From the NCBI RefSeq assembly GCF_010726245.1, contig NZ_AP022561.1:5084001-5148000 (forward strand): DNA of 64,000 nt, given 5' to 3'. The notes beneath the pieces were generated by a model. That model had not been told where the DNA came from. It ran no database searches and worked only from the letters and a program-made list of their open reading frames with translations. How positions within the stretch are numbered: the stretch's first letter is position 1; each line of letters starts with the position of its first letter. Origin of the DNA: Mycolicibacterium aichiense. Its GTDB lineage: Bacteria; Actinomycetota; Actinomycetes; Mycobacteriales; Mycobacteriaceae. Shown here in pieces: positions 1 through 64,000 of the stretch. A program made the translations under genes and the position numbers.

Positions 1-873
1 TTCCGCGCCCAATCCGACGCCGAGGAGATCGACGTCATCCGCGAGCGAACCCCTTGGCTGCTCAGCGAAGTCATCATTCGCGGCGCCCTGCCCAAGACCG
101 CGAGGCAGTTGCGGGTGCTGGCCAACCGCCGATTCATCTCCGATTCACGGCGTGTCCGCTCCGCACTGAGGTCACTCATCGAGGGCCGGCGCCATACACC
201 CGACGAGGGTGACATGCTGTCGGCACTTCTGCATCACGTCGATGAGGAGACCGGGGCGACGCTGTCCGATGACGACCTCGTCGACGAACTGCTGCTGGCG
301 TTGGCGGCGAGCATCGGATCCCAGTCGTCGATGTTCTCCTGGCTCATCTACGAGACAAGCCGCGCCCCCGGTATCGCCGCGAAGATCCGCGACGAACTGG
401 ACTCCGTAGTCGGTTCTCGCCCAGTGGAAGTGGGCGATGTGCCGGCATTGCGCTACCTGCGCAATGTACTCACCGAGACGCTGCGGTTGTGGGCGCCGTG
501 GATCAGCATCCTCACCGCCGACGGGCCGGTACGCATCGGCTCGGTGGAGTTCGACGATGGCACCAACATCTTGTTCAGCCCATTGATGGTGCACCTACAG
601 GACCAGTATTTCCCCCATGCCTCGACCTTCGACCCAGACCGCTGGGAATCCGACTCGGTGGACCGCGACGTCATGATGGCGTTCGGTTTGGGTCAACGGC
701 ATTGTCCCGGAAGCCAATTCGCGTTGTTGTCGATCACCCTGCAGGCGGCGGCGCTGTTCTCGCGGTGGGACATCCGGCTGCCCGCCGGTTTCGAGGTCAA
801 GCCGCAAGCCAAGGACTTCGTGCTGTCCCCAGCGTCGCTGCCGGTGGTCTTCACGCCCCGAACGCCCGGCTAG
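1..873 (+). CDS. Cytochrome P450 (5' end outside the window)
   Basis: Haem-thiolate monooxygenase; 290 C-terminal residues are visible, open from base 1. The K-helix ETLR motif, a PERF-type FDPDRW and the haem-binding loop FGLGQRHCPG, with the cysteine ligand, are all intact. The I-helix segment reads ALAASIGSQSSMF and lacks the usual acid-threonine pair used for O2 protonation, so chemistry or substrate-assisted activation may be atypical. It converges on the glycosyltransferase gene and the two stop codons share the four bases CTAG (870-873). That proximity makes it a plausible tailoring enzyme for the minus-strand operon, but it is transcribed separately and the link is inference. Substrate unknown. 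Confidence 0.93.
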   Translation, partial: FRAQSDAEEIDVIRERTPWLLSEVIIRGALPKTARQLRVLANRRFISDSRRVRSALRSLIEGRRHTPDEGDMLSALLHHVDEETGATLSDDDLVDELLLALAASIGSQSSMFSWLIYETSRAPGIAAKIRDELDSVVGSRPVEVGDVPALRYLRNVLTETLRLWAPWISILTADGPVRIGSVEFDDGTNILFSPLMVHLQDQYFPHASTFDPDRWESDSVDRDVMMAFGLGQRHCPGSQFALLSITLQAAALFSRWDIRLPAGFEVKPQAKDFVLSPASLPVVFTPRTPG

Positions 874-2153
874 CCGGCCGCCGTTTTCTCCACGATGTCG
901 CAAACCCGCGGCACACCGTCGCCGGTCGCGTGCAGGCGCGCGCCGAAAGCTTCTGCCCGAGAACGCATGTCCGGATCCAGGATGGCATCGATCCCGGCAC
1001 CGAGCGTATCGGCCCGCAATTTCGTGAACGGAATGTGCGCTCCGACTCCGAGCCTTTCGACCTGGTGTCCCCAGACCGGCTGATCGAACGACACCGAGCA
1101 CACCAGCGTCGGCAGCCCAGCCCGCAGGCTCTCGAAGAGCGTGCCGATGCCACCGTGGTGGACGGCCGCCTTGCAGTGCGGGAAGACGAGGTCATGAGCC
1201 AGCGCGTCGACGACCTTCACGTTGGCGGAGGTGTTCCGCAGTTCGGGGCTCAGGTGGGCGCCGCCGACGCTGACCAGCGCCCGCTCGCCCGTTCGTTGGC
1301 AGATGCGCTCGATCATGCCGAGCACCGATCCGAAATCCAGAATGGGCATGCTGCCAAAGCCGAAGAAGATCGGCGGCGTGCCGGCGTCCATCCACTGGAG
1401 CACCTCGGCGTGGTCCTCGGCCGACTCGCCGATCGCGGCCCGGGCTGACTGCGGCAGCCACAGAAAACCCACCATCGGCCGCGACGAGCCCCACTCTTCG
1501 GCCAGGCCCGGCACGAACGCGGGGTCGTACATCTGCAGTTCGGGGACATTGCGCCCCGCGAGAATCGATTCCGTACTGGCCCACGATCGGGGTAGGCCGA
1601 GCTTGCCGCGGAGGTTGTTGAGATACTTGCCGAACACCACGGTCCGCAGTCGCTCGATCGCGGACCACGCCACGCGGTTGACAACGCCGGGCACCTTCCA
1701 GTTGGCCGGCACCGAGCCCGGCGGCGCGTACAGACTGTTCTTGCGGCACGGGTAGGTGTGCAGTGTCACCATCGGAATACCCAGGGACTCCGACACGATC
1801 GCTGAGCGGTCCTCACTGAAGGTGGTGCAGACGATCATCTCCGCTCCCGTGGAGATGTCGATCAGCTCGTCGTCCATCCGGTCGGCGTATTCCGACATCT
1901 GCTTCGACACCATCGACATCAGCTTGAAGGTGCTGCCCGCCGCCAATGCCTTCTGGCCCTCCGGCGACGAATACAACGCATGGACATCGGGGCCGAACTG
2001 GCGCGCGGTCAAACCGGCTCTGGCGACGAAGTCGACGAAATTCGGTGGTGCCCCGATGATCACGTCATGGCCGCGGCGCTCGAGTTCCAAGCCGAGCGCC
2101 ACCCCGGGCTGAACGTCCCCGCGACTGCCGACCAGCGGTATGAGGATCCGCAC
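870..2153 (-). CDS. GT1-family glycosyltransferase (glycopeptidolipid Gtf-like)
   Basis: UDP/TDP-sugar transferase of 427 residues, the usual size for the family. The N-terminus RILIPLVGSRGDVQP is the Gtf/MGT acceptor-domain signature. FFGFGSMP and the C-terminal VHHGGIGTLFESLRAG with FDQPVWG form the donor-sugar site. The nearest family I know comprises mycobacterial glycopeptidolipid and actinobacterial antibiotic glycosyltransferases. The GTG start at 2153 is chosen because AAAGGGG lies 7 nt upstream and the glycine-rich acceptor motif begins at once; longer extensions lack it. Only 14 bp separate it from the UbiA gene upstream, so it is the last gene of the operon. Likely glycosylates the lipid made by the operon. 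Confidence 0.9.
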   Translation of the reverse strand: MRILIPLVGSRGDVQPGVALGLELERRGHDVIIGAPPNFVDFVARAGLTARQFGPDVHALYSSPEGQKALAAGSTFKLMSMVSKQMSEYADRMDDELIDISTGAEMIVCTTFSEDRSAIVSESLGIPMVTLHTYPCRKNSLYAPPGSVPANWKVPGVVNRVAWSAIERLRTVVFGKYLNNLRGKLGLPRSWASTESILAGRNVPELQMYDPAFVPGLAEEWGSSRPMVGFLWLPQSARAAIGESAEDHAEVLQWMDAGTPPIFFGFGSMPILDFGSVLGMIERICQRTGERALVSVGGAHLSPELRNTSANVKVVDALAHDLVFPHCKAAVHHGGIGTLFESLRAGLPTLVCSVSFDQPVWGHQVERLGVGAHIPFTKLRADTLGAGIDAILDPDMRSRAEAFGARLHATGDGVPRVCDIVEKTAAG

Positions 2154-2167
2154 TCTAGGGCCCCTTT

Positions 2168-3079
2168 CTAGTGGTAGACCAAACCCTGCCCGACGATGGC
2201 GAGGTAGAACACGATCACGAAAAGCGTTGGCAATCCTCGGGGGTGGACTTCTACCCGCCGCACGAAGAAGATCCACGCCGACAGGCACGGCAACACCGCC
2301 GCGACGGCGGGCAACCAGGCGATCGGCCACCAGTGCCCCGCCCAACTCCACGGCGAGGTGAGTAGCATCTCCACCAGCACGGCCGACACCCCGAGAACCA
2401 GAACCATGCCGCCGCTCGCGGTCGGCCCGATGACCCGTGAATACGACCGCAGGTCATCGGCTGCTGCCACCCGGGTGGTCTTGCGCGCCAACTCCACATG
2501 CAGGAATGCGGTGGTGAACACCAGCAGGACGGCGGCCAGCTGTCCCCAGGACGCATCTCCGACACCCGGCCGCCCCGTCATCGCGAAACCCGTTGCCAGG
2601 AACTGTGCGGGACATGCGGCCGCCAGGTTCACCAATGGGTTGTCGCGTACCACCGGAACCCGCGACTCCCACCACCACAGGACAAGGCTGTAGCCGAGGA
2701 TGAGCGCGACGAACACGGCTGTCCAACCCGAGACCATCGCCGCCAGCAGTGCGGCCACCGCGGCCGCCGGGACCATCGCGATCCGCAACTCCCGGGTGCT
2801 GATCCGGCCTTGGACGAGTGGTCGGTCCGGGTTGTGCACCCGGTCGTAATCCAGATCCTTCTGGTCGTCGACCATGCGCAGGAAGGCACCGGCGGCGTTG
2901 AGCGCCATAATCTTCAGCGCGGTATCCCAGGAAAGCCGCCACGGGCCGGAGGACTGCCCGACGACCACGACCATGGACTCGACCGCGATCACCCACAGCG
3001 CCAGATAGACGGGATAGACGGGCAGGCAACGTTCGACCAGGAACGCGCCGATACCGCCTGTCCGCCGCAGGACCGTCAT
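2168..3079 (-). CDS. UbiA-family prenyltransferase
   Basis: Integral-membrane intramembrane prenyltransferase of 303 residues. The first Asp-rich motif DDQKDLDYDR (residues 71-80), followed by NPDRPL, is the prenyl-diphosphate/Mg site of the UbiA superfamily. A weaker second motif DDLRSYSR lies in the C-terminal half, and about eight hydrophobic segments are visible. The family moves a polyprenyl group from diphosphate to an aromatic ring, a glycerol phosphate or phosphoribose. The ATG at 3079 overlaps the AfsA-like stop codon (ATGA, 3076-3079), so translation is coupled. The acceptor here is unknown; a butyrolactone or glycerol-type product of the neighbouring AfsA-like protein is one possibility (inference). 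Confidence 0.9.
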   Translation of the reverse strand: MTVLRRTGGIGAFLVERCLPVYPVYLALWVIAVESMVVVVGQSSGPWRLSWDTALKIMALNAAGAFLRMVDDQKDLDYDRVHNPDRPLVQGRISTRELRIAMVPAAAVAALLAAMVSGWTAVFVALILGYSLVLWWWESRVPVVRDNPLVNLAAACPAQFLATGFAMTGRPGVGDASWGQLAAVLLVFTTAFLHVELARKTTRVAAADDLRSYSRVIGPTASGGMVLVLGVSAVLVEMLLTSPWSWAGHWWPIAWLPAVAAVLPCLSAWIFFVRRVEVHPRGLPTLFVIVFYLAIVGQGLVYH

Positions 3080-3993
3080 TCCATGAATGCCAGTTCGATG
3101 GTGGCCCTGGTCTGACCCGACTGGGTGATGTCGCCCCGGAACGTCAGCGGGTCGGGGCCGTCGCGCGTCATGGACACCGTGCTCACCGAATCCATTTCGG
3201 CGAACGACTGAAATCCGATCCTCAGCCACGCCGGACCTACGAGATCTTCCGCGTGCGAATCGGCTATCACCAGGGACAGTTGTCGGGCGGCCTCGATGAT
3301 GAGTCCGCCGGGGAGGTGGTCGAGGGGATGGTCGAAGAGAGTCGCGTGACTGATGTCCACCACGAGCGGCGCGCTCGCCGCGCCACTTTCAGCCACGTGG
3401 ACTGGGGCACCGATCACCACATTCTCGATCCGTGTCCGCCCGACCGACCGAGGATCGGCCGGAACCGGCTGCGGCCCCGGATCCCAACTCGCACCGGCCC
3501 GCATCCGGTCCCACTTCTCCACCGGCATCCAGTTGAACGCGGCCGACAGTTCCATCGTCTTGGTGCCCTCATGGGCCACTACGGCACGGACCTCCAGACC
3601 ATGCACCGCCTCGTGGCCGTCACGGCGAAATTCCTTCTGCACCGCCATGTTCAGTTCCAGATCCAGCATCTCGGCACCGCACGCCAGATGGTCGAAGTCG
3701 ACCACAGCCAGCTCGTAGAGCCGCACGGTATGCCGGGCGTCCGGCGGTGCTTCATAGAACAAGTGGCTGCCCGCGATGCACGCCTGCCGAAACGCCTCCA
3801 GAACGAGCAGCGGATCGTAGTACGAACGCTGCCGCCCTAATCCATCGGAGTGGAAGCTGTGCAGCCGAGGCAATTGGGCATGTGCCGTCCAGGTGTCCCG
3901 CCGTCCGCCCATCGCGGTGACCAACACTTCGGAGACCGCGCGCTTGTGCACCAACTCTCGGCGAATCGTCTGAGAATACCTCTCCCCGTTCAT
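3076..3993 (-). CDS. AfsA/ScbA-type A-factor biosynthesis hotdog protein
   Basis: Homologue of the Streptomyces gamma-butyrolactone synthase AfsA, 305 residues, close to the family length. Diagnostic segments are LVHKRAVSEVLVT (residues 14-26), HSFHSD (45-50), DPLLVLEAFRQA (60-71) and DHPLDHLPGG (221-230) followed by LIIEAARQ. Both hotdog repeats keep the glutamate of the LEAxRQ or IEAARQ motif (E66, E235). The known family reaction condenses a beta-ketoacyl-ACP with dihydroxyacetone phosphate to a butenolide precursor. An ACP, acyl-AMP ligase and reductase in the same operon fit an acyl-ACP substrate. ATGA overlaps occur at both ends. No butyrolactone-receptor (ArpA-type) gene lies next to it, so a structural lipid rather than a signal is possible. 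Confidence 0.9.
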   Translation of the reverse strand: MNGERYSQTIRRELVHKRAVSEVLVTAMGGRRDTWTAHAQLPRLHSFHSDGLGRQRSYYDPLLVLEAFRQACIAGSHLFYEAPPDARHTVRLYELAVVDFDHLACGAEMLDLELNMAVQKEFRRDGHEAVHGLEVRAVVAHEGTKTMELSAAFNWMPVEKWDRMRAGASWDPGPQPVPADPRSVGRTRIENVVIGAPVHVAESGAASAPLVVDISHATLFDHPLDHLPGGLIIEAARQLSLVIADSHAEDLVGPAWLRIGFQSFAEMDSVSTVSMTRDGPDPLTFRGDITQSGQTRATIELAFME

Positions 3994-4811
3994 ATCCCGT
4001 CACCTCCCTGTCGGTGCATCGGAAGATAGGAGGACTCGATCACGATCCGGAACCACGGATCGACGTCAATGCCTCGTCTGTCTGCATCCGCCAATGCGGC
4101 CAGCCATTCCTCACCGGTTCGGGGTCGATCCCACCCACCGACCCCAAGGCATTGCCAGACGGCGTCCTGCGCGGCGGTGAGGTCACCGCATCTGCGGTCA
4201 AGGCCGGACTCGATACCGTCGACGATGCGAACGGCATCTGCTGTTGCATCGGCGCCTTGGACGCACGCAGAAATCACCTCGCTCAGTTGCGGATCGGGAA
4301 AGTAGATACTCATCTCCCGCAGCACATCGTCGGGGTCATCGGGAGTATGAACCTTGTTCAGCAAATAGGTTCCGGCCGCCAGCGCATGCCGTAGGTGATG
4401 AGGTTGCCGCTGCGCCGGGTCGGCGGGGCCTTTGTCCGCCGTGAGCCGGACCGAGACCGGCTGCTCATCGTCGGGATGACCGACGACGAGGACCAGCGAC
4501 GGTGACAGTCCGGCGAGACGGTCCGCAACCCGGCGACGCTCGGCGGTCGCGCGGTGCCAGTTGAAGTACCACAACGCCCGTAGATGCAGATACGTCAGCT
4601 GCACCGGATACGCCCCGACGATGCGATAGCCGTGATCGAGCAGCCAGGTGATGGCCGATCCCATCGCTGCGGTGACGGCCGCATCGGGCTTGAGCAGCAT
4701 CAGCGCATGCTCGTGGGCGAACGTGGCACGGTCGATGTTCATCGCCGCGAGTGCATCGCACGTCTCGATGAAGTAGGTGTCCGAGTCATACCGGCTGCCT
4801 GTGCGGATCAT
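3990..4811 (-). CDS. Divergent nucleoside diphosphate kinase-like protein
   Basis: A 273-residue protein whose residues about 34-172 resemble nucleoside diphosphate kinase: ALMLLKPDA (36-44) matches the NDK beta-1 strand, GYRIVGAYPVQLT the following helix-strand, and NKVHTPD (152-158) with REMSIYF (165-171) the active-site region. H155 is in place of the phosphorylated histidine, but the normal HGSDS is changed to HTPDD. About 100 extra C-terminal residues have no motif I recognise. NDKs pass a phosphate from NTP through the histidine. In an operon with a dikinase and a nucleotidyltransferase domain it may act on a pathway phosphate ester instead. ATGA overlaps at both ends. Activity is inferred. 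Confidence 0.75.
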   Translation of the reverse strand: MIRTGSRYDSDTYFIETCDALAAMNIDRATFAHEHALMLLKPDAAVTAAMGSAITWLLDHGYRIVGAYPVQLTYLHLRALWYFNWHRATAERRRVADRLAGLSPSLVLVVGHPDDEQPVSVRLTADKGPADPAQRQPHHLRHALAAGTYLLNKVHTPDDPDDVLREMSIYFPDPQLSEVISACVQGADATADAVRIVDGIESGLDRRCGDLTAAQDAVWQCLGVGGWDRPRTGEEWLAALADADRRGIDVDPWFRIVIESSYLPMHRQGGDGI

Positions 4812-5857
4812 GCGAAACTCCTCGTGGCCTGCAACCGGGCCAGCACCTCGGCGACCGACGGCTCAGGCCGCCCCAAATAGCCAGTGCGTAAGCAGGAGTC
4901 GAGAAGGCGGCGGAAGTAGCCGGGACCGATGGCAGGCGGCGTGACACCGAGTCGCTCACGGGTGTTGGTGCTGTCGAACTCCAGACGCCGCCGCAGGTAG
5001 CTCGTGTAGAGGATCCCCACTTTATCGAAATAGCGGCGCTCGATGTCGTCGAGATCAGACTCGCTGAACGTGCTGGGCGGCACGAAATCAGGAATGCAGA
5101 AGGACGGATACTCGGCAAGGACATCGGAGACGGTGCGCAGCGAAAGGGCGTTGGCGCCGACGGCATGGAATGTCCGTCCGATGTTGTCGTCGAACTTCTC
5201 CACCGCGGCCGCGACGACGTCGGCGACGTGGCCGATCGGGACCAATCCCAATGTCGCGGAGTAGTTTCCGGGCAGCGTCCGCAGCCTGCCCTCGACGATC
5301 ACCTTGAGCAGTTGGTAGATGTGCTTGTAGACCCCGGTGTTCCCGGTGCGGTACTCGCCGGTCACGATGCCGGGGCGGACGATCACCGACGGGAGTCCGG
5401 CTTCGGCGACCAGTTGTTCGGCCCGATACTTGCTGTGTTCGTAGGCGTTGCTGAACCGCTGGCCGATATCGAGCTGGTCCTCGTAGAAGACCCCTTCGGT
5501 CTCGCCGCACACGTAGGTGGTGCTCACATAGACCAGGCCGGCATCCAGGCGGCGCGCCAAGGCCACGGCATTGGCCGTCCCGTCAACGTTGATCTCGGTG
5601 TAGCGCTGCTCCGGCAGCCCGAAGTCGGTGACCGCGGCGGAATGCACCACCACGTCGACCTCGTTCGCGAGTTCCGACACGGTCTGCTCGTCGAGGCCGA
5701 AGTCTTCGCTGCGGACGTCACCGGTCAGCACTCGCGCGGCGGCGACCGGGCGATCGTGGGTCAGCGCGACGACGGTGCGCCCGCGGCGGGACAGCCGGGC
5801 GATGACGCCGGCGCCCACGTGTCCGGCGGCGCCGGTGACCAACACGGTGGCGCTCAT
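4808..5857 (-). CDS. Extended SDR, thioester reductase/NAD-epimerase-like
   Basis: NAD(P)-dependent Rossmann enzyme of 349 residues. It has the TGAAGHVGAGV nucleotide loop at the N-terminus, LTGDVRSEDFGL (the GDV...GL pattern of fatty-acyl reductases), VVHSAAVTDF, and the catalytic pair in YEHSK. The C-terminal half is long, as in stand-alone thioester-reductase or male-sterility-type reductases. It sits directly after the ACP with an ATGA overlap (5854-5857). That favours reductive release or reduction of an ACP-bound acyl chain, but reduction of a butenolide or keto intermediate is equally possible. No adenylation or carrier domain is fused to it. Confidence 0.85.
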   Translation of the reverse strand: MSATVLVTGAAGHVGAGVIARLSRRGRTVVALTHDRPVAAARVLTGDVRSEDFGLDEQTVSELANEVDVVVHSAAVTDFGLPEQRYTEINVDGTANAVALARRLDAGLVYVSTTYVCGETEGVFYEDQLDIGQRFSNAYEHSKYRAEQLVAEAGLPSVIVRPGIVTGEYRTGNTGVYKHIYQLLKVIVEGRLRTLPGNYSATLGLVPIGHVADVVAAAVEKFDDNIGRTFHAVGANALSLRTVSDVLAEYPSFCIPDFVPPSTFSESDLDDIERRYFDKVGILYTSYLRRRLEFDSTNTRERLGVTPPAIGPGYFRRLLDSCLRTGYLGRPEPSVAEVLARLQATRSFA

Positions 5858-6099
5858 GTCGATTCCTTCTGGGATTGAACGAGATTCACCAAATCACCGA
5901 CGGTCGCGACGCCGGCTAGCGCCTCCTGGTCGAGCTGCGGCAGCTCGAAGGCGCGCTCGACGGCGATCGACAGCTCGAGCAGTCGCAACGAGGTGTATCC
6001 GAGATCGCCGATCAGGGAGCTGCTCAGGCCCGGCTCGCCGGCCGTGTCGGGGGCCATCGCCGCGACCAGCGCCAGAACCTCATCGCCGATGTCGCTCAT
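5854..6099 (-). CDS. Acyl carrier protein
   Basis: An 81-residue free-standing carrier protein. The predicted 4'-phosphopantetheine serine lies in DLGYTSLRLLEL, where the usual Asp-Ser-Leu is Thr-Ser-Leu. The following helix II (IAVERAFELP) and the C-terminal TVGDLVNLV are typical. The ATG at 6099 is chosen because it overlaps the ligase stop codon as ATGA (6096-6099), like the other junctions of the operon; an upstream in-frame start would add about 44 residues without carrier-protein features. It presumably receives the acyl chain from the upstream acyl-AMP ligase and presents it to the AfsA-like and SDR enzymes. Confidence 0.9.
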   Translation of the reverse strand: MSDIGDEVLALVAAMAPDTAGEPGLSSSLIGDLGYTSLRLLELSIAVERAFELPQLDQEALAGVATVGDLVNLVQSQKEST

Positions 6100-9000
6100 G
6101 ACGTCGGCCTCGCTGCAGGTTGGGCTCCGCCGGTGGTCAGCAGATCGCGGATCTCGTCCAGTTCGACATAGGCGTCGAAGTATCCGCCCATGCGCAGCCA
6201 GTGATATCCGTACCGGATGGTTCGCTGCCACTCTTCCCTCGAGGCGAACGACGAGGGGAAGTTCTCGCCGCAGGTGACCTTGCGCACCTCGGCAACGAAC
6301 GCATCGAGTTCCTGGTGCACCGACCCTGCGTCATCCTCGTCGGCGATGGAGAGCTCGCTGAGGCCGCGGGCGGTCTGAGCCAACCGGGGGTGCTCAGGTA
6401 TCAGCGTGTCCAGCCTGCTCACCAGCACCGGATCAGCAGGCAGCGGGGTGATTCCCCAGGCGCTGGCCAGGATTCGGACGGCCATGGTCACGATCCGTCT
6501 CCCGCACAGTGACGCGACCCGCCATTGCCCGTCCTTCACCGCACCGCTGAAATCTTCGCGAGCGTTCTCGAGCACCATGTTGGCCAACAACAACGCCCCA
6601 GCGCACTCGGCGAAAGCCCGTGCGCCCAGAGGGGATCGGACGATGTCCCGGTCAGTGATCGCGCCATCGATCGTGACCGCCGGGCGCTGGGTGGACGGCA
6701 GCGGTGTGAGCGGCCGGCCGGGTGCGCACATCGCCGCCACCGGTGTGATCACCGCCCCGCTCCGCCAGGCCAGTCCGACGAGGCCGTAGTCGACGAACAG
6801 TGCGATGTGATTCACGGCAGCCTGGGTGGTGGCGATCGACTCACCGAAGATCACCTTCCGCCACGATTGCGCGCAGTCGGCGGACAGGACGAAGACGTCG
6901 GTTTTGTCGCGCACGACATGGGTGGCGGTTCCGATGGGCCAGGTGGTGACTCCTGGCACCCGGCGTAGTACGACGTTCGTGGGATCGAGCGCGATTCTCG
7001 GACCGCCCAATCGCACGGCCAGTGCCAACGCCCGCTCGACGACGCCCCGGTTCGAATCCGTTGAAGCGGCTGTCGCGTCGAGGGTTTCGTAGTCATCCAG
7101 CAGTGCCGCGACGGTCGCGTCGGCGTCGCGTGAGAGCCGGGCGATCTGCTCCGGCAGCCACTTGATCTCGATGTACCCCTCACCACGCGCGGCGAGGAAC
7201 GCTTTCATCTGCTGCGCAACGCCTTCTCGGGCCCACCGCATCGCCTCGTAGCCGTCACCGAGCAGGGCCAGCGCGACAGCATGTCGCAGGCATCCGCCGG
7301 CCCGCCTGCGCCACCATGAGCTGAGCAAGGTGGTGAGCTCGGCGTAGGAGACGATGTCGAGGAGCTGCGCGTAGTCGGGTCCGACGTACAGCGGGATGCC
7401 GCGCAGGAACCGCTGAACCCGGTTGAGCAGGTCCTCGGACACCCCGGCCACCGAACCTGTGTCGATCGCCCGTCTGACCTTCAGCAGCCGTTGGCGGATC
7501 TGCTCGTGCGATTGGGCCCGAATCTCCACTCGGCGACCGTCGACGAACAGAACCGTGGGCATCACCGGCTGTTCAGCGCCGGGCACCAACAGCAGGAAGT
7601 CGATGTCGGAGCCTTCATTGCCGAAACCCTCGGCGAGCGATCCCTCGAAATGCACTGTCGCATCATCGGGAATCACGGCGAGCTCGCGGGCCTTCTCGAA
7701 CAGTGCGCGGACCCGTTGGAGCCCCCGCACGTCTCGGTTCGTGCCACTGATGGCGAGCAATCTCGACCTGGTGAATCGGCCCGCGCGCCACTGTTGCCAC
7801 ATGTGCGCCCGACGCGGCTTGCCGCTCGACGTCCGGGACAGCGTTCCGCGCGGTGTACTGATCAGCCACAACGGGGCTTGCTCACCGACGTTCGCCTGCA
7901 GGGATCGGATTGCGGCGGTGACCATCTCGGGGGTCACCTTCATGTGTTCGATGAAGACCGCGACACCGGGCCGCTCGGTCTCGTTGACCGCGACGGCGAC
8001 CACGCGACTCGGGGCGATCCCGATCGCCTCGGCGATGGTCACGTCCAGGTCTTCGGTGAAGATACTGCGCCCGTTGATCTTCAGGCTCGTCCCCAACCGT
8101 CCCAGTACGTGCAGTTGGCCGTCGAGCAGGAATCCGGCGTCACCGGTGCGCAGCTCGTCACCGACGAACCGGGTGGTGCTGTCGCAATCCCCGTGGTAGC
8201 CCAACCCCACCGACGGCCCGGACAAGACGATCTCGCCCAAGACCCCGTCAGGCAGCCGGTCACCGGACTCGTCGGCGATCCAGACCGCATGTCCCGGCGC
8301 GGCCCTGCCGACCGACACCACCCAATCGCTACCGGTGTCGGCGGTGATGTCGCCCGTCACGCGTGCGAGCACCCGAACCGGATGGCCGTGGCGCAGGGTG
8401 GTCCGGTCCACCCGGACCATCCGGTGCGGGTCGCCCAGACGGTGCGAGGTGGCGAACAACGTGTGCTCGGCAAGACCGTATGAGGGCATGAACGCTTCCG
8501 GGGAAAAGCCATGGCCCGCAGTCAGTTCGGTGAACGCCCGCAGATGTGCCGGATTGATGGGCTCGGCCCCGACGACCAGCGTCGCAAGCCCTGACAGATC
8601 GATGTCACCGAGATCATCCGGTGTGAGCCTGGTGCTGGTGTACACCAGCCCGAACGACGGAGATGCGGTGTGCTGCGAGGAGGCGGTGGCTTTCAGCCAC
8701 CGCAGTGGATCGCGGATGAACTGGTCGGGACGCATCAGTTGCAGATGGCGCTGACGTGTCATCGCCTGGAAGAGCACCCCAATCAGCCCCATGTCGTGAT
8801 AGAGCGGAAGCCAGGAGACACCGACCTGGCCGTCGGCCATCCCGCAGAGTTCCTCCATCACATCGAGGTTGGTGGCCAGGCTGTGCCAACTGATACTGGC
8901 GCCACGCGGAGCGCTCGTCGAACCCGAGGTCATCTGCAGCAACACGGCGGGGGCGGGTTCGGCGAGCTCTGCCAAGAGGTCGCACTCCGGAACACCCTCG

Positions 9001-9416
9001 ATCGCAACCAGTTTCGGCTCGCGAGCAAGCCCGGTGATCGCACGGCGCGCCAGCTCGACGAATGCCGACGACACCACCATCGCGCGGCAGCCCGATGCTC
9101 CGAGGATGCCGCGCAGGTGGGCGGTGTACTGATCGGGCGGTTGGAACATCGGCGGGACGATCGGGGTGAGTGTGGCACCCGCGGCCAACACCCCGAACAT
9201 CGTCGACAAGCACAGGTCGGAGGTCGGCATCAACACGCTGACGACGTCACCCGGGCGGACACCGTCGTCGATCAGCCGGCGGGCGATGCGTCGCGCATTG
9301 TCGGCCAGCACGCGGTAGGTGACGAAGTCCCAGCCGCTCTTGTCATTGGCCAGGTGGATCCCGGTGTGGTCCCGCGGTTCCATCAACCAGCCGCGGATGC
9401 GATCGACGTCGTTCAT
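6096..9416 (-). CDS. Fatty-acyl-AMP ligase fused to a nucleotidyltransferase domain
   Basis: Unusual 1106-residue fusion. Residues 1-560 are an adenylate-forming FAAL/FadD-like domain: TSGSTSAPRG (163-172), LPLYHDMG (203-210), SYGLAEHT (312-319), RTGD (423-426) and the C-terminal lysine in RTSSGKPRR (K533). Residues about 585-800 carry a minimal Pol-beta-type nucleotidyltransferase signature, GSLAEGFGNEGSDIDF (592-607), with the G-S and D-x-D metal site, followed by a helical region to the end with no motif I know. The ligase half should activate a fatty acid as acyl-AMP and load the ACP encoded next. The transferase half could nucleotidylate a small molecule or protein. Both flanking junctions are ATGA overlaps. 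Confidence 0.9.
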   Translation of the reverse strand: MNDVDRIRGWLMEPRDHTGIHLANDKSGWDFVTYRVLADNARRIARRLIDDGVRPGDVVSVLMPTSDLCLSTMFGVLAAGATLTPIVPPMFQPPDQYTAHLRGILGASGCRAMVVSSAFVELARRAITGLAREPKLVAIEGVPECDLLAELAEPAPAVLLQMTSGSTSAPRGASISWHSLATNLDVMEELCGMADGQVGVSWLPLYHDMGLIGVLFQAMTRQRHLQLMRPDQFIRDPLRWLKATASSQHTASPSFGLVYTSTRLTPDDLGDIDLSGLATLVVGAEPINPAHLRAFTELTAGHGFSPEAFMPSYGLAEHTLFATSHRLGDPHRMVRVDRTTLRHGHPVRVLARVTGDITADTGSDWVVSVGRAAPGHAVWIADESGDRLPDGVLGEIVLSGPSVGLGYHGDCDSTTRFVGDELRTGDAGFLLDGQLHVLGRLGTSLKINGRSIFTEDLDVTIAEAIGIAPSRVVAVAVNETERPGVAVFIEHMKVTPEMVTAAIRSLQANVGEQAPLWLISTPRGTLSRTSSGKPRRAHMWQQWRAGRFTRSRLLAISGTNRDVRGLQRVRALFEKARELAVIPDDATVHFEGSLAEGFGNEGSDIDFLLLVPGAEQPVMPTVLFVDGRRVEIRAQSHEQIRQRLLKVRRAIDTGSVAGVSEDLLNRVQRFLRGIPLYVGPDYAQLLDIVSYAELTTLLSSWWRRRAGGCLRHAVALALLGDGYEAMRWAREGVAQQMKAFLAARGEGYIEIKWLPEQIARLSRDADATVAALLDDYETLDATAASTDSNRGVVERALALAVRLGGPRIALDPTNVVLRRVPGVTTWPIGTATHVVRDKTDVFVLSADCAQSWRKVIFGESIATTQAAVNHIALFVDYGLVGLAWRSGAVITPVAAMCAPGRPLTPLPSTQRPAVTIDGAITDRDIVRSPLGARAFAECAGALLLANMVLENAREDFSGAVKDGQWRVASLCGRRIVTMAVRILASAWGITPLPADPVLVSRLDTLIPEHPRLAQTARGLSELSIADEDDAGSVHQELDAFVAEVRKVTCGENFPSSFASREEWQRTIRYGYHWLRMGGYFDAYVELDEIRDLLTTGGAQPAARPTS

Positions 9417-12115
9417 GGTCCGGGCTCTTCCACCAGGACCACCCGGCCAGTGGCTCCGTCGACGCTCACCGTCATTCCGGTGCGAACCGCTGCGGTCAGA
9501 CCGTCGATCTGCACGACGGTCGGCACTCCGAGTTCGCGGGCGATGATTGCCACGTGGGTGAGGGGGGAGGCGCGTTCGATGAGGAGCGCGGACGCGAACG
9601 GCAGGGCCGACGCCCAGCCCGGATCGGTCCGGTATGCCACCAGGATGCCGCTGGAGAAGTCCTGCGGCTTGTCGACCACGACCGCGCGGCCGGTCACCAC
9701 ACCCGGACTGGACGGCGTTCCGGTGAGCACCGTTCCGGCGGGCGCATGTGTCGACTCTTCGGCCAGCCGCCAGCCGGCCTGTGTCAGCTCGCGCTCTGAG
9801 TAGTCGGATCCGGTTGTGGTGAACCGGGCGGGTGCGGCGAACCGTGAGTAGCTGTCCTGCAGAAGTTTTCGGCGGCGGATCGCGGATTGGGCGGCGGCCG
9901 CGGTCATTGCGTCCTCGTACAGATCGAACAGCTCGTCGATACGTAACTGGAAGACGTCGGACCGGTGGTGAATCGTTCCCCGTTGCTCCAACTCCCGACC
10001 CATCACCCGCACAAGCGATTTCAGGATGCCGAAGCCTTGAGTGCGGCAGAAACGCAGGTGCTCACGGTGCGTCGCCGCACGTTGGACCTTCCGTCGCAAC
10101 GCATCGAACACCTTTCGGCGCCGGCCTCGCAGGTGCGCATCGAGGTAGTCCTCGACCGAGCTCCCGGTGTTATCGCGCTGCCCGGCGGTGTCCATTCGCA
10201 GCAGATGAAAGATGCCTGCGGGATCTTGGCGCAGGTCCGGTGTTTCGAGCTTGAGTTCGTCCAGACACCGATACCCGAAGCGGTCGATGTACTTCTCGAT
10301 CTTGGAATGCAGCTCTTGCCATTCCGGCGAGCCCGCGTCGTCGGCGCGCTCGGCGAGGTACGCGTAGGCGGCCGAGGGCTCGGCGGACGCGATGAAGGCG
10401 CCGAGTTCGGGGTGTTCGGCGACGAAGGCGGCGATGTCGGCCAGTTCCCTGGCGGGTTCGACGGAGATCACATCAGGCTCGGGGTTGACGACGGCGAACT
10501 GGACCCACTCCGGCGCACCCCTCAGGAACACTTTCGTGAGGACGGCCAGCGAGCCGACCATCGTCAGCAACATCGCGTCGAGCACCATCATCGGGCCCCA
10601 CAGATCGGCGACTTCGTCGTAGATCTGGCGGAACATGCGGTACGCCGACGCTCCGTCCATCGCCGACACGTCCATCAGGCCGTGGCGGTCGATGAAGTCG
10701 ACGAACGTCTCGTCGAAGTCGTCGATCATGGCATCGACGGATCTGATGCTGCGCAGGTAGGCGATGGTGGTGCGGCCCCGCGATACCGCCTTCTCAACGG
10801 GATTGGCAAAGCTGAACGGACGCAACTGAGTTGCCGTCGTACGGTCGAGCGGTTCGCTGACGCCGAGCGCGACTTCCAGGACCCGCCGATTCAGCGGATA
10901 TCCGGGCGCGATGCCCACCATCCGGTACCAGTGCAGCAGGTTGTAGTAGACGTGGCCGTGGAACTGGCCCAGCATCACCGGCAGCCACGACTCCATCTGT
11001 TCGAGCTGGGCTGGTGGGATTTTCAGGCTGCGGGCGTAGGCCCGATAGACGTCGCCGTACAGTTTGCGAGCCGTGGTGAAGGTCAGTGGTGACGTGACAC
11101 CGGCGAAGCTCTCGATGATGTTCGAGTTGTCCCAGATGCGCACCTCGTCGGTAGATTCACCGAAATGCTCTGCGGTGAGGTCGAACTCGCGATCCAGGGT
11201 GGTGACCGGGCGGGACTGCAGGATCCAGGTGCTGGTGTCGTCACAGGCCCACTCGACATCCTGCGGGCAGCCGAAAAGTTGTTCGAGCCGAATACCCAAG
11301 TCCAACAGTGTGGTACGTAGTGTCGCTCCGACGCTGGTTTCCTGCCGGCGTTCGACCGGCACGCCGACTGTGGCGACTCCACCGCCTGCTGTGCCGACCA
11401 TCATCTCGCTCTTCGCGGACACCGTTTCGTCGAGGATCCGACCGGTCTCCTTGTCGATGCTCACCGAGTCGGAGTCGACAGCCCCGGAGACGAGACCCTC
11501 CCCGAGGCCCAGCACACCGTTGATCACCAGCCGGTCTGGCGAACCCGTGAGCGGATCGACGGTGAACATCACCCCGCTGCTGCGGGGTGTCAACGATCGC
11601 TGGATGACGACCGCCAGGGCGACATCGCCGAAGTCGAGCCCGCGGACGTGGCGGTACCGGGTGGCTCGCTGGGAAAAGGCCGACGCCCAGCAACGCCGCA
11701 CCGCGTCTTCGGTGGCCCCGAGCCCGGCCACATTCAAGAACGTGTCGAACAGTCCTGCAAACGAATCGCGGTCACCGTCTTCTTGCCGTCCCGACGAACG
11801 GACGGCGACCGTTTCGGCACCCACATATTCGAGCGCACCCGCAATGGCGTCCCGAATTTCGGCTGGCATGCTCAATTCGCACAGCGCGGCTTCGGCGAAC
11901 GCCGCCTCGTCAAGGCGTTCGGCCAACGAGAGCGGCACCTGGCTGATGCTCACGCCGGCGGCCGCACAGGCTTTCTCGAACGCTTCGGTGCCGAGGATCG
12001 CCCACCGTGGCACAGGAAAACCGGCTGCGGTCAGCTCACACAGGTTGCGCGCTTTTCCGCCGGCCAGCAGTCGTAACTGCTCGTCGGATTCTTGCCCGGT
12101 CAGCAGGAGTGGCAC
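9413..12115 (-). CDS. PEP synthase / rifampin phosphotransferase-like dikinase
   Basis: A 900-residue PEP-utilising-type enzyme. The N-terminal ATP-binding region has GGKARNLCEL, AVRSSGRQEDG, SSGVMFTVDP and ILQSRPVTTL. The central third is divergent, and the C-terminus is a swivelling phosphohistidine domain (ASPLTHVAIIARELGVP, H854). This three-part layout is that of PEP synthase and of rifampin phosphotransferase, which moves the beta-phosphate of ATP to a substrate. The lack of a recognisable PEP/pyruvate TIM-barrel domain favours small-molecule phosphotransfer. GTG start at 12115 with AAGGG about 7 nt upstream. First gene of the operon; its stop overlaps the next start (9413-9416). Confidence 0.85.
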   Translation of the reverse strand: MPLLLTGQESDEQLRLLAGGKARNLCELTAAGFPVPRWAILGTEAFEKACAAAGVSISQVPLSLAERLDEAAFAEAALCELSMPAEIRDAIAGALEYVGAETVAVRSSGRQEDGDRDSFAGLFDTFLNVAGLGATEDAVRRCWASAFSQRATRYRHVRGLDFGDVALAVVIQRSLTPRSSGVMFTVDPLTGSPDRLVINGVLGLGEGLVSGAVDSDSVSIDKETGRILDETVSAKSEMMVGTAGGGVATVGVPVERRQETSVGATLRTTLLDLGIRLEQLFGCPQDVEWACDDTSTWILQSRPVTTLDREFDLTAEHFGESTDEVRIWDNSNIIESFAGVTSPLTFTTARKLYGDVYRAYARSLKIPPAQLEQMESWLPVMLGQFHGHVYYNLLHWYRMVGIAPGYPLNRRVLEVALGVSEPLDRTTATQLRPFSFANPVEKAVSRGRTTIAYLRSIRSVDAMIDDFDETFVDFIDRHGLMDVSAMDGASAYRMFRQIYDEVADLWGPMMVLDAMLLTMVGSLAVLTKVFLRGAPEWVQFAVVNPEPDVISVEPARELADIAAFVAEHPELGAFIASAEPSAAYAYLAERADDAGSPEWQELHSKIEKYIDRFGYRCLDELKLETPDLRQDPAGIFHLLRMDTAGQRDNTGSSVEDYLDAHLRGRRRKVFDALRRKVQRAATHREHLRFCRTQGFGILKSLVRVMGRELEQRGTIHHRSDVFQLRIDELFDLYEDAMTAAAAQSAIRRRKLLQDSYSRFAAPARFTTTGSDYSERELTQAGWRLAEESTHAPAGTVLTGTPSSPGVVTGRAVVVDKPQDFSSGILVAYRTDPGWASALPFASALLIERASPLTHVAIIARELGVPTVVQIDGLTAAVRTGMTVSVDGATGRVVLVEEPGP

Positions 12116-12143
12116 CGCGCGCCCTTCGTGTCAGTTCCGCGAT

Positions 12144-12160
12144 ATCTCAAGCGATGAGAT
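12144..12160. promoter_or_regulatory. Inverted repeat near the operon start (candidate operator)
   Basis: Perfect 6-bp arms ATCTCA and TGAGAT separated by AGCGA, ending 28 bp upstream of the dikinase GTG and just downstream of the candidate TAACGT hexamer. The position suits an operator or a small 5'-leader hairpin. No cognate regulator gene is adjacent. Confidence 0.35.
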
Positions 12161-12189
12161 CGGGTGCCGACGTTAGGGAGGGAGTTGCG

Positions 12190-12261
12190 CTACCGGTTCC
12201 AAGTTTCGAAAGTATTGAATTCACACGTGGCATGACCGTTCCCCCGACAGGTAAAGCCCAT
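12190..12261 (-). CDS. Possible 23-residue leader or small protein
   Basis: An ATG frame of 23 codons ending in TAG, on the same strand as and 75 bp upstream of the dikinase gene. GAAAGGGACC stands immediately before the ATG, a reasonable ribosome-binding sequence, but it is also the descending arm of the hairpin at 12261-12278. The product has two cysteines and ends in ETWNR. No family resemblance. It could be a leader peptide that senses ribosome passage through the hairpin, or chance; the frame is too short to judge by codon use. Confidence 0.25.
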   Translation of the reverse strand: MGFTCRGNGHATCEFNTFETWNR

Positions 12262-12278
12262 GGTCCCTTTCGGGACCA
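12261..12278 (-). terminator. GNRA-loop hairpin (terminator or leader structure)
   Basis: Perfect 7-bp arms TGGTCCC/GGGACCA around a 4-nt loop. On the minus-strand RNA the loop is GAAA, a stable GNRA tetraloop, so the structure is probably read from that strand. It lies about 130 bp downstream of the SRPBCC stop codon and 145 bp upstream of the dikinase start. There is no U-tract, so termination is uncertain. Confidence 0.4.
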
Positions 12279-12410
12279 CCGATGGCTGAATGCTTACCAC
12301 AGAAGTGGCACGTCGGCTGGCAGACGCAGCAAATTTACATCCACGTTGCGTCGGGCCCGGTCGTCGAGAGCGTGGGGGTCCGCGAGGCCCTGTCGAGGCG
12401 GTCGCCCGAC

Positions 12411-12890
12411 TCATCCCCGGTCGATGGCCAGCTTGCCCAGATTCGTCAGCGAATTATCAAGGTGCGAGATCGGAAACGGCGGGAAGACGATGTTCTTCCG
12501 GATTTCCGGGGTGGCACCCGACCAGTCGTAGGTCAGGGTGACCCGAGTCTGCTCGTCGCCGAGGGGCTCGAGGTCGTAACGCCATGTCCAGCCGCCGAGT
12601 TCGATAGTGCCGTCGTCGGCCAGCCCGCCGGGCGCCCACCCGATCGCCCGGTCGGGTTCGAGCACGGTGACCTGGTTGGCCATCTCGTAGTGCTTGTCGG
12701 GATGGTTGTCGTGGTACATCGCGATCCGGAAGATCTGTCCGGCTTCGGTCAGGGCCCGGCCGTCGTCCAACGGTTCCCGAACCCAGCCGGTGCCGTCGAT
12801 GTCCTGGTGAGTGCTCGGATCGGCAAGCACTCCGAATACGGCGGCCGCGGGTGCGTCGATGGTGGTGGAGACAATCAGAATTTCGGTCAT
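12411..12890 (-). CDS. SRPBCC-fold (polyketide cyclase/dehydrase-like) protein
   Basis: A 159-residue single-domain START/SRPBCC protein. It opens with the family pattern MTEILIVSTTIDAPAAAVF, followed by VLADPSTHQDIDGTGWV. It continues with alternating strands (VTVLEPDRAIGW, GGWTWRYDLEP, TRVTLTYDW) and a C-terminal helix, as expected for a hydrophobic-ligand pocket. No catalytic residues can be assigned. It lies upstream of the lipid operon on the same strand, 295 bp away, and might feed or bind its intermediates, but SRPBCC genes are common in mycobacteria and the proximity may be fortuitous. Confidence 0.85.
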   Translation of the reverse strand: MTEILIVSTTIDAPAAAVFGVLADPSTHQDIDGTGWVREPLDDGRALTEAGQIFRIAMYHDNHPDKHYEMANQVTVLEPDRAIGWAPGGLADDGTIELGGWTWRYDLEPLGDEQTRVTLTYDWSGATPEIRKNIVFPPFPISHLDNSLTNLGKLAIDRG

Positions 12891-13012
12891 AGTCAGACAG
12901 ACCCGCCGCGGCGGAGAAACTCATCGCCACTGAGCGTCACACCAGCGTCGCGCTCGACGTCGACGGTGACCCTGGAGTGACGTTGGGCGCAAGCGGGGAC
13001 CCCCGTCCGCCG

Positions 13013-13825
13013 CTACAACCCGAGCAACTCCGGCAGCACGGCGACGGAGTCGATGACGTGGTTGGGCTGCATCGCAAATTCGTCTGCAGCCCAACGGTCC
13101 AGGGTGTCCTGGCGAAACTTGCCGGTGCGCACCAGCACGCCGGTCATCCCGACCACCTGGGCGGCCAGCACGTCGTTGTTGAGGTCGTCGCCGACCATGT
13201 ACATCTCATCGGGGTCGACGCCGAGGCGGGCCGCGGAGGCCAGAAAGCCTGCGGGCGCGGGCTTGCCGACACCGGTGGCCTTGCGCCCGGAGGTCTCCTC
13301 CATACCGATCAGGTACATGCCGGTGTCGATGCGCAGACCTTCGGCGGTGGTCCACGCGGTGCTGCGATGCATGGCCACCACCGGTACCCCCTGGGCCATC
13401 CATTCGTACACCCGGCTCAGCGTGCGGTGGCTGTACTCCGGACCGGCGCCGCCGAGCAGGATGACGTCGGGCGCCTCGAAATCCGCACCGTCATCCACCC
13501 CGGATTCGACGATGTCGATGCCCGGCATGTCGTCGGTGATCTGGCCGTTGTTGACCAGCAGACAGCGCGCATCGGGGTAGTTGGCCCGGACGTAGTCGGC
13601 GGTCAGCGCCGCCGCGGTGATCACCTCGTCGGGCCGGACGTCCATTCCGGCAGCGCACAGTGCCGCCGCGATCTGGCTGCGGGTGCGCGTGGTGGTGTTG
13701 GTCAGGTAGGACCGCGCGATCTGATGGTCGGCCAGAACCGCCAGCGCTTCGGCGGCCCCGGGGATCGGCGTCCACGAGGTCACCAGGACACCGTCGATGT
13801 CGAACAGCACCCCACCGATAGCCAT
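13013..13825 (-). CDS. HAD-superfamily IIA phosphatase
   Basis: Phosphatase-type HAD hydrolase of 270 residues. Motif I is DIDGVL near residue 9 (nucleophile Asp), motif II LTNTTTR, motif III the lysine in GKPAP, and motif IV GDDLNND. The large cap between motifs II and III and the length place it with NagD/HDHD2-like class IIA proteins; its physiological phosphate ester is not evident. The ATG at 13825 is the only start that puts motif I at the N-terminus. It is divergent from the SDR gene with only 57 bp between the start codons. Confidence 0.88.
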
Positions 13826-13870
13826 ACCGCGACAGTAAACGGCCACCGATTGTCCGCAACTTGGGCCGTC

Positions 13871-13876
13871 TATCGT
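13871..13876 (+). promoter_or_regulatory. -10 hexamer TATCGT for the SDR-moeA2 operon
   Basis: A TANNNT hexamer ends 6 nt before the SDR ATG, in a region with no Shine-Dalgarno, so the mRNA probably begins at or next to the start codon (leaderless). TTGTCC at 13850-13855 could serve as a -35 with a short spacer. Confidence 0.45.
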
Positions 13877-13882
13877 CGTGCC

Positions 13883-14806
13883 ATGAGCGCACAAAAGTGG
13901 ACCGAGGCGGACGTCCCCGATCAGAGCGGACGCATTGCGATCGTGACCGGCTCCAATACGGGGCTCGGATTCGACACGGCCCGGGTGCTGGCACAGCACG
14001 GGGCCCAGGTGGTGATGGCGGTGCGCGATACCGCCAAGGGTGAGGCCGCGGCAGCCGAGATCCGGCGAGCCGCACCCACGGCCGAGGTGACGGTGCACAA
14101 GCTGGATCTGGGCTCGCTGGCGTCGGTGCGGGACGCCGCGGCCGAGCTGGGCAGCGCCTATCCCCGGATCGATCTGCTCATCAACAACGCCGGGGTGATG
14201 TATCCGCCGAAGCAGACCACGGCCGACGGATTCGAATTGCAGTTCGGCACAAACCATCTGGGCCATTTCGCGCTCACCGGGCTGTTGCTGGACAAGCTGC
14301 TGCCGGTTGACGGATCACGGGTGGTCGTGGTGGCCAGCGTCGCGCACAACATCCGCGCCAAGATCGCGTTCGACGACCTGCAGTGGGAGCGCCGCCGCTA
14401 TGAGCGCGTCGCCTCCTACGGGCAGTCGAAGCTGGCCAATCTGATGTTCGCCTATGAACTGCAGCGGCGCCTCACCGCGGCCGGCGCGAAAACGATTGCC
14501 GTAGCGGCACACCCGGGTGTCTCGGACACCGAGCTGATCCGCCACGTCCCGGGCAGCTCGCTTCCCGGTGTCAAGCTCATCAGCGGGCTGCTGTTGAACA
14601 GCGCGGAGATGGGTGCGCTGGCCACACTGCGGGCCGCCACTGACCCGTCGGTCACCGGAGGGCAGTACTACGGGCCCGACGGTTTCCGTGAGCTGCGCGG
14701 CTACCCCAAGCTGGTGAGCTCCAGCAATCAGTCCCACGATCGCAACGTCCAGCAGCGACTCTGGGCGGTGTCCGAGGAGCTGACCGGCGTGAAATTCCCC
14801 GTCTGA
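13883..14806 (+). CDS. Short-chain dehydrogenase/reductase (Rv0439c-like)
   Basis: NAD(P)-dependent oxidoreductase of 307 residues similar to retinol-dehydrogenase/WWOX-type SDRs. It has [12 protein letters not shown] (nucleotide loop), NNAGVM, and the catalytic [10 protein letters not shown] (Tyr and Lys). Substrate unknown. In M. tuberculosis the same SDR-moeA2-psd-pssA order is present, supporting orthology to Rv0439c. A much longer upstream extension of the frame would run through the divergent HAD gene and is rejected. The stop and the moeA2 start share one base (TGATG). Confidence 0.92.
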
Positions 14807-16002
14807 TGCGCACTGTCGAGGAGCATCAGCGGGTCGTCGCCGATCTGATCACCGCGCGCCCGGCGGCGACGGTGGAGCTGGCAGACGCCGAGGGCCTGGT
14901 TCTCGCGGCCGACGTGGCGGCCCCGATGTCGCTGCCGGTGTTCGACAACTCGGCGATGGACGGCTACGCGGTTCACGTCGAGGACGTTGCCGGAGCCTCC
15001 GAGAACAGTCCGATCACATTGCCTGTCGCCGAGGACATTCCGGCTGGCCGCGTTGACACCTTGACGTTGGCGGCGGGCACCTCGCACCGGATCATGACGG
15101 GCGCACCGCTGCCCGCCGGTGCGACCGCAGTGGTGCCGGTCGAGGCCACCGATGCCGGTATCGACACCGTCGAGATCCGCATCGCTGCCAAACCCGGCCA
15201 GCATGTGCGGCACGCCGGAGAAGATGTGACAGCCGGGACCACGGTGCTGCGCGCCGGCCAGCTGGTGACCCCCGCGGCACTGGGGCTGGCCGCCGCCCTG
15301 GGCCTGGGCTCGTTGACGGTGCAGCCGCGGCTGCGGGTCCTGGTGATGTCGACGGGTTCTGAGCTGGTCTCGGCAGGCACCGAGCTGCGGCCCGGCCAGA
15401 TCTACGAGTCGAACGCGATCATGCTGGCCGCCGCGGTCCGCGAGGCCGGCGCCGACGTGGTCGCGACACCGACGTCGAGCGATGACGTCAACCAGTTCAG
15501 CACCGTATTGGAGGGCTTCGCCGGGCAGGCCGATCTGATCATCACCACCGGCGGCGTGAGCGCCGGCGCGTACGAGGTCGTGAAGGATGCGTTCGGCGCG
15601 GGCGCGGTGGACTTCGTCAAGGTTGCGATGCAGCCGGGTATGCCGCAGGGCGCCGGGCGGGCAAACGGCACGTCGATCGTCACGCTGCCGGGCAACCCGG
15701 TGAGTGCGCTGGTCTCCTTCGAGGTTTTCGTCCGACCCGCACTGCGCGCGGCGATGGGCCTGGCCAACCCGAACCGGCCGCGGCGCACCGCCGTGCTGGC
15801 CGACAACCTGACATCGCCGAAGGGCAAGCGCCAGTTCCGGCGCGGTGTCTACGACGCCGAGGCGGGCACCGTCACGACCTATGGGCCGCCGGCATCGCAC
15901 CATCTTCGCTGGCTGGCGTCGGCGAACTGCCTTCTGGAGATCGCCGAGGACGTCACCGAGGTGGCCGCCGGCGAGCGGGTCCAACTCTGGGACCTGTCCT
16001 AG
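14806..16002 (+). CDS. moeA2: Molybdopterin molybdenumtransferase MoeA2
   Basis: Inserts molybdate into adenylylated molybdopterin in the last step of Moco synthesis; cytosolic. 398 residues, full length for the family. It has [10 protein letters not shown] near residue 48, RIMTGAPLP, the MPT-binding [18 protein letters not shown] and the TLPGNPVSA loop. The C-terminal beta-barrel domain IV is present. It is translated directly after the SDR and is followed 44 bp later by psd. Position matches Rv0438c (moeA2). Confidence 0.95.
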
Positions 16003-16046
16003 GTCTGCGCCCGCACAACCACAGCCCGCACGTAGAATCGTCGCCG

Positions 16047-16760
16047 ATGGCCAGACGCCCCCGCACCGCGGAAGACACCATGAAGTCCGGCCCCCAGCGG
16101 CTGGTCGCGCTGGTGCGTTCCTCCATTCCCCCTGTTCACCCCGCCGGCCTGCCGTTCATCGCGGCGGGCCTGGCGGTGGCCGGCGTCGGCCGAAAGAACC
16201 GCTGGCTGCGCCGCGCGGGCCTGACCGCCGCCGCCGCCAACGCCGGTTTCTTCCGGCATCCGCCGCGGACTCCCCCGAGCCGCCCCGGCGTGGTGGTGGC
16301 CCCGGCCGACGGATTGATCTGTCTGGTCGAAGAGGTCGAACCGCCCGCGGAACTGGGTCTGCCGCCCGGGCCGCGGCCACGGATCAGCATCTTCCTGTCG
16401 CTGCTCGACGCTCATGTGCAGCGGATTCCGGTCGGCGGCCAGGTGCTGGCCGTGGAATTCCGGCCCGGCCGTTTCCATTCGGCTGAACTGGCGGCGGCCA
16501 GCGAGGACAACGAGCGCAACAGCGTGCTGATCCACACACCGGACGGACAGGATGTGGTGGTCGTGCAGATCGCCGGCCTGCTGGCGCGCCGGATCGTCTG
16601 CGATCTGCACCCCGGAGACCAGGTCGCCATCGGCGACACCTATGGACTGATCCGATTCGGCTCGCGGTTGGACACCTACCTGCCTGCCGGCTCGGAGATC
16701 CTGGTCGAACCCGGTCAGCGCACGCTGGCCGGCGAGACGGTGTTGGCGCAGCTGCCGTGA
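16047..16760 (+). CDS. psd: Phosphatidylserine decarboxylase
   Basis: Makes phosphatidylethanolamine by decarboxylating PS; a membrane-associated pyruvoyl enzyme. 237 residues, the short actinobacterial type. The self-cleavage site that generates the pyruvoyl group is probably the Gly-Ser of [10 protein letters not shown] (Ser about 206). [11 protein letters not shown] and [16 protein letters not shown] are the conserved core. Its stop codon overlaps the GTG start of pssA (GTGA, 16757-16760), so the two consecutive steps of the pathway are coupled, in the reverse of reaction order. Corresponds to Rv0437c. Confidence 0.95.
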
Positions 16761-17596
16761 TCAAACCCCGCCCGTCAGCCATGCGCATTCTGCCCAGCGC
16801 GACGACGGTGCTGGCCATCTGTGCGGGGCTGACTTCGATCAAGTTCGCGCTGGACGGCCGGCCGCACATCGCGCTGGCCCTGATTGGTGCTGCGGCGGTG
16901 CTCGACGGCATCGACGGCGGCATCGCGCGGGCCCTGGACGCTCAGTCGCGGATGGGCGCCGAGATCGACTCGCTGGCCGACGCGGTGAACTTCGGTGTCG
17001 CGCCGGCGCTGGTGGTCTATGTGACGCTGTTGCCCACCTCGCCGGTCGGCTGGATCTTCGCGTTGCTCTACGCAGTGTGCATCGTGCTGCGGCTGGCCCG
17101 ATTCAACGCACTGCTCGACGACGACACCCGACCCGCCTACACCCGCGAGTACTTCACCGGTATGCCTGCACCGTGCGGTGCGGTCGGCGTGATCGGACCG
17201 CTCGCCGCGATGCTGCAGTTCGGCCACGGCTGGTGGACCTCGCCGTGGTTTGTCTGCTTCTGGTTCGCCGCCAACGCCACCCTGCTGATCAGTCGGGTGC
17301 CCACGCTGGCGCTCAAGGCTGTGAAGATGCCGCCGAACGCCGCGCCGATCCTGCTGATCCTGATCGCTGCCGCCGCGGCGGCGCTGCTGCTGTTCCCGTA
17401 CATCCTGGTCCTGCTGATCATCGCGGGCTACCTGGTCATAATCCCGTTCACCATCCGCAGCCAACGCTGGGTCGCCGCGCGGCCGGAGGCATGGAACGAC
17501 GCACCCAAACAACGGCGCGCGGCGCGGCGCGCGGATCGCCGTGGCCAGCCGAATCGCCGGTCGACCCGCCTCGGCCTGCGCAAGCCCGGTCGCTGA
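16757..17596 (+). CDS. pssA: CDP-diacylglycerol-serine O-phosphatidyltransferase
   Basis: Membrane enzyme forming phosphatidylserine from CDP-DAG and serine. 279 residues with about eight hydrophobic segments. The CDP-alcohol phosphotransferase signature is complete: [12 protein letters not shown] followed by GAEIDSLAD. The last 45 residues are a very basic, probably cytosolic tail ([10 protein letters not shown]). GTG start coupled to psd by a GTGA overlap. The AAA ATPase starts one base after the stop. Corresponds to Rv0436c. Confidence 0.95.
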
Positions 17597-17597
17597 C

Positions 17598-19775
17598 ATG
17601 GCGCCGTCCAACCTGGCGCTGACCGCACGGTTGAACACCTCCGCGCTGGACTCCCGGCGCGGTGTGGTGCGGCTGCATCCGGAGGCTCTCGCCGCGCTCG
17701 GCATCCGCGAGTGGGATGCGGTGTCGCTCACCGGCTCCCGAACCACCTCCGCAGTCGCCGGGATCGCGCCGGCAGATGTCCCGGCCGGCACCGCGCTACT
17801 GGACGACGTGACGCTGTCCAACGCCGGCCTGCGCCAGGACACCACCGTGCTGGTCGCCCCGGTCACCGTGTATGGCGCACGGTCGGTCACATTGCGCGGC
17901 TCCACGCTGGCCACCCAGTCGGTCTCGTCGGCGACATTGCGCCAGGCGCTGCTCGGCAAGGTGATGACCGTCGGTGACACGGTGTCGCTGCTCCCGCGCG
18001 ACCTTGGTCCCGGGACGTCCACCACCCAGGCCAGCTCGGCGCTGACCTCCTCGGTGGGTATCACCTGGACGTCGGAATTGCTGACCGTGACCGGCACCGA
18101 TCCGGCCGGACCCGTTAGCGTGCAACCGAATTCGTCGGTCACCTGGGGTGACGGTCTGACGCCGGCGGCCGGTGCGTCCGGGCCCACCGCGGCGGTGAGC
18201 CAGCCGACGACGTGGCCGGAGGCCCCGGCGGTGTCGATCGACGACCTCAAGGGCCAGCACGTGCAGGCCGGCCGGCTCACCGAATGGCTCAAACTCGCGC
18301 TCGATCAACCGGAGCTGCTGGAAAAGCTCGGCGCGAAGCCGAATCTGGGCGTCCTGGTCACCGGTCCGGCGGGGGTCGGCAAGGCGACCCTGGTGCGAGC
18401 GGTGTGCGCCGGGCGACGGTTGGTCGAGCTCGACGGGCCTGACACCGGGGCCCTGGCCGCGCAGGATCGGCAGCGCGCTGTTGCCGATGCGGTCGCCACC
18501 GTCACCAACGGCGGTGGCGTGCTGTTGATCACCGATATCGACGCGCTTCTGCCCGCCCCGGCCGAACCGGTGTCAGCGATGATCCTGACCGAGCTGCGCA
18601 AGGCGGTCGTCGCTCCCGGCGTCGTGCTGGTGGCCACCTCCCAGCAGCCCGACGCGGCCGATCCGCGGCTGCGCGCACCGGATCTGTGTGACCGCGAGCT
18701 GGGCCTGAGCCTGCCCGACGGCGCCACCCGCAAGGCACTGCTGGAGGTGCTGCTGCGCGATGTGCCGGCCGGCAGTCTCACGCTGGATGAAATCGCCGAT
18801 CGCACGCCAGGATTCGTTCGTGCCGACCTGGCCGCCCTGGTCCGGGAGGCCGCCCTTCGGGCCGCCGCCCGCGCCAGTGAGGACGGCAAGCCGCCTGCGC
18901 TCACCCAGGACGATCTCACCGGCGCGCTGAGCGTGATCCGGCCGCTCTCGCGCTCGGCCACCGAGGAGGTGTCCGTCGGATCGGTGACGCTCGACGATGT
19001 AGGCGACATGGTCGAGGTCAAGCAGGCGCTGACCGAGGCGGTGCTGTGGCCGCTGCAACATCCCGACACCTTCGCCCGCCTCGGCGTCGAGCCGCCCCGG
19101 GGTGTGCTGCTCTACGGCCCGCCCGGCTGCGGCAAGACATTCGTGGTGCGCGCACTGGCCAGTTCCGGCCGGCTGTCTGTGCACGCGGTGAAGGGCGCCG
19201 AGCTGATGGACAAATGGGTCGGTTCCTCGGAGAAGGCCGTGCGCGAATTGTTCCGTCGGGCAAGGGATTCCGCGCCATCACTGGTCTTTCTCGACGAGAT
19301 CGACGCACTGGCGCCGCGGCGTGGACAAAGCTTCGATTCCGGTGTCACCGACCGGGTGGTGGCCGCGCTGCTGACCGAGCTCGACGGTATCGAGCCGCTG
19401 CGCGACGTCGTCGTGCTCGGCGCCACCAACCGGCCGGATCTGATCGACCCGGCACTGCTGCGCCCCGGCCGGCTGGAGAAGCTGGTGTTCGTCGAGCCGC
19501 CCGACGCCGACGCACGCCGCGAAATCCTGCGCACTGCAGGCAAATCCGTGCCGTTGTCGTCCGACGTCGACCTCGACGCGCTGGCCGGCGAACTGGACGG
19601 ATACAGCGCGGCGGACTGCGTGGCACTGCTGCGCGAGGCGGCCCTGACCGCGATGCGCCGCTCGATCGACGCCGCCGACGTCACCGCTGCCGATGTGGCC
19701 AGGGCCCGCGAGACGGTGCGGCCGTCATTGGATGCGGCGCAGGTGGAGTCGCTGCGGGAGTTTTCCGAACGGTGA
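17598..19775 (+). CDS. Two-domain AAA ATPase, Cdc48/VCP-like (Rv0435c-like)
   Basis: A 725-residue protein with a VCP-like N-domain (residues 1-205) and two AAA modules. D1 has a Walker A GPAGVGKAT (256-264) and a weak Walker B (LLITDIDALLP, with Asp-Ile-Asp replacing the usual Asp-Glu), so it may bind rather than hydrolyse ATP. D2 is canonical: GPPGCGKT at about 505-513, VFLDEIDAL, ATNRPD, and the Arg finger region LLRPGRLEK. Likely a hexameric protein-unfolding or segregase machine; its clients in mycobacteria are unknown. It begins 1 bp after pssA; the ATG at 17598 is preferred to upstream in-frame starts inside pssA. Confidence 0.92.
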   Translation: MAPSNLALTARLNTSALDSRRGVVRLHPEALAALGIREWDAVSLTGSRTTSAVAGIAPADVPAGTALLDDVTLSNAGLRQDTTVLVAPVTVYGARSVTLRGSTLATQSVSSATLRQALLGKVMTVGDTVSLLPRDLGPGTSTTQASSALTSSVGITWTSELLTVTGTDPAGPVSVQPNSSVTWGDGLTPAAGASGPTAAVSQPTTWPEAPAVSIDDLKGQHVQAGRLTEWLKLALDQPELLEKLGAKPNLGVLVTGPAGVGKATLVRAVCAGRRLVELDGPDTGALAAQDRQRAVADAVATVTNGGGVLLITDIDALLPAPAEPVSAMILTELRKAVVAPGVVLVATSQQPDAADPRLRAPDLCDRELGLSLPDGATRKALLEVLLRDVPAGSLTLDEIADRTPGFVRADLAALVREAALRAAARASEDGKPPALTQDDLTGALSVIRPLSRSATEEVSVGSVTLDDVGDMVEVKQALTEAVLWPLQHPDTFARLGVEPPRGVLLYGPPGCGKTFVVRALASSGRLSVHAVKGAELMDKWVGSSEKAVRELFRRARDSAPSLVFLDEIDALAPRRGQSFDSGVTDRVVAALLTELDGIEPLRDVVVLGATNRPDLIDPALLRPGRLEKLVFVEPPDADARREILRTAGKSVPLSSDVDLDALAGELDGYSAADCVALLREAALTAMRRSIDAADVTAADVARARETVRPSLDAAQVESLREFSER

Positions 19776-19790
19776 CGGTGCCGCGGGCCG

Positions 19791-20240
19791 CTAGGCCTGT
19801 TCGGCTAACGCGGCGAGCCGGTCGACCGAGGCCGCCAGTTTGTCCGCAGTGGTGGCGCGCGCTCGGGGCAGACGTTCCGGGTCGGTCAACTCGGTCCAGT
19901 CATAGGTATGCGTGACGACGGTGGTGCCGTCGTCGGCGGCGTCGAGTTGCCAGCGCCAGAGGTGGCCCGGTTGGGCCCCGCCAGGGGGCGCGGGCCGCCA
20001 GGCGATCAGCCGGCCCTCGTCGAACTCGACGACGTGGTTCTCCCGGTCCGCGCCCTGGGTGAGGGTCGTGGTGAAGACGTCGCCGACGGCGCGTACCCGT
20101 TGACCCTGAGCCGCTTGGGCGAGGTTGTCGTTGCCATCCCATTCCGGCTGGCGCGCCGGGTCGGCGATCAATTCGAAGATCCTCGCGGCGGGTGCGGAAA
20201 TCCGTCGGGTGGCACTGACGATTCTGTCCTGCTCAGCCAT
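19791..20240 (-). CDS. SRPBCC-family protein
   Basis: A 149-residue lipid- or ligand-binding fold protein: RIVSATRRISAPAARIFELIADPARQPEWDG is split over the first strand and helix (typical SRPBCC start), later HVVEFDEGRLIAW and TTVVTHTYDWTEL, then a long C-terminal helix. No enzyme motif. Start ATG at 20240 (MAEQDR) is chosen because the family motif begins 11 residues later; a GTG at 20273 would add 11 residues. Convergent with the AAA ATPase, 15 bp apart. Confidence 0.85.
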   Translation of the reverse strand: MAEQDRIVSATRRISAPAARIFELIADPARQPEWDGNDNLAQAAQGQRVRAVGDVFTTTLTQGADRENHVVEFDEGRLIAWRPAPPGGAQPGHLWRWQLDAADDGTTVVTHTYDWTELTDPERLPRARATTADKLAASVDRLAALAEQA

Positions 20241-20280
20241 GCCCCAATTCAACAACACCCGTTGACAGTCCACTTATGAC

Positions 20281-20712
20281 ATGTCAGAGTTGGACGGTAT
20301 GACCACTACCGTCGCCCGGGTCGGAGACCGCGACCGGGAGAACACCGCTGAGCTGCTGTCCCATGCTCTCGCCAAGGGTTACATCGACCTCGCCGAGTAC
20401 GACACCCGTGTCCAGGCGGCGTTCGCCGCGCAGAACGCCGAGGAAATACGCCGAGTCCTCGCCGACCTTCCCGTCGACCACCTGCGACGTAGCGACCCCC
20501 GCCGCGTGGCCGCCCGCAAGCAGGCCGCTCGAGTCTCGCTGCGGCTGCACGCTGCCGGATATCTGGCGATGGTCACGATCGTCGTGGCGGTCTGGTCGGC
20601 GGTGGCCCTCACTACCGGCGAGACCGCGTACTTCTGGCCGGTGTGGCCGATACTGGGCGGCGCGATCGGCTTGCTGGGCCACGTGCTTCCGGTGCGGACT
20701 TTCTGCCGGTAG
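20281..20712 (+). CDS. DUF1707 membrane protein
   Basis: A 143-residue protein. Residues about 12-70 are a DUF1707 (SHOCT-like) helical domain: VGDRDRENTAELLSHAL, IDLAEYDTRV and AALNAEEIRRVLADLP-like segments are visible. Residues about 85-140 form two membrane helices separated by a short loop with aromatic residues (YFWPVWP). The family is common in mycobacteria and of unknown role. A second possible start is the ATG at 20299. A consensus-like TTGACA stands at 20262-20267 but I cannot find a well-spaced -10. Confidence 0.8.
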   Translation: MSELDGMTTTVARVGDRDRENTAELLSHALAKGYIDLAEYDTRVQAAFAAQNAEEIRRVLADLPVDHLRRSDPRRVAARKQAARVSLRLHAAGYLAMVTIVVAVWSAVALTTGETAYFWPVWPILGGAIGLLGHVLPVRTFCR

Positions 20713-20831
20713 TCCGATTGGGGGACACCGGTTTCCTCCCGCCCACCCTCCGATCGGCTGATGCGCAGCCGTCACCGTCTACGGGATCCTTACTGGCACT
20801 TGGCAGATACCTCGAGCGCAGAAGGACACCC

Positions 20832-21224
20832 ATGAACGCGACGATGACCGTGATACCGGATCACCAGGACCCCTGGGGACCGAACCACGACGGGTGGGAG
20901 TTCGAGCTGACCAACACCACCGACCACGATCTGGTGTTCGTCGCAGACATCACCACCAACGTCGCTAGCTGTCCGTCCCGGATCCCTTCGGGCGCAACGG
21001 GATTCCTCAAAGGCACACGGCGCGTCACGGGCGGTCCGGCGAACTGTAACTTCGCCTACCGGCATCCGGATCATGTGTTCGACGCCGGCGGCATCGCCAT
21101 CGTCGCGAGCGCCGACGCCAAGCGCGCCCGCATGACGGCAAACGCATCGGGCACGACCGACGTCCTCTACACCGGCAGTCCTGATGTCAACGGCGTGCAG
21201 ACGGTGGTCTACATGCAGCGCTAG
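20832..21224 (+). CDS. Hypothetical protein
   Basis: 130 residues, not recognised. The ATG at 20832 is supported by AGAAGGA 7 nt upstream. There is no signal peptide or membrane segment. The sequence looks like a small beta-rich domain (WEFELTNTTDHDLVFVADI) with two cysteines about 17 residues apart that might pair. The 120 bp before it show nothing I can name. The stop codon overlaps that of the convergent TetR gene as CTAG (21221-21224). Confidence 0.65.
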   Translation: MNATMTVIPDHQDPWGPNHDGWEFELTNTTDHDLVFVADITTNVASCPSRIPSGATGFLKGTRRVTGGPANCNFAYRHPDHVFDAGGIAIVASADAKRARMTANASGTTDVLYTGSPDVNGVQTVVYMQR

Positions 21225-21823
21225 GCGCCATCCTCGGGCAAGCGGGCACTCAACAGAGCCCGAACAGCCGCCGACAGATCGGCCCGCGCCCACGTCGGCA
21301 TCCCCTCGTCGTGCGCGTGTCGCCGCACCACCGCGTAGGGCAGGTCGACGACCGCCCGGGTGACGGCGTCGACAGCGCGGGCGTCATCGCGACCGTAAAG
21401 CTGGCGAGCCAGCTCAGCCACCCGGTCGGTCAGGGGCGCGTTCATCGCCGTCAGCGTCGCCGTGAATTCCGGGTCCGGCTGGGCGTCGCGGAGATCGCCG
21501 GGCCGGATCGCCAACAGCACGCGCGCGTCCTCGTTGCATTCCGTCGCGAATTCGAGCGCAGCCAGGGCCATCGCAACCGCAACCTCCAGCGGATCCGACC
21601 CGGCCGCAGCCATCGCCCGGGACTGGAAGCGGGTGAGGGCGCGCAGCCACACCGCCGTGACCACCGCGTCGCGATTGCCGAACCGGTGGTACAGCGTGCC
21701 CACCGGGGCACCGCTGGCTTTGGCGATGGCCGCGACGCTCGCCGCGCGAGGCCCCTCCGCGAGGACCAGGCCGCGCGCCGCATCCAGGATGACGTCGGTT
21801 TCGTGCTTCCGCGGGGGTGCCAC
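21221..21823 (-). CDS. TetR-family transcriptional regulator
   Basis: A 200-residue repressor-type protein. The N-terminal helix-turn-helix is standard: ILDAARGLVLAEGP, SVAAIAKASGAPVGTLYHRF. The ligand-binding C-terminal half (residues 60-195) is helical with no identifiable effector. GTG start at 21823. It is divergent from the SRPBCC-like gene, separated by only 21 bp, so it very probably controls that gene and itself. It is 9 kb from the AfsA gene and is not obviously a butyrolactone receptor. Confidence 0.9.
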   Translation of the reverse strand: MAPPRKHETDVILDAARGLVLAEGPRAASVAAIAKASGAPVGTLYHRFGNRDAVVTAVWLRALTRFQSRAMAAAGSDPLEVAVAMALAALEFATECNEDARVLLAIRPGDLRDAQPDPEFTATLTAMNAPLTDRVAELARQLYGRDDARAVDAVTRAVVDLPYAVVRRHAHDEGMPTWARADLSAAVRALLSARLPEDGA

Positions 21824-21830
21824 GATCTAG

Positions 21831-21836
21831 TACAGT
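21831..21836 (+). promoter_or_regulatory. -10 hexamer TACAGT in the TetR/SRPBCC intergenic region
   Basis: TANNNT match 8 nt before the ATG at 21845, inside a 21-bp divergent gap. No Shine-Dalgarno precedes the ATG, suggesting a leaderless message. The TetR operator must overlap this site, but I see no strong dyad. Confidence 0.4.
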
Positions 21837-21844
21837 CCTTCTAT

Positions 21845-22237
21845 ATGGAACGTTTGCCCTATATCGACGAGCATGCCATAACGGTCGCCGCGGACCGGGC
21901 AGCGACGTGGCACGCCGTGCTGCGGACGATGTGCAGCAATCCCGACGACCCCGAGACGGTGCCGTTCGGATTCGCCCTCGAGGCCGCCGAGCAAAACGAA
22001 CGCCTCGCCCTCACCGGACGGCACCCGTTCTCGGTCTATCGATTGATCTTCCTGCTCGACGACGATCCGGCCGGCGGCACCCGGCTGGCGGCGCAGACCT
22101 GGGCGGCCTTTCCGGGATTCACGGGCAGGATCTACCGCGCCTTGGTGATCGGATCCGGCGGACACCGGGTCGTCGTCCGTAACATGCTGAAACGTATTGC
22201 TCGACAAGCACTTTCAGAGCCATCGCCGCGGCGCTGA
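21845..22237 (+). CDS. SRPBCC/DUF2867-like small protein
   Basis: 130 residues, paired with the divergent TetR regulator. A central FSVYRLIFLLDD, a TRLAAQTWAAFPGF strand and a C-terminal basic amphipathic helix (VVRNMLKRIARQ) resemble small mycobacterial SRPBCC/DUF2867 proteins; the family call is tentative. No catalytic motif. Likely a ligand-binding or membrane-peripheral protein induced when the repressor is relieved (inference from arrangement). Confidence 0.65.
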   Translation: MERLPYIDEHAITVAADRAATWHAVLRTMCSNPDDPETVPFGFALEAAEQNERLALTGRHPFSVYRLIFLLDDDPAGGTRLAAQTWAAFPGFTGRIYRALVIGSGGHRVVVRNMLKRIARQALSEPSPRR

Positions 22238-22283
22238 GCACCACGGCATCCCGACCGGACATTCTGCGCACGAGTCAACCACG

Positions 22284-22406
22284 TAGACTGCACGAAGGAA
22301 CTAGCCGAAAACCTTTGGCTGACACCCCGACCGGCCGGTAGATCATTGACGCGCTGGCGTCGACTAGATCGACGACGCGCTCGCGCGTCCATTAGAGCGG
22401 AGTGCC
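22284..22406 (+). promoter_or_regulatory. Structured 5' leader of the Mrp operon
   Basis: A TAGACT hexamer (22284-22289) is the best -10, which would give a leader of about 110 nt. The leader holds two hairpins. One is imperfect around 22303-22320 (AGCC...GGCT). The other is a larger nested one at 22348-22389, with outer arms GACGCGC/GCGCGTC and perfect inner arms CGTCGA/TCGACG (22358-22374). GGAG stands 6 nt before the mrpA ATG, after the structure. It may be an attenuator, an ion-responsive RNA, or simply a stable leader; I do not recognise a known riboswitch consensus. Confidence 0.4.
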
Positions 22407-25307
22407 ATGCTCGTCATCCTGATCGCGCACGCGATTGCCGCCGCCGTGGCGCCGGCTCTCGTGTGGCGATGGGGGCGGCTGGCGTTCTACCCGCTGGCTT
22501 TGGTGCCGGCGGGCTCTCTGGTCTGGGTGGGGCTGAACTGGCCGCAGTCCGGGCGCCCGGCCCCAACCGTGAACATCCCGTGGGCGCCCGAGCTGTCGAT
22601 GAACATCACTCTGCGATTCGACACCCTGACTGCGGTGATGAGTGTGCTCGTCCTGGGCATCGGGGCGCTCGTGCTCTTCTATTGCGCGGAGTACTTCCAC
22701 CACCGTGACGGACACACCGAGAACCGGTTGCCCAGCTTCGCGGCCGAACTCGTCGCATTCTCCGGAGCCATGTTCGGACTGGTGGTCAGCGACAACATGC
22801 TGCTGCTCTACACGTTCTGGGAACTGACCACCGTCTTGTCATTCCTGCTCGTCGGGCACTACGCGGAGCGGGCCACCAGCCGTCGCGCAGCCATGCAGGC
22901 TCTGTTGGTGACCACCGCAGGCGGGCTGGCCATGCTGGTCGGCATCGTGATCCTCGGCCACTCCGCCGGCACCTATCTGCTCTCGGAGCTGGTGGTCAAG
23001 GCTCCGCACGGCACCGCTGTCGCCGTAGGCGTCGTCCTGGTCCTCGTGGGCGCACTGTCCAAGTCCGCGATCGTGCCGTTCCACTTCTGGTTGCCCGGCG
23101 CAATGGCCGCGCCGACCCCGGTCAGCGCCTACCTACACGCGGCCGCAATGGTCAAAGCGGGCGTCTATCTCATCGCCCGGCTCGCGCCCGGGTTCGCCGA
23201 CTCACCGGGATGGCGCCCCACCGTCATCACCCTGGGCGTGCTGACCATGTTGCTGGCCGGATGGCGCGCGGTCCGCGAGAACGATCTCAAGCTGATCCTG
23301 GCGTTCGGCACGGTCAGCCAACTCGGATTCATCACGGTGATGGTGGGTGGCGGCGGTCAGGATCTGATGCTGGCCGGGCTGGCCATGCTGTGTGCGCACG
23401 CGCTGTTCAAGGCGACGCTGTTCATGGTCGTCGGCGTCATCGACCATTCCACCGGCACCCGCGACATTCGCAGGCTGGCGTGGCTGGGCCATCGCATGCC
23501 GGGTCTGTTCGTCATCGCTGCGGCAGCGACCGCCAGCATGGCCGCCATCCCACCATTCCTCGGGTTCGTCGCCAAAGAGGCCGACTTCGAGACCATCGCG
23601 CACAGCCAATCGCTCGGCGCGTGGGCACCGGTCGTGCTCGCCGGCGTGGTGACCGGGTCAGTGTTCACAACGATCTACAGTCTGCGATTCCTGTGGGGTG
23701 CTTTCGCGCGCAAGGGATCTCACGAGCCGACGACGCTGGTGGCCAACCTGCACCGCCCGAAGGTGAGCTTTCTGGTGGCGCCCGCGATCCTGGCTGCGGC
23801 CGGCTTGCTCTTCGGCCTGGTGCCCAGCCGGCTGGACACCACACTGGACGGCTACGCGGCAACCATGCCGGCCGCCGGCGCCGACGACGGCCACTACTAC
23901 TTGGCGCTGTGGCACGGGGTGAACCTGCCGCTGCTGCTGTCCGCGCTGGTGCTGGCGATCGGCATCGGGGCGTTCGTCAGCCGCGAACGGCTGCGCCTCG
24001 CCCAGCTGGGATCCTGGCTGCCGCTGGGTAACGCCGACCGGATCTACGACGCGGTCATCCGCGGCGCCGACGTCGCCTCGGTCCGGCTGACGGCCGTCAC
24101 CCAGCGCGGATCGATTCCCGTCACGCAGTCGGTGATTCTGTCGACGCTGGTGTTGTTCCCCGTCGGGGTGCTGGCGTTCGGCCCGCTCGACCGTCCCGAG
24201 TTCCGGCTGTGGGATTCCCTGGTCCAGCCGGTGGTCGGGCTGCTCATCCTGGCCGCCGCGGTGGCCGCCACGGTGATGCGCAACCGGTTGGCGGCCGTAC
24301 TGCTGGTCGGCATCACCGGCTACGGCTGCGGCGCGATCTTCGCCTTCCACGGCGCCCCCGACCTGGCATTGACCCAGTTCTTGGTGGAAACCCTGACGCT
24401 GGTCATCTTCGTTCTCGTGCTGCGTACGCTGCCCGCCGAGGCCGAGGAATCGCCGCGCTTCCGGCTCCCCCGGATCGCGCTGGCGCTGGCCGTCGGCGCC
24501 ACCGTCACCACCCTGGCCGCGTTCGCGATGGCCGCCCGCACCGGCACCCCGATCGCCGATCTGCTGCCCGAGGCGGCCTATGTCCGCGGGCACGGGTCCA
24601 ACACGGTCAACGTGCTGCTGGTCGACATCCGCGCCTGGGACACCCTCGGGGAAATCTCAGTGCTGGTGGTCGCTGCCACCGGCGTCGCGTCGCTGGTGTT
24701 CCGCAACCGCCGCTTCGGCTCCGCGCCGCGGGTGTCCGACGCCGGCCAGCCCGACATCGGGGCGCTACCGGCGCTCGCCTACAGCCCGGCGGCCGGCGAC
24801 ACCACGTGGCTGCGCGGCAGCGAACTGCGCGACCCGCGCAACCGCTCGCTGGTGCTCGAGGTCGCGACCCGGCTGATCTTCCCGTTGATCATGGTGCTGT
24901 CGGTGTACTTCTTCTTCACCGGACACAACACCCCCGGCGGCGGATTCGCCGGGGGGCTGACCGCCGGCCTGGCTTTGGTGCTGCGTTACCTGGCCGGCGG
25001 GCGCTACGAACTCGGCGAGACATTGCCGCTGGACGCCGGAAAGATCCTGGGGGCGGGTCTGGCGCTGTCGGGCGGCACCGCCGTCGGCTCGATGCTGCTG
25101 GGTGCGCCCGCGTTGTCCTCGGCGGTCATCTCGCTGCACCTGCCGCTGCTGGGCTCGGTGAAGTTTGTCACCGCCCTGTTCTTCGACCTCGGCGTGTATC
25201 TGATCGTGCTGGGCCTGGTGCTCGATGTGCTGCGCAGCCTCGGCGCGCGCATCGACGAGGAACTGGCCACCGCCGCCCGCCCCGCGCTGAGGGCGAAAGC
25301 CTCATGA
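22407..25307 (+). CDS. mrpA: Mrp Na+(K+)/H+ antiporter subunit A with fused MrpB domain
   Basis: Large subunit of the multi-subunit cation/proton antiporter, 966 residues. The first 500 or so residues are a NuoL/ND5-like channel (LLYTFWELTTVLSFLLVGHY, KSAIVPFHFWLPGAMAAPTP and HAAAMVKAGVYL are split conserved blocks). The C-terminal 150 residues (FFTGHNTPGGGFAGGLTAG) are an MnhB domain, so no separate mrpB is needed; none is present. Acts in the plasma membrane in pH and Na+ homeostasis. Starts 169 bp after the preceding gene; its stop overlaps mrpC (ATGA). Confidence 0.95.
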   Translation: MLVILIAHAIAAAVAPALVWRWGRLAFYPLALVPAGSLVWVGLNWPQSGRPAPTVNIPWAPELSMNITLRFDTLTAVMSVLVLGIGALVLFYCAEYFHHRDGHTENRLPSFAAELVAFSGAMFGLVVSDNMLLLYTFWELTTVLSFLLVGHYAERATSRRAAMQALLVTTAGGLAMLVGIVILGHSAGTYLLSELVVKAPHGTAVAVGVVLVLVGALSKSAIVPFHFWLPGAMAAPTPVSAYLHAAAMVKAGVYLIARLAPGFADSPGWRPTVITLGVLTMLLAGWRAVRENDLKLILAFGTVSQLGFITVMVGGGGQDLMLAGLAMLCAHALFKATLFMVVGVIDHSTGTRDIRRLAWLGHRMPGLFVIAAAATASMAAIPPFLGFVAKEADFETIAHSQSLGAWAPVVLAGVVTGSVFTTIYSLRFLWGAFARKGSHEPTTLVANLHRPKVSFLVAPAILAAAGLLFGLVPSRLDTTLDGYAATMPAAGADDGHYYLALWHGVNLPLLLSALVLAIGIGAFVSRERLRLAQLGSWLPLGNADRIYDAVIRGADVASVRLTAVTQRGSIPVTQSVILSTLVLFPVGVLAFGPLDRPEFRLWDSLVQPVVGLLILAAAVAATVMRNRLAAVLLVGITGYGCGAIFAFHGAPDLALTQFLVETLTLVIFVLVLRTLPAEAEESPRFRLPRIALALAVGATVTTLAAFAMAARTGTPIADLLPEAAYVRGHGSNTVNVLLVDIRAWDTLGEISVLVVAATGVASLVFRNRRFGSAPRVSDAGQPDIGALPALAYSPAAGDTTWLRGSELRDPRNRSLVLEVATRLIFPLIMVLSVYFFFTGHNTPGGGFAGGLTAGLALVLRYLAGGRYELGETLPLDAGKILGAGLALSGGTAVGSMLLGAPALSSAVISLHLPLLGSVKFVTALFFDLGVYLIVLGLVLDVLRSLGARIDEELATAARPALRAKAS

Positions 25308-25774
25308 TCGTCTACCTGGTTCCGCTGATCATCATTGGTGGTCTCACCAGTTGTGGTGTCTACCTGTTGCTTTCACGCAACCTGACCCGGATGCTGCTGG
25401 GCCTGCTGCTGACGGGCAACGCGGTCAACCTGTTGATCCTGACCGTCGGCGGCGAAGCCGGCAATCCACCCATCCGCGGCCGGACCAGTGGCGCCGAGAC
25501 GACGACAGCCGACCCGCTGGCCCAGGGCATGATCCTGACCGCGATCGTCATCGCGATGGGGATCGCGGCGTTCGTGCTGGCGCTGACCTACCGCTCGTTC
25601 CGGTTGACCACCGAGGAGGACGTCGGCAACGATCCCGAGGACACCCGGGTGTCCAAGTTGTCCGACTCCGAAGCGGCCTCGATCGACGAGGACGCACCCC
25701 AGCACGTGCCGGAGCGCGACACCAACGAGCCCGACGAACTCGATGCCCTGCCCGGCCACGAGGGGTCGCGATGA
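25304..25774 (+). CDS. mrpC: Mrp antiporter subunit C
   Basis: NuoK-like small subunit, 156 residues. Three membrane helices lie in residues 1-105 (VYLVPLIIIGGLTSCGVYLL, LLGLLLTGNAVNLLIL, MILTAIVIAMGIAAFVLAL). The family PLAQGMILTAIVI segment is present. A further hydrophilic, Asp/Glu-rich tail of about 50 residues is longer than in most MrpC proteins and probably cytoplasmic. Coupled to mrpA by ATGA (25304-25307). mrpD follows after a 31-bp gap. Confidence 0.93.
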   Translation: MIVYLVPLIIIGGLTSCGVYLLLSRNLTRMLLGLLLTGNAVNLLILTVGGEAGNPPIRGRTSGAETTTADPLAQGMILTAIVIAMGIAAFVLALTYRSFRLTTEEDVGNDPEDTRVSKLSDSEAASIDEDAPQHVPERDTNEPDELDALPGHEGSR

Positions 25775-25805
25775 CAGCCACGCGAGAAGCGAAGCGGGAT
25801 CGCGC

Positions 25806-27407
25806 ATGAGCACAGCAGGGGTGTTGATGCCGCTGCCGGTCCTGATCCCGTTGATCGCGGCCGCGCTGACGCTCGTCGCCGGCCGCCGCCCACGGCTGCA
25901 GCGGCTGATCGCGCTGTTCGCGCTGAGCGGTGTGCTGACGGTCTGCGCGGTGCTGCTGTACCTCACCGACCGCGACGGCACCCAGGCACTGCATGTCGGC
26001 GGCTGGGGTCCGACCGATGCGGGACTCGGGCCACTGGGCATCACACTGGTGGCGGACCGCCTTTCGGCGCTCATGCTGGTGGTGTCGGCGATCGTGCTAC
26101 TGGCGGTGGTGTTCTACGCCATCGGGCAGGGCATCCGGGACGGCGACGAGCGCCAACCGGTGTCGATCTTCCTGCCCACCTACCTGGTGTTGTCCGCCGG
26201 TGTGTGCACCGCGTTCCTGGCCGGTGACCTGTTCAACCTGTATGTCGGTTTCGAGGTGCTTCTGTCGGCGAGCTTCGTGCTGCTGACCATCGGTGCGAGC
26301 AAGGAACGGGTCCGCGCCGGCATCTCCTACGTGATGGTGTCGATGGTGTCGTCGCTGATCTTCCTGATCGGACTGGCGCTGATCTACGCGACGACCGGAA
26401 CGCTGAACATGGCGGAGTTGTCGCTTCGGCTGCAGGACGTCACCACCGGCACCCGCAGCGCCATCTTCGCGGTCCTGCTGGTCGCGTTCGGCATCAAAGC
26501 GGCGGTGTTTCCGCTCTCGGCGTGGCTGCCGGATTCCTACCCGACCGCACCGGCCCCGGTCACCGCGGTGTTCGCCGGGTTGCTGACCAAAGTCGGTGTG
26601 TACGCGATCATCCGGGCGCACTCGCTGCTCTTCCCCGCCGGCCGGCTGGACAACGTGCTGCTGATCGCGGCGCTGCTGACCATGCTCGTCGGCATCCTCG
26701 GCGCGATCGCGCAGAGCGACATCAAACGTCTGCTGTCGTTCACCCTCATCAGTCACATCGGCTACATGGTGTTCGGCATCGCACTGTCCAGCCGGCTGGG
26801 CATGTCGGGGGCGATCTACTACGTCGCCCATCACATCATCGTGCAGACCACCCTGTTCCTGGTGGTCGGACTGATCGAGCGGCAGGGCGGGGCGTCGACG
26901 TTGCGCCGCCTCGGCGGCCTTGCCGCGGCCAGCCCGTTGCTGGCATTCGTGTTCGTGGTGCCGGCCCTCAACCTGGGTGGTATCCCGCCATTTTCGGGCT
27001 TCATCGGCAAGGTGGCGCTGCTCGAGGCGGGTAGCGCCAACGGATCGGTGCTGGCCTGGCTGCTGGTCGCCGGGTCGGTGGTGACCAGCCTGCTGACGCT
27101 GTACGTGGTGGCCCGGGTGTGGACCAAGGCGTTCTGGCGAGCACGGGTCGACGCACCCGAAGGCGCGCTCGCCGACTCCGCACCGTCGGTTCTGCTCGAC
27201 GACTACGCGCAAGACGTCGCGTTCGACGATCGGGGCGACGTCGGCCGGATGCCGGCCGGAATGCTGGTTCCCACAATGGCTTTGATCGCGGTCGGGCTGG
27301 TGTTGACGGTGGCGGCGGGCCCCATTCTCGGCTACACCGATCGTGCGGCCGTCGAAGTGCTCGACCGCGCCCAGTACATCACCGCGGTGCTGGGGGGTTA
27401 CCGATGA
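25806..27407 (+). CDS. mrpD: Mrp antiporter subunit D
   Basis: NuoM/N-like proton-translocating subunit, 533 residues, about 14 membrane helices. Conserved segments include NLYVGFEVLLSASFVLLTIG (with the essential Glu), KAAVFPLSAWLPDSYPTAPA and KVGVYAIIR. The start is ATG 25806 (MSTAGVL). A 12-codon frame at 25771-25809 bridges from the mrpC stop to this start, overlapping it as ATGA, and might couple translation, but may be chance. Its stop overlaps mrpE (27404-27407). Confidence 0.94.
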   Translation: MSTAGVLMPLPVLIPLIAAALTLVAGRRPRLQRLIALFALSGVLTVCAVLLYLTDRDGTQALHVGGWGPTDAGLGPLGITLVADRLSALMLVVSAIVLLAVVFYAIGQGIRDGDERQPVSIFLPTYLVLSAGVCTAFLAGDLFNLYVGFEVLLSASFVLLTIGASKERVRAGISYVMVSMVSSLIFLIGLALIYATTGTLNMAELSLRLQDVTTGTRSAIFAVLLVAFGIKAAVFPLSAWLPDSYPTAPAPVTAVFAGLLTKVGVYAIIRAHSLLFPAGRLDNVLLIAALLTMLVGILGAIAQSDIKRLLSFTLISHIGYMVFGIALSSRLGMSGAIYYVAHHIIVQTTLFLVVGLIERQGGASTLRRLGGLAAASPLLAFVFVVPALNLGGIPPFSGFIGKVALLEAGSANGSVLAWLLVAGSVVTSLLTLYVVARVWTKAFWRARVDAPEGALADSAPSVLLDDYAQDVAFDDRGDVGRMPAGMLVPTMALIAVGLVLTVAAGPILGYTDRAAVEVLDRAQYITAVLGGYR

Positions 27408-27949
27408 GGACGTGGGCGCTTCGGGTCTGGACCGTGGTGTGGCTGACGCTGGTGTGGTTACTGCTGTGGGGCACGGTCTCGGTGGCCAACGTGCTGTCGG
27501 GGCTGGCTGTGGCGCTGTTGATCATCCTGTTGCTGCCGCTGCCGTCGGTGCCGGTTCAGGGCCGGTTACATCCGTTGTCGCTGCTGCGGCTGGTGCTGCA
27601 TGTCGCATGGTGGTTGACGCAGTCGTCGGTGCAGGTGGCCTGGCTGGCGATCCGGCCGGGTAAGCCGCCGCTGTCGGCGGTGCTGCGCGGCCACCTGGCG
27701 CTGAAGTCTGATCTGGTGCTGGCCCTGGCGGTCAACATCGTGAATCTGACGCCGGGCACGATCGTCCTCGAGATCGACCAGGCACGACGGCTGGTGTACG
27801 TCCACGTGCTCGACGTCGGCTCCCCGCGTTCGGTGGAGCGGTTCTACCGGCAGCTGACCCAGCTGGAGCGGATGCTGATCGCGGCGTTCGAGCGGGACTT
27901 CGAATGGCGGCCCGCGGCAAGCGAAGCCGAGGAGGGGGTCCAATCATGA
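27404..27949 (+). CDS. mrpE: Mrp antiporter subunit E
   Basis: 181-residue MnhE-family protein. Two N-terminal membrane helices (residues about 8-45, VANVLSGLAVALLIILLLPLP) precede a cytoplasmic domain with the conserved SDLVLALAVNIVNLTPGTIV and HVLDVG segments, then VERFYRQLTQLERML. It takes part in assembly of the Mrp complex; its direct role in transport is not established. ATGA overlap with mrpD and with mrpF. Confidence 0.93.
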   Translation: MRTWALRVWTVVWLTLVWLLLWGTVSVANVLSGLAVALLIILLLPLPSVPVQGRLHPLSLLRLVLHVAWWLTQSSVQVAWLAIRPGKPPLSAVLRGHLALKSDLVLALAVNIVNLTPGTIVLEIDQARRLVYVHVLDVGSPRSVERFYRQLTQLERMLIAAFERDFEWRPAASEAEEGVQS

Positions 27950-28221
27950 CAATCGTATGGGTGCTCTCGGGCGTGATGCTGGTCGCGGCTGCCGCGTTAA
28001 CGATGATCCGGCTGTTGATGGGGCCAAGCACACTGGACCGACTGGTGGCAGTCGACACCCTGGTGGCGGTGACGATGTGCGGCATCGGCACGTGGGCGGC
28101 GTTCAGTCTGGACACCACTGTCACCTACAGCCTGGCCGCCCTGGCGCTGATCAGCTTCGTCGGATCGGTCAGCGTGGCCCGGTTCCGGGTGCCTGACGTA
28201 GCGCGGCGGGACGAGTCATGA
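27946..28221 (+). CDS. mrpF: Mrp antiporter subunit F
   Basis: 91-residue, three-helix MnhF protein. MIRLLMGPSTLDRLVAVDTL is the family core (G-P-x-x-x-D-R-x-x-A-x-D). Translational coupling by ATGA to mrpE upstream and to mrpG downstream. Needed for a functional Mrp complex in the bacteria where it has been tested. Confidence 0.93.
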   Translation: MTIVWVLSGVMLVAAAALTMIRLLMGPSTLDRLVAVDTLVAVTMCGIGTWAAFSLDTTVTYSLAALALISFVGSVSVARFRVPDVARRDES

Positions 28222-28568
28222 GCACCCCGGATCTGCTGGCGGGGTTGCTGGTTCTGGCCGGGTCGGCACTGGCCCTGACTGCGGCCATCGGTGTCCTGCG
28301 CTTCCCGGACACGCTGACCCGCATGCACGCGGCGACCAAACCACAGGTGCTGGGACTGCTGCTGGTCCTGGCCGGCGCCGCCATCCGGCTCAGCGGCAAC
28401 GCCGACGTCGGCATGCTGGTGCTGACCGCGATGTTCACCCTGATCACCGCGCCGGTGATCGCGCACCGGGTCGGGCAGCTGGCCTACCGTGAACAACGGG
28501 TCAGCGACGGGCTGACAGTCGACGAGATGCGTGCGGACAAGACAGAGGGAGCGAAGCCGGAGCCGTGA
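28218..28568 (+). CDS. mrpG: Mrp antiporter subunit G
   Basis: 116-residue MnhG/PhaG protein with three membrane helices in residues 1-90. The hallmark GVLRFPDTLTRMHAATKPQV is present, then LLVLAGAAIRL and a conserved TAPVIAHRVGQLAY. The hydrophilic C-terminus extends about 25 residues. ATGA overlap with mrpF. Its last codons overlap the GTG start of the methyltransferase gene (28565-28568), tying that gene to the operon. Confidence 0.93.
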   Translation: MSTPDLLAGLLVLAGSALALTAAIGVLRFPDTLTRMHAATKPQVLGLLLVLAGAAIRLSGNADVGMLVLTAMFTLITAPVIAHRVGQLAYREQRVSDGLTVDEMRADKTEGAKPEP

Positions 28569-29470
28569 GCCGAACCGACGACGACACCTGGGATATCACC
28601 GAAGGGGTTGGCGCCACCGCGCTGAGCGTGGCCCGAGCACGGGCGACGGAGACCGGCGCCGAATGCCCGCTCTATGTAGACCCGTATGCCCACTTCTTCG
28701 TCGAGGCCGCCGTCGAGGCAGGGTGGCGTTCGCCGTTTCTCGACGAAGACCCGGTGCGGGCACAGGCCATGGCCGCCTACATCGCATCCCGTACGAAGTT
28801 CTTCGACGAGTTCTTCACGACCGCCGGCGCCAACGGGCTTGACCAGGCAGTGATCCTGGCCGCGGGCCTCGACACCCGCGCCTGGCGGCTGCCATGGATC
28901 AGTGGCACCACCGTGTTCGAGATCGACCAGCCGAAGGTGCTCGAATTCAAGGCGCGGGTGCTGGCCGAGCATCAGGCAAAGCCGGCAGCCGGATACGCCG
29001 CGGTGGCAGTCGATCTGCGCCACGACTGGCCAACCGCACTGCGCGAGAACGGTTTTGACTCTTCGATCCCAACAGCATGGTCGGCCGAGGGGTTACTGCC
29101 ATACCTACCCGCCGCCGCGCAGGACGCGCTGTTCGAGCAGATCGACCAGCTCAGCGCCCCCGGCAGCAGGTTGTCGGTGGAGGCGTTCGGTGAAACGTTC
29201 TACTCCGCCGAGCAGCTGGCTCGCCGCCAAGAGCGGATGGCAAAGGCCCGCCGGGACGCGGCCGAGGCCGGCGGTCCGGAGCTGCCCGACGTCACCAGGC
29301 TCTGGTACATGGAGGCACGCACCGACGTCGTGAAGTGGCTGACCGAGCGCGGCTGGGACGTCACCGCTACCTCGGCCGTCGACCTCATGGCGCACTACAA
29401 GCGGCCCGCACCAGACGATCTCGAGGACCCGGTGCCCGACACCGTCCTGCTGGACGCGCACAAGCTCTGA
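28565..29470 (+). CDS. SAM-dependent methyltransferase (TIGR00027-type)
   Basis: 301 residues; a member of the leucine-carboxyl-methyltransferase-like family that is strongly expanded in mycobacteria. Diagnostic segments are WDITEGVGATAL at the N-terminus, RTKFFDEFF, QAVILAAGLDTRAWRL (SAM loop), VFEIDQPKVLEFK and SAEGLLPYLP. GTG start overlaps the mrpG stop as GTGA, so it is the seventh gene of the Mrp transcript. A methyltransferase has no known part in Mrp function; its substrate is unknown. Confidence 0.9.
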   Translation: MSRTDDDTWDITEGVGATALSVARARATETGAECPLYVDPYAHFFVEAAVEAGWRSPFLDEDPVRAQAMAAYIASRTKFFDEFFTTAGANGLDQAVILAAGLDTRAWRLPWISGTTVFEIDQPKVLEFKARVLAEHQAKPAAGYAAVAVDLRHDWPTALRENGFDSSIPTAWSAEGLLPYLPAAAQDALFEQIDQLSAPGSRLSVEAFGETFYSAEQLARRQERMAKARRDAAEAGGPELPDVTRLWYMEARTDVVKWLTERGWDVTATSAVDLMAHYKRPAPDDLEDPVPDTVLLDAHKL

Positions 29471-29484
29471 ACCTGCCCCGGCGA

Positions 29485-30447
29485 TCAAGCCGGTGCACGG
29501 CGGGACGTCCTCACTCGTGCGCGGGGTGCGGGTAGGTCAGCGGCAACCTCGCACACGCGCGCAAGCGCATCCCGGCCTTTGAGAACCGGCATCAGCACCA
29601 CGTCGGTGGCGCCTGCGTCGAGGTAGCGCGCCAATCCCTTGGCCACGTCCTGCGCGCTGCCGATCAGGGCGAGATCGGCGACGCTGGAAACCCCTTCCCG
29701 AGAATTGATCCGTTGATAGGACGGCACCTGGTCATACATCGCCAGAGTCTCGGCCGCCACCGCCCGCGCGCTGTCGACGTCGTCGGTTATCGCGACATTC
29801 ACCAGCCCGAACACCTGCGGGGTAGGCCGGCCCGCATCGGCCGCTGCCGCCGTGATCGCAGGAACGATGACCTCGTCGAGCGTGCGTGGTCCCGCGTAGG
29901 GCAGCGTCCCGTCGGCCAGCTCTCCGGTCACTCGCAGCGCCTGCGGCCCCATCGCGGCGACGTAGATGGGATAGGGCACTGCCGACGGCAACGCGACCGG
30001 CATCACGTGCGGGTCCACGGCGGTGAGGTAAGCGCCCTGGAAGTTCACCGTGCCCATGTCTCGGATCGCGCACAGCACCGTCAGGTACTCCCGAAGTCGT
30101 TGTCCCACATGATCGGTGGGCACACCGAAGGCAATCTGTTCGAGCATTGCCACGCCGAGTCCCAGTCCCAGACTGAAACGGCCGCGTGCGGCGGACTGGG
30201 CGGTCTGCGCCGCTGCCGCGACGACCAGGGGATGGCGCGGGTTGATCGGGACGACCGAGGTACCAACCCCCAGCTCGGGCACCAGGGCACCCACGATGCC
30301 CGCGAGCGCGATCGCATCAAGGTCCAGTTGCTGACCCAGCCACACCTGCCGCACCCCGGCCTCACGCGCCAGGCGCGCCTGGGCGACGGTGTCGTCGACG
30401 ACGTGGTGGGTGCAACGATCGGGTGTCAGCAGGACTCCGGTTGTCAT
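29485..30447 (-). CDS. LLM-class F420-dependent oxidoreductase
   Basis: Luciferase-like flavin/F420 oxidoreductase of 320 residues. TIM-barrel markers include VWLGQQLDLDAIALAG, LGVGTSVVPINPRHPLVVAA, FSLGLGLGVAMLEQI, YPIYVAAMGPQALRV and ADGTLPYAGP. Many such mycobacterial enzymes use F420; I cannot separate F420 from FMN on sequence alone. ATG at 30447 (MTTGVLL) is chosen because the barrel starts there; an upstream start would add 24 residues. Divergent from the LysR gene, which is its likely regulator. Confidence 0.88.
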   Translation of the reverse strand: MTTGVLLTPDRCTHHVVDDTVAQARLAREAGVRQVWLGQQLDLDAIALAGIVGALVPELGVGTSVVPINPRHPLVVAAAAQTAQSAARGRFSLGLGLGVAMLEQIAFGVPTDHVGQRLREYLTVLCAIRDMGTVNFQGAYLTAVDPHVMPVALPSAVPYPIYVAAMGPQALRVTGELADGTLPYAGPRTLDEVIVPAITAAAADAGRPTPQVFGLVNVAITDDVDSARAVAAETLAMYDQVPSYQRINSREGVSSVADLALIGSAQDVAKGLARYLDAGATDVVLMPVLKGRDALARVCEVAADLPAPRARVRTSRRAPA

Positions 30448-30506
30448 GGGTCCACCATGCGGGAGCTCACGCGCTCGCGTCCAAAGCCTGTTCTGCATTG
30501 CCGGAT

Positions 30507-30534
30507 GCCTGACAAGCATGAGCCCACGTCAGGC
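30507..30534. promoter_or_regulatory. Inverted repeat between LLM oxidoreductase and lysR
   Basis: Perfect 7-bp arms GCCTGAC and GTCAGGC, 14 bp apart, in the 103-bp divergent gap. It ends 4 bp before the -10 hexamer of lysR. LysR proteins typically bind dyads in the divergent promoter beside their own gene, so this is a good operator candidate. Confidence 0.5.
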
Positions 30535-30538
30535 GGGC

Positions 30539-30544
30539 TACGCT
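30539..30544 (+). promoter_or_regulatory. -10 hexamer TACGCT of the lysR gene
   Basis: TANNNT match 6 nt before the lysR ATG with no Shine-Dalgarno, so the message is probably leaderless. The inverted repeat at 30507-30534 overlaps the -35 area. Confidence 0.45.
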
Positions 30545-30550
30545 TGCCCC

Positions 30551-31450
30551 ATGCCCGGTCCGGCCGATCTCGATCTGCGCGTCGTGCGTTACTTCGTGAC
30601 CGTGGCAGAACATCGCCACTTCGGCCGGGCCGCCGCGGCGCTGCACATGACGCAACCGTCATTGAGCCGGCAGATCCGCGGGCTCGAAAAGCAGCTCGGC
30701 GCAACGCTGTTCGAGCGGACTGCTCAGGGCAGCGTACTGACCGCGGCCGGCGCGACTTTTGCCGGCTACGCCAAGACACTGCTGGAGACCGCCGCCGACG
30801 CCGCGGCCCATACCCGTGCGGCTGCCGCGCCTCGGCGCATCGTGATCGGCTACACGACGAATCTGGTCGTGTCCTCGGCGGTGCGCGAGTTGCGGCGACG
30901 TTGTCCCGATGCGGAGGTCACCACCGCGCACCTGCCGTGGAACGGGGCGCGGCCGGCGCTGGTCGATCACCGGGTGGATGTCGCTGTGACACGTCTGCCC
31001 ATCCCCACCGACGGCATCCAGGTCACCGTGCTGTACCGCGAACCGCGGGCGGTGCTGCTGGCGCGCCACCATCGACTGGCCATGCGCGACGAACTCGAGC
31101 TCTCGGACATCGCCGCCGAACCGATGCCGCGAACCGGCGACGCGGCCTGGGATACCTTCTGGCGGGCGGAAACTCAGTTTGTGGGCCGGACCGAAGACGG
31201 GCCGGTGATCGAGGAAGTGGCGGAGTTGGCCGACTACGTCGCCAGCGGTGCAGGCGTACTGATCGCGCCGGCCGATAGTCGACTACCTGACCTCCACCCG
31301 GACCTGCTGGCCGTACCGCTGCGCGACGTCGAACCCGCAGAGGTGGCGTTGGCACGACGCGCAGGCGAAACCAGCGATCTCGTCAGCATTTTCGCCGAAT
31401 GTGCCGTCAGCCATATCGCCGCGGGCACACCGAGCAGACGGCCCGGCTGA
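30551..31450 (+). CDS. LysR-family transcriptional regulator
   Basis: 299 residues. The N-terminal winged helix-turn-helix is canonical (LRVVRYFVTVAEHRHFGRAA, MTQPSLSRQIRGLEKQLG, LFERT). Residues 90-290 form the periplasmic-binding-like effector domain (RIVIGYTTNLV, HRVDVAVTRLP, EPMPRTGD). The effector is unknown. ATG 30551 is preferred to farther upstream starts since the HTH begins 8 residues later. It probably regulates the divergent oxidoreductase. Confidence 0.92.
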   Translation: MPGPADLDLRVVRYFVTVAEHRHFGRAAAALHMTQPSLSRQIRGLEKQLGATLFERTAQGSVLTAAGATFAGYAKTLLETAADAAAHTRAAAAPRRIVIGYTTNLVVSSAVRELRRRCPDAEVTTAHLPWNGARPALVDHRVDVAVTRLPIPTDGIQVTVLYREPRAVLLARHHRLAMRDELELSDIAAEPMPRTGDAAWDTFWRAETQFVGRTEDGPVIEEVAELADYVASGAGVLIAPADSRLPDLHPDLLAVPLRDVEPAEVALARRAGETSDLVSIFAECAVSHIAAGTPSRRPG

Positions 31451-31483
31451 GCACCCGACTGCTTCGGCCTCGGAGGACGGGTT

Positions 31484-31996
31484 TCAGACCCCGGAGGCCC
31501 CATCGATGCATTCACGGATCAGGTCGGCGTGCCCACAATGGCGGGCGTACTCGGTGACCATGTGGGTGTAGATCCAGTGCAGGCTCACCTCACCGCCCAT
31601 GAAGGGGCTGGTGTCATCGAGCGCCCGGGCAGCGCAGTTCGCGCGCGCGTACCTGACTTCGTCCTGCCAGATCTCCACGGCGGCGCGATATGACGACTCC
31701 GCCGTCACTGCGAACCCACCGTCGTGCCCCTCGGGCTGATCAGCTGCTCCGAAAATCGGCGGCACGCTCTCTCCGGCAAGGACGCGACGGAACCAATTCC
31801 GCTCCACCTCCGCGGCATGCTGAAGCAAGCCCAACAACGTCAACGGCGACGGCGGCACCGACGCGGAGCGCAACCGGTCATCCTCGAGGCCTTCGCATTT
31901 GGTGGCCAAGGTCACGCGGTAGAAGTCCAGCCAATTCTCCAGTGTGGTGCGCTCATCGGCATTCAGCGGCGGCATCGGCCGTTCCATCGACGTCAT
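31484..31996 (-). CDS. DinB-family (DUF664) protein
   Basis: 170-residue four-helix-bundle metalloprotein candidate. Residues LENWLDFYRVTLATKCEGL, LLGLLQHAAEVERNWF and ARHCGHADLIRE supply the histidine triad (about H64, H154 and H157 by position) expected to bind a divalent metal in the DinB/YfiT fold. The family includes thiol-dependent transferases such as mycothiol-dependent maleylpyruvate isomerase, but the function here is not evident. Convergent with lysR, 33 bp apart. Confidence 0.85.
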   Translation of the reverse strand: MTSMERPMPPLNADERTTLENWLDFYRVTLATKCEGLEDDRLRSASVPPSPLTLLGLLQHAAEVERNWFRRVLAGESVPPIFGAADQPEGHDGGFAVTAESSYRAAVEIWQDEVRYARANCAARALDDTSPFMGGEVSLHWIYTHMVTEYARHCGHADLIRECIDGASGV

Positions 31997-32041
31997 GCAC
32001 CGATGGTGTCATCCCACTCCGACAGGAGAGAACTGAACCGG

Positions 32042-32689
32042 CTATTGCCCGTTCTCGTCGGAGGCGATCTGGAATTCGACCATGGCAGAGACTGTTTCGA
32101 TGGCGTCGGCCAGCACGTCGACCCGCTCGGCGAGCGTCGGCGCCGCCAGCACCGCATACCGGTCGGCCTGCCCCATCGGCACCCGCGAGGCAAGTGCGTA
32201 GATGTGCCGGGACGGATCGTCGGCGACCTCGGGCTCTACCGCGAGCGCATCGGGCCGCAACCGCGCGCCCCGCGCGCTGACGATCCGCTCGAACAGTGCC
32301 AGCATCGCATCGACGATCTCACCGATGCGTTCGTGCGTGACCGGAGGGCCCGGCTCGTCGGGCCAGACCTCGATGTCAGCGCGCGGGTACGGGTCGTCGC
32401 TGCGCCACTCACGCACCCGGATTCGTTCACCGATGACGGTGCCGAGTTGATATTGGCCCATCCCGTGGTCGGCGTATTCGGTGATGCGGGCCAGCGCCCC
32501 CACGTCGCCGCGGACATCACCGCCACCGACCTCCAGGCCGCGGGTGATCATCACGACTCCGAATGCGGGATCGGTCATCTCCAGGCAGTCTCGCACCAGC
32601 TGCGAGTAGCGCGGCTCGAAGATCCGCAGCGGCAACGGTTCTCCGGGCAGCAGCGCCGACTGCAGCGGGAACATCGGCTGTACGGTCAT
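32042..32689 (-). CDS. LON N-terminal-domain protein (Rv0434-like)
   Basis: 215 residues consisting only of the substrate-binding PUA-like LON domain: MFPLQSALLPGEPLPLRIFE, YSQLVRDCL, FGVVMITRG, GALARITEY and the LGTVIGERIRV strand. No AAA or protease part is present, as in the mycobacterial orthologue. Role unknown; such proteins may act as adaptors. ATG 32689 is 2 bp after the lipoprotein stop (32692), so the two are co-transcribed. Longer upstream starts would run through the lipoprotein gene. Confidence 0.88.
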   Translation of the reverse strand: MTVQPMFPLQSALLPGEPLPLRIFEPRYSQLVRDCLEMTDPAFGVVMITRGLEVGGGDVRGDVGALARITEYADHGMGQYQLGTVIGERIRVREWRSDDPYPRADIEVWPDEPGPPVTHERIGEIVDAMLALFERIVSARGARLRPDALAVEPEVADDPSRHIYALASRVPMGQADRYAVLAAPTLAERVDVLADAIETVSAMVEFQIASDENGQ

Positions 32690-32691
32690 GA

Positions 32692-33027
32692 CTACCGGAT
32701 GCCCTGCCCCATGACCACGTCCTTGACCGGCGCGCTGGGGTCGACGAATCCGCACAGCGCGCTGGCCACTCCCGCCCACAGTTGCGGGTTCATCGAGACC
32801 AGCTGATTTCCGCTTTTCCCGATCGCCACGATCACTTCGCGCCGGGTGACGGTGTCCATGGTCAAAAATTCCCGGCACGTCGTGGTGAGCAGATCGGCCG
32901 GCACCATGCCCTTGCCCGCCTCACCGGGCGTGGCCACCGGGGTCCCGGTGATCGCTTTGGCGCAACCGCCGCCGGTCAGGACGACAGCCGTCGCCACCAC
33001 CGCGAGTCCCAGTCGTCTCATCCTCAT
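32692..33027 (-). CDS. Small putative lipoprotein
   Basis: 111 residues, exported. An Arg-rich start (MRMRRLG) and hydrophobic core AVVATAVVL lead to TGGGCAK, a weak lipobox whose cysteine (about residue 20) would be acylated. The mature part has two more cysteines (TTCREF, ALCGF), likely a disulfide, and resembles small DUF732-like mycobacterial secreted domains, though I cannot name the family. Start set by a strong GGGAGG 5 nt upstream of the ATG at 33027. Function unknown; sits between ybdK and the LON gene. Confidence 0.75.
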   Translation of the reverse strand: MRMRRLGLAVVATAVVLTGGGCAKAITGTPVATPGEAGKGMVPADLLTTTCREFLTMDTVTRREVIVAIGKSGNQLVSMNPQLWAGVASALCGFVDPSAPVKDVVMGQGIR

Positions 33028-33095
33028 CGGCGCCTCCCTCGGGTCCATTGCACCACTCCTCCTCGGGCGTGCGGCCCGCATCGTCGTGACGCGGG

Positions 33096-34244
33096 CTAGA
33101 TGTCCAGCTCCCCGACCAACGAGTCAACCACCGCGCGCAGATCGCCGCCGCTGCGCTCGGCCACCCGGTGCTGGCGCTGATAGGACGCGCCGCGTCGCGG
33201 AATGTCGGCGACCGCTGCCAATTCGTCTGCGCAGTGCAGTGATTCGGCCACCGGCTGCAGCCGGGTCAGCAGGTCGTCCAGGTCCTCGGTGACCAGCCGT
33301 TCATTGCTGTCGGCATCGAGGATGATGATGGCGTCCAGACCGTACCGAGCGGCGCGCCACTTGTTCTCCTGCACGTGCCACGGCGGCATCACCGGCAGCT
33401 GCTCGCCGGCTTCCAGCCTGCGGTCCAAGTCGACCACCAGGCAATGCGTCAGCGCCACCAGCGCCGCGAGCTCCCGCAGATTGGACACCCCGTCGAACAC
33501 CCGCACCTCGATGGTGCCCAGATGCGGCGACGGCCGGATGTCCCAACGGACTTCGTTGATGTGGTCGATGATGCCGGTCTTCTTCTGGTCGTGCACGAAC
33601 CGCTCGAACTGCCGCCAGGTCTGGAATTGGAAGGGCAGGCCCGCGGTCGGCAACTGCTGAAACATCATCGCCCGGTTGCTGGCGTACCCGGTGTCGTCGC
33701 CGGCCCAGAACGGCGACGAGGCCGACAGCGCCAGCAGATGCGGGTACTGGTTGAGCAGTGAGGAGATGATCGGCATCACCTTGTGCGCCGACGACACCCC
33801 GATGTGCACGTGCACACCCCAGATGAGCATCTGCCGTCCCCACCACTGGGTCCGCTTGATCAGCTCGGCGTAGCGCGGCGCGTCCGTGAGTTTCTGTGTC
33901 GACCACGACGCGAACGGGTGGGTGCCCGCGCAGAACAGCTCCATGCCCCGTCCGTGCACGATGTCCCGCGCACTGCGTAGGGTGCCCTTGAGGTCGACCA
34001 TCGCCTCGTCGACGGTGTCACAGACACCGGTCACGACCTCGATGGTGTTGCGCAGCAGCTCTTTATGGACGTGCGGGCTCTCGCCGACATCGGCGATCAC
34101 CTCGGCCGCCTCATTGCTGAGGTCACGGGTGGCCGCATCGATCAGCGCGAACTCCCACTCGACGCCGAGTGTCGGCCGGGGTGACCCGGCGAAGTCGATC
34201 CGGCCGGGCTTCTCCGAAGGAGTCTTAGCCGGTGCCGACGACAC
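33096..34244 (-). CDS. ybdK: Carboxylate-amine ligase YbdK (glutamate-cysteine ligase 2)
   Basis: ATP-dependent ligase of the GCS2 family, 382 residues, corresponding to Rv0433. Core motifs: [42 protein letters not shown] (metal/ATP site), [16 protein letters not shown] and [10 protein letters not shown]. Weak glutamate-cysteine ligase activity is known for E. coli YbdK; the true substrate in mycobacteria is uncertain because they use mycothiol. The GTG start at 34244 lies inside the end of sodC, a 20-bp same-strand overlap, which implies co-transcription with sodC. Confidence 0.88.
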
Positions 34245-34971
34245 CGCACGCCACCCGCTTGCCGGCGTCACCGGTGGCCATCGTTGCTTCATCCGGGCCG
34301 GGCGCGCCGCCCTGGATCTGCTGGTAGCGCTCCGGCGGGATGTTGGCGAAGTTGTCGGCGTCGGCGTGAATGATGATCGCGGTACCGTTGCCGCCCAGCA
34401 GATCCTGCTTGGTGAAGGCGTTGGTCGTGGTCACCAGCATCGCCGAGCCGTCCTCACGCACCTGCAGCGAGGCGAGGTCACCGCTGGCGGGGTGTCCGCT
34501 GTGACCGTTGGCCTGGAAGTGGCCGCCCGCGGAGAGGAAGTCACCGGGCGCGCCACCCGTCGGAGCAACGGAGTTGGCTTCGCACTTGGCGAACGAGTGC
34601 AGGTGCAGCCCGTGGAAGCCCGGCGCCAGCTTGCCGGTTCCGGTCGTCTGCACAGTGACCGTCGCGAAGCCGTCCTGGAACTCGAAGGTCGCCGCGGCGA
34701 CCTGGGTGCCGTCGGGGGCCTTGATCTGCGCGGTCAGCGTGTCGGCGCTGGACGCGGACGCTTGCGGAGCGGCGTGGGTGTCCTCACCGTGGCTGGTGCC
34801 GTGGGAGCCTTCGCCCGCGGCGGCGGGCGCCGGGGATCCGGTCCACACCGGGGGTGTGGTTCCGGGCTGCGAGGCGATCGGTTCGTTCGGGCTGCACGCG
34901 CTCAATACGGCGACGGGAGCGACGAACAGGATGGCGGCGGCAGTTCTCAGCGGGCTGACGGTCGTGACCAT
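34225..34971 (-). CDS. sodC: Cu/Zn superoxide dismutase, lipoprotein
   Basis: Periplasmic or surface superoxide dismutase, 248 residues. Signal peptide with lipobox VLSAC (Cys26), then a Pro/Ser/His-rich linker to about residue 80. Metal ligands can be read in [21 protein letters not shown] followed by SGDL, and [10 protein letters not shown]. The active-site arginine segment [10 protein letters not shown] and its disulfide cysteine partner in FAKCEAN are present. Matches Rv0432. Lies 10 bp after the virR stop on the same strand, and overlaps the start of ybdK. Confidence 0.95.
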
Positions 34972-34981
34972 GAGCCGAAGC

Positions 34982-35443
34982 CTATCCGGTCACCAAAACG
35001 ATCACGCCCGGTGGCTGCTCGGCGATTTCCGGGATTCTCGGGGCCACCGGCGCGTTGAGCACCTTGGCCACCGCCTCCGCGGCGGCCTGCTCCCCGTCGG
35101 TGGTGCCGTAATACACCGTGGTCGCGGGTAGCGGCGGTACCTGCAGGTTGCTGGTCTCGGTGACATTCCACCCGGCTTCGCGCAGCCGGTCACCGATCCG
35201 GCTTGCGGCGCCTTCACCTTCACCGACGTTGAAAACCCGCACGTCGGCCTTGGGCGCCGGCGCGGCCGAGGTCTTGGACGTCGTCGTGGTGACCGTCCGC
35301 ACCGACGTGTCGTCGTTGCTGTTGTCATTGCCCGAGCCCATGGCTTGGAAGCCGACCAGCAGGAAGATCACCCCGAGGAACAGCAGCACCATGACCATGG
35401 CGCGCAGGGGGAGCCCGGCGGAATCAGGTACGCGGTCGTTCAT
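34982..35443 (-). CDS. virR: LytR_C-domain membrane protein VirR (Rv0431-like)
   Basis: 153-residue single-pass protein. A short cytosolic N-terminus, a membrane helix at about residues 15-35 ([16 protein letters not shown]), a Ser/Thr-rich linker, and a LytR_C domain from about residue 65 ([20 protein letters not shown] through PGVIVLVTG). In M. tuberculosis the orthologue is implicated in vesicle release and envelope integrity. ATG 35443 (MNDRVP) gives the expected topology; the longer frame does not. Confidence 0.88.
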
Positions 35444-35483
35444 CGCGCCCACTGTAACCAGCGGGTGCGCCCCGGGAGAAAAA

Positions 35484-35792
35484 TCAGGGGACCTCGAAGC
35501 CGAGTCGGCGCGCCGCACGCGCCTTCTGCCGGCTCGCCCGAAGCCGGCGCAGCCGCTTGACCAGCATCGGATCGGCGGCCAGCGCCTCGGGGCGGTCTAC
35601 CAGAGCGTTGAGCACCTGGTAGTAGCGGGTGGCCGACATCGAGAAGAGTTCCTTGATGGCCTCTTCTTTGGCGCCGGCGTACTTCCACCATTGCCGCTCG
35701 AAAGCCAGGACGTCGTATTCGCGGCGAGTCAACCCATCGGGGAGGTCAGCGTCGTCATTGGACCGCTCGGCCCGTGCCATGGCGCCGTCCAT
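35484..35792 (-). CDS. DUF3263 protein (Rv0430-like)
   Basis: 102-residue basic protein. TRREYDVLAFERQWWKYAGA followed by KEEAIKELFSMSATRYYQVLN is the DUF3263 signature and reads like a sigma-4/helix-turn-helix-type DNA-binding fold. A second ATG 12 bp downstream is possible, but the longer form equals the length I know for Rv0430. Divergent from def with 125 bp between; 40 bp upstream of virR on the same strand, so they may share a transcript. Confidence 0.88.
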   Translation of the reverse strand: MDGAMARAERSNDDADLPDGLTRREYDVLAFERQWWKYAGAKEEAIKELFSMSATRYYQVLNALVDRPEALAADPMLVKRLRRLRASRQKARAARRLGFEVP

Positions 35793-35903
35793 TTCGATCT
35801 GTAGACCCTTTCGAAGACCTGCAAATGACTTCCCTGTGCTCGGCGCTCATTCAATCACGGTTGTCTCGGTTGGGACGGCAGCCAAGCCCGCGCGTCGGCT
35901 GAC

Positions 35904-35909
35904 TAAGCT
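35904..35909 (+). promoter_or_regulatory. -10 hexamer TAAGCT of def
   Basis: TANNNT match 8 nt before the def ATG (35918), with no Shine-Dalgarno between; predicts a leaderless or nearly leaderless mRNA. Confidence 0.45.
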
Positions 35910-35917
35910 TGCCGGTC

Positions 35918-36511
35918 ATGGCGGTTAGACCAATCGTGATTCTGGGTGATCCTGTTCTGCACACGCCGACGCAGCCCGTGCCGGTCGCTGACGACGGTTC
36001 GCTGCCCTCCGATCTGGCCGATCTGATCGCAGACATGTACGACACGATGGACGCGGCCAACGGAGTCGGGCTGGCGGCCAACCAGATCGGCGTAGGCAAG
36101 CGGCTGTTCGTCTACGACTGTGCCGACGAACGCGGCAAGACCACGCGCCACCGCGGAGTGGTGATCAATCCCGTGCTGGAGACCTCGGAGATTCCCGAGA
36201 CCATGCCCGACCCGGACAACGACGACGAGGGCTGCCTGTCGGTGCCCGGCGAGTCGTTTCCCCGGGGCCGGGCGAAGTGGGCGCGAGTCACCGGTCTGGA
36301 CGCCGACGGCAACCCGGTCACCCTGGAGGGTCATGACCTGTTCGCCCGCATGCTGCAGCACGAGACCGGCCACCTCGACGGGTTCCTCTACGTCGACCAC
36401 CTGATCGGCAGGCATGCGCGCGCGGCGAAGAAGACGGTGAAGAAGAACGGCTGGGGGGTGCCCGGCCTGTCGTGGACGCCCGGTGAGGTGCCCGACCCGT
36501 TCGGCCATTGA
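35918..36511 (+). CDS. def: Peptide deformylase
   Basis: Removes the N-formyl group from nascent proteins; cytosolic Fe(II)/Zn enzyme, 197 residues, as in M. tuberculosis (Rv0429c). All three motifs are intact: [19 protein letters not shown] (Cys ligand) and the QHETGHLDG HExxH helix. The C-terminal [10 protein letters not shown] tail is typical of actinobacterial enzymes. ATG 35918 is chosen over an in-frame TTG 9 bp upstream. First gene of def-GNAT-xthA; the next start is 4 bp after the stop. Confidence 0.97.
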
Positions 36512-36515
36512 CCCG

Positions 36516-37421
36516 ATGACCAGTTTGCCGCCGGTCGGCAGCCGGGTGAGCATCCGCTACCGCCTGCCCGCGGGCACCGCTCCCACGATGTCCGACGTGA
36601 TCGGTGAGCTGCTGGCGCAGGAACCGCTGATCGTGGTGCGCACCAAGTCCGACGGAGTGGTGGAGGTCCGCCGCGCTGACGTGGTCGCGGTACGGGAGCT
36701 CAGCGTGGTTCCCGTACGGACCTCCGAGATCCGCAACCTCGAGCACGCGGCCGCGCTGGGATGGCCGGGCACCGAGCAGAGCTGGCACGACGGCTGGCTG
36801 CTGCGGGCCGCGGGCGGCTACACCAGCCGCGCCAACTCGGCTGTACCACTAGACTTCTCGTCGAACATCACCGCGCTGCCCGCGATCGTCGAGTGGTACG
36901 CGCAGCGCGGCCTGGAGCCGTGGCTCGCGCTGCCGGAGCGGCTGCTGCCGATTCGGGTTGACGGCATCAAGCACACCCGCGTGATGGTCACCGACGTCAC
37001 CGCCACCGAGACAGACGAGGCGGTGACCTTTGCGCCGAGCCCGGATGCGGCCTGGCTGGCCTGCTACGAGCGCGACGTGCCGCCCGACGTGCTGACGGCG
37101 GTCGTCGACGGCGAGGTCGTCTTCGCCTCGACGGCCGGCGCCGCGGTGGGTCGGGGCGCGATCACCACCGCGCCGGACGGCACCCGCTGGCTGGGCATCT
37201 CGGCCGTGCATGTCGACTCCGCGCACCGCAGGCGCGGGCATGCCCGCCGGCTGTGCCTGGCCCTGCTCGACTGGGGCGCGCAGCGCGGCGCCGACCGGGC
37301 CTACGTGCAGGTGCTGAGCGACAACTCGGGCGCGATCACGTTGTATCACTCGCTGGGTTTTCGGCTGCATCATCACCACCGCTACGTCGATGCCCGGTCG
37401 TTGAGCCCCCGTACGCTGTAG
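36516..37421 (+). CDS. GNAT-family N-acetyltransferase (Rv0428c-like)
   Basis: 301 residues. The C-terminal 120 residues hold the acetyl-CoA loop, split as ISAVHVDSAHRRRGHARRL, then YVQVLSDNSGAITLYHSLGF. An N-terminal extension of about 60 residues with strand-rich content (RVSIRYRLP, IVVRTKSDGVVEVRRADVV) looks like a small beta-barrel. Substrate unknown. It lies between def and xthA in the same operon, as in M. tuberculosis. Confidence 0.88.
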   Translation: MTSLPPVGSRVSIRYRLPAGTAPTMSDVIGELLAQEPLIVVRTKSDGVVEVRRADVVAVRELSVVPVRTSEIRNLEHAAALGWPGTEQSWHDGWLLRAAGGYTSRANSAVPLDFSSNITALPAIVEWYAQRGLEPWLALPERLLPIRVDGIKHTRVMVTDVTATETDEAVTFAPSPDAAWLACYERDVPPDVLTAVVDGEVVFASTAGAAVGRGAITTAPDGTRWLGISAVHVDSAHRRRGHARRLCLALLDWGAQRGADRAYVQVLSDNSGAITLYHSLGFRLHHHHRYVDARSLSPRTL

Positions 37422-37424
37422 GCC

Positions 37425-38252
37425 ATGTCCGCCGACGTCTTGCGCCTGGCCACCTGGAACGTGAATTCGATTCGCGCGAGGGTGGACCGGGTCACCGACT
37501 GGCTCGGCCGCGCCGACGTCGATGTACTGGCCATGCAGGAGACCAAGTGCTCCGACGACCAGTTCCCCACCATGCCGTTCCTCGAAGCCGGATACGAGGT
37601 GGTGCATTGCGGGTTCAACCAGTGGAACGGGGTGGCCATCGCCTCCCGCGTCGGGTTCGACGACGTCGAGGTCGGCTTCGACGGCCAGCCCTCGTGGGGT
37701 CAGGACGCCGACGCCAAGGCCGAGGCCCGCGCCTTGGCGGCTACCTGCGGCGGCGTGCGGGTGTGGAGCCTGTATGTGCCCAATGGCCGCACCCTGGCCG
37801 ATCCGCACTATCAGTACAAGTTGGAATGGCTTGCCGCTCTCCGCAATACGGCGGAATCGTGGCTGCACGACGACCCGCAGGCGCCGATCGCCCTGGTCGG
37901 CGACTGGAACATCGCGCCAACGGACGAGGACGTCTGGGACATCTCCGTGTTCGACGGCGCCACCCACGTGTCGGATGCGGAGCGCAAGGCGTTCAACGAC
38001 ATCGTCGAGACGAGGTTCACCGACGTGGTGCGCCCGTTCACTCCCGGCCCCGGTGTCTACACCTACTGGGATTACACCCAGCTGGCGTTCCAGAAGCGTC
38101 GCGGCATGCGCATCGACTTCATCCTGGGCTCACCGGCGTTGGCCGAACGGGTGACCCACGCCGAGATCGTGAAAGACGAACGCCGGCCGGGCAAGAAGGG
38201 CGATCCCTCCCCCAGCGACCACGCACCGGTGCTGGTCGATCTGAGCCGTTAG
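37425..38252 (+). CDS. xthA: Exodeoxyribonuclease III / AP endonuclease
   Basis: Mg-dependent base-excision-repair nuclease, 275 residues, Rv0427c orthologue. Conserved metal and catalytic blocks: LATWNVNSIRARV, LAMQETKCSDDQFP (metal Glu), SLYVPNGR, ALVGDWNIAPTDEDVW and SDHAPVLVDL (catalytic His). It begins 3 bp after the GNAT stop. The TAG stop overlaps the TAA of the convergent MDR gene (38249-38252). Confidence 0.96.
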   Translation: MSADVLRLATWNVNSIRARVDRVTDWLGRADVDVLAMQETKCSDDQFPTMPFLEAGYEVVHCGFNQWNGVAIASRVGFDDVEVGFDGQPSWGQDADAKAEARALAATCGGVRVWSLYVPNGRTLADPHYQYKLEWLAALRNTAESWLHDDPQAPIALVGDWNIAPTDEDVWDISVFDGATHVSDAERKAFNDIVETRFTDVVRPFTPGPGVYTYWDYTQLAFQKRRGMRIDFILGSPALAERVTHAEIVKDERRPGKKGDPSPSDHAPVLVDLSR

Positions 38253-39268
38253 CCGCTCGATGGTTCGCTGACCTTCACCAGCATCTTGCCGATGTTGGCG
38301 CCGGTGAACAGCCCATTGAGTGCGTCGACGCACGTTTCCAGGCCGTCGAATACGGTTTCGCGGTGCACCAGCTTGCCCTCGGATTCCCAGCGGCGCAGAT
38401 CGGCGAAGGCTTCATCGAAGCGGCCCCACATGTCCAGGGCATTGAAACCCTGCATCGAGGCGGTCTTGGCCAGCAGGTTGACGTAGTTGGCCGGCCCCGG
38501 ATGCTCACCGGTGAGGTAGCTGGAGATGACACCGCACAGCACCACGCGAGCCCTTGGCGCCAGTCGACCGAGGACCGCGTTGAGGATCGGGCCGCCGACA
38601 TTGTCGAAGTAGACGTCAACACCCTTGGGGCAGTGCTGTTTCAGTGAGGCAGCGATGTCGTCGTTCTTGTAGTCGATGCAGGCGTCGAATCCGAAGTCCT
38701 CGACCACCGCCCGGCACTTGTCCGGGCCGCCGGCGATACCGACCACGCGGGCGCCGGCGATCTTGGCGATCTGCCCGGCCACCGAACCGGTGGCACCGGC
38801 CGCAGCCGACACCACGACCGTCTCGCCCTCTTTCGGACGGCCGATGTCGGTCATCCCGAAATAGGCCGTGGCACCGGTGGGTCCGTACACGCTCATGATC
38901 GCGAGCTGATCGGTCTCACCCGGGATGGGTGTGCTGAACAGGTCGTCGCGGATGACGGCGTAGTCCTGAAAACCGGTCAGCGTGGTGACGATGTCGCCGA
39001 CGGCGAACGCGTCGCACCGTGATTCCACCACCTCCCCGATGCCGGCGGCACGGATGACCTCGCCGAGCTGCACCGGCGGCAGATAGCTCGGCTGGTCGTC
39101 CAGCCAGGTGCGGACCGCCGCATCCAGGCCAACGTAGGTGGTGCGCAGCAGCGCCTCCCCCTCGGCGAGATCGGGTGCGTGTGTGGTGACCAGCTCGGTG
39201 TCGGTGGATTGCACCAGGCCCGAGGGGCGGCGGCGAAGGAGGATCTGGCGGTTCGTCAGCGCGGGCAC
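38249..39268 (-). CDS. NADPH-dependent MDR reductase (PTGR/CurA-like)
   Basis: Zinc-independent medium-chain reductase of 339 residues. N-terminus TNRQILLRRRPSG, DAAVRTWLDD, VVVSAAAGATGSVAGQIAK (NADPH loop), IDYKNDDI, VDVYFDNVGG and GANIGKMLVKV are diagnostic of the prostaglandin reductase/CurA subfamily, which reduces alpha,beta-unsaturated carbonyls. The GTG start at 39268 has GGAG about 4 nt upstream; a longer GTG frame would add 27 residues through the promoter region. Divergent from the secreted acidic protein. Confidence 0.9.
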   Translation of the reverse strand: MPALTNRQILLRRRPSGLVQSTDTELVTTHAPDLAEGEALLRTTYVGLDAAVRTWLDDQPSYLPPVQLGEVIRAAGIGEVVESRCDAFAVGDIVTTLTGFQDYAVIRDDLFSTPIPGETDQLAIMSVYGPTGATAYFGMTDIGRPKEGETVVVSAAAGATGSVAGQIAKIAGARVVGIAGGPDKCRAVVEDFGFDACIDYKNDDIAASLKQHCPKGVDVYFDNVGGPILNAVLGRLAPRARVVLCGVISSYLTGEHPGPANYVNLLAKTASMQGFNALDMWGRFDEAFADLRRWESEGKLVHRETVFDGLETCVDALNGLFTGANIGKMLVKVSEPSSG

Positions 39269-39329
39269 GGTCTCCGAAGCTACCCAAGGCCGCACCGATT
39301 CGGAGGCCAGTTGGGACAGTCGCGATGCG

Positions 39330-39341
39330 GTGTCATGACAC
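39330..39341. promoter_or_regulatory. 12-bp palindrome in a divergent promoter region
   Basis: GTGTCATGACAC, a perfect palindrome, 61 bp upstream of the MDR start and 103 bp upstream of the acidic-protein start. Suitable for a dimeric repressor or activator; no regulator gene is adjacent. Confidence 0.4.
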
Positions 39342-39406
39342 GCCACCACTGCCCAGCAAACGACGAAGACGTTCCATCATCGCGGCCAGGATGATTTGAT
39401 GGCAGT

Positions 39407-39425
39407 GCCACGGCCGCTCCGTGGC
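39407..39425 (+). promoter_or_regulatory. Hairpin just upstream of the acidic-protein RBS
   Basis: Perfect arms GCCACGG and CCGTGGC around CCGCT, ending 5 bp before the AAAGGAGAGG ribosome-binding site. In the mRNA it would be a 7-bp GC-rich stem next to the RBS and could modulate translation or stabilise the 5' end. Confidence 0.35.
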
Positions 39426-39444
39426 GTTCAAAGGAGAGGTCTCG

Positions 39445-40878
39445 GTGCGCCGCGCAACCGCAATGTTCTGTTACAGGCCTGCAGCTTTCACCGCAGCCGT
39501 CGCCCTGTCGATGTCGACGTTGTTCGCGGGCATCCCGGTCAGTTCCGCCGACCCGGACGATGGCGACGGCGGCAGTAGCTACGACGACGGCGGCGGATAC
39601 GACGGCGGCGGTTATGACGACGGCGGCGCCTACGATGAGGGCGGCGTGGATTTCGACGACCCGGGCGAGGTCGACGACGGCGGCATGGACGATGCGCCTG
39701 AGGTGGACGACCCCGCCGACGAGGACGCGCCGGACTCGCCCGGAGAAGATCAGCAGGAGCCCGAGCAGGCGCCGCAGCCCACGGGTGAGGAACCTGGTAC
39801 CGAGGACGAGCACCCCGAGGACGAGCACCCCGACGGCGAGCACCCGGACAGCGGCCCCCAGGAGCCGTCCGGCACCGAAACCCCGGAGCCCTCCGTTCCG
39901 GAGACCCACAGCACGGATGACGACGGCCCGAGTCCCACCGCAGACCCGGACGACGAGCCCGACGCCGAGCCCCAGCCGGACACCGCTGACGTCCCGCGCG
40001 ACGATGCCACCACCGCGCGGCGCGGTAGGGTCGTCGGCCCGAGGACCACCACCAGAGGTGCCCGTTCCTACGCGAACAAGGTGAAGTCCGCGGTTCCACG
40101 CCCGGCCCGATCCAGGGGTGGGCGGCTGAACAGTCCGGTCAAGAAATGGAACTCGCGCTGGACTTCCTACGACCGGTACTACCGCCCGGTCTTCATCAAC
40201 CCATATCAGGCTCCGCTGCGGGTGGTGTACGACTCTGGCGGCGCACCAAAGACATTCACGGTCCCGCCGTTGCAGCGTGCCGTGATCGACACCCCAGGGC
40301 CCGGGGTGTACAGCTTCACCGCCTCGACTGAAGCCGGTTCAGCCCCGCCGACCAACATCTCGGTCGGCAGCTTCTCCGGCGGCGGTTTCAAGCCGGCGCC
40401 CGGGCAGGCGCCCCCGCAGAAACCTGCACCGCTGAACATCATCAAGAACGCCCTTGTCCAAGTGACATTCGACCAGGGCACCTCCGCGCCGTTCCGGGTT
40501 CGCACGTTGACGGACCTGGGTAAGGACCCCGCCGTCGGCGATTCCACGCGAGTTCTTCTCGACGGCGAGATTCCGGCATGGGGGCAATGGTCGAAGGACG
40601 AGCACGGCGAGGCGTTGTTCCAGATCTCCCGGACCCAGTTACTGCCAGGGGTCGACCCACCGGCTCAGGACCCACTACCCGGCTACGACATCAAACTCGT
40701 TGCCGGGCAACAGGCGTCCCCGGCACAGGCTCAGCAACACCAGAACCGCACGCTACTGATCGGCGGCGGGATCGCAGCGGTGGTGGTCCTCGCGGGCGTC
40801 GCAATCACCGTCGTGGTGGTCCGCCGGCGACGGTCCGGCGACCAGCCGGAGAATGTGGACATCTCCCACGACGGGTGA
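39445..40878 (+). CDS. Secreted/membrane-anchored protein with acidic and basic tracts
   Basis: 477 residues, not recognised. A signal peptide (AVALSMSTLFAGIPVSSA) precedes a low-complexity tract of about 160 residues, first Asp/Gly/Tyr repeats (YDGGGYDDGGAYDEGG), then Asp/Glu/Pro with EDEHP/DGEHP repeats. A sharply basic Arg/Lys stretch follows (ARRGRVVGPRTTTRG). A folded domain of about 200 residues precedes a single C-terminal membrane helix and an RRRRSG stop-transfer (about residues 440-465). Predicted outside-facing with a short cytosolic tail. GTG 39445 is chosen for AAAGGAGAGG 6 nt upstream. Possibly cell-wall or metal/polycation binding; this is inference only. Confidence 0.75.
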   Translation: MRRATAMFCYRPAAFTAAVALSMSTLFAGIPVSSADPDDGDGGSSYDDGGGYDGGGYDDGGAYDEGGVDFDDPGEVDDGGMDDAPEVDDPADEDAPDSPGEDQQEPEQAPQPTGEEPGTEDEHPEDEHPDGEHPDSGPQEPSGTETPEPSVPETHSTDDDGPSPTADPDDEPDAEPQPDTADVPRDDATTARRGRVVGPRTTTRGARSYANKVKSAVPRPARSRGGRLNSPVKKWNSRWTSYDRYYRPVFINPYQAPLRVVYDSGGAPKTFTVPPLQRAVIDTPGPGVYSFTASTEAGSAPPTNISVGSFSGGGFKPAPGQAPPQKPAPLNIIKNALVQVTFDQGTSAPFRVRTLTDLGKDPAVGDSTRVLLDGEIPAWGQWSKDEHGEALFQISRTQLLPGVDPPAQDPLPGYDIKLVAGQQASPAQAQQHQNRTLLIGGGIAAVVVLAGVAITVVVVRRRRSGDQPENVDISHDG

Positions 40879-40929
40879 TAGGCCACGCCGCAGCATTGGA
40901 GCAAGGGAACCGGCCCGGGTAACCGGTGA

Positions 40930-41271
40930 GTGAACATTCGGCGATTCGAGTGGCGACCGTCGCTTACCGGCACAACCATGGTCGAGATGGGGTCGTTTGT
41001 GTCGGTGTACGTCGATTGGGCAGCGACGGTGGAACACGTTCGTGCGGCCGCCGGGAGGCTTGCGGTGCCCGCCGGCGTTCAGGGCATCAACGTGGTGGAG
41101 GCCAGCGACACGTTTGGCTGCCGAATCGCCGTCGACCTGACCGGTGACTTCGACGAACAGCGCGACGGTCCTCGCATCGCCCGCTCCTTCGCGGCCCAGC
41201 TCTCCGATGAACTCGCGGTCCCGGCGTTCGCGCTTCGTGACCTCATCTTGGTCGGCCGTTCGGATTCGTGA
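40930..41271 (+). CDS. Hypothetical protein
   Basis: 113 residues if it starts at the GTG at 40930; an ATG at 40978 would give 97 (MVEMGSFVSVYVDW). The second half mixes strands and helices (VQGINVVEASDTFGCRIAVDL, PRIARSFAAQLSDEL) and looks like a real small alpha/beta protein, but I do not recognise it. No signal peptide. It lies 51 bp after the acidic protein on the same strand and could be co-transcribed. Confidence 0.5.
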   Translation: MNIRRFEWRPSLTGTTMVEMGSFVSVYVDWAATVEHVRAAAGRLAVPAGVQGINVVEASDTFGCRIAVDLTGDFDEQRDGPRIARSFAAQLSDELAVPAFALRDLILVGRSDS

Positions 41272-41329
41272 TTCGTAGCCGTTCTCGGCTCGTCACGGTC
41301 CGTTAGAGCGGGTGTGCTGGGCTCACAGA

Positions 41330-41710
41330 GTGAGCTCGGACCTCAGCATCCCGATCCCGAAAAGCACTGCGCATCAGGCGTTGACCTGTATCGACGCGCT
41401 CATCGAAGAGTATCGACGGCAGCGGCCGACCGGCGGGTCCAGAACGGTCGGCGATCTGCTCGAGTTCCGGGAGGCGATTGCGCAGAGCATGCGCGCCTCG
41501 CGGGACCGCACCGCCCGGATGGGCGCGTTGACCTTATCCAGGATCTCCGACCGCCTGACCGCATGCGCGCAGGCCGAAGTCGGGCCTGCCGAACTTCAAG
41601 CCGCAATGTGGCGCACCGCGGGACGGTTGCATCGCTGGGTCGCCGAAGGTACCGCCCCGCCGCCGGCTACTCGGTCGTCGTCGTCGTCGCGGGCGCCTGG
41701 TCTTCGGTGA
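41330..41710 (+). CDS. Hypothetical helical protein
   Basis: 126 residues from a GTG at 41330 (another GTG is 18 bp upstream). Predominantly helical and charged (CIDALIEEYRRQRP, LEFREAIAQSMRASRDRT, LQAAMWRTAGRLHRWV). Its last 44 bp run into the 3' end of the convergent MFS gene, where the run of serine codons is antisense to the exporter's threonine tail, so the C-terminus may be shorter or the gene not real. Not recognised. Confidence 0.45.
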   Translation: MSSDLSIPIPKSTAHQALTCIDALIEEYRRQRPTGGSRTVGDLLEFREAIAQSMRASRDRTARMGALTLSRISDRLTACAQAEVGPAELQAAMWRTAGRLHRWVAEGTAPPPATRSSSSSRAPGLR

Positions 41711-43427
41711 CCTCGGCGACGCCGTAGCGGCCCGGGTTGAACATCGAGGCGATCGCGCCGATCACCATCATCAGCGCGGCGGCGCCGAACACCACCACCA
41801 AGCCGGAGTGGAACGGTTCGGTGATCAGGTTCGGGAAGAACGTCTGCCCGGTCAGCACTTCGGTATTGACGCCGGGCTGGTGCAGCGCGTTGTAGGGCGC
41901 CAGGAGCTCGCCGATCGGATTGTACCCCAGGAACGCCGCGAACAGGCTGCCGACCGGCGGCAGGTTGGCCACGTCGTGGGCGACGTCGGGCGAAATACCC
42001 TGCGCCATAAGGCCCTGGCTCATGGCGGTGGGCAGGGTGTGGGCCAACCCGACGATCATCAGCGAGAAGAAAATCCCGATCGACAGCGAGTTGCCCGCAT
42101 TGAAGAACGTCGAGCGCACCCCGGAGGCGGCCCCGCGCTGCGAGGCGGGGACGCTCGACATGATGGCCGCGGTGTTGGGTGCGGTGAAGATGCCACCGCC
42201 GATGCCGTTGAGGAACACCAGAACAGCGAACACCCAGTAGTTGAAGTTGACCGGAATCAGAAGCAAGGCAACGAAAGTGGCTGCCATCAAGAGCATGCCG
42301 CCGACGGTGAACGGCCGGGCGCCGAACCGGTCGGCGAGCGATCCGGCGATCGGTGCGGCGGCGAGGAAGCCGAAAGTCGCGGGCAACAGATAGATGCCCG
42401 CCCATAACGGGGTCGATTCGAAGCTGTAGCCGTGCAACGGAAGCCAGATGCCCTGCAACCAGATGATCAACATGAACTGCAGGCCACCGCGGCCGACCGA
42501 GGACATCAGCCCGGCGAGGTTGCCCATGCCGAAGGCCGCCGACCGGAACAGCCTGATGTCGACCATCGGCTGTGACACCCGCAGCTCGATGAAGCAGAAC
42601 ACCACCAGCAGCGCCAGGCCGCCGATGATCGAGCCCAGCACCATCGGGCTCGTCCACCCGGTCGTCGAATCGCCGTAGGGCTGGATGCCATAGGTGATGC
42701 CGATCAGCAAGACCGTCAAGCCCACACCGAAGGTGACGGTGCCGGCCCAGTCGATCCGGCCGGGGTTGCGCACACCCAGTTCTTTCAGCGAGCGCACGCT
42801 CCAGAGAGTGCCGATGACGCCGATCGGCACACCCACCCAGAAGATCGCCTGCCAGTGCACCTCGGAGAGCACGCCGCCGATGAGTAGCCCCAGGAACGAA
42901 CCGGCAACGGCGGCAACCATGTTGACGCCCAGCGCCATGCCGCGCTGATTGGCCGGGAAGGCGTCGGTGAGGATGGCCGACGACGACGACATCAGCATCG
43001 CGCCGCCGACACCCTGGACCACTCGCCAGGCGATCAGCCAGATCGCGCCGCCGTCGAGGTGGAACGGATCGAACGACAGCGCGATGGCCGCCAGGGTGAA
43101 CACGACGAAGCCGATGTTGTAGATCCGCACCCGGCCGAACATGTCGCCGAGCCGGCCGAACGGCACCACCAGAACCGCGGTCACCACCAGGTAGCCCATC
43201 AGCATCCACAGCAGATAGCTGACGTTGCCGGGAGCCAGCGGGTTCAGGCCGATACCGCGGAAGATCGCGGGCAGGGAGATCAGGACAATCGAGGCGTTGA
43301 TCGACGCCAGCAGGATGCCCAGCGTCGTGTTGGACAGGACCACCCACTTGTAGTGCGGGTGGTCGTGGTCCATCCGGCGGCGGCGCCGGTCGGTCTCGGC
43401 CAGGGCCGGGTCAAGCTCGGTCGTCAC
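41667..43427 (-). CDS. DHA2-family MFS multidrug exporter
   Basis: Proton-driven drug/H+ antiporter of 586 residues with about 14 membrane helices, the DHA2 (EmrB/QacA/Stp) layout. Markers: NTTLGILLASINASIVLISL, VVPFGRLGDMFGRVRIY (motif A), WRVVQGVGGAMLMSSSSAIL (motif C region) and GSFLGLLIGGVL. The N-terminal 35 residues are hydrophilic and Arg-rich. GTG 43427 (VTTELDP) is chosen because it starts just before this cytosolic leader; the Shine-Dalgarno is weak. No regulator is adjacent. Substrate unknown. Confidence 0.92.
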   Translation of the reverse strand: MTTELDPALAETDRRRRRMDHDHPHYKWVVLSNTTLGILLASINASIVLISLPAIFRGIGLNPLAPGNVSYLLWMLMGYLVVTAVLVVPFGRLGDMFGRVRIYNIGFVVFTLAAIALSFDPFHLDGGAIWLIAWRVVQGVGGAMLMSSSSAILTDAFPANQRGMALGVNMVAAVAGSFLGLLIGGVLSEVHWQAIFWVGVPIGVIGTLWSVRSLKELGVRNPGRIDWAGTVTFGVGLTVLLIGITYGIQPYGDSTTGWTSPMVLGSIIGGLALLVVFCFIELRVSQPMVDIRLFRSAAFGMGNLAGLMSSVGRGGLQFMLIIWLQGIWLPLHGYSFESTPLWAGIYLLPATFGFLAAAPIAGSLADRFGARPFTVGGMLLMAATFVALLLIPVNFNYWVFAVLVFLNGIGGGIFTAPNTAAIMSSVPASQRGAASGVRSTFFNAGNSLSIGIFFSLMIVGLAHTLPTAMSQGLMAQGISPDVAHDVANLPPVGSLFAAFLGYNPIGELLAPYNALHQPGVNTEVLTGQTFFPNLITEPFHSGLVVVFGAAALMMVIGAIASMFNPGRYGVAEVTEDQAPATTTTTE

Positions 43428-43527
43428 GGGCAAATCTCGTTTCGTGTGCAATCGTCCAGCAAAAAGCAATGGGCGCCCTCCGGCGCAATAACGCATATGT
43501 TAGCTATACAAATCATCGAGAGCCAAT

Positions 43528-43588
43528 CCGTCGAATTTCACGTTTCGCAGCCAAAGTTCGAGGAGACCGCTGCAAAACGTGAAACTCG
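43528..43588. repeat. 61-bp palindromic repeat, copy 1
   Basis: Identical to copy 2 (44483-44543) at 60 of 61 positions; the only difference is A at 43574 against C at 44529. Each copy is itself a dyad: arms 43536-43551 and 43569-43584 (15 of 16 complementary, TTTCACGTTTCGCAGC type) around a 17-bp loop. It ends 12 bp before the stop codon of the gene between the two copies. The strong conservation of the loop as well as the arms suggests a mobile or protein-recognised element rather than a terminator. Confidence 0.9.
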
Positions 43589-43599
43589 GCGCGGTCCCG

Positions 43600-44451
43600 T
43601 CATGGCCTCCAGCCGCGGGATCTCAAGAGCTTGGTGGCCCGGCCGACAATCTCGTCGTCGCGGTCCTCCTTGATCACGTGGTCGACCGCCCATCCGAGGC
43701 TTTCCACCTTCGGGCGCAGCCGCAGGTCCTTCACGTATGCCCGACGGTCCGTGCGATGTACGTCGCCGTCGTACTCCGAGCCGACCCGGAATTCCTCCCA
43801 GCCCAGGTCCAGAACCCGGACCGCCCGCCAGCCGTCGAACACCGGGACCTGCGTTGTGGGACGCGGGAGCCCGGAGTCGATGTAGAGCAACCGAAGCCGC
43901 GTCTCCTGCGGCGAGGCCGCCCCACCATCCACCAGGGGCAGCACGCTGCCCAACTGCCTCAGTCCGCGCACACCGGGATACCGCTTGGCGAGGATGAGCA
44001 CATCTTCGGCCGAGAAAACCTGGTTTCGCATGAGCGCATCCATCCTGGCGATGGCTTCGCCGCGCCGCAGATGCCGGCCGAGATCAAAGGCCGCGCGTGC
44101 GCGCGCCACGACGGGAATGCCCGAAACTTTGGTGACCTCGTCCGGTGCGAGCGACTCCTGACGGACAACCAGACCCCGTTGCGGCCGCGCATGTCGCGGC
44201 GATATCAACTCGATGGGTGTGTCTGCGTCGACCCAACTCGAGCCGTAGAGACCGGACGCGGCGACGCCGGTGATCACTGCTTGGCGGCCGGTCGCCAACC
44301 ATGCCGCCTTTGCCCGGTCCCACAGAGTGACATCGCCCTTCGGCATGTACACACCGCGGAACAACGGTTGGTACCAGCGGGCCAGCTCACTCCTGGTGAG
44401 CCGGCCATCCGCCAGCGCCTCCCGGGCAAGAAACACCTCCCGCTCGGCCAT
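43600..44451 (-). CDS. AbiEi-antitoxin/DUF559-like protein, flanked by repeats
   Basis: 283 residues. The N-terminal half resembles the AbiEi-type domain: LTRSELARWYQPLFRGVYMP, AVITGVAASGLYGSSW, ELISPRHARPQRGLVVR and VARARAAFDLGRHLRRG are typical. The C-terminal half resembles a DUF559/Vsr-like nuclease fold (RVLDLGWEEFRVGSEYDGD with the conserved Glu-Tyr-Asp-Gly, then VHRTDRRAYVKDLRL). Mycobacteria carry many of these; their role is unknown and no AbiEii toxin gene is present. ATG 44451 starts at the AbiEi domain. The gene stands exactly between the two 61-bp repeats, so it may have moved in as a unit. Confidence 0.8.
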   Translation of the reverse strand: MAEREVFLAREALADGRLTRSELARWYQPLFRGVYMPKGDVTLWDRAKAAWLATGRQAVITGVAASGLYGSSWVDADTPIELISPRHARPQRGLVVRQESLAPDEVTKVSGIPVVARARAAFDLGRHLRRGEAIARMDALMRNQVFSAEDVLILAKRYPGVRGLRQLGSVLPLVDGGAASPQETRLRLLYIDSGLPRPTTQVPVFDGWRAVRVLDLGWEEFRVGSEYDGDVHRTDRRAYVKDLRLRPKVESLGWAVDHVIKEDRDDEIVGRATKLLRSRGWRP

Positions 44452-44482
44452 CGCGGGAGCATGCCATCGGGCACCGACACCG

Positions 44483-44543
44483 CCGTCGAATTTCACGTTT
44501 CGCAGCCAAAGTTCGAGGAGACCGCTGCCAAACGTGAAACTCG
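44483..44543. repeat. 61-bp palindromic repeat, copy 2
   Basis: Direct repeat of copy 1 at 43528-43588 (60/61 identical), spaced 955 bp apart. Arms 44491-44506 and 44524-44539 around a 17-bp loop. It lies 31 bp upstream of the AbiEi-like start codon and ends 26 bp before the thiC -10 hexamer, so it separates the inserted gene from the thiC promoter. Confidence 0.9.
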
Positions 44544-44569
44544 ATCAGCTCACCCCCACCGTTGACTGC

Positions 44570-44575
44570 TAGCGT
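44570..44575 (+). promoter_or_regulatory. -10 hexamer TAGCGT of thiC
   Basis: TANNNT match placing transcription start near 44582, about 10 nt before the TPP aptamer. The same octamer GCTAGCGT forms the -10 region of the other TPP-riboswitch transcript (thiO, 59072-59067). Confidence 0.5.
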
Positions 44576-44592
44576 TGGCGACGGAAACCAAC

Positions 44593-47082
<2,490 letters not shown>

Positions 47083-47086
<4 letters not shown>

Positions 47087-47703
47087 CCGACCTCGACGAG
47101 ATCGCCGGCGTCGCACACGAACCGGAGGGCACCCCGGCCGGTGTCGTGGTGCTGACCCACGGTGCCGGCGGCAGCCGGGAGTCACCTCTGCTGATCCGGA
47201 TCTGCGACGAGTGGGCCGCCCGCGGCTGGCTCTCGATCCGGTACAACCTGCCCTACCGCCGGCGCCGCCCGAAGGGCCCGCCGTCGGGGTCGGCGGGCGG
47301 CGACCGGGCCGGCATCGTCGATGCACTCACGCTGGCCCGATCGCTGGCTGCCGGTCCGCTGCTGGCAGGTGGACATTCCTACGGGGGTCGACAGACCTCG
47401 ATGGTCGTCGCCGAGAATCCCGGCCTCGTCGATGTGCTGACCCCGTTCTCCTACCCCCTGCATCCGCCCGGCAAGCCGGACCGGTTGCGCACCGAGCACT
47501 TCGGCGACATCACCGCGCCGACGGTGTTCACCCACGGCACCGCCGACCCGTTCGGGACCATCGACGAACTTCGCGAGGCGGCCGCGCTCATACCCGCGCC
47601 GGCGTCGATCGTCGACATCACCGGCGCCCGCCACGACCTCGGCTCCACAAAGCTCGACGTACCGGCCCTCGCCGTCGACGCCGCGCTGTCGGCGTTGCCC
47701 TGA
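47083..47703 (+). CDS. Alpha/beta hydrolase (Rv0421c-like)
   Basis: 206 residues, KANL3/Tex30-type small hydrolase. VVVLTHGAGGSRESPLL (oxyanion region), the nucleophile elbow GGHSYGGRQ, THGTADPFG with the acid, and GARHDLG with the catalytic His. The third gene of the thiC operon by ATGA overlap (47083-47086). The same linkage exists in M. tuberculosis, so it may act in thiamine metabolism (for example on a phosphorylated or acylated intermediate), but this is inference. Confidence 0.88.
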
Positions 47704-47770
47704 GCGCAGCCCGACGCGGTGAGCAACGTCGGCCGAGACGACATCAGTCCCCGGAATTGGGGCCAAACGG

Positions 47771-47796
47771 CGTATCTTACTGACGAGTAAGATACG
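47771..47796. promoter_or_regulatory. 26-bp perfect dyad operator before the flavin monooxygenase
   Basis: Arms CGTATCTTACT and AGTAAGATACG, 11 bp each, around GACG. It overlaps the -35/spacer region of the promoter whose -10 follows 1 bp later, the position of a repressor site. Size and form suit a TetR-type dimer or pair of dimers. No TetR gene is adjacent. Confidence 0.75.
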
Positions 47797-47797
47797 G

Positions 47798-47803
47798 TAT
47801 TCT
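47798..47803 (+). promoter_or_regulatory. -10 hexamer TATTCT of the flavin monooxygenase
   Basis: TANNNT hexamer ending 6 nt before the ATG at 47810, with no Shine-Dalgarno; a leaderless message is likely. The operator dyad at 47771-47796 abuts it. Confidence 0.5.
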
Positions 47804-47809
47804 GTTCGC

Positions 47810-49291
47810 ATGCCAACGCAGTACGACGCGATCATCGTCGGCGCCGGTTTCGGAGGAATCGGTGCAGCGATCGAGCTCAAGCGCCTCGGATTCGAGAACT
47901 TCGTCATTCTGGATCGCGAGGACGATCTGGGCGGCACCTGGTACGTCAACCATTACCCGGGGTTGACCGTCGACGTCCCCACCACCACGTATTCGTATTT
48001 CTTCGAGCCCAACCCGAACTGGAACCGGCTGTTCTCTACCGGGGCCGAGATCAAGCAGTACGCCGACAACGTCGCCGACAAGTACGACGTGCGCCGCCAC
48101 ATCCGGTTCAACACGACCGTCGAAAGCGCCCGCTGGGATGACGAAGACAAGCTGTGGCGGGTCACGGTCGCCGACGGTGACACCCTGGCGGCGCGATACC
48201 TGATCACCGCGACGGGCTTCCTGTCCCAGCCGCGCACGCCGGAGATCCCGGGCATCGACACTTTCGAGGGCACGATCGTCCACACCGCGGCGTGGGACGA
48301 CAGCTACGACGCCACCAACCGCAAGATCGGCATCATCGGCACCGGCGCCACCGCCGTCCAGCTCATCCCCGAATTGGCCCGCGACGCTGCGGATCTCACC
48401 GTGTATCAGCGCACAGCGATCTACGTCGTGCCCAAACTCGACGTCAAATTCTCGGCCAGGGCGAAGCGGCTGTTCGCGCGCGTACCGCTGTCCCAGCGCG
48501 CGATCCGCGCCGTCACCGATTTCGCCTACGAGGTGCTGGTCGACTGGGGCGTCCTGCACTACAACCGCTTCCCGCTGGGGAATCGCATCGCGGCCTACCT
48601 CTCCCAGTTGTGGCGGTTCGCCGTCATCCGGGACAAGGAATTGCGCCGCAAGCTCACCCCGGACTACGACTTCGGCTGCAAACGGCCGACGTTCTCCAAC
48701 AAGTTCTATCGGGCTTTCACCCGACCGAACGTGCGCCTGCAGTCCAGCGGCATCGACCACATCGAGGCCGACGGTATCGTCGCCAACGACGGCACCAAGT
48801 CCGTCATCGACACCCTGGTGTTGGCAACAGGTTTCGACCTTTGGGAAGCGAACTTCCCGGCCATCGAGGTGATCGGCCGCGACGGCCGAAACCTGGGCAA
48901 GTGGTGGCGCGAGACCCGATTCCAGGCCTACCAGGGTGTCTCGGTTCCGTACTTCCCCAACTTCCTGAGCCTGGCCAGTCCGTATGCGTTCCTCGGCTTG
49001 AACTTCTTCAACTCGATGGAATATCAGATGCGGCACATGGACCGGCTCTTCGGCGAACTGAAGCAACGCGGGGCAACCACGTTCGAGATCACCGAAGAAG
49101 CCAACGCCCGCTATCTGGACGAGATGACCGAGCTGCTGGGCACCTCTTTGTTCACCCTCGGCAACTGCGCGTCGGCGCGGTCGTACTATTTCAATCCCAG
49201 TGGTGAGGCGACGTTGTTGCGGCCGATGACTACGCACGAGGCATTACGCGAGGCGTCGACGTACCCGCTCTCCGACTACCACATCAGTTGA
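47810..49291 (+). CDS. Baeyer-Villiger-type flavin monooxygenase
   Basis: FAD/NADPH enzyme of 493 residues. FAD loop VGAGFGGIGAAIELK, RGGTW-type block LGGTWYVNHYPGLTVDVP, BVMO fingerprint FEGTIVHTAAWDD, second Rossmann loop IGIIGTGATAVQLIPE and ATGFDLWEANFP. Likely oxidises ketones or alkyl substrates (EtaA/MymA class). Transcribed from its own operator-controlled promoter and followed 17 bp after the stop by a small membrane gene. The inducing compound and substrate are unknown. Confidence 0.93.
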   Translation: MPTQYDAIIVGAGFGGIGAAIELKRLGFENFVILDREDDLGGTWYVNHYPGLTVDVPTTTYSYFFEPNPNWNRLFSTGAEIKQYADNVADKYDVRRHIRFNTTVESARWDDEDKLWRVTVADGDTLAARYLITATGFLSQPRTPEIPGIDTFEGTIVHTAAWDDSYDATNRKIGIIGTGATAVQLIPELARDAADLTVYQRTAIYVVPKLDVKFSARAKRLFARVPLSQRAIRAVTDFAYEVLVDWGVLHYNRFPLGNRIAAYLSQLWRFAVIRDKELRRKLTPDYDFGCKRPTFSNKFYRAFTRPNVRLQSSGIDHIEADGIVANDGTKSVIDTLVLATGFDLWEANFPAIEVIGRDGRNLGKWWRETRFQAYQGVSVPYFPNFLSLASPYAFLGLNFFNSMEYQMRHMDRLFGELKQRGATTFEITEEANARYLDEMTELLGTSLFTLGNCASARSYYFNPSGEATLLRPMTTHEALREASTYPLSDYHIS

Positions 49292-49308
49292 CCTGCGAGA
49301 GGACGTCG

Positions 49309-49569
49309 ATGTCTGCAGAGCCGTTGATCAAAGCGACCGGGCTGGTGGTGGCCGCCACCGGGTTGTCGCACTTCGTACGCCCGGAGCTGTTCGAATCCGC
49401 CACCAAGTCGGCGTTTCCGGACAACACGTTGCAACACACCTACATCGACGGCGGCATCGAGACCGCGATCGGGCTGGCCTTGATCGCGCCCAAGACACGC
49501 AAATTCGCAGTGGCCGGGTTGCTGGCCTATGGCGCCTATCTGGGCGCGAACATCGTCCGCAACCGCTGA
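49309..49569 (+). CDS. Small DoxX-like membrane protein
   Basis: 86 residues. Three hydrophobic segments (ATGLVVAATGLSHFV, IETAIGLALIAP, VAGLLAYGAYLGANIV) with the HFVRPELFE motif common to mycobacterial DoxX-like proteins. ATG 49309 has AGAGGA 6 nt upstream, so an in-frame TTG overlapping the monooxygenase stop is not needed. Probably co-transcribed with the monooxygenase; such pairs occur in ketone or quinone metabolism, but the role here is unknown. Confidence 0.75.
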   Translation: MSAEPLIKATGLVVAATGLSHFVRPELFESATKSAFPDNTLQHTYIDGGIETAIGLALIAPKTRKFAVAGLLAYGAYLGANIVRNR

Positions 49570-49769
49570 CTTTCAAGATCACAGTTCCGACAAGATTTAC
49601 GACCCCGTCAGATTTTTCGCTTACATTGATCAGGCACGGCGACGCGTACGTCGTTGGTTTGTGAGGATGCCACGCGAAATGGGTCGGGGGACCGTGCCGG
49701 ACCGGCTTGGGCGCGGGCGACCGCTCCCTCGCCGGTCCGCATTCATGTTCGGCGCCTAACATCCCGGCC
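49570..49769 (+). other. Intergenic region upstream of the APC permease
   Basis: 200 bp. The first 60 bp are AT-richer (TTTTTCGCTTACATTG around 49613-49628). A long-loop dyad GGACCGGC/GCCGGTCC lies at 49699-49706 and 49731-49738. A TAACAT hexamer (49757-49762) stands 7 nt before the GTG and is the probable -10 of a leaderless permease transcript. Confidence 0.4.
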
Positions 49770-51065
49770 GTGAGCGCGCTTGCACGCCGATTGGGCACCA
49801 CCGATGCCGTGATCATCGGACTCGGTTCGATGGTCGGCGCCGGCATCTTCGTCGCGCTGGCGCCCGCCGCCGCGGCGGCGGGATCCTGGCTGCTGATCGG
49901 GCTGGCGGTCGCGGCCGTCGTCGCCTACTGCAACGCCACCTCCTCGGCGCGGCTGGCGGCGCGCTACCCGCAATCGGGCGGCACCTACGTCTACGGCCGG
50001 GAACGGCTCGGCGAATTCTGGGGCTACCTGGCCGGCTGGAGCTTCGTGGTGGGCAAGACCGCCTCGTGTGCGGCGATGGCACTGACCGTCGGCTTCTACG
50101 TATGGCCCGCCTACGCGCACGCCGTGGCCGTCGCCGCAGTGGTGGGCCTGACGGCGGTGAACTATCGCGGTGTCCAGAAATCGGCCGTGCTGACCCGCGT
50201 CATCGTCGCCGTCGTGGTGGCGGTGCTGGCCGCGGTCGTGGTGATTGTGGCGGCCTCGGGACGCGCAGACGTCGACCAGTTGCGGCTCGGCCACGGCACG
50301 GTCTTGGGTGTGCTGCAAGCGGCCGGTCTGTTGTTCTTCGCGTTCGCCGGCTACGCGCGAATCGCCACGCTCGGTGAGGAGGTGCGCGATCCGGCCCGGA
50401 CCATCCCGCGGGCCATCCCCCTGGCGCTCGGGCTCGCGCTCGTCATCTACGCGGCCGTTGCGATCACAGTGCTTGCGGCTCTCGGTCCGGAGCGATTGGC
50501 AACGGCCGCAGCACCATTGGCGGATGCGGTACGGATGGCCGGGGTGGCCGGCTTCGAGCCGGTGGTACGGGTCGGTGCGGCGGTCGCGGCACTCGGCTCC
50601 CTGCTGTCGCTGATTCTCGGGGTATCGCGGACCACCCTGGCGATGGCGCGCGACCGCCACCTGCCGGTCGCGCTGGCGGCCGTGCATCCGCGCTTCGGTG
50701 TCCCGCACCGCGCCGAGGTGGCCGTCGGTGGGGTGGTCGCGGTGCTCGCCGCGGTGACCGATGTCCGTGGAGTTATCGGCTTTTCGTCGTTCGCGGTGCT
50801 GGTGTACTACGCCGTCGCGAACGCGTCCGCCTGGACGCTGGAGTCACCTCAGTCCCCGGGGCGCCTCGCTCCAGCCCGCCGATGGGGCCGACTCATTGCA
50901 GCGGTCGGACTGATCGGTTGCGTGGTGCTGGCGATCGCGCTGCCCCTTCCGGCCGTGCTATCCGGGACGGCGGTGCTCGTCGTCGGCGCCGTCATCTACG
51001 CGGTGCGGCGGTTACGGTATGACCGTGATTCCCATGACCTGGACACCGGTGGAAAGCCGGGCTGA
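49770..51065 (+). CDS. APC-superfamily amino acid permease
   Basis: 431 residues, about 12 membrane helices. TTDAVIIGLGSMVGAGIFVA is the unwound TM1 substrate segment, SARLAARYPQSGGTYVYGRE the TM2-TM3 block, FFAFAGYARIATLGEEVRDP the TM6 block with cytosolic loop, and SRTTLAMARDRHLP TM8. Cationic or neutral amino acid import is likely; specificity cannot be assigned. GTG start supported by a well-placed -10. Its 3' end overlaps the nucleobase permease start by up to 47 bp. Confidence 0.9.
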   Translation: MSALARRLGTTDAVIIGLGSMVGAGIFVALAPAAAAAGSWLLIGLAVAAVVAYCNATSSARLAARYPQSGGTYVYGRERLGEFWGYLAGWSFVVGKTASCAAMALTVGFYVWPAYAHAVAVAAVVGLTAVNYRGVQKSAVLTRVIVAVVVAVLAAVVVIVAASGRADVDQLRLGHGTVLGVLQAAGLLFFAFAGYARIATLGEEVRDPARTIPRAIPLALGLALVIYAAVAITVLAALGPERLATAAAPLADAVRMAGVAGFEPVVRVGAAVAALGSLLSLILGVSRTTLAMARDRHLPVALAAVHPRFGVPHRAEVAVGGVVAVLAAVTDVRGVIGFSSFAVLVYYAVANASAWTLESPQSPGRLAPARRWGRLIAAVGLIGCVVLAIALPLPAVLSGTAVLVVGAVIYAVRRLRYDRDSHDLDTGGKPG

Positions 51066-52284
51066 CCAGAACTTTGTCGTCGCCCCACACGAGCGGCTGA
51101 GCTGGCCGCGCACCCTGGGTATCGGAGCCCAGCACGTAGTGGCGATGTTCGGTGCCACGTTCCTGGTCCCGGTGCTCACCGGCTTCCCGCCGGCCACCAC
51201 ACTGCTGTTCTCCGGAATCGGCACACTGCTGTTCCTGGTCATCACCGGCAACCGGCTACCCAGCTACCTCGGCTCCAGCTTCTCGGTGATCGCCCCGGTG
51301 ACCGCCGCGGTGGCCTCGCACGGAACCGGCAGCGCGCTGGGCGGGCTGATCGCGGTCGGGATGCTGCTGATCGTCGTCGGTCTGGCCGTGCATCTGGCCG
51401 GCACCCGCTGGATCGACATCGCGCTGCCGCCGGTGGTCACCGGCGCCATCGTCGCGCTGATCGGGTTCAACCTGGCACCGGCCGCCAAGACGAACTTCGA
51501 GAAGGGCCCGCTGGTCGGTCTCGTCACGCTGGTGCTGCTGGTGGCGGCGCTGGCGTTCTTCCGCGGCATCATCGGACGGCTGGCGATCTTCCTGGCGGTG
51601 GTCGCCGGTTATCTGTTGGCGCTGGCACTCGGCGAAGTGGACACCGCGGGGATCGCGGCGGCCGGGTGGATCGGACTTCCGCAGTTCCAGACGCCGACGC
51701 TGAACCTCTCGGTCCTGCCGATGTTCCTGCCCGCGGTGATCGCGCTGATCGCCGAGAACATCGGGCACGTGAAATCGGTAGGCCAGATGACAGGGGTCGA
51801 CACCGACCCGCTGACCGGCCGTGCGCTGGCGGCCGACGGTGTCGCCACGGTGCTGGCCGGTTTCGGCGGTGGTTCGGCCACCACCACCTACGCCGAGAAC
51901 ATCGGCGTGATGGCCGCCACCCGGGTGTACTCCACGGCCGCGTATTGGGTGGCCGGTGTGACCGCAATCCTGTTGGCGTTGTGCCCCAAGGTCGGAGCGA
52001 CGATCTCGGCGATCCCGCCCGGCGTGCTCGGCGGTGCGACGATCGTGCTCTACGGTCTGGTCGGCGTGCTGGGTGTACGGATCTGGCTGACCAATCGGGT
52101 GGACTTCAGCCTGCCGATCAACCAGATGACCGCAGCGATCGCACTGATCATCGGCATCGCCGACTTCACCTGGAAGATCGGCAATCTCACGTTCACCGGC
52201 ATTGCGCTCGGGTCGATCGCCGCACTCGTGATCTATCACGGCATGCGGGCGCTGGGGGTGCTGCGCGGCGGACGGTCGTCATGA
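51019..52284 (+). CDS. NCS2 uracil/xanthine permease
   Basis: 421 residues, 14-helix nucleobase:cation symporter. LGIGAQHVVAMFGATFLVP, SGIGTLLFL, the QH motif region, AENIGHVKSVGQMTG and GFGGGSATTTYAENIGVMA (substrate-binding TM10 block, close to the UraA pattern) argue for uracil transport. The start could be ATG 51019 or ATG 51034; both lie inside the APC gene, implying co-transcription. Stop overlaps the next gene as ATGA. Confidence 0.93.
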   Translation: MTVIPMTWTPVESRADQNFVVAPHERLSWPRTLGIGAQHVVAMFGATFLVPVLTGFPPATTLLFSGIGTLLFLVITGNRLPSYLGSSFSVIAPVTAAVASHGTGSALGGLIAVGMLLIVVGLAVHLAGTRWIDIALPPVVTGAIVALIGFNLAPAAKTNFEKGPLVGLVTLVLLVAALAFFRGIIGRLAIFLAVVAGYLLALALGEVDTAGIAAAGWIGLPQFQTPTLNLSVLPMFLPAVIALIAENIGHVKSVGQMTGVDTDPLTGRALAADGVATVLAGFGGGSATTTYAENIGVMAATRVYSTAAYWVAGVTAILLALCPKVGATISAIPPGVLGGATIVLYGLVGVLGVRIWLTNRVDFSLPINQMTAAIALIIGIADFTWKIGNLTFTGIALGSIAALVIYHGMRALGVLRGGRSS

Positions 52285-52922
52285 TCGCTGCCGTTGAGAA
52301 CCTGTATGTTTGCTTCGCGAGGTACCCGACGCCCAGGAATCTGACAGTGTGCGAGCAGTGCGGTCCGGAGTGGTCGGCCGCCGACATCACGTCGACTCCG
52401 CTGCGGTCACTATCGCTGGCGCAGTTAGAGGCGCTTCATGTGATGTCGTTGAGCGACGACGACTTTCGCTATTACTTTCCGCGACTGATCGAGGCGTTGC
52501 TCGCGGAGAAGGCACCGGTGTTCGCCTTCGATTTGGGCAAGCTACGGAGCCGGACGTTGTCCTGGCCGGCACCAGAGCGTGCAGCTGTCACCAGTCTGGT
52601 CGACGGCCTGTGGCGCAGCCTGCTTGCGGAGTACCCGGCTGATTTGGGTTACTTCTCCGACAGTCCGACTCTCATCGACTTCACCTACTGGTGTGACCAA
52701 CCCCTGCAGGTTCACCTGAACCGCTGGCAGATGATCGACACGGTATCGGCCGCCGAGCACCTCGGTGAACTCGTGGAGTGGGCGTTCAGCGTGCGCGAGC
52801 CGATCGAGCCTGCCGTCAAGGATCTCGTCGTGAACTTCCTTGCCCAGCCGGTCATCGGTGAGCGGTTGAGCGCCGCCAACCTCGATGATGCAGAAGAGCT
52901 TTGGCGAGTGTGCGGCCGCTGA
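52281..52922 (+). CDS. Hypothetical protein with N-terminal Cys pair
   Basis: 213 residues. The N-terminus YVCFARYPTPRNLTVCEQCG contains a CxxC that may bind zinc; LSLAQLEALHVMSLSDDDFRYYFPRLIEALL and an aspartate-rich C-terminus follow. Soluble, mostly helical. Similar proteins exist in actinobacteria, but I cannot name a family or function. Coupled to the uracil permease by ATGA (52281-52284). Convergent with lpqL. Confidence 0.7.
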   Translation: MIAAVENLYVCFARYPTPRNLTVCEQCGPEWSAADITSTPLRSLSLAQLEALHVMSLSDDDFRYYFPRLIEALLAEKAPVFAFDLGKLRSRTLSWPAPERAAVTSLVDGLWRSLLAEYPADLGYFSDSPTLIDFTYWCDQPLQVHLNRWQMIDTVSAAEHLGELVEWAFSVREPIEPAVKDLVVNFLAQPVIGERLSAANLDDAEELWRVCGR

Positions 52923-52940
52923 TTCCGCAGGCATTGATAT

Positions 52941-52984
52941 CGCACGTAGATCCATATCTCCGCCGAAATGTGGATCTGAGTGCG
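52941..52984. terminator. Bidirectional hairpin between convergent genes
   Basis: Arms CGCAC-GT-AGATCCA and TGGATCT-GA-GTGCG form a 12-bp stem with a 2x2 internal loop and a 16-nt loop, in the 76-bp gap between two convergent stop codons (52922 and 52999). No U-tract; position is the main evidence for termination. Confidence 0.5.
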
Positions 52985-52998
52985 GTCTCAACGAAAAG

Positions 52999-54489
52999 CT
53001 ACGACACCGTGCCGGCGTGCCGAGTGCGGTCATCCCGGATGGGAATGCCGTTGCGGCCCTCGATGTCCTGAGCGTAGAGCCCGACGGAGAACACCACTCC
53101 CCCACCGAGAATGCCCAGCGCGGCCTTGTCGATGTGATCGATGGTGTCGGTCGGCTTGTGATAGTTCGGATCAAATGGCGCGTCGGCGGTACCTCCCCAC
53201 AGCTTCTGCTGATCGGCGGTCTTGTTCTCCTCGGCCCCGGAGAACAGGCCACCGGAGGGAATGCCGGCCCTGGTGAACGCGTCGTAGTCCGACCGACCGT
53301 CGAAAGACGTGTCCTGCGCGGTCTTTCCGGCCGACTTCAGGTAGGCCACCAAGGTCCGCTCGATACCCGCCGACCCCTCCGGCACCCGCGGCGCCCGCTC
53401 CCCGCGCCCCGGGGCGGTGGACTGGTCGCCGTCGTAGGTGAAGTAGCCCGGGTTGGGTGAGCCGATCATGTCGTAGTTCAAATACAGCGCAATGTCCTTG
53501 AGCTGATCCACATTCAGCGACTCGATGTACTTGTTGGATCCGATCGTCCCAAGCTCCTCAGCACCCCAGAACGCGAATCGCACCGCGTTTTTGACATCGG
53601 GATTGGGGCCGAGCTGCACGGCGGTCTCCAGCACCGCGGCCACCCCGGAGCCGTTGTCGTTGATGCCGGGTCCCTCGGGAACGCTGTCCAGGTGGGCGCC
53701 GGTCATGATCACGTCAGTGGTCGATCCGGTCTTGGTCTGCGCAATGACGTTGCGCGCGTTGACCAATTGGGTGTTGGCCTCGAGTTTGAGCATCGTCGGC
53801 CCGGGATTGGCGCGCAGCCGCGCGCCGTCGGCCTTGCTCACCCCGACCACCGGGATCTTGACGTCGGTGGCCTCGCCGAGGGTGGCGCCCATCGACGGCT
53901 CGTCGACGTTGTTGGCCACGACCATCGCGATCGCGCCGAGTTTGGCGGCGATGGCCTGCTTGTCGGAGAACGGGCAACTGCCCCGGTCGACGAGAACCAC
54001 GGCGCCCTGGACGGCAATACCGTCGTAGTCGGCAGGCGCGCAGCCCGGTGTGTCGTCCGCCGGTGCGGCGACCAACGGCCCGGTGACGCCCTGCGGCGGG
54101 GTGGAGAGGCTGAATTCCGCGGCCTGCGCGGCGACGGTGTCGCCGCCGACCCGCAGCTCCGGCTTGCCGGCTTTGAAGACCTTGGCCTGGAACTCCGGGG
54201 TCTGAACATCGAACCCCTTGGAGCGCAGCACGCCGGCCACATAGTCGACACTGGCTTCGAAGCCGGGGGTACCCACCGCCCTGGTTCCGTTGTTGGCGTT
54301 GGCGATGTCCTGCAGCTTCTGCAGGTGCGCCATCATGGCGTCGGTGGTGACCCGCTGGCGGAGCTCGTCGGCGAACTGCGCGGCGGCCTTGGCCGGGGCG
54401 GCCGGTTGCCCGGAGTCGGCCGGCCGGTTGCATCCCGCCACCGCGATGACGGCGACGGCCAGCGCGACGGCCACGTGTCTGTACTTCAT
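52999..54489 (-). CDS. lpqL: M28-family aminopeptidase lipoprotein LpqL
   Basis: Exported zinc peptidase, 496 residues. Signal peptide with lipobox AVAGC (about Cys20), a PA domain (DYDGIAVQGAVVLVDRGSCP), then the M28 catalytic domain. Zinc and catalytic residues can be seen in MTGAHLDSVPEG, GINDNGSGVAA, WGAEELG, NYDMIGS and NYHKPTDT. The insertion of the PA domain is usual for this family. Rv0418 orthologue; the neighbouring lpqM of M. tuberculosis is not present here. Divergent from the permease unit. Confidence 0.94.
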   Translation of the reverse strand: MKYRHVAVALAVAVIAVAGCNRPADSGQPAAPAKAAAQFADELRQRVTTDAMMAHLQKLQDIANANNGTRAVGTPGFEASVDYVAGVLRSKGFDVQTPEFQAKVFKAGKPELRVGGDTVAAQAAEFSLSTPPQGVTGPLVAAPADDTPGCAPADYDGIAVQGAVVLVDRGSCPFSDKQAIAAKLGAIAMVVANNVDEPSMGATLGEATDVKIPVVGVSKADGARLRANPGPTMLKLEANTQLVNARNVIAQTKTGSTTDVIMTGAHLDSVPEGPGINDNGSGVAAVLETAVQLGPNPDVKNAVRFAFWGAEELGTIGSNKYIESLNVDQLKDIALYLNYDMIGSPNPGYFTYDGDQSTAPGRGERAPRVPEGSAGIERTLVAYLKSAGKTAQDTSFDGRSDYDAFTRAGIPSGGLFSGAEENKTADQQKLWGGTADAPFDPNYHKPTDTIDHIDKAALGILGGGVVFSVGLYAQDIEGRNGIPIRDDRTRHAGTVS

Positions 54490-54535
54490 CGCGCCCAGGG
54501 TACGTATCGGTGAGTGCGCAGGTTTGGGTGGCACC

Positions 54536-55522
54536 ATGTGCCCGATGACCGTCACGTCCCCGCGCCGCCGCTTGGTGACCTCCACCGAGGTGCTGGCGGC
54601 CGCATTGGTGGTATGCGCGCTGGCGGGCACGTGGATACGCGACGGGGTCGCGGGCGATCCGCGGCTGTCCACCGCGGGAACCGTGTTCGCCGGGGTGTTT
54701 CTGCAGGCTGTGCCGTTTCTGGTGCTCGGCGTGATAATCAGCGGACTGATCGCAGCATTCGTGTCCCCGCAACGGCTGGCTCGGTGGCTGCCCCGCCGCG
54801 CGCCCGCGGCGGTGCTGGCCGCGGGCGTGGCCGGTGCGGCGCTGCCGGGGTGCGAGTGCGGGTCGGTTCCGGTGGCCCGGCGCCTGTTCGGCGACGGAGC
54901 GGCCGGTGCCGCGGCGCTGACGTTCATGCTCAGTGCGCCGGCGATCAATCCGGTGGTGCTGGTGGCCACCGCGGTGGCTTTCCCCGGTCAGCCCGAGATG
55001 GTGGCCGCGCGCTGCGCCGCATCGTTGGCGACCGCGGTGGTGATGGGAATGGTGTGGTCGCGGTGGGGCCGCCCAGGTTGGGTCACCCGCAGGCTGCCCC
55101 GCTCGGACGACGCGGATCAATCCCGCTGGATCGCGTTCACCGAAGCCGCCCGGCACGACTTCCTGCAGGCCGGCTCCTATCTGGTGATCGGCGCCGCGGC
55201 CGCCGCCACGTTGCGCGTCGTGGTGCCGCCGTGGATGTTCGAGCATGTGGCCGGCCACCTGCTGATCGGTGTGATCACCATGGCGCTGCTGGCGTTCGTG
55301 CTGGCGCTGTGCTCGGAGGCCGACGCCTTCGTCGCGGCCAGCCTCACCATGGTGCCGCTGGTGCCTCGGCTGGTGTTCCTGGTGGTCGGGCCGGCCGTCG
55401 ACGTGAAACTTGTTGCCATGCAAGCGGGTTTGTTCGGCCGGAGTTTCGCGCTGCGCTTCGCGCCGGTGACCCTGGTGGTGGCGACGGTGTTGGCGACGGC
55501 AGTCGGGCTGGTGCTGCTGTGA
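54536..55522 (+). CDS. Permease, UPF0718/DUF318 family
   Basis: 328 residues, eight or so membrane helices. Family hallmark ALPGCECGSVPVARRL (Pro-Gly-Cys-Glu-Cys-Gly), a second half FLQAGSYLVIGAAAA and EADAFVAASLTMVPL. Related to ArsP-type permeases; the substrate is unknown. ATG 54536 follows GGGTGG by 4 nt; another ATG is 9 bp downstream. Its stop overlaps the partner gene as GTGA (55519-55522), so the two form one functional unit. Confidence 0.88.
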   Translation: MCPMTVTSPRRRLVTSTEVLAAALVVCALAGTWIRDGVAGDPRLSTAGTVFAGVFLQAVPFLVLGVIISGLIAAFVSPQRLARWLPRRAPAAVLAAGVAGAALPGCECGSVPVARRLFGDGAAGAAALTFMLSAPAINPVVLVATAVAFPGQPEMVAARCAASLATAVVMGMVWSRWGRPGWVTRRLPRSDDADQSRWIAFTEAARHDFLQAGSYLVIGAAAAATLRVVVPPWMFEHVAGHLLIGVITMALLAFVLALCSEADAFVAASLTMVPLVPRLVFLVVGPAVDVKLVAMQAGLFGRSFALRFAPVTLVVATVLATAVGLVLL

Positions 55523-56214
55523 GGCGCGAAACCGAGAACACGTTGCTTCTGATCGTCGGGATCGCCCTGGTGATGGTCACGGTCACGGGCGCATACACCC
55601 GGTACGTCAAACCGGGAATGCTGCCGTGGCTGGCGATCTCGGCCGTCGTGCTGCTCGGGCTGGCATTGACCGCGATCGCGCGCGACGTTCGGCGCGGCGG
55701 CCCCCACCACGAGCACGGCGGTCACCATCACCGCAACGGCATCGTCTGGCTGTTGGTACTGCCGGTTATCCTGCTGATCTTCGTGGTGCCACCGGCGTTG
55801 AGTGCCCGGGCCGCCGCTCCCGCGACGGTGTCGATCGCCCGGTCGTTCCCGCCACTGCCGCCCGGGCCTGCGCCGTCGTTGTCGCTGCCCGAGGTGTTGA
55901 TGAGGGTGGCGGTCGGCAAGGTCGGCGGCCTGGATGACCACCCGATCACCACGACCGGTTTCACGATGCGCGACGGCGATCGCGTCGACTTGGCCAAGAT
56001 CGTGATCGTCTGTTGTGCGGCCGACGCTCAACTGGCCCGACTGCACCTGTCCGGACCGGCAGCGCGGGCTGCGGCCGCGATGCCGGAGAACACCTGGCTG
56101 CGGGTGGTGGGCACGGCGCCGGCGGGCCAAACCTATTCCGGCACAGGCTCGATACCCACCCTCGAGGTGACGGATGTGGTGCGGATCGACCCACCGGCCA
56201 ACACCTACGGCTGA
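55519..56214 (+). CDS. TIGR03943-type putative permease subunit
   Basis: 231 residues, the regular partner of the UPF0718 permease. Two N-terminal helices, a His-rich loop (GGPHHEHGGHHHRNG, residues about 60-74) that could bind a metal, a third hydrophobic segment, then an extracellular or periplasmic C-terminal domain with IVICCAAD-like VIVCCAADAQ and LEVTDVVRID. A heavy-metal or thiol link is plausible from the His-rich loop and Cys pair, but unproven. Its end overlaps the convergent SGNH gene by 10 bp. Confidence 0.85.
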   Translation: MRRETENTLLLIVGIALVMVTVTGAYTRYVKPGMLPWLAISAVVLLGLALTAIARDVRRGGPHHEHGGHHHRNGIVWLLVLPVILLIFVVPPALSARAAAPATVSIARSFPPLPPGPAPSLSLPEVLMRVAVGKVGGLDDHPITTTGFTMRDGDRVDLAKIVIVCCAADAQLARLHLSGPAARAAAAMPENTWLRVVGTAPAGQTYSGTGSIPTLEVTDVVRIDPPANTYG

Positions 56215-56972
56215 CGCACCCTCGCGACGACGAGATCGGCGACCGCGCGCATGCCGGCCGCATTGGGGTGCCACGGCTTCGGGCGCCACGGCAGCAGGGA
56301 ACCGGCACCGACCGTCCACGGTTCGGTCGACCAGGGGTGGTGGTCTCGGCTCATCTCCGCGGCATGGACCACCTCGCACCCGGTGGCCAGCGCGGCTTCG
56401 AGAGTCTGATCGGCCAGGCGTGCTGCGATGTGGCGGCCGAGGTCGGCGACGTCATCCGGCAGTGGTGGCGCCGGTTTTCCCGCGGGAGGCAGCAGCGTCA
56501 GGTAATCCACGAACATGATGCGCGCTCGCGGTGATCGCTCCCGCAGCACCCGGCCCACTTCCCGCAGCGACGCACCCACCTGGTTCAGCGCCGCGCCCCT
56601 GGCTGCGGGGTCCAGGAGTTCGTCCAGTCGCGCACCGAGTACCGGAAGCCTGCGCAGCACCGGCGGCAGGGTTGCGGCGAACAGCAGCGGCACGTAGCCG
56701 ACGTCGTTACCGCCGATGGTGACGGTGACCAGTTCCTCCGAACCGTCCAGGGCGTCGATCTGCGGCGGGGCACCGTGCTGCCGATCGCGCAGCACGTGCG
56801 CGGTGGTGGCACCGGAGTAGGTGACGTCAACCAGGTCGAGGCCGAGCCGTTCGGCGGTCAGGTGTGGGTAGTTGCGGGCCGACCGGCCGGCCGGGATCGG
56901 AGAACCGGCCACCCTGGGCCGGATCCCAGGGCCGGCCGCCATCGAACTGCCCAGTGCCACATACCGACTCAT
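56205..56972 (-). CDS. SGNH/GDSL-family hydrolase
   Basis: 255 residues. Block I is ALGSSMAAGPG, where the normal GDS is GSS with the nucleophile Ser retained. Oxyanion Gly in VTYSGATTAHVL, Asn in VTIGGNDVGY (block III), and catalytic Asp/His in KPWHPNAAGM (block V). No signal peptide, so probably a cytosolic esterase or lipase. It lies immediately after thiG on the same strand (stop of thiG at 56973), so it is likely the last gene of the thiO-thiS-thiG transcript. Confidence 0.88.
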   Translation of the reverse strand: MSRYVALGSSMAAGPGIRPRVAGSPIPAGRSARNYPHLTAERLGLDLVDVTYSGATTAHVLRDRQHGAPPQIDALDGSEELVTVTIGGNDVGYVPLLFAATLPPVLRRLPVLGARLDELLDPAARGAALNQVGASLREVGRVLRERSPRARIMFVDYLTLLPPAGKPAPPLPDDVADLGRHIAARLADQTLEAALATGCEVVHAAEMSRDHHPWSTEPWTVGAGSLLPWRPKPWHPNAAGMRAVADLVVARVRQP

Positions 56973-57917
<945 letters not shown>

Positions 57918-57921
<4 letters not shown>

Positions 57922-58961
57922 GCGTGTGCTCCCATCAACTCGGCGGCGATGCGCTGCGCGGTCCAGGGCGCCAACAGGAAGCCGGACCGGCCGTGCCCGG
58001 TGGCCACCAGGGTGCGCTCGTCGAGACGGCCGACGATCGGCATGTTGTCCGGGGTCATCGGCCGCAGCCCCGCCGCGCACTCGGCGAGCTCGTATTCGCC
58101 CAGCGCCGGCATCACCTCGCAGGCGTCGTCGAGCAACTCGCGCACCCCGGCCACCGACGGCGCGGTGTCGCGGCCGTGTTCGTACTGGGTCGCGCCTACC
58201 ACCACGCCGTCGGCGCGCGGCACCAGGTAGACCGAGCGGCCGTGGACCCGGGCCCGAACCACCCGCTGCGGCACCGGCATGCAGCCGTGCCGCCAGCGCA
58301 GCCGAAGCACCTCGCCTTTCACCGGCCGCACCGGCAGGCCCGGCCACAGTGCGGGCGCGTCGATGCCGTTGGCGATGACCACGGTGTCGACACCGTTGCG
58401 GGCGTCGTCGAGACGCTCCACCGGCGCGGCCCATTGCACCCCGAGCTGCTCACAGTGGGCCTCCAGGGCCGCCACCAGTTTGCGGTTGTCCACCGCCAGC
58501 TCGTCGGTGGCGACGAAGCCGTGGCGAATACCTTGAGCCAGAAGCGGTTCGGTGTCGCGGGCGGCGGTCGTCACGGTGACCGGATGGCCCTGGGCCGACA
58601 GCCAGTCCGCGACGGTCCGCACATCGGCCGCATCGGCCCGGTCCACACCGACCACCAGTGACTGGCGCGCGGTGACGACATCGGCGGGCAGACCGTCGAG
58701 GAAGCCGTCGTGCCACAGGCGCAGCGACTCCAACCCCAGCGTCAGCAGTTGCTCCTCGCCCGGCCAGCCTTCGCTGTGCGGGGTCAGCATGCCGCCGGCG
58801 ACCCACGACGCCCCAAGGCCCCGATCATTTCCCGGGTCGCTGCGCTCCGGCCCTCCGGAGGTCCGGTGTACCCGCACCGCGAGCCCGTCGAGCAGCGCGC
58901 GCCGCGCCACCGCGAGTCCGATGACACCGCCTCCGACGACGGCCAGAGAATCCTTCGACAT
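57918..58961 (-). CDS. thiO: Glycine oxidase ThiO
   Basis: FAD enzyme that turns glycine into the dehydroglycine used by ThiG. 347 residues, DAAO fold: [19 protein letters not shown] at the N-terminus, [52 protein letters not shown] and [22 protein letters not shown] stands just before the ATG. The leader is a TPP riboswitch, so this operon is controlled in parallel with thiC. Confidence 0.95.
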
Positions 58962-58971
58962 ATCCCTTTCG

Positions 58972-59056
58972 CTTCCTTCGCCGGCATGACCCGGATCAGG
59001 TGGTGACGGTCTGGAGCGTTGCGCCCCACTCTCAGCCCCGCCCCGGGGCTCCCGTG
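58972..59056 (-). ncRNA. TPP riboswitch (THI element) of thiO-thiS-thiG
   Basis: On the minus strand the core reads CACGGGAGC, GGGGCTGAGAGTGGGGC, then CACCTGATCCGGGTCATGC and CGGCGAAGGAAG, the standard aptamer. Compared with the thiC copy, AACCTG is replaced by CACCTG and GTAATGC by GTCATGC, both in variable or tolerant positions. It ends 11 bp before the thiO ATG, next to the AAAGGG Shine-Dalgarno. Confidence 0.94.
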
Positions 59057-59066
59057 CCGATCCTCC

Positions 59067-59072
59067 ACGCTA
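59067..59072 (-). promoter_or_regulatory. -10 hexamer TAGCGT of the thiO operon
   Basis: Minus-strand TANNNT within GCTAGCGT, the same octamer as at thiC. It would start transcription near 59060, right at the beginning of the aptamer. It lies 6 bp from the oppositely directed thiE -10, so the two promoters overlap face to back. Confidence 0.5.
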
Positions 59073-59077
59073 GCCGC

Positions 59078-59083
59078 TACCGT
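59078..59083 (+). promoter_or_regulatory. -10 hexamer TACCGT of thiE
   Basis: TANNNT match 6 nt before the thiE GTG at 59090; no Shine-Dalgarno, so thiE is probably leaderless and outside riboswitch control. Confidence 0.45.
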
Positions 59084-59089
59084 CGCGGT

Positions 59090-59767
59090 GTGCACGAACC
59101 TCGCTCCCGGCTCGCTACCGCACGGCTGTACCTGTGCACCGACGCCCGCCGCGAACGCGGTGACCTGGGCCAGTTCGCCGAGGCGGCGCTGGCCGGCGGC
59201 GTCGACATCATCCAGCTTCGCGACAAGGGTTCACCCGGTGAGCAACAGTTCGGCCCGCTGGAGGCCCTCGACGAGCTGGCCGCACTGGAAATCCTGACCG
59301 AGGCCGCCCACCGGCACGGCGCGCTGGTCGCGGTCAACGACCGCGCCGACATCGCCCGCGCGGCGCGCGCCGACATCCTGCACCTCGGCCAGGACGACCT
59401 ACCGCTGACCGTGGCCCGCGAGGTCGCCCCGCAGGCGCTGATCGGCCGCTCCACCCATGCCAGCGGCGAGGCCGCCCGCGCGCTCACCGAGGACGTCGAC
59501 TACTTCTGCGTCGGTCCGTGCTGGCCGACGCCGACGAAGCCGGGACGTCCCGCGCCCGGCCTGGATCTGGTGCGCGACGTCGCGGCCATGGGACCGGCCA
59601 AGCCATGGTTCGCGATCGGCGGGATAGACGAGGAGCGTCTGCCCGAGGTGCTCGAGGCCGGCGCGACCCGAATTGTGGTGGTGCGGGCGATCACCGGGGC
59701 CGACGACCCGAAGGCGGCCGCCGAGAGACTCCTGGCGGCGCTGGACCAGCCCGCCGAACCTAGCTGA
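59090..59767 (+). CDS. thiE: Thiamine phosphate synthase ThiE
   Basis: Joins HMP-PP and thiazole phosphate to thiamine phosphate. 225 residues, TIM barrel. [57 protein letters not shown] (phosphate loop) and [10 protein letters not shown] are all present. GTG start at 59090 is in frame and preceded by a -10 hexamer. Divergent from thiO. Its stop overlaps the convergent mutT3 stop (59760-59767). Confidence 0.96.
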
Positions 59768-60401
59768 CTTCCGCGGCCGCCGACGTACACCAGGCGAAGA
59801 CCCCGGCCCGGATCTCCACGGTGTGCGGCACGGCCAGCAGGCATTCCTCGTGCTCGTGAGCGCTCAGCATCGTGGTGATGCGTAAACGTTCCCAGCTGGC
59901 GGCGAATCCGGGGTGCAGCGGCAGCTCGATCACCTCGTCCTCGGCCACCCAGCGCAATTCGGAGCTCTCCCGGTTCGCGACGGTGCTCAGCAGCTCCGGA
60001 GCGTCGGCGACGACGGTGGTGTAGCTCCACTGCGCGCCGCCGGTGCCGACGACCTCCGCCGTCACCACGGTCGCGCGGACCGCGACATGCTCGGCGCGCA
60101 GACCGGCTTCCTCGTGGGCCTCGCGCACCGCGGCCTGCTCGGGGGTCTCGTGGCTGTCGCGAGCACCGCCGGGCAGCGCCCAGGTGCCACCCTGGTGGCT
60201 CCACGGGGCCCGATGCTGAAGCAACACCGCGGGGGTACCGTCGGCGCGAGGCGCCCGCAGCAACAACCCCGCGGCGCCATGCCGTCCCCAATAAGGCGTG
60301 CCGGTATCCGACACCACCCAACCGTCGCCATCCCCGCGCACGCGTTCAGGATAAGCACGCCACGCCGGATGTAGGTCGGTCGATCCCGCCCCATCCGTCA
60401 C
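59760..60401 (-). CDS. mutT3: Nudix hydrolase MutT3
   Basis: 213 residues. A complete Nudix box [20 protein letters not shown] followed by EAGL (G-x5-E-x7-R-E-x2-E-E-x-G) gives metal-dependent nucleotide pyrophosphatase activity, expected to sanitise oxidised dNTPs or cleave other NDP compounds. Strong N-terminal block [17 protein letters not shown] start at 60401. Rv0413 orthologue by position between thiE and the Rv0412c-like gene. Divergent from the glnH-pknG operon. Confidence 0.93.
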
Positions 60402-60410
60402 AGCACCTCT

Positions 60411-60416
60411 TAGGAT
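60411..60416 (+). promoter_or_regulatory. -10 hexamer TAGGAT of the Rv0412c-glnH-pknG operon
   Basis: TANNNT match in the 76-bp divergent gap, leaving a leader of roughly 55-60 nt before the ATG at 60478. No clear -35. Confidence 0.35.
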
Positions 60417-60477
60417 TGTCTCAGAAAGAGTGCCGGGCCTCCCGGCAAAGGGCAGCAGTGGATCCGGACAACACGGA

Positions 60478-61812
60478 ATGAGGTCCGCGAACGTGACCGT
60501 CGAGCTGGCACACCCGTCGACCGAGCCGTTGGGCCAGCGGTCGACGGTGCCGCCCGCTCACCCCCGGTGGTGGTTCGTCCGCACCACACCGGGACGCATC
60601 CTGACCCTCGGCGTCATCCTCGCCACGCTCGGCATCCTCAGCGCGTTCGCCACCTCGACGACGATCACCGACCGGCAAACGCAGCTGACCGCCGTTCTCA
60701 ACCACACCGAGCCGTTGTCCTTCGCCGCCGGCCAGCTCTACACCACGCTGTCGGTGGCCGACGCCGCCGCGGCGACCGCGTTCATCGCCGGCTCCGAGCC
60801 GCGCGCCGTGCGGCAGCGCTACGAGCAGGCGATCACCGACGCGGCCGTTGCGGTGACCCGCGCCTCCAGCGGTCTCACCGACGAGCCGCTGGTGCAGTTG
60901 CTGGGCCGGATCAACGCGCAGTTGGCCGTGTACACCGGCCTGATCGAAACCGCCCGCACCAACAACCGGATGGGCAATCCGGTCGGCTCGTCGTATCTCT
61001 CGGAAGCCTCGGCCCTGATGCAGCAGCAGATCCTGCCGGACGCGCAGCGGCTGTACGAGCAGACCTCGGCGCGGGTCGACGCCGAGACCACCGCCTCCAC
61101 GCGGATTCCGGCCCCGGTGATCATGGTGGTCGCGGTGACGCTGTTGTTCGGGGCGTTCGGTCACCGGTGGCTGGCCGATCGCACCAAACGCCGGGTGAAC
61201 GTCGGCCTGATCGCCGGCGGCTTGGCGATCGTGGTGATGATCATCTGGGTGGGCTCGGCATTGCTCATCTCCACCGCAGGCAGCCGGGCTGCGAAGAACA
61301 CCGCGGCCGAGTCGTTGAAAACTGTGACTAACCTGGCGATCACCGCCCAGCAGGCGCGCGCCGACGAGACGCTGTCGCTGATCCGGCGGGGAGACGAAGA
61401 CGTCCGCAAGCGTTCCTACTACCAACGCGTCGAAGCCATGCACACACAGCTCACCGATTACCTCGCCCGCAAGGACGCCATCGCCAAGGACGACCTGGCC
61501 GACGCCGACGGGTTGCTGACCAAGTGGCGGCAGGCCGACGAACGGATCAACGCCTATATCTCGGTCGGCAACTATCAGGCTGCGACTCAGGTCGCGTTGG
61601 GCACCGGGGAGGACGACTCGACACCGGCGTTCGACAAGCTCGACGCGGCGCTGTCGAGCGGTATCCGGCAGAGCCGCAACCAACTGCGCAACGACATCCT
61701 GTCCGCTCGCCGGGTGCTGTCGGGCACCACTGTCGGCGGAGTGGTGCTCTCGGTCGGCGCGGCGTTGTCGGTGGCGCTCGGCCTGTGGCCGCGGCTCAGC
61801 GAGTACCGGTGA
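60478..61812 (+). CDS. Conserved membrane protein (Rv0412c-like)
   Basis: 444 residues. A cytosolic N-terminus of about 35 residues, a membrane helix (ILTLGVILATLGILSAF), a large extracytoplasmic helical domain with a long run of heptad-like segments, then two further helices around residues 215-270 and a C-terminal helix. The whole resembles a duplicated four-helix sensor-type domain without kinase or HAMP. Upstream of glnH and pknG, and in M. tuberculosis the three genes act together in glutamate sensing. Other in-frame starts lie upstream; ATG 60478 (MRSANVTVELAHP) matches the orthologue as I remember it. Confidence 0.88.
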   Translation: MRSANVTVELAHPSTEPLGQRSTVPPAHPRWWFVRTTPGRILTLGVILATLGILSAFATSTTITDRQTQLTAVLNHTEPLSFAAGQLYTTLSVADAAAATAFIAGSEPRAVRQRYEQAITDAAVAVTRASSGLTDEPLVQLLGRINAQLAVYTGLIETARTNNRMGNPVGSSYLSEASALMQQQILPDAQRLYEQTSARVDAETTASTRIPAPVIMVVAVTLLFGAFGHRWLADRTKRRVNVGLIAGGLAIVVMIIWVGSALLISTAGSRAAKNTAAESLKTVTNLAITAQQARADETLSLIRRGDEDVRKRSYYQRVEAMHTQLTDYLARKDAIAKDDLADADGLLTKWRQADERINAYISVGNYQAATQVALGTGEDDSTPAFDKLDAALSSGIRQSRNQLRNDILSARRVLSGTTVGGVVLSVGAALSVALGLWPRLSEYR

Positions 61813-61816
61813 TCAC

Positions 61817-64000
<2,184 letters not shown>

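Follow-up and report, generated by a model that had tools for sequence, protein, structure and literature searches.

We identified in Mycolicibacterium aichiense (NZ_AP022561.1) a translationally coupled, patchily distributed operon that combines an AfsA homologue, a UbiA-type membrane transferase, a dikinase and a nucleotidyltransferase. Its conserved unit consists of five to six genes, with a GT1 glycosyltransferase and a cytochrome P450 as accessories. We tentatively propose, at somewhat less than even confidence, that the operon makes a small specialised lipid through an AfsA C3-acyl step, a second chain from UbiA, phosphate-handling enzymes and decoration.

Organization of the locus

The eight genes all lie on the minus strand at 870-12115 of the window, the 64-kb stretch of DNA that was analysed. 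Every family named in an earlier note on this DNA was recovered at its position and strand, with the P450 convergent. The features are as follows.

1-873, plus strand: cytochrome P450 (accessory), convergent, cut by the window start (PF00067)
870-2153, minus strand: GT1 glycosyltransferase (accessory; PF06722, PF03033)
2168-3079, minus strand: UbiA-superfamily membrane transferase
3076-3993, minus strand: AfsA homologue with two hotdog halves (PF03756, two stretches)
3990-4811, minus strand: NDK-like phosphotransferase with a C-terminal extension (PF00334)
4808-5857, minus strand: extended SDR of the acyl-thioester-reductase kind (PF07993)
5854-6099, minus strand: acyl carrier protein, ACP (PF00550)
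6096-9416, minus strand: fusion of FAAL and nucleotidyltransferase (NT)
6096-7766, minus strand: NT part of the fusion
7767-9416, minus strand: FAAL part, residues 1-550 of the fusion (PF00501)
9413-12115, minus strand: dikinase, 900 aa (Pfam, NCBIfam, solved relatives)
12116-12410, minus strand: upstream region with conserved blocks TTGGAACCGGTAGCG and GATCTC...GAGATATC (DNA alignment of seven mycobacterial loci, the window and L003-L008)
12411-12890, minus strand: upstream SRPBCC-like protein on the same strand (PF10604, 23.8 bits, below the curated cut-off of 27.4)

Six 4-base ATGA overlaps in succession link genes 1-7 of the operon. In the raw ORF list the ACP, UbiA and GT1 genes began too early, and these three starts were corrected: the ATGA junctions place the ACP start at 6099 and the UbiA start at 3079, and comparison with locus L007 places the GT1 start at the GTG at 2153. 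The stop codons of P450 and GT1 overlap, and the complete P450 has 445 aa in the genome (L084:536-1873).

A scan of the region upstream of the operon gave no match to a sigma-70-like promoter. Relatives of the SRPBCC-like protein adjoin the cluster where mycobacterial loci share this site (75-94%) and in two other loci (32-34%), and we are unsure whether it belongs to the pathway. The flanking helicase gene (97-100% identity) adjoins the cluster in 14/20 mycobacterial stretches, duplicates counted, and was not found within the stretches examined of six more distant mycobacterial loci (L109-L114). We also considered a horizontal island by base composition and rejected it: operon G+C (65.6%) is near the lowest among 11.2-kb windows of the 64 kb (65.4-69.2%, mean 67.4%), yet the difference is mild.

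Conservation and distribution

The dikinase, NT, NDK-like, AfsA and UbiA genes stand together on one strand in 72/78 distinct loci, a non-random sample, since loci were chosen by AfsA or NDK-like matches. This count leaves out L118-L120, which have weak NDK-like matches and no other core genes, and includes L138 and L140. The arrangement exceeds what chance would give, because the six consecutive overlaps in the window coincide with the same one-strand core elsewhere. The eight-gene row looks like one operon, in line with the single operon claimed before. That the genes are chance neighbours or separate transcription units is extremely improbable, contradicted both by the overlaps and by a core that keeps to one strand in all 72 core loci, which come from several families.

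Core enzymes are kept in nearly identical order across several actinobacterial groups, and the same core occurs in Tsukamurella, Nocardia, Rhodococcus, Kutzneria, Streptomyces and Paractinoplanes. The cluster is patchy in the window's own genus (18/396 genomes). The NDK-like marker gene was found in 78/148 genomes of apparent Nocardia, at least four of these being relics, and 27/80 AfsA loci in the first AfsA set carry the cluster. To call the pathway mycobacterial, as the earlier note did, is therefore too narrow, given a core spread over several actinobacterial genera and rare in this one. Its eight-gene unit likewise shrank on the co-occurrence check to a core of five to six genes, since FAAL and ACP are absent from 15/72 core loci and GT1 and P450 are accessories. 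The SDR is present in 71/72 core loci, missing from one Nocardia cluster (L139), and GT1 and P450 in 31/72 and 34/72, each in 14/17 mycobacterial ones. Many Nocardia and Streptomyces versions carry a nitroreductase gene. The dikinase, the NT and the NDK-like protein, which had been given no role before, are each present in 72/72 core loci; the NDK-like search itself had turned up the majority of these loci.

Enzymes of the operon

FAAL and ACP come and go as one module: among the 72 core loci, 57 have both, 15 have neither and none has a single one, in agreement with the earlier proposal of a fatty-acid-activating pair. This is the pattern expected if the pair loads an acyl chain. The best solved relative of the FAAL is the fatty acyl-adenylate ligase 3pbk (E 3.8e-62), with FadD32 entries among the next matches and proteins named acyl-CoA synthase interspersed between them; the protein thus stands nearer to FAALs than to acyl-CoA ligases. 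The top NCBIfam model is also a fatty acyl-AMP ligase, scored below its cut-off (280 vs 600). The ACP matches PF00550 (23.3 bits vs a cut-off of 20.8) and our own ACP profile (E 6.4e-33), and carries its attachment Ser in DLGYTSL. The SDR (PF07993, E 2.5e-38) is closest among solved structures to MxaA (4u7w, E 9.8e-19), and thioester and carboxylic acid reductases are among its best relatives. Relatives of the GT1 enzyme include GtfB and sterol glucosyltransferase.

The dikinase consists of an ATP-grasp domain (residues 17-312), a central domain and a C-terminal mobile phosphohistidine domain (residues 823-890), matching PF01326 and PF00391. Rph and RedH have the ATP-grasp domain first and the phosphohistidine mobile domain last, with no PEP-binding C-terminal domain, whereas in PEP synthase the mobile domain is followed by a C-terminal domain that binds PEP/pyruvate. 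Pfam searches at E 0.001 found only PPDK_N and the C-terminal mobile domain in the cluster protein, and no PEP/pyruvate-binding domain. Its layout is thus Rph/RedH-like and not PEP synthase-like. The protein aligns to the RedH model over nearly its full length, and its scores against RedH (361.9 bits, cut-off 1350) and Rph (308.4 bits) are both far below the cut-offs; against NF004881, a PEP synthase model by name, it reaches 896 bits and exceeds the cut-off of 883.

The NDK-like protein (PF00334, E 2.1e-10) keeps the NDK catalytic His of N-x-x-H (N152, H155) and Lys of KPD (K41); K41, R141, N152 and H155 are invariant in 14 aligned rows. It falls below the NDK equivalog cut-off (32 bits vs 155), and a separate NDK is encoded elsewhere in the genome (179.5 bits, Pfam).

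The NT part comprises a KNTase/ANT-like NT domain, a middle part and a C-terminal helical domain resembling HEPN. A gene of its own encodes the NT in Kutzneria sp. CA-103260, Rhodococcus rhodnii and Streptomyces. The catalytic residues are invariant in 25/25, with GS..D.D and the third carboxylate kept, and the NT domain has a fold nearest to that of aminoglycoside nucleotidyltransferases, Tam41, a CDP-DAG synthase, being a weaker match. The hallmark of HEPN ribonucleases is an RxxxxH motif at a fixed place; the C-terminus has no such motif there, and we rejected a toxin or ribonuclease reading of it.

The AfsA homologue falls within the Pfam AfsA family (98 bits vs a cut-off of 24), with one conserved Glu in each hotdog half (E66, E234); E66, R69, E234 and R237 are invariant in 18 aligned rows. 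A sequence search of the PDB gave no AfsA relative at E 1 or better. In a tree of 80 AfsA loci, 32 later loci and the window, from which L075 was dropped because its match was too short, cluster AfsAs form groups free of non-cluster rows, Paractinoplanes excepted.

Among solved UbiA structures the cluster UbiA is closest, by profile and by fold, to the archaeal DGGGP synthase; it has the UbiA-superfamily fold and keeps the first Asp-rich motif, D[DE]QKDxxYDxxxNPDRPLV. A second Asp-rich motif is typical of the superfamily; here ExARKT, with E196 and K200 among its residues, replaces it in 119/120 sequences and is invariant in 30 aligned rows. Because the usual second motif is missing, we regard prenyl transfer, the role given to UbiA in the earlier note, as likely and no firmer. 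The same genome encodes three other UbiA proteins.

Proposed pathway and alternatives

From the enzyme families we infer the substrates, order of steps and product of the pathway we tentatively favour. FAAL would adenylate a fatty acid and load it onto the dedicated ACP, and clusters lacking both may take acyl-ACP from primary metabolism. AfsA would then esterify the hydroxyl of a C3 phosphate, DHAP for instance, with this acyl group; the result would be an acyl ester, or a butenolide phosphate where the acyl group is a beta-keto one. A reduction would fall to the thioester-reductase-like SDR, aided by the nitroreductase in many of the Nocardia and Streptomyces versions. The UbiA-type enzyme would attach a prenyl or alkyl chain, and the dikinase, the NDK-like phosphotransferase and the ANT/KNTase-like NT may phosphorylate or nucleotidylate an intermediate. 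P450 and GT1 would decorate the product in most mycobacterial versions. A bolder form of this proposal, which we consider rather doubtful, pairs the dikinase with the NDK-like protein for dedicated phosphoryl transfer; together they would build an activated (di)phosphate within the pathway for a UbiA with a non-standard phosphate site, the ANT-like domain nucleotidylating the result; the outcome would be a new actinobacterial lipid class, an AfsA-built C3-acyl phosphate with a second chain, without a described counterpart.

The AfsA homologue, with its conserved residues, also suggests a variant gamma-butyrolactone (A-factor-like) pathway whose extra enzymes modify a diffusible autoregulator, and passages of the literature count Rhodococcus afsA loci as butyrolactone clusters (PMC5550956) and list 2% butyrolactone clusters for Nocardia (PMC7413640). 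We consider a signal pathway quite unlikely. The AfsA scores below the curated ScbA/BarX GBL equivalog NF041195 (164.7 bits vs 200), and cluster AfsAs, Paractinoplanes aside, group apart from non-cluster rows. Small signals are not usually made with the help of a membrane transferase, a dikinase and a nucleotidyltransferase. In Streptomyces a TetR-type receptor gene beside afsA is usual, according to passages of PMC3848822, and we saw none among the flanking genes scanned, a subset of the flanking ORFs.

Two further readings give other enzymes the leading part. FAAL, ACP and SDR could make a fatty aldehyde that the RedH/PigC-like dikinase joins to a second unit from AfsA and UbiA, a coupling like that of aldehyde and pyrrole by prodigiosin ligases. 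The nearly end-to-end RedH alignment and the thioester reductases nearest to the SDR speak for such a ligation, but among the 15 clusters with neither FAAL nor ACP the dikinase is still present in every one and the SDR in 14, the Nocardia cluster L139 dispenses with the SDR, and the RedH cut-off is far from reached; we judge it unlikely. Alternatively, the ANT-like domain could add AMP or CMP to the lipid or its phosphate, so that a nucleotide conjugate would be the final molecule or a carrier. The universal presence of the NT in core loci, its invariant catalytic residues and its fold agree with this conjugate, which we nevertheless hold to be improbable.

If the pathway we favour is true, AfsA would build a lipid instead of, or besides, a signal, the donor of a UbiA with an altered second phosphate motif would have to be explained afresh, and an NT of the aminoglycoside-modifying kind would gain a biosynthetic role. 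Since versions with and without FAAL both exist in nature, the loading hypothesis is open to direct test. The cluster may have stayed hidden because genome mining labels afsA loci 'butyrolactone', as in passages of PMC5550956.

Comparison with known systems

One core pathway recurs in several actinobacterial families with no reported product in the literature searched, a scope that includes few subscription journals and in which we found no description of the gene set or product structure. Passages of PMC3848822, PMC5735094, PMC5550956 and PMC7413640 do not describe the gene set either.

The operon also remains distinct, as noted earlier, from the PDIM, glycopeptidolipid (GPL), lipooligosaccharide (LOS) and siderophore clusters. 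PDIM, GPL, LOS and mycobactin clusters carry PKS or NRPS genes, whereas Pfam searches found neither among the eight proteins of 870-12115. With PDIM, GPL and mycobactin, the FAAL-dependent lipid clusters of mycobacteria, the operon shares FAAL and ACP for acyl loading but differs in having no PKS or NRPS among its eight proteins. A-factor and gamma-butyrolactone pathways (AfsA, ScbA) have in common with it the two hotdog halves, the conserved Glu and Arg and probably an acyl-ACP donor; the cluster differs in coupling seven genes, UbiA, dikinase, NT and NDK-like among them, into one operon, and its AfsA in a sub-cut-off score and mostly separate tree groups; no receptor was seen among the scanned flank genes. 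The dikinase shares the domain layout of Rph and RedH/PigC and aligns to their models, but its scores fall far short of the three curated cut-offs. The first Asp-rich motif is common to UbiA and DGGGP synthase of the archaeal ether-lipid pathway, but the two show 12% identity over the structural alignment and ExARKT stands at the second motif. Finally, the NT shares its fold and catalytic residues with the aminoglycoside nucleotidyltransferases (KNTase/ANT-4) and Tam41.

Results

Pfam and NCBIfam scans bore out, on the minus strand, the eight gene families that the earlier note had named, and the P450 that it had placed beside them is also present.

870-12115, minus strand: apparent operon of dikinase, FAAL-nucleotidyltransferase fusion, ACP, SDR, NDK-like, AfsA, UbiA and GT1 genes
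9413-12115, minus strand: dikinase
12116-12300: region upstream of the dikinase
Window start, plus strand: P450

Read in the sequence, the junctions dikinase/FAAL, FAAL/ACP, ACP/SDR, SDR/NDK-like, NDK-like/AfsA and AfsA/UbiA are all 4-base ATGA overlaps, UbiA and GT1 are 14 bases apart, and the convergent P450 overlaps GT1 at their stop codons. Judged from this layout, the genes look like a single translationally coupled unit. Non-coding blocks in the upstream region, including TTGGAACCGGTAGCG, are conserved in seven mycobacterial loci; no sigma-70-like match was found there. An NCBIfam equivalog would label the dikinase phosphoenolpyruvate synthase, and the Pfam and NCBIfam scans gave no PEP-binding domain in it. 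ARAGORN called a tRNA-Gly(tcc) at 376-463 on the minus strand, within the P450 coding region; this is probably a false positive, with no such call in six mycobacterial relatives that carry the same P450. The flanks of the cluster appear to be of housekeeping type: genes for MoeA, phosphatidylserine decarboxylase, a CDP-alcohol phosphatidyltransferase and an AAA ATPase lie downstream at 14806-19775, and a GroEL-type gene lies on the opposite side in stretch L083.

An AfsA scan of named genome contigs yielded 103 loci, and 27 of the best 80 contained the other core genes: six mycobacterial, two Tsukamurella, nine Nocardia, one Rhodococcus (R. rhodnii), two Kutzneria, five Streptomyces and two Paractinoplanes. 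At E 1e-20 the NDK-like profile had matches in the window's genus (18 of 396 genomes) and in the class as a whole (8 of 394); at E 1e-50 it matched 15 of 295 and 78 of 148 genomes of genera that appear to be Streptomyces and Nocardia, respectively. Such a match does not always signify a cluster, since two of the eight class-level matches (L118, L119) and one of the 15 Streptomyces matches (L138) lack any other core gene.

We used long stretches from 17 of the 18 matching genomes in the window's genus (window included), together with all 15 Streptomyces matches and 28 places of the Nocardia set. With three weak loci (L118-L120) left out beforehand and seven duplicates removed, 78 distinct loci remained (window included); the set was assembled through AfsA or NDK-like matches, and its counts therefore speak to gene linkage rather than to how common the cluster is. 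The dikinase, nucleotidyltransferase (NT), NDK-like, AfsA and UbiA genes are all present, with the core on one strand, in 72 of the 78, and 71 of these 72 also have the SDR. Gene order is dikinase-(FAAL)-NT-SDR-NDK-AfsA-UbiA, with UbiA and AfsA exchanged in Paractinoplanes; 34 loci add a nitroreductase on one or the other side of UbiA. With FAAL and NT counted separately, all 17 distinct mycobacterial loci hold the full run of eight units that starts with the dikinase and ends with UbiA, and GT1 and P450 each occur in 14. We are almost certain that this is a real, conserved biosynthetic operon.

Among the six remaining loci, two have the NDK-like gene only. The other four, all from Nocardia (L141, L142, L162, L163), have only the dikinase and NDK-like genes (around 6800-14000 of each locus) and, by eye, are bordered on one side by a 232-aa gene that is alike among them and on the other by a frame, also alike, of 619 aa or less; they are either relics or a two-gene module that has been kept. 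In L118, L119, L120, L138 and L140 (around 9400-10400) a second-tier NDK-like protein stands with none of the other core genes; in L138 its neighbour is, by eye, another protein whose start resembles its own. Several Nocardia loci, including L018 and L116, carry another decoration set near the cluster (P450, GT4-type glycosyltransferase and GT1); in L018 the GT4-type enzyme and the P450 share one reading frame, possibly a joined-frame artefact.

Discussion

FAAL and ACP, the latter detected with its own profile, occur together in 57 of the 72 core loci, are both missing from 15, and never occur singly. By eye, the drawn AfsA tree puts these absences at four separate points: one Streptomyces group of 12 rows, plus L126, L144 and L139; the branch of L139 is long and its position uncertain. 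Joint gain or loss is the pattern expected of an optional acyl-loading step, and the short versions would then probably take acyl-ACP from primary metabolism.

The AfsA tree comprises 112 rows, 59 of them from clusters, and the cluster and non-cluster labels require two changes; shuffled labels need 37.4 on average. All but two of the cluster AfsAs fall into two groups (23 and 34 rows), joined at an unresolved fork with 27 non-cluster rows and with a 10-row group (eight non-cluster). The two Paractinoplanes cluster AfsAs sit in this last group, beside two non-cluster AfsAs (100/96), despite an otherwise similar operon. Substitution of a different AfsA in this way suggests that the pathway needs AfsA activity. 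In the alignment, E66, R69, E234 and R237 are invariant in 18 rows, giving a Glu and an Arg in each hotdog half; the counterparts of these Glu residues in ScbA are catalytic.

We tentatively propose an acyl-C3-phosphate pathway, in which AfsA would transfer an acyl group onto a three-carbon phosphate, UbiA would add a second chain, the three phosphate enzymes would activate or tag the intermediate, and P450 and GT1 would decorate the product in most mycobacterial versions. Against this proposal, UbiA lacks the second Asp motif, the SDR is kept in 14 of the 15 loci without FAAL and ACP, and AfsA, which passes the Pfam cut-off, scores below the curated gamma-butyrolactone cut-off (164.7 vs 200 bits).

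We found no account of this gene set in the open-access literature, subscription journals lying mostly outside the search. A Rhodococcus mining paper (PMC5550956) counts afsA loci as butyrolactone clusters, and AfsA-UbiA clusters of the present kind may therefore be recorded under that label.
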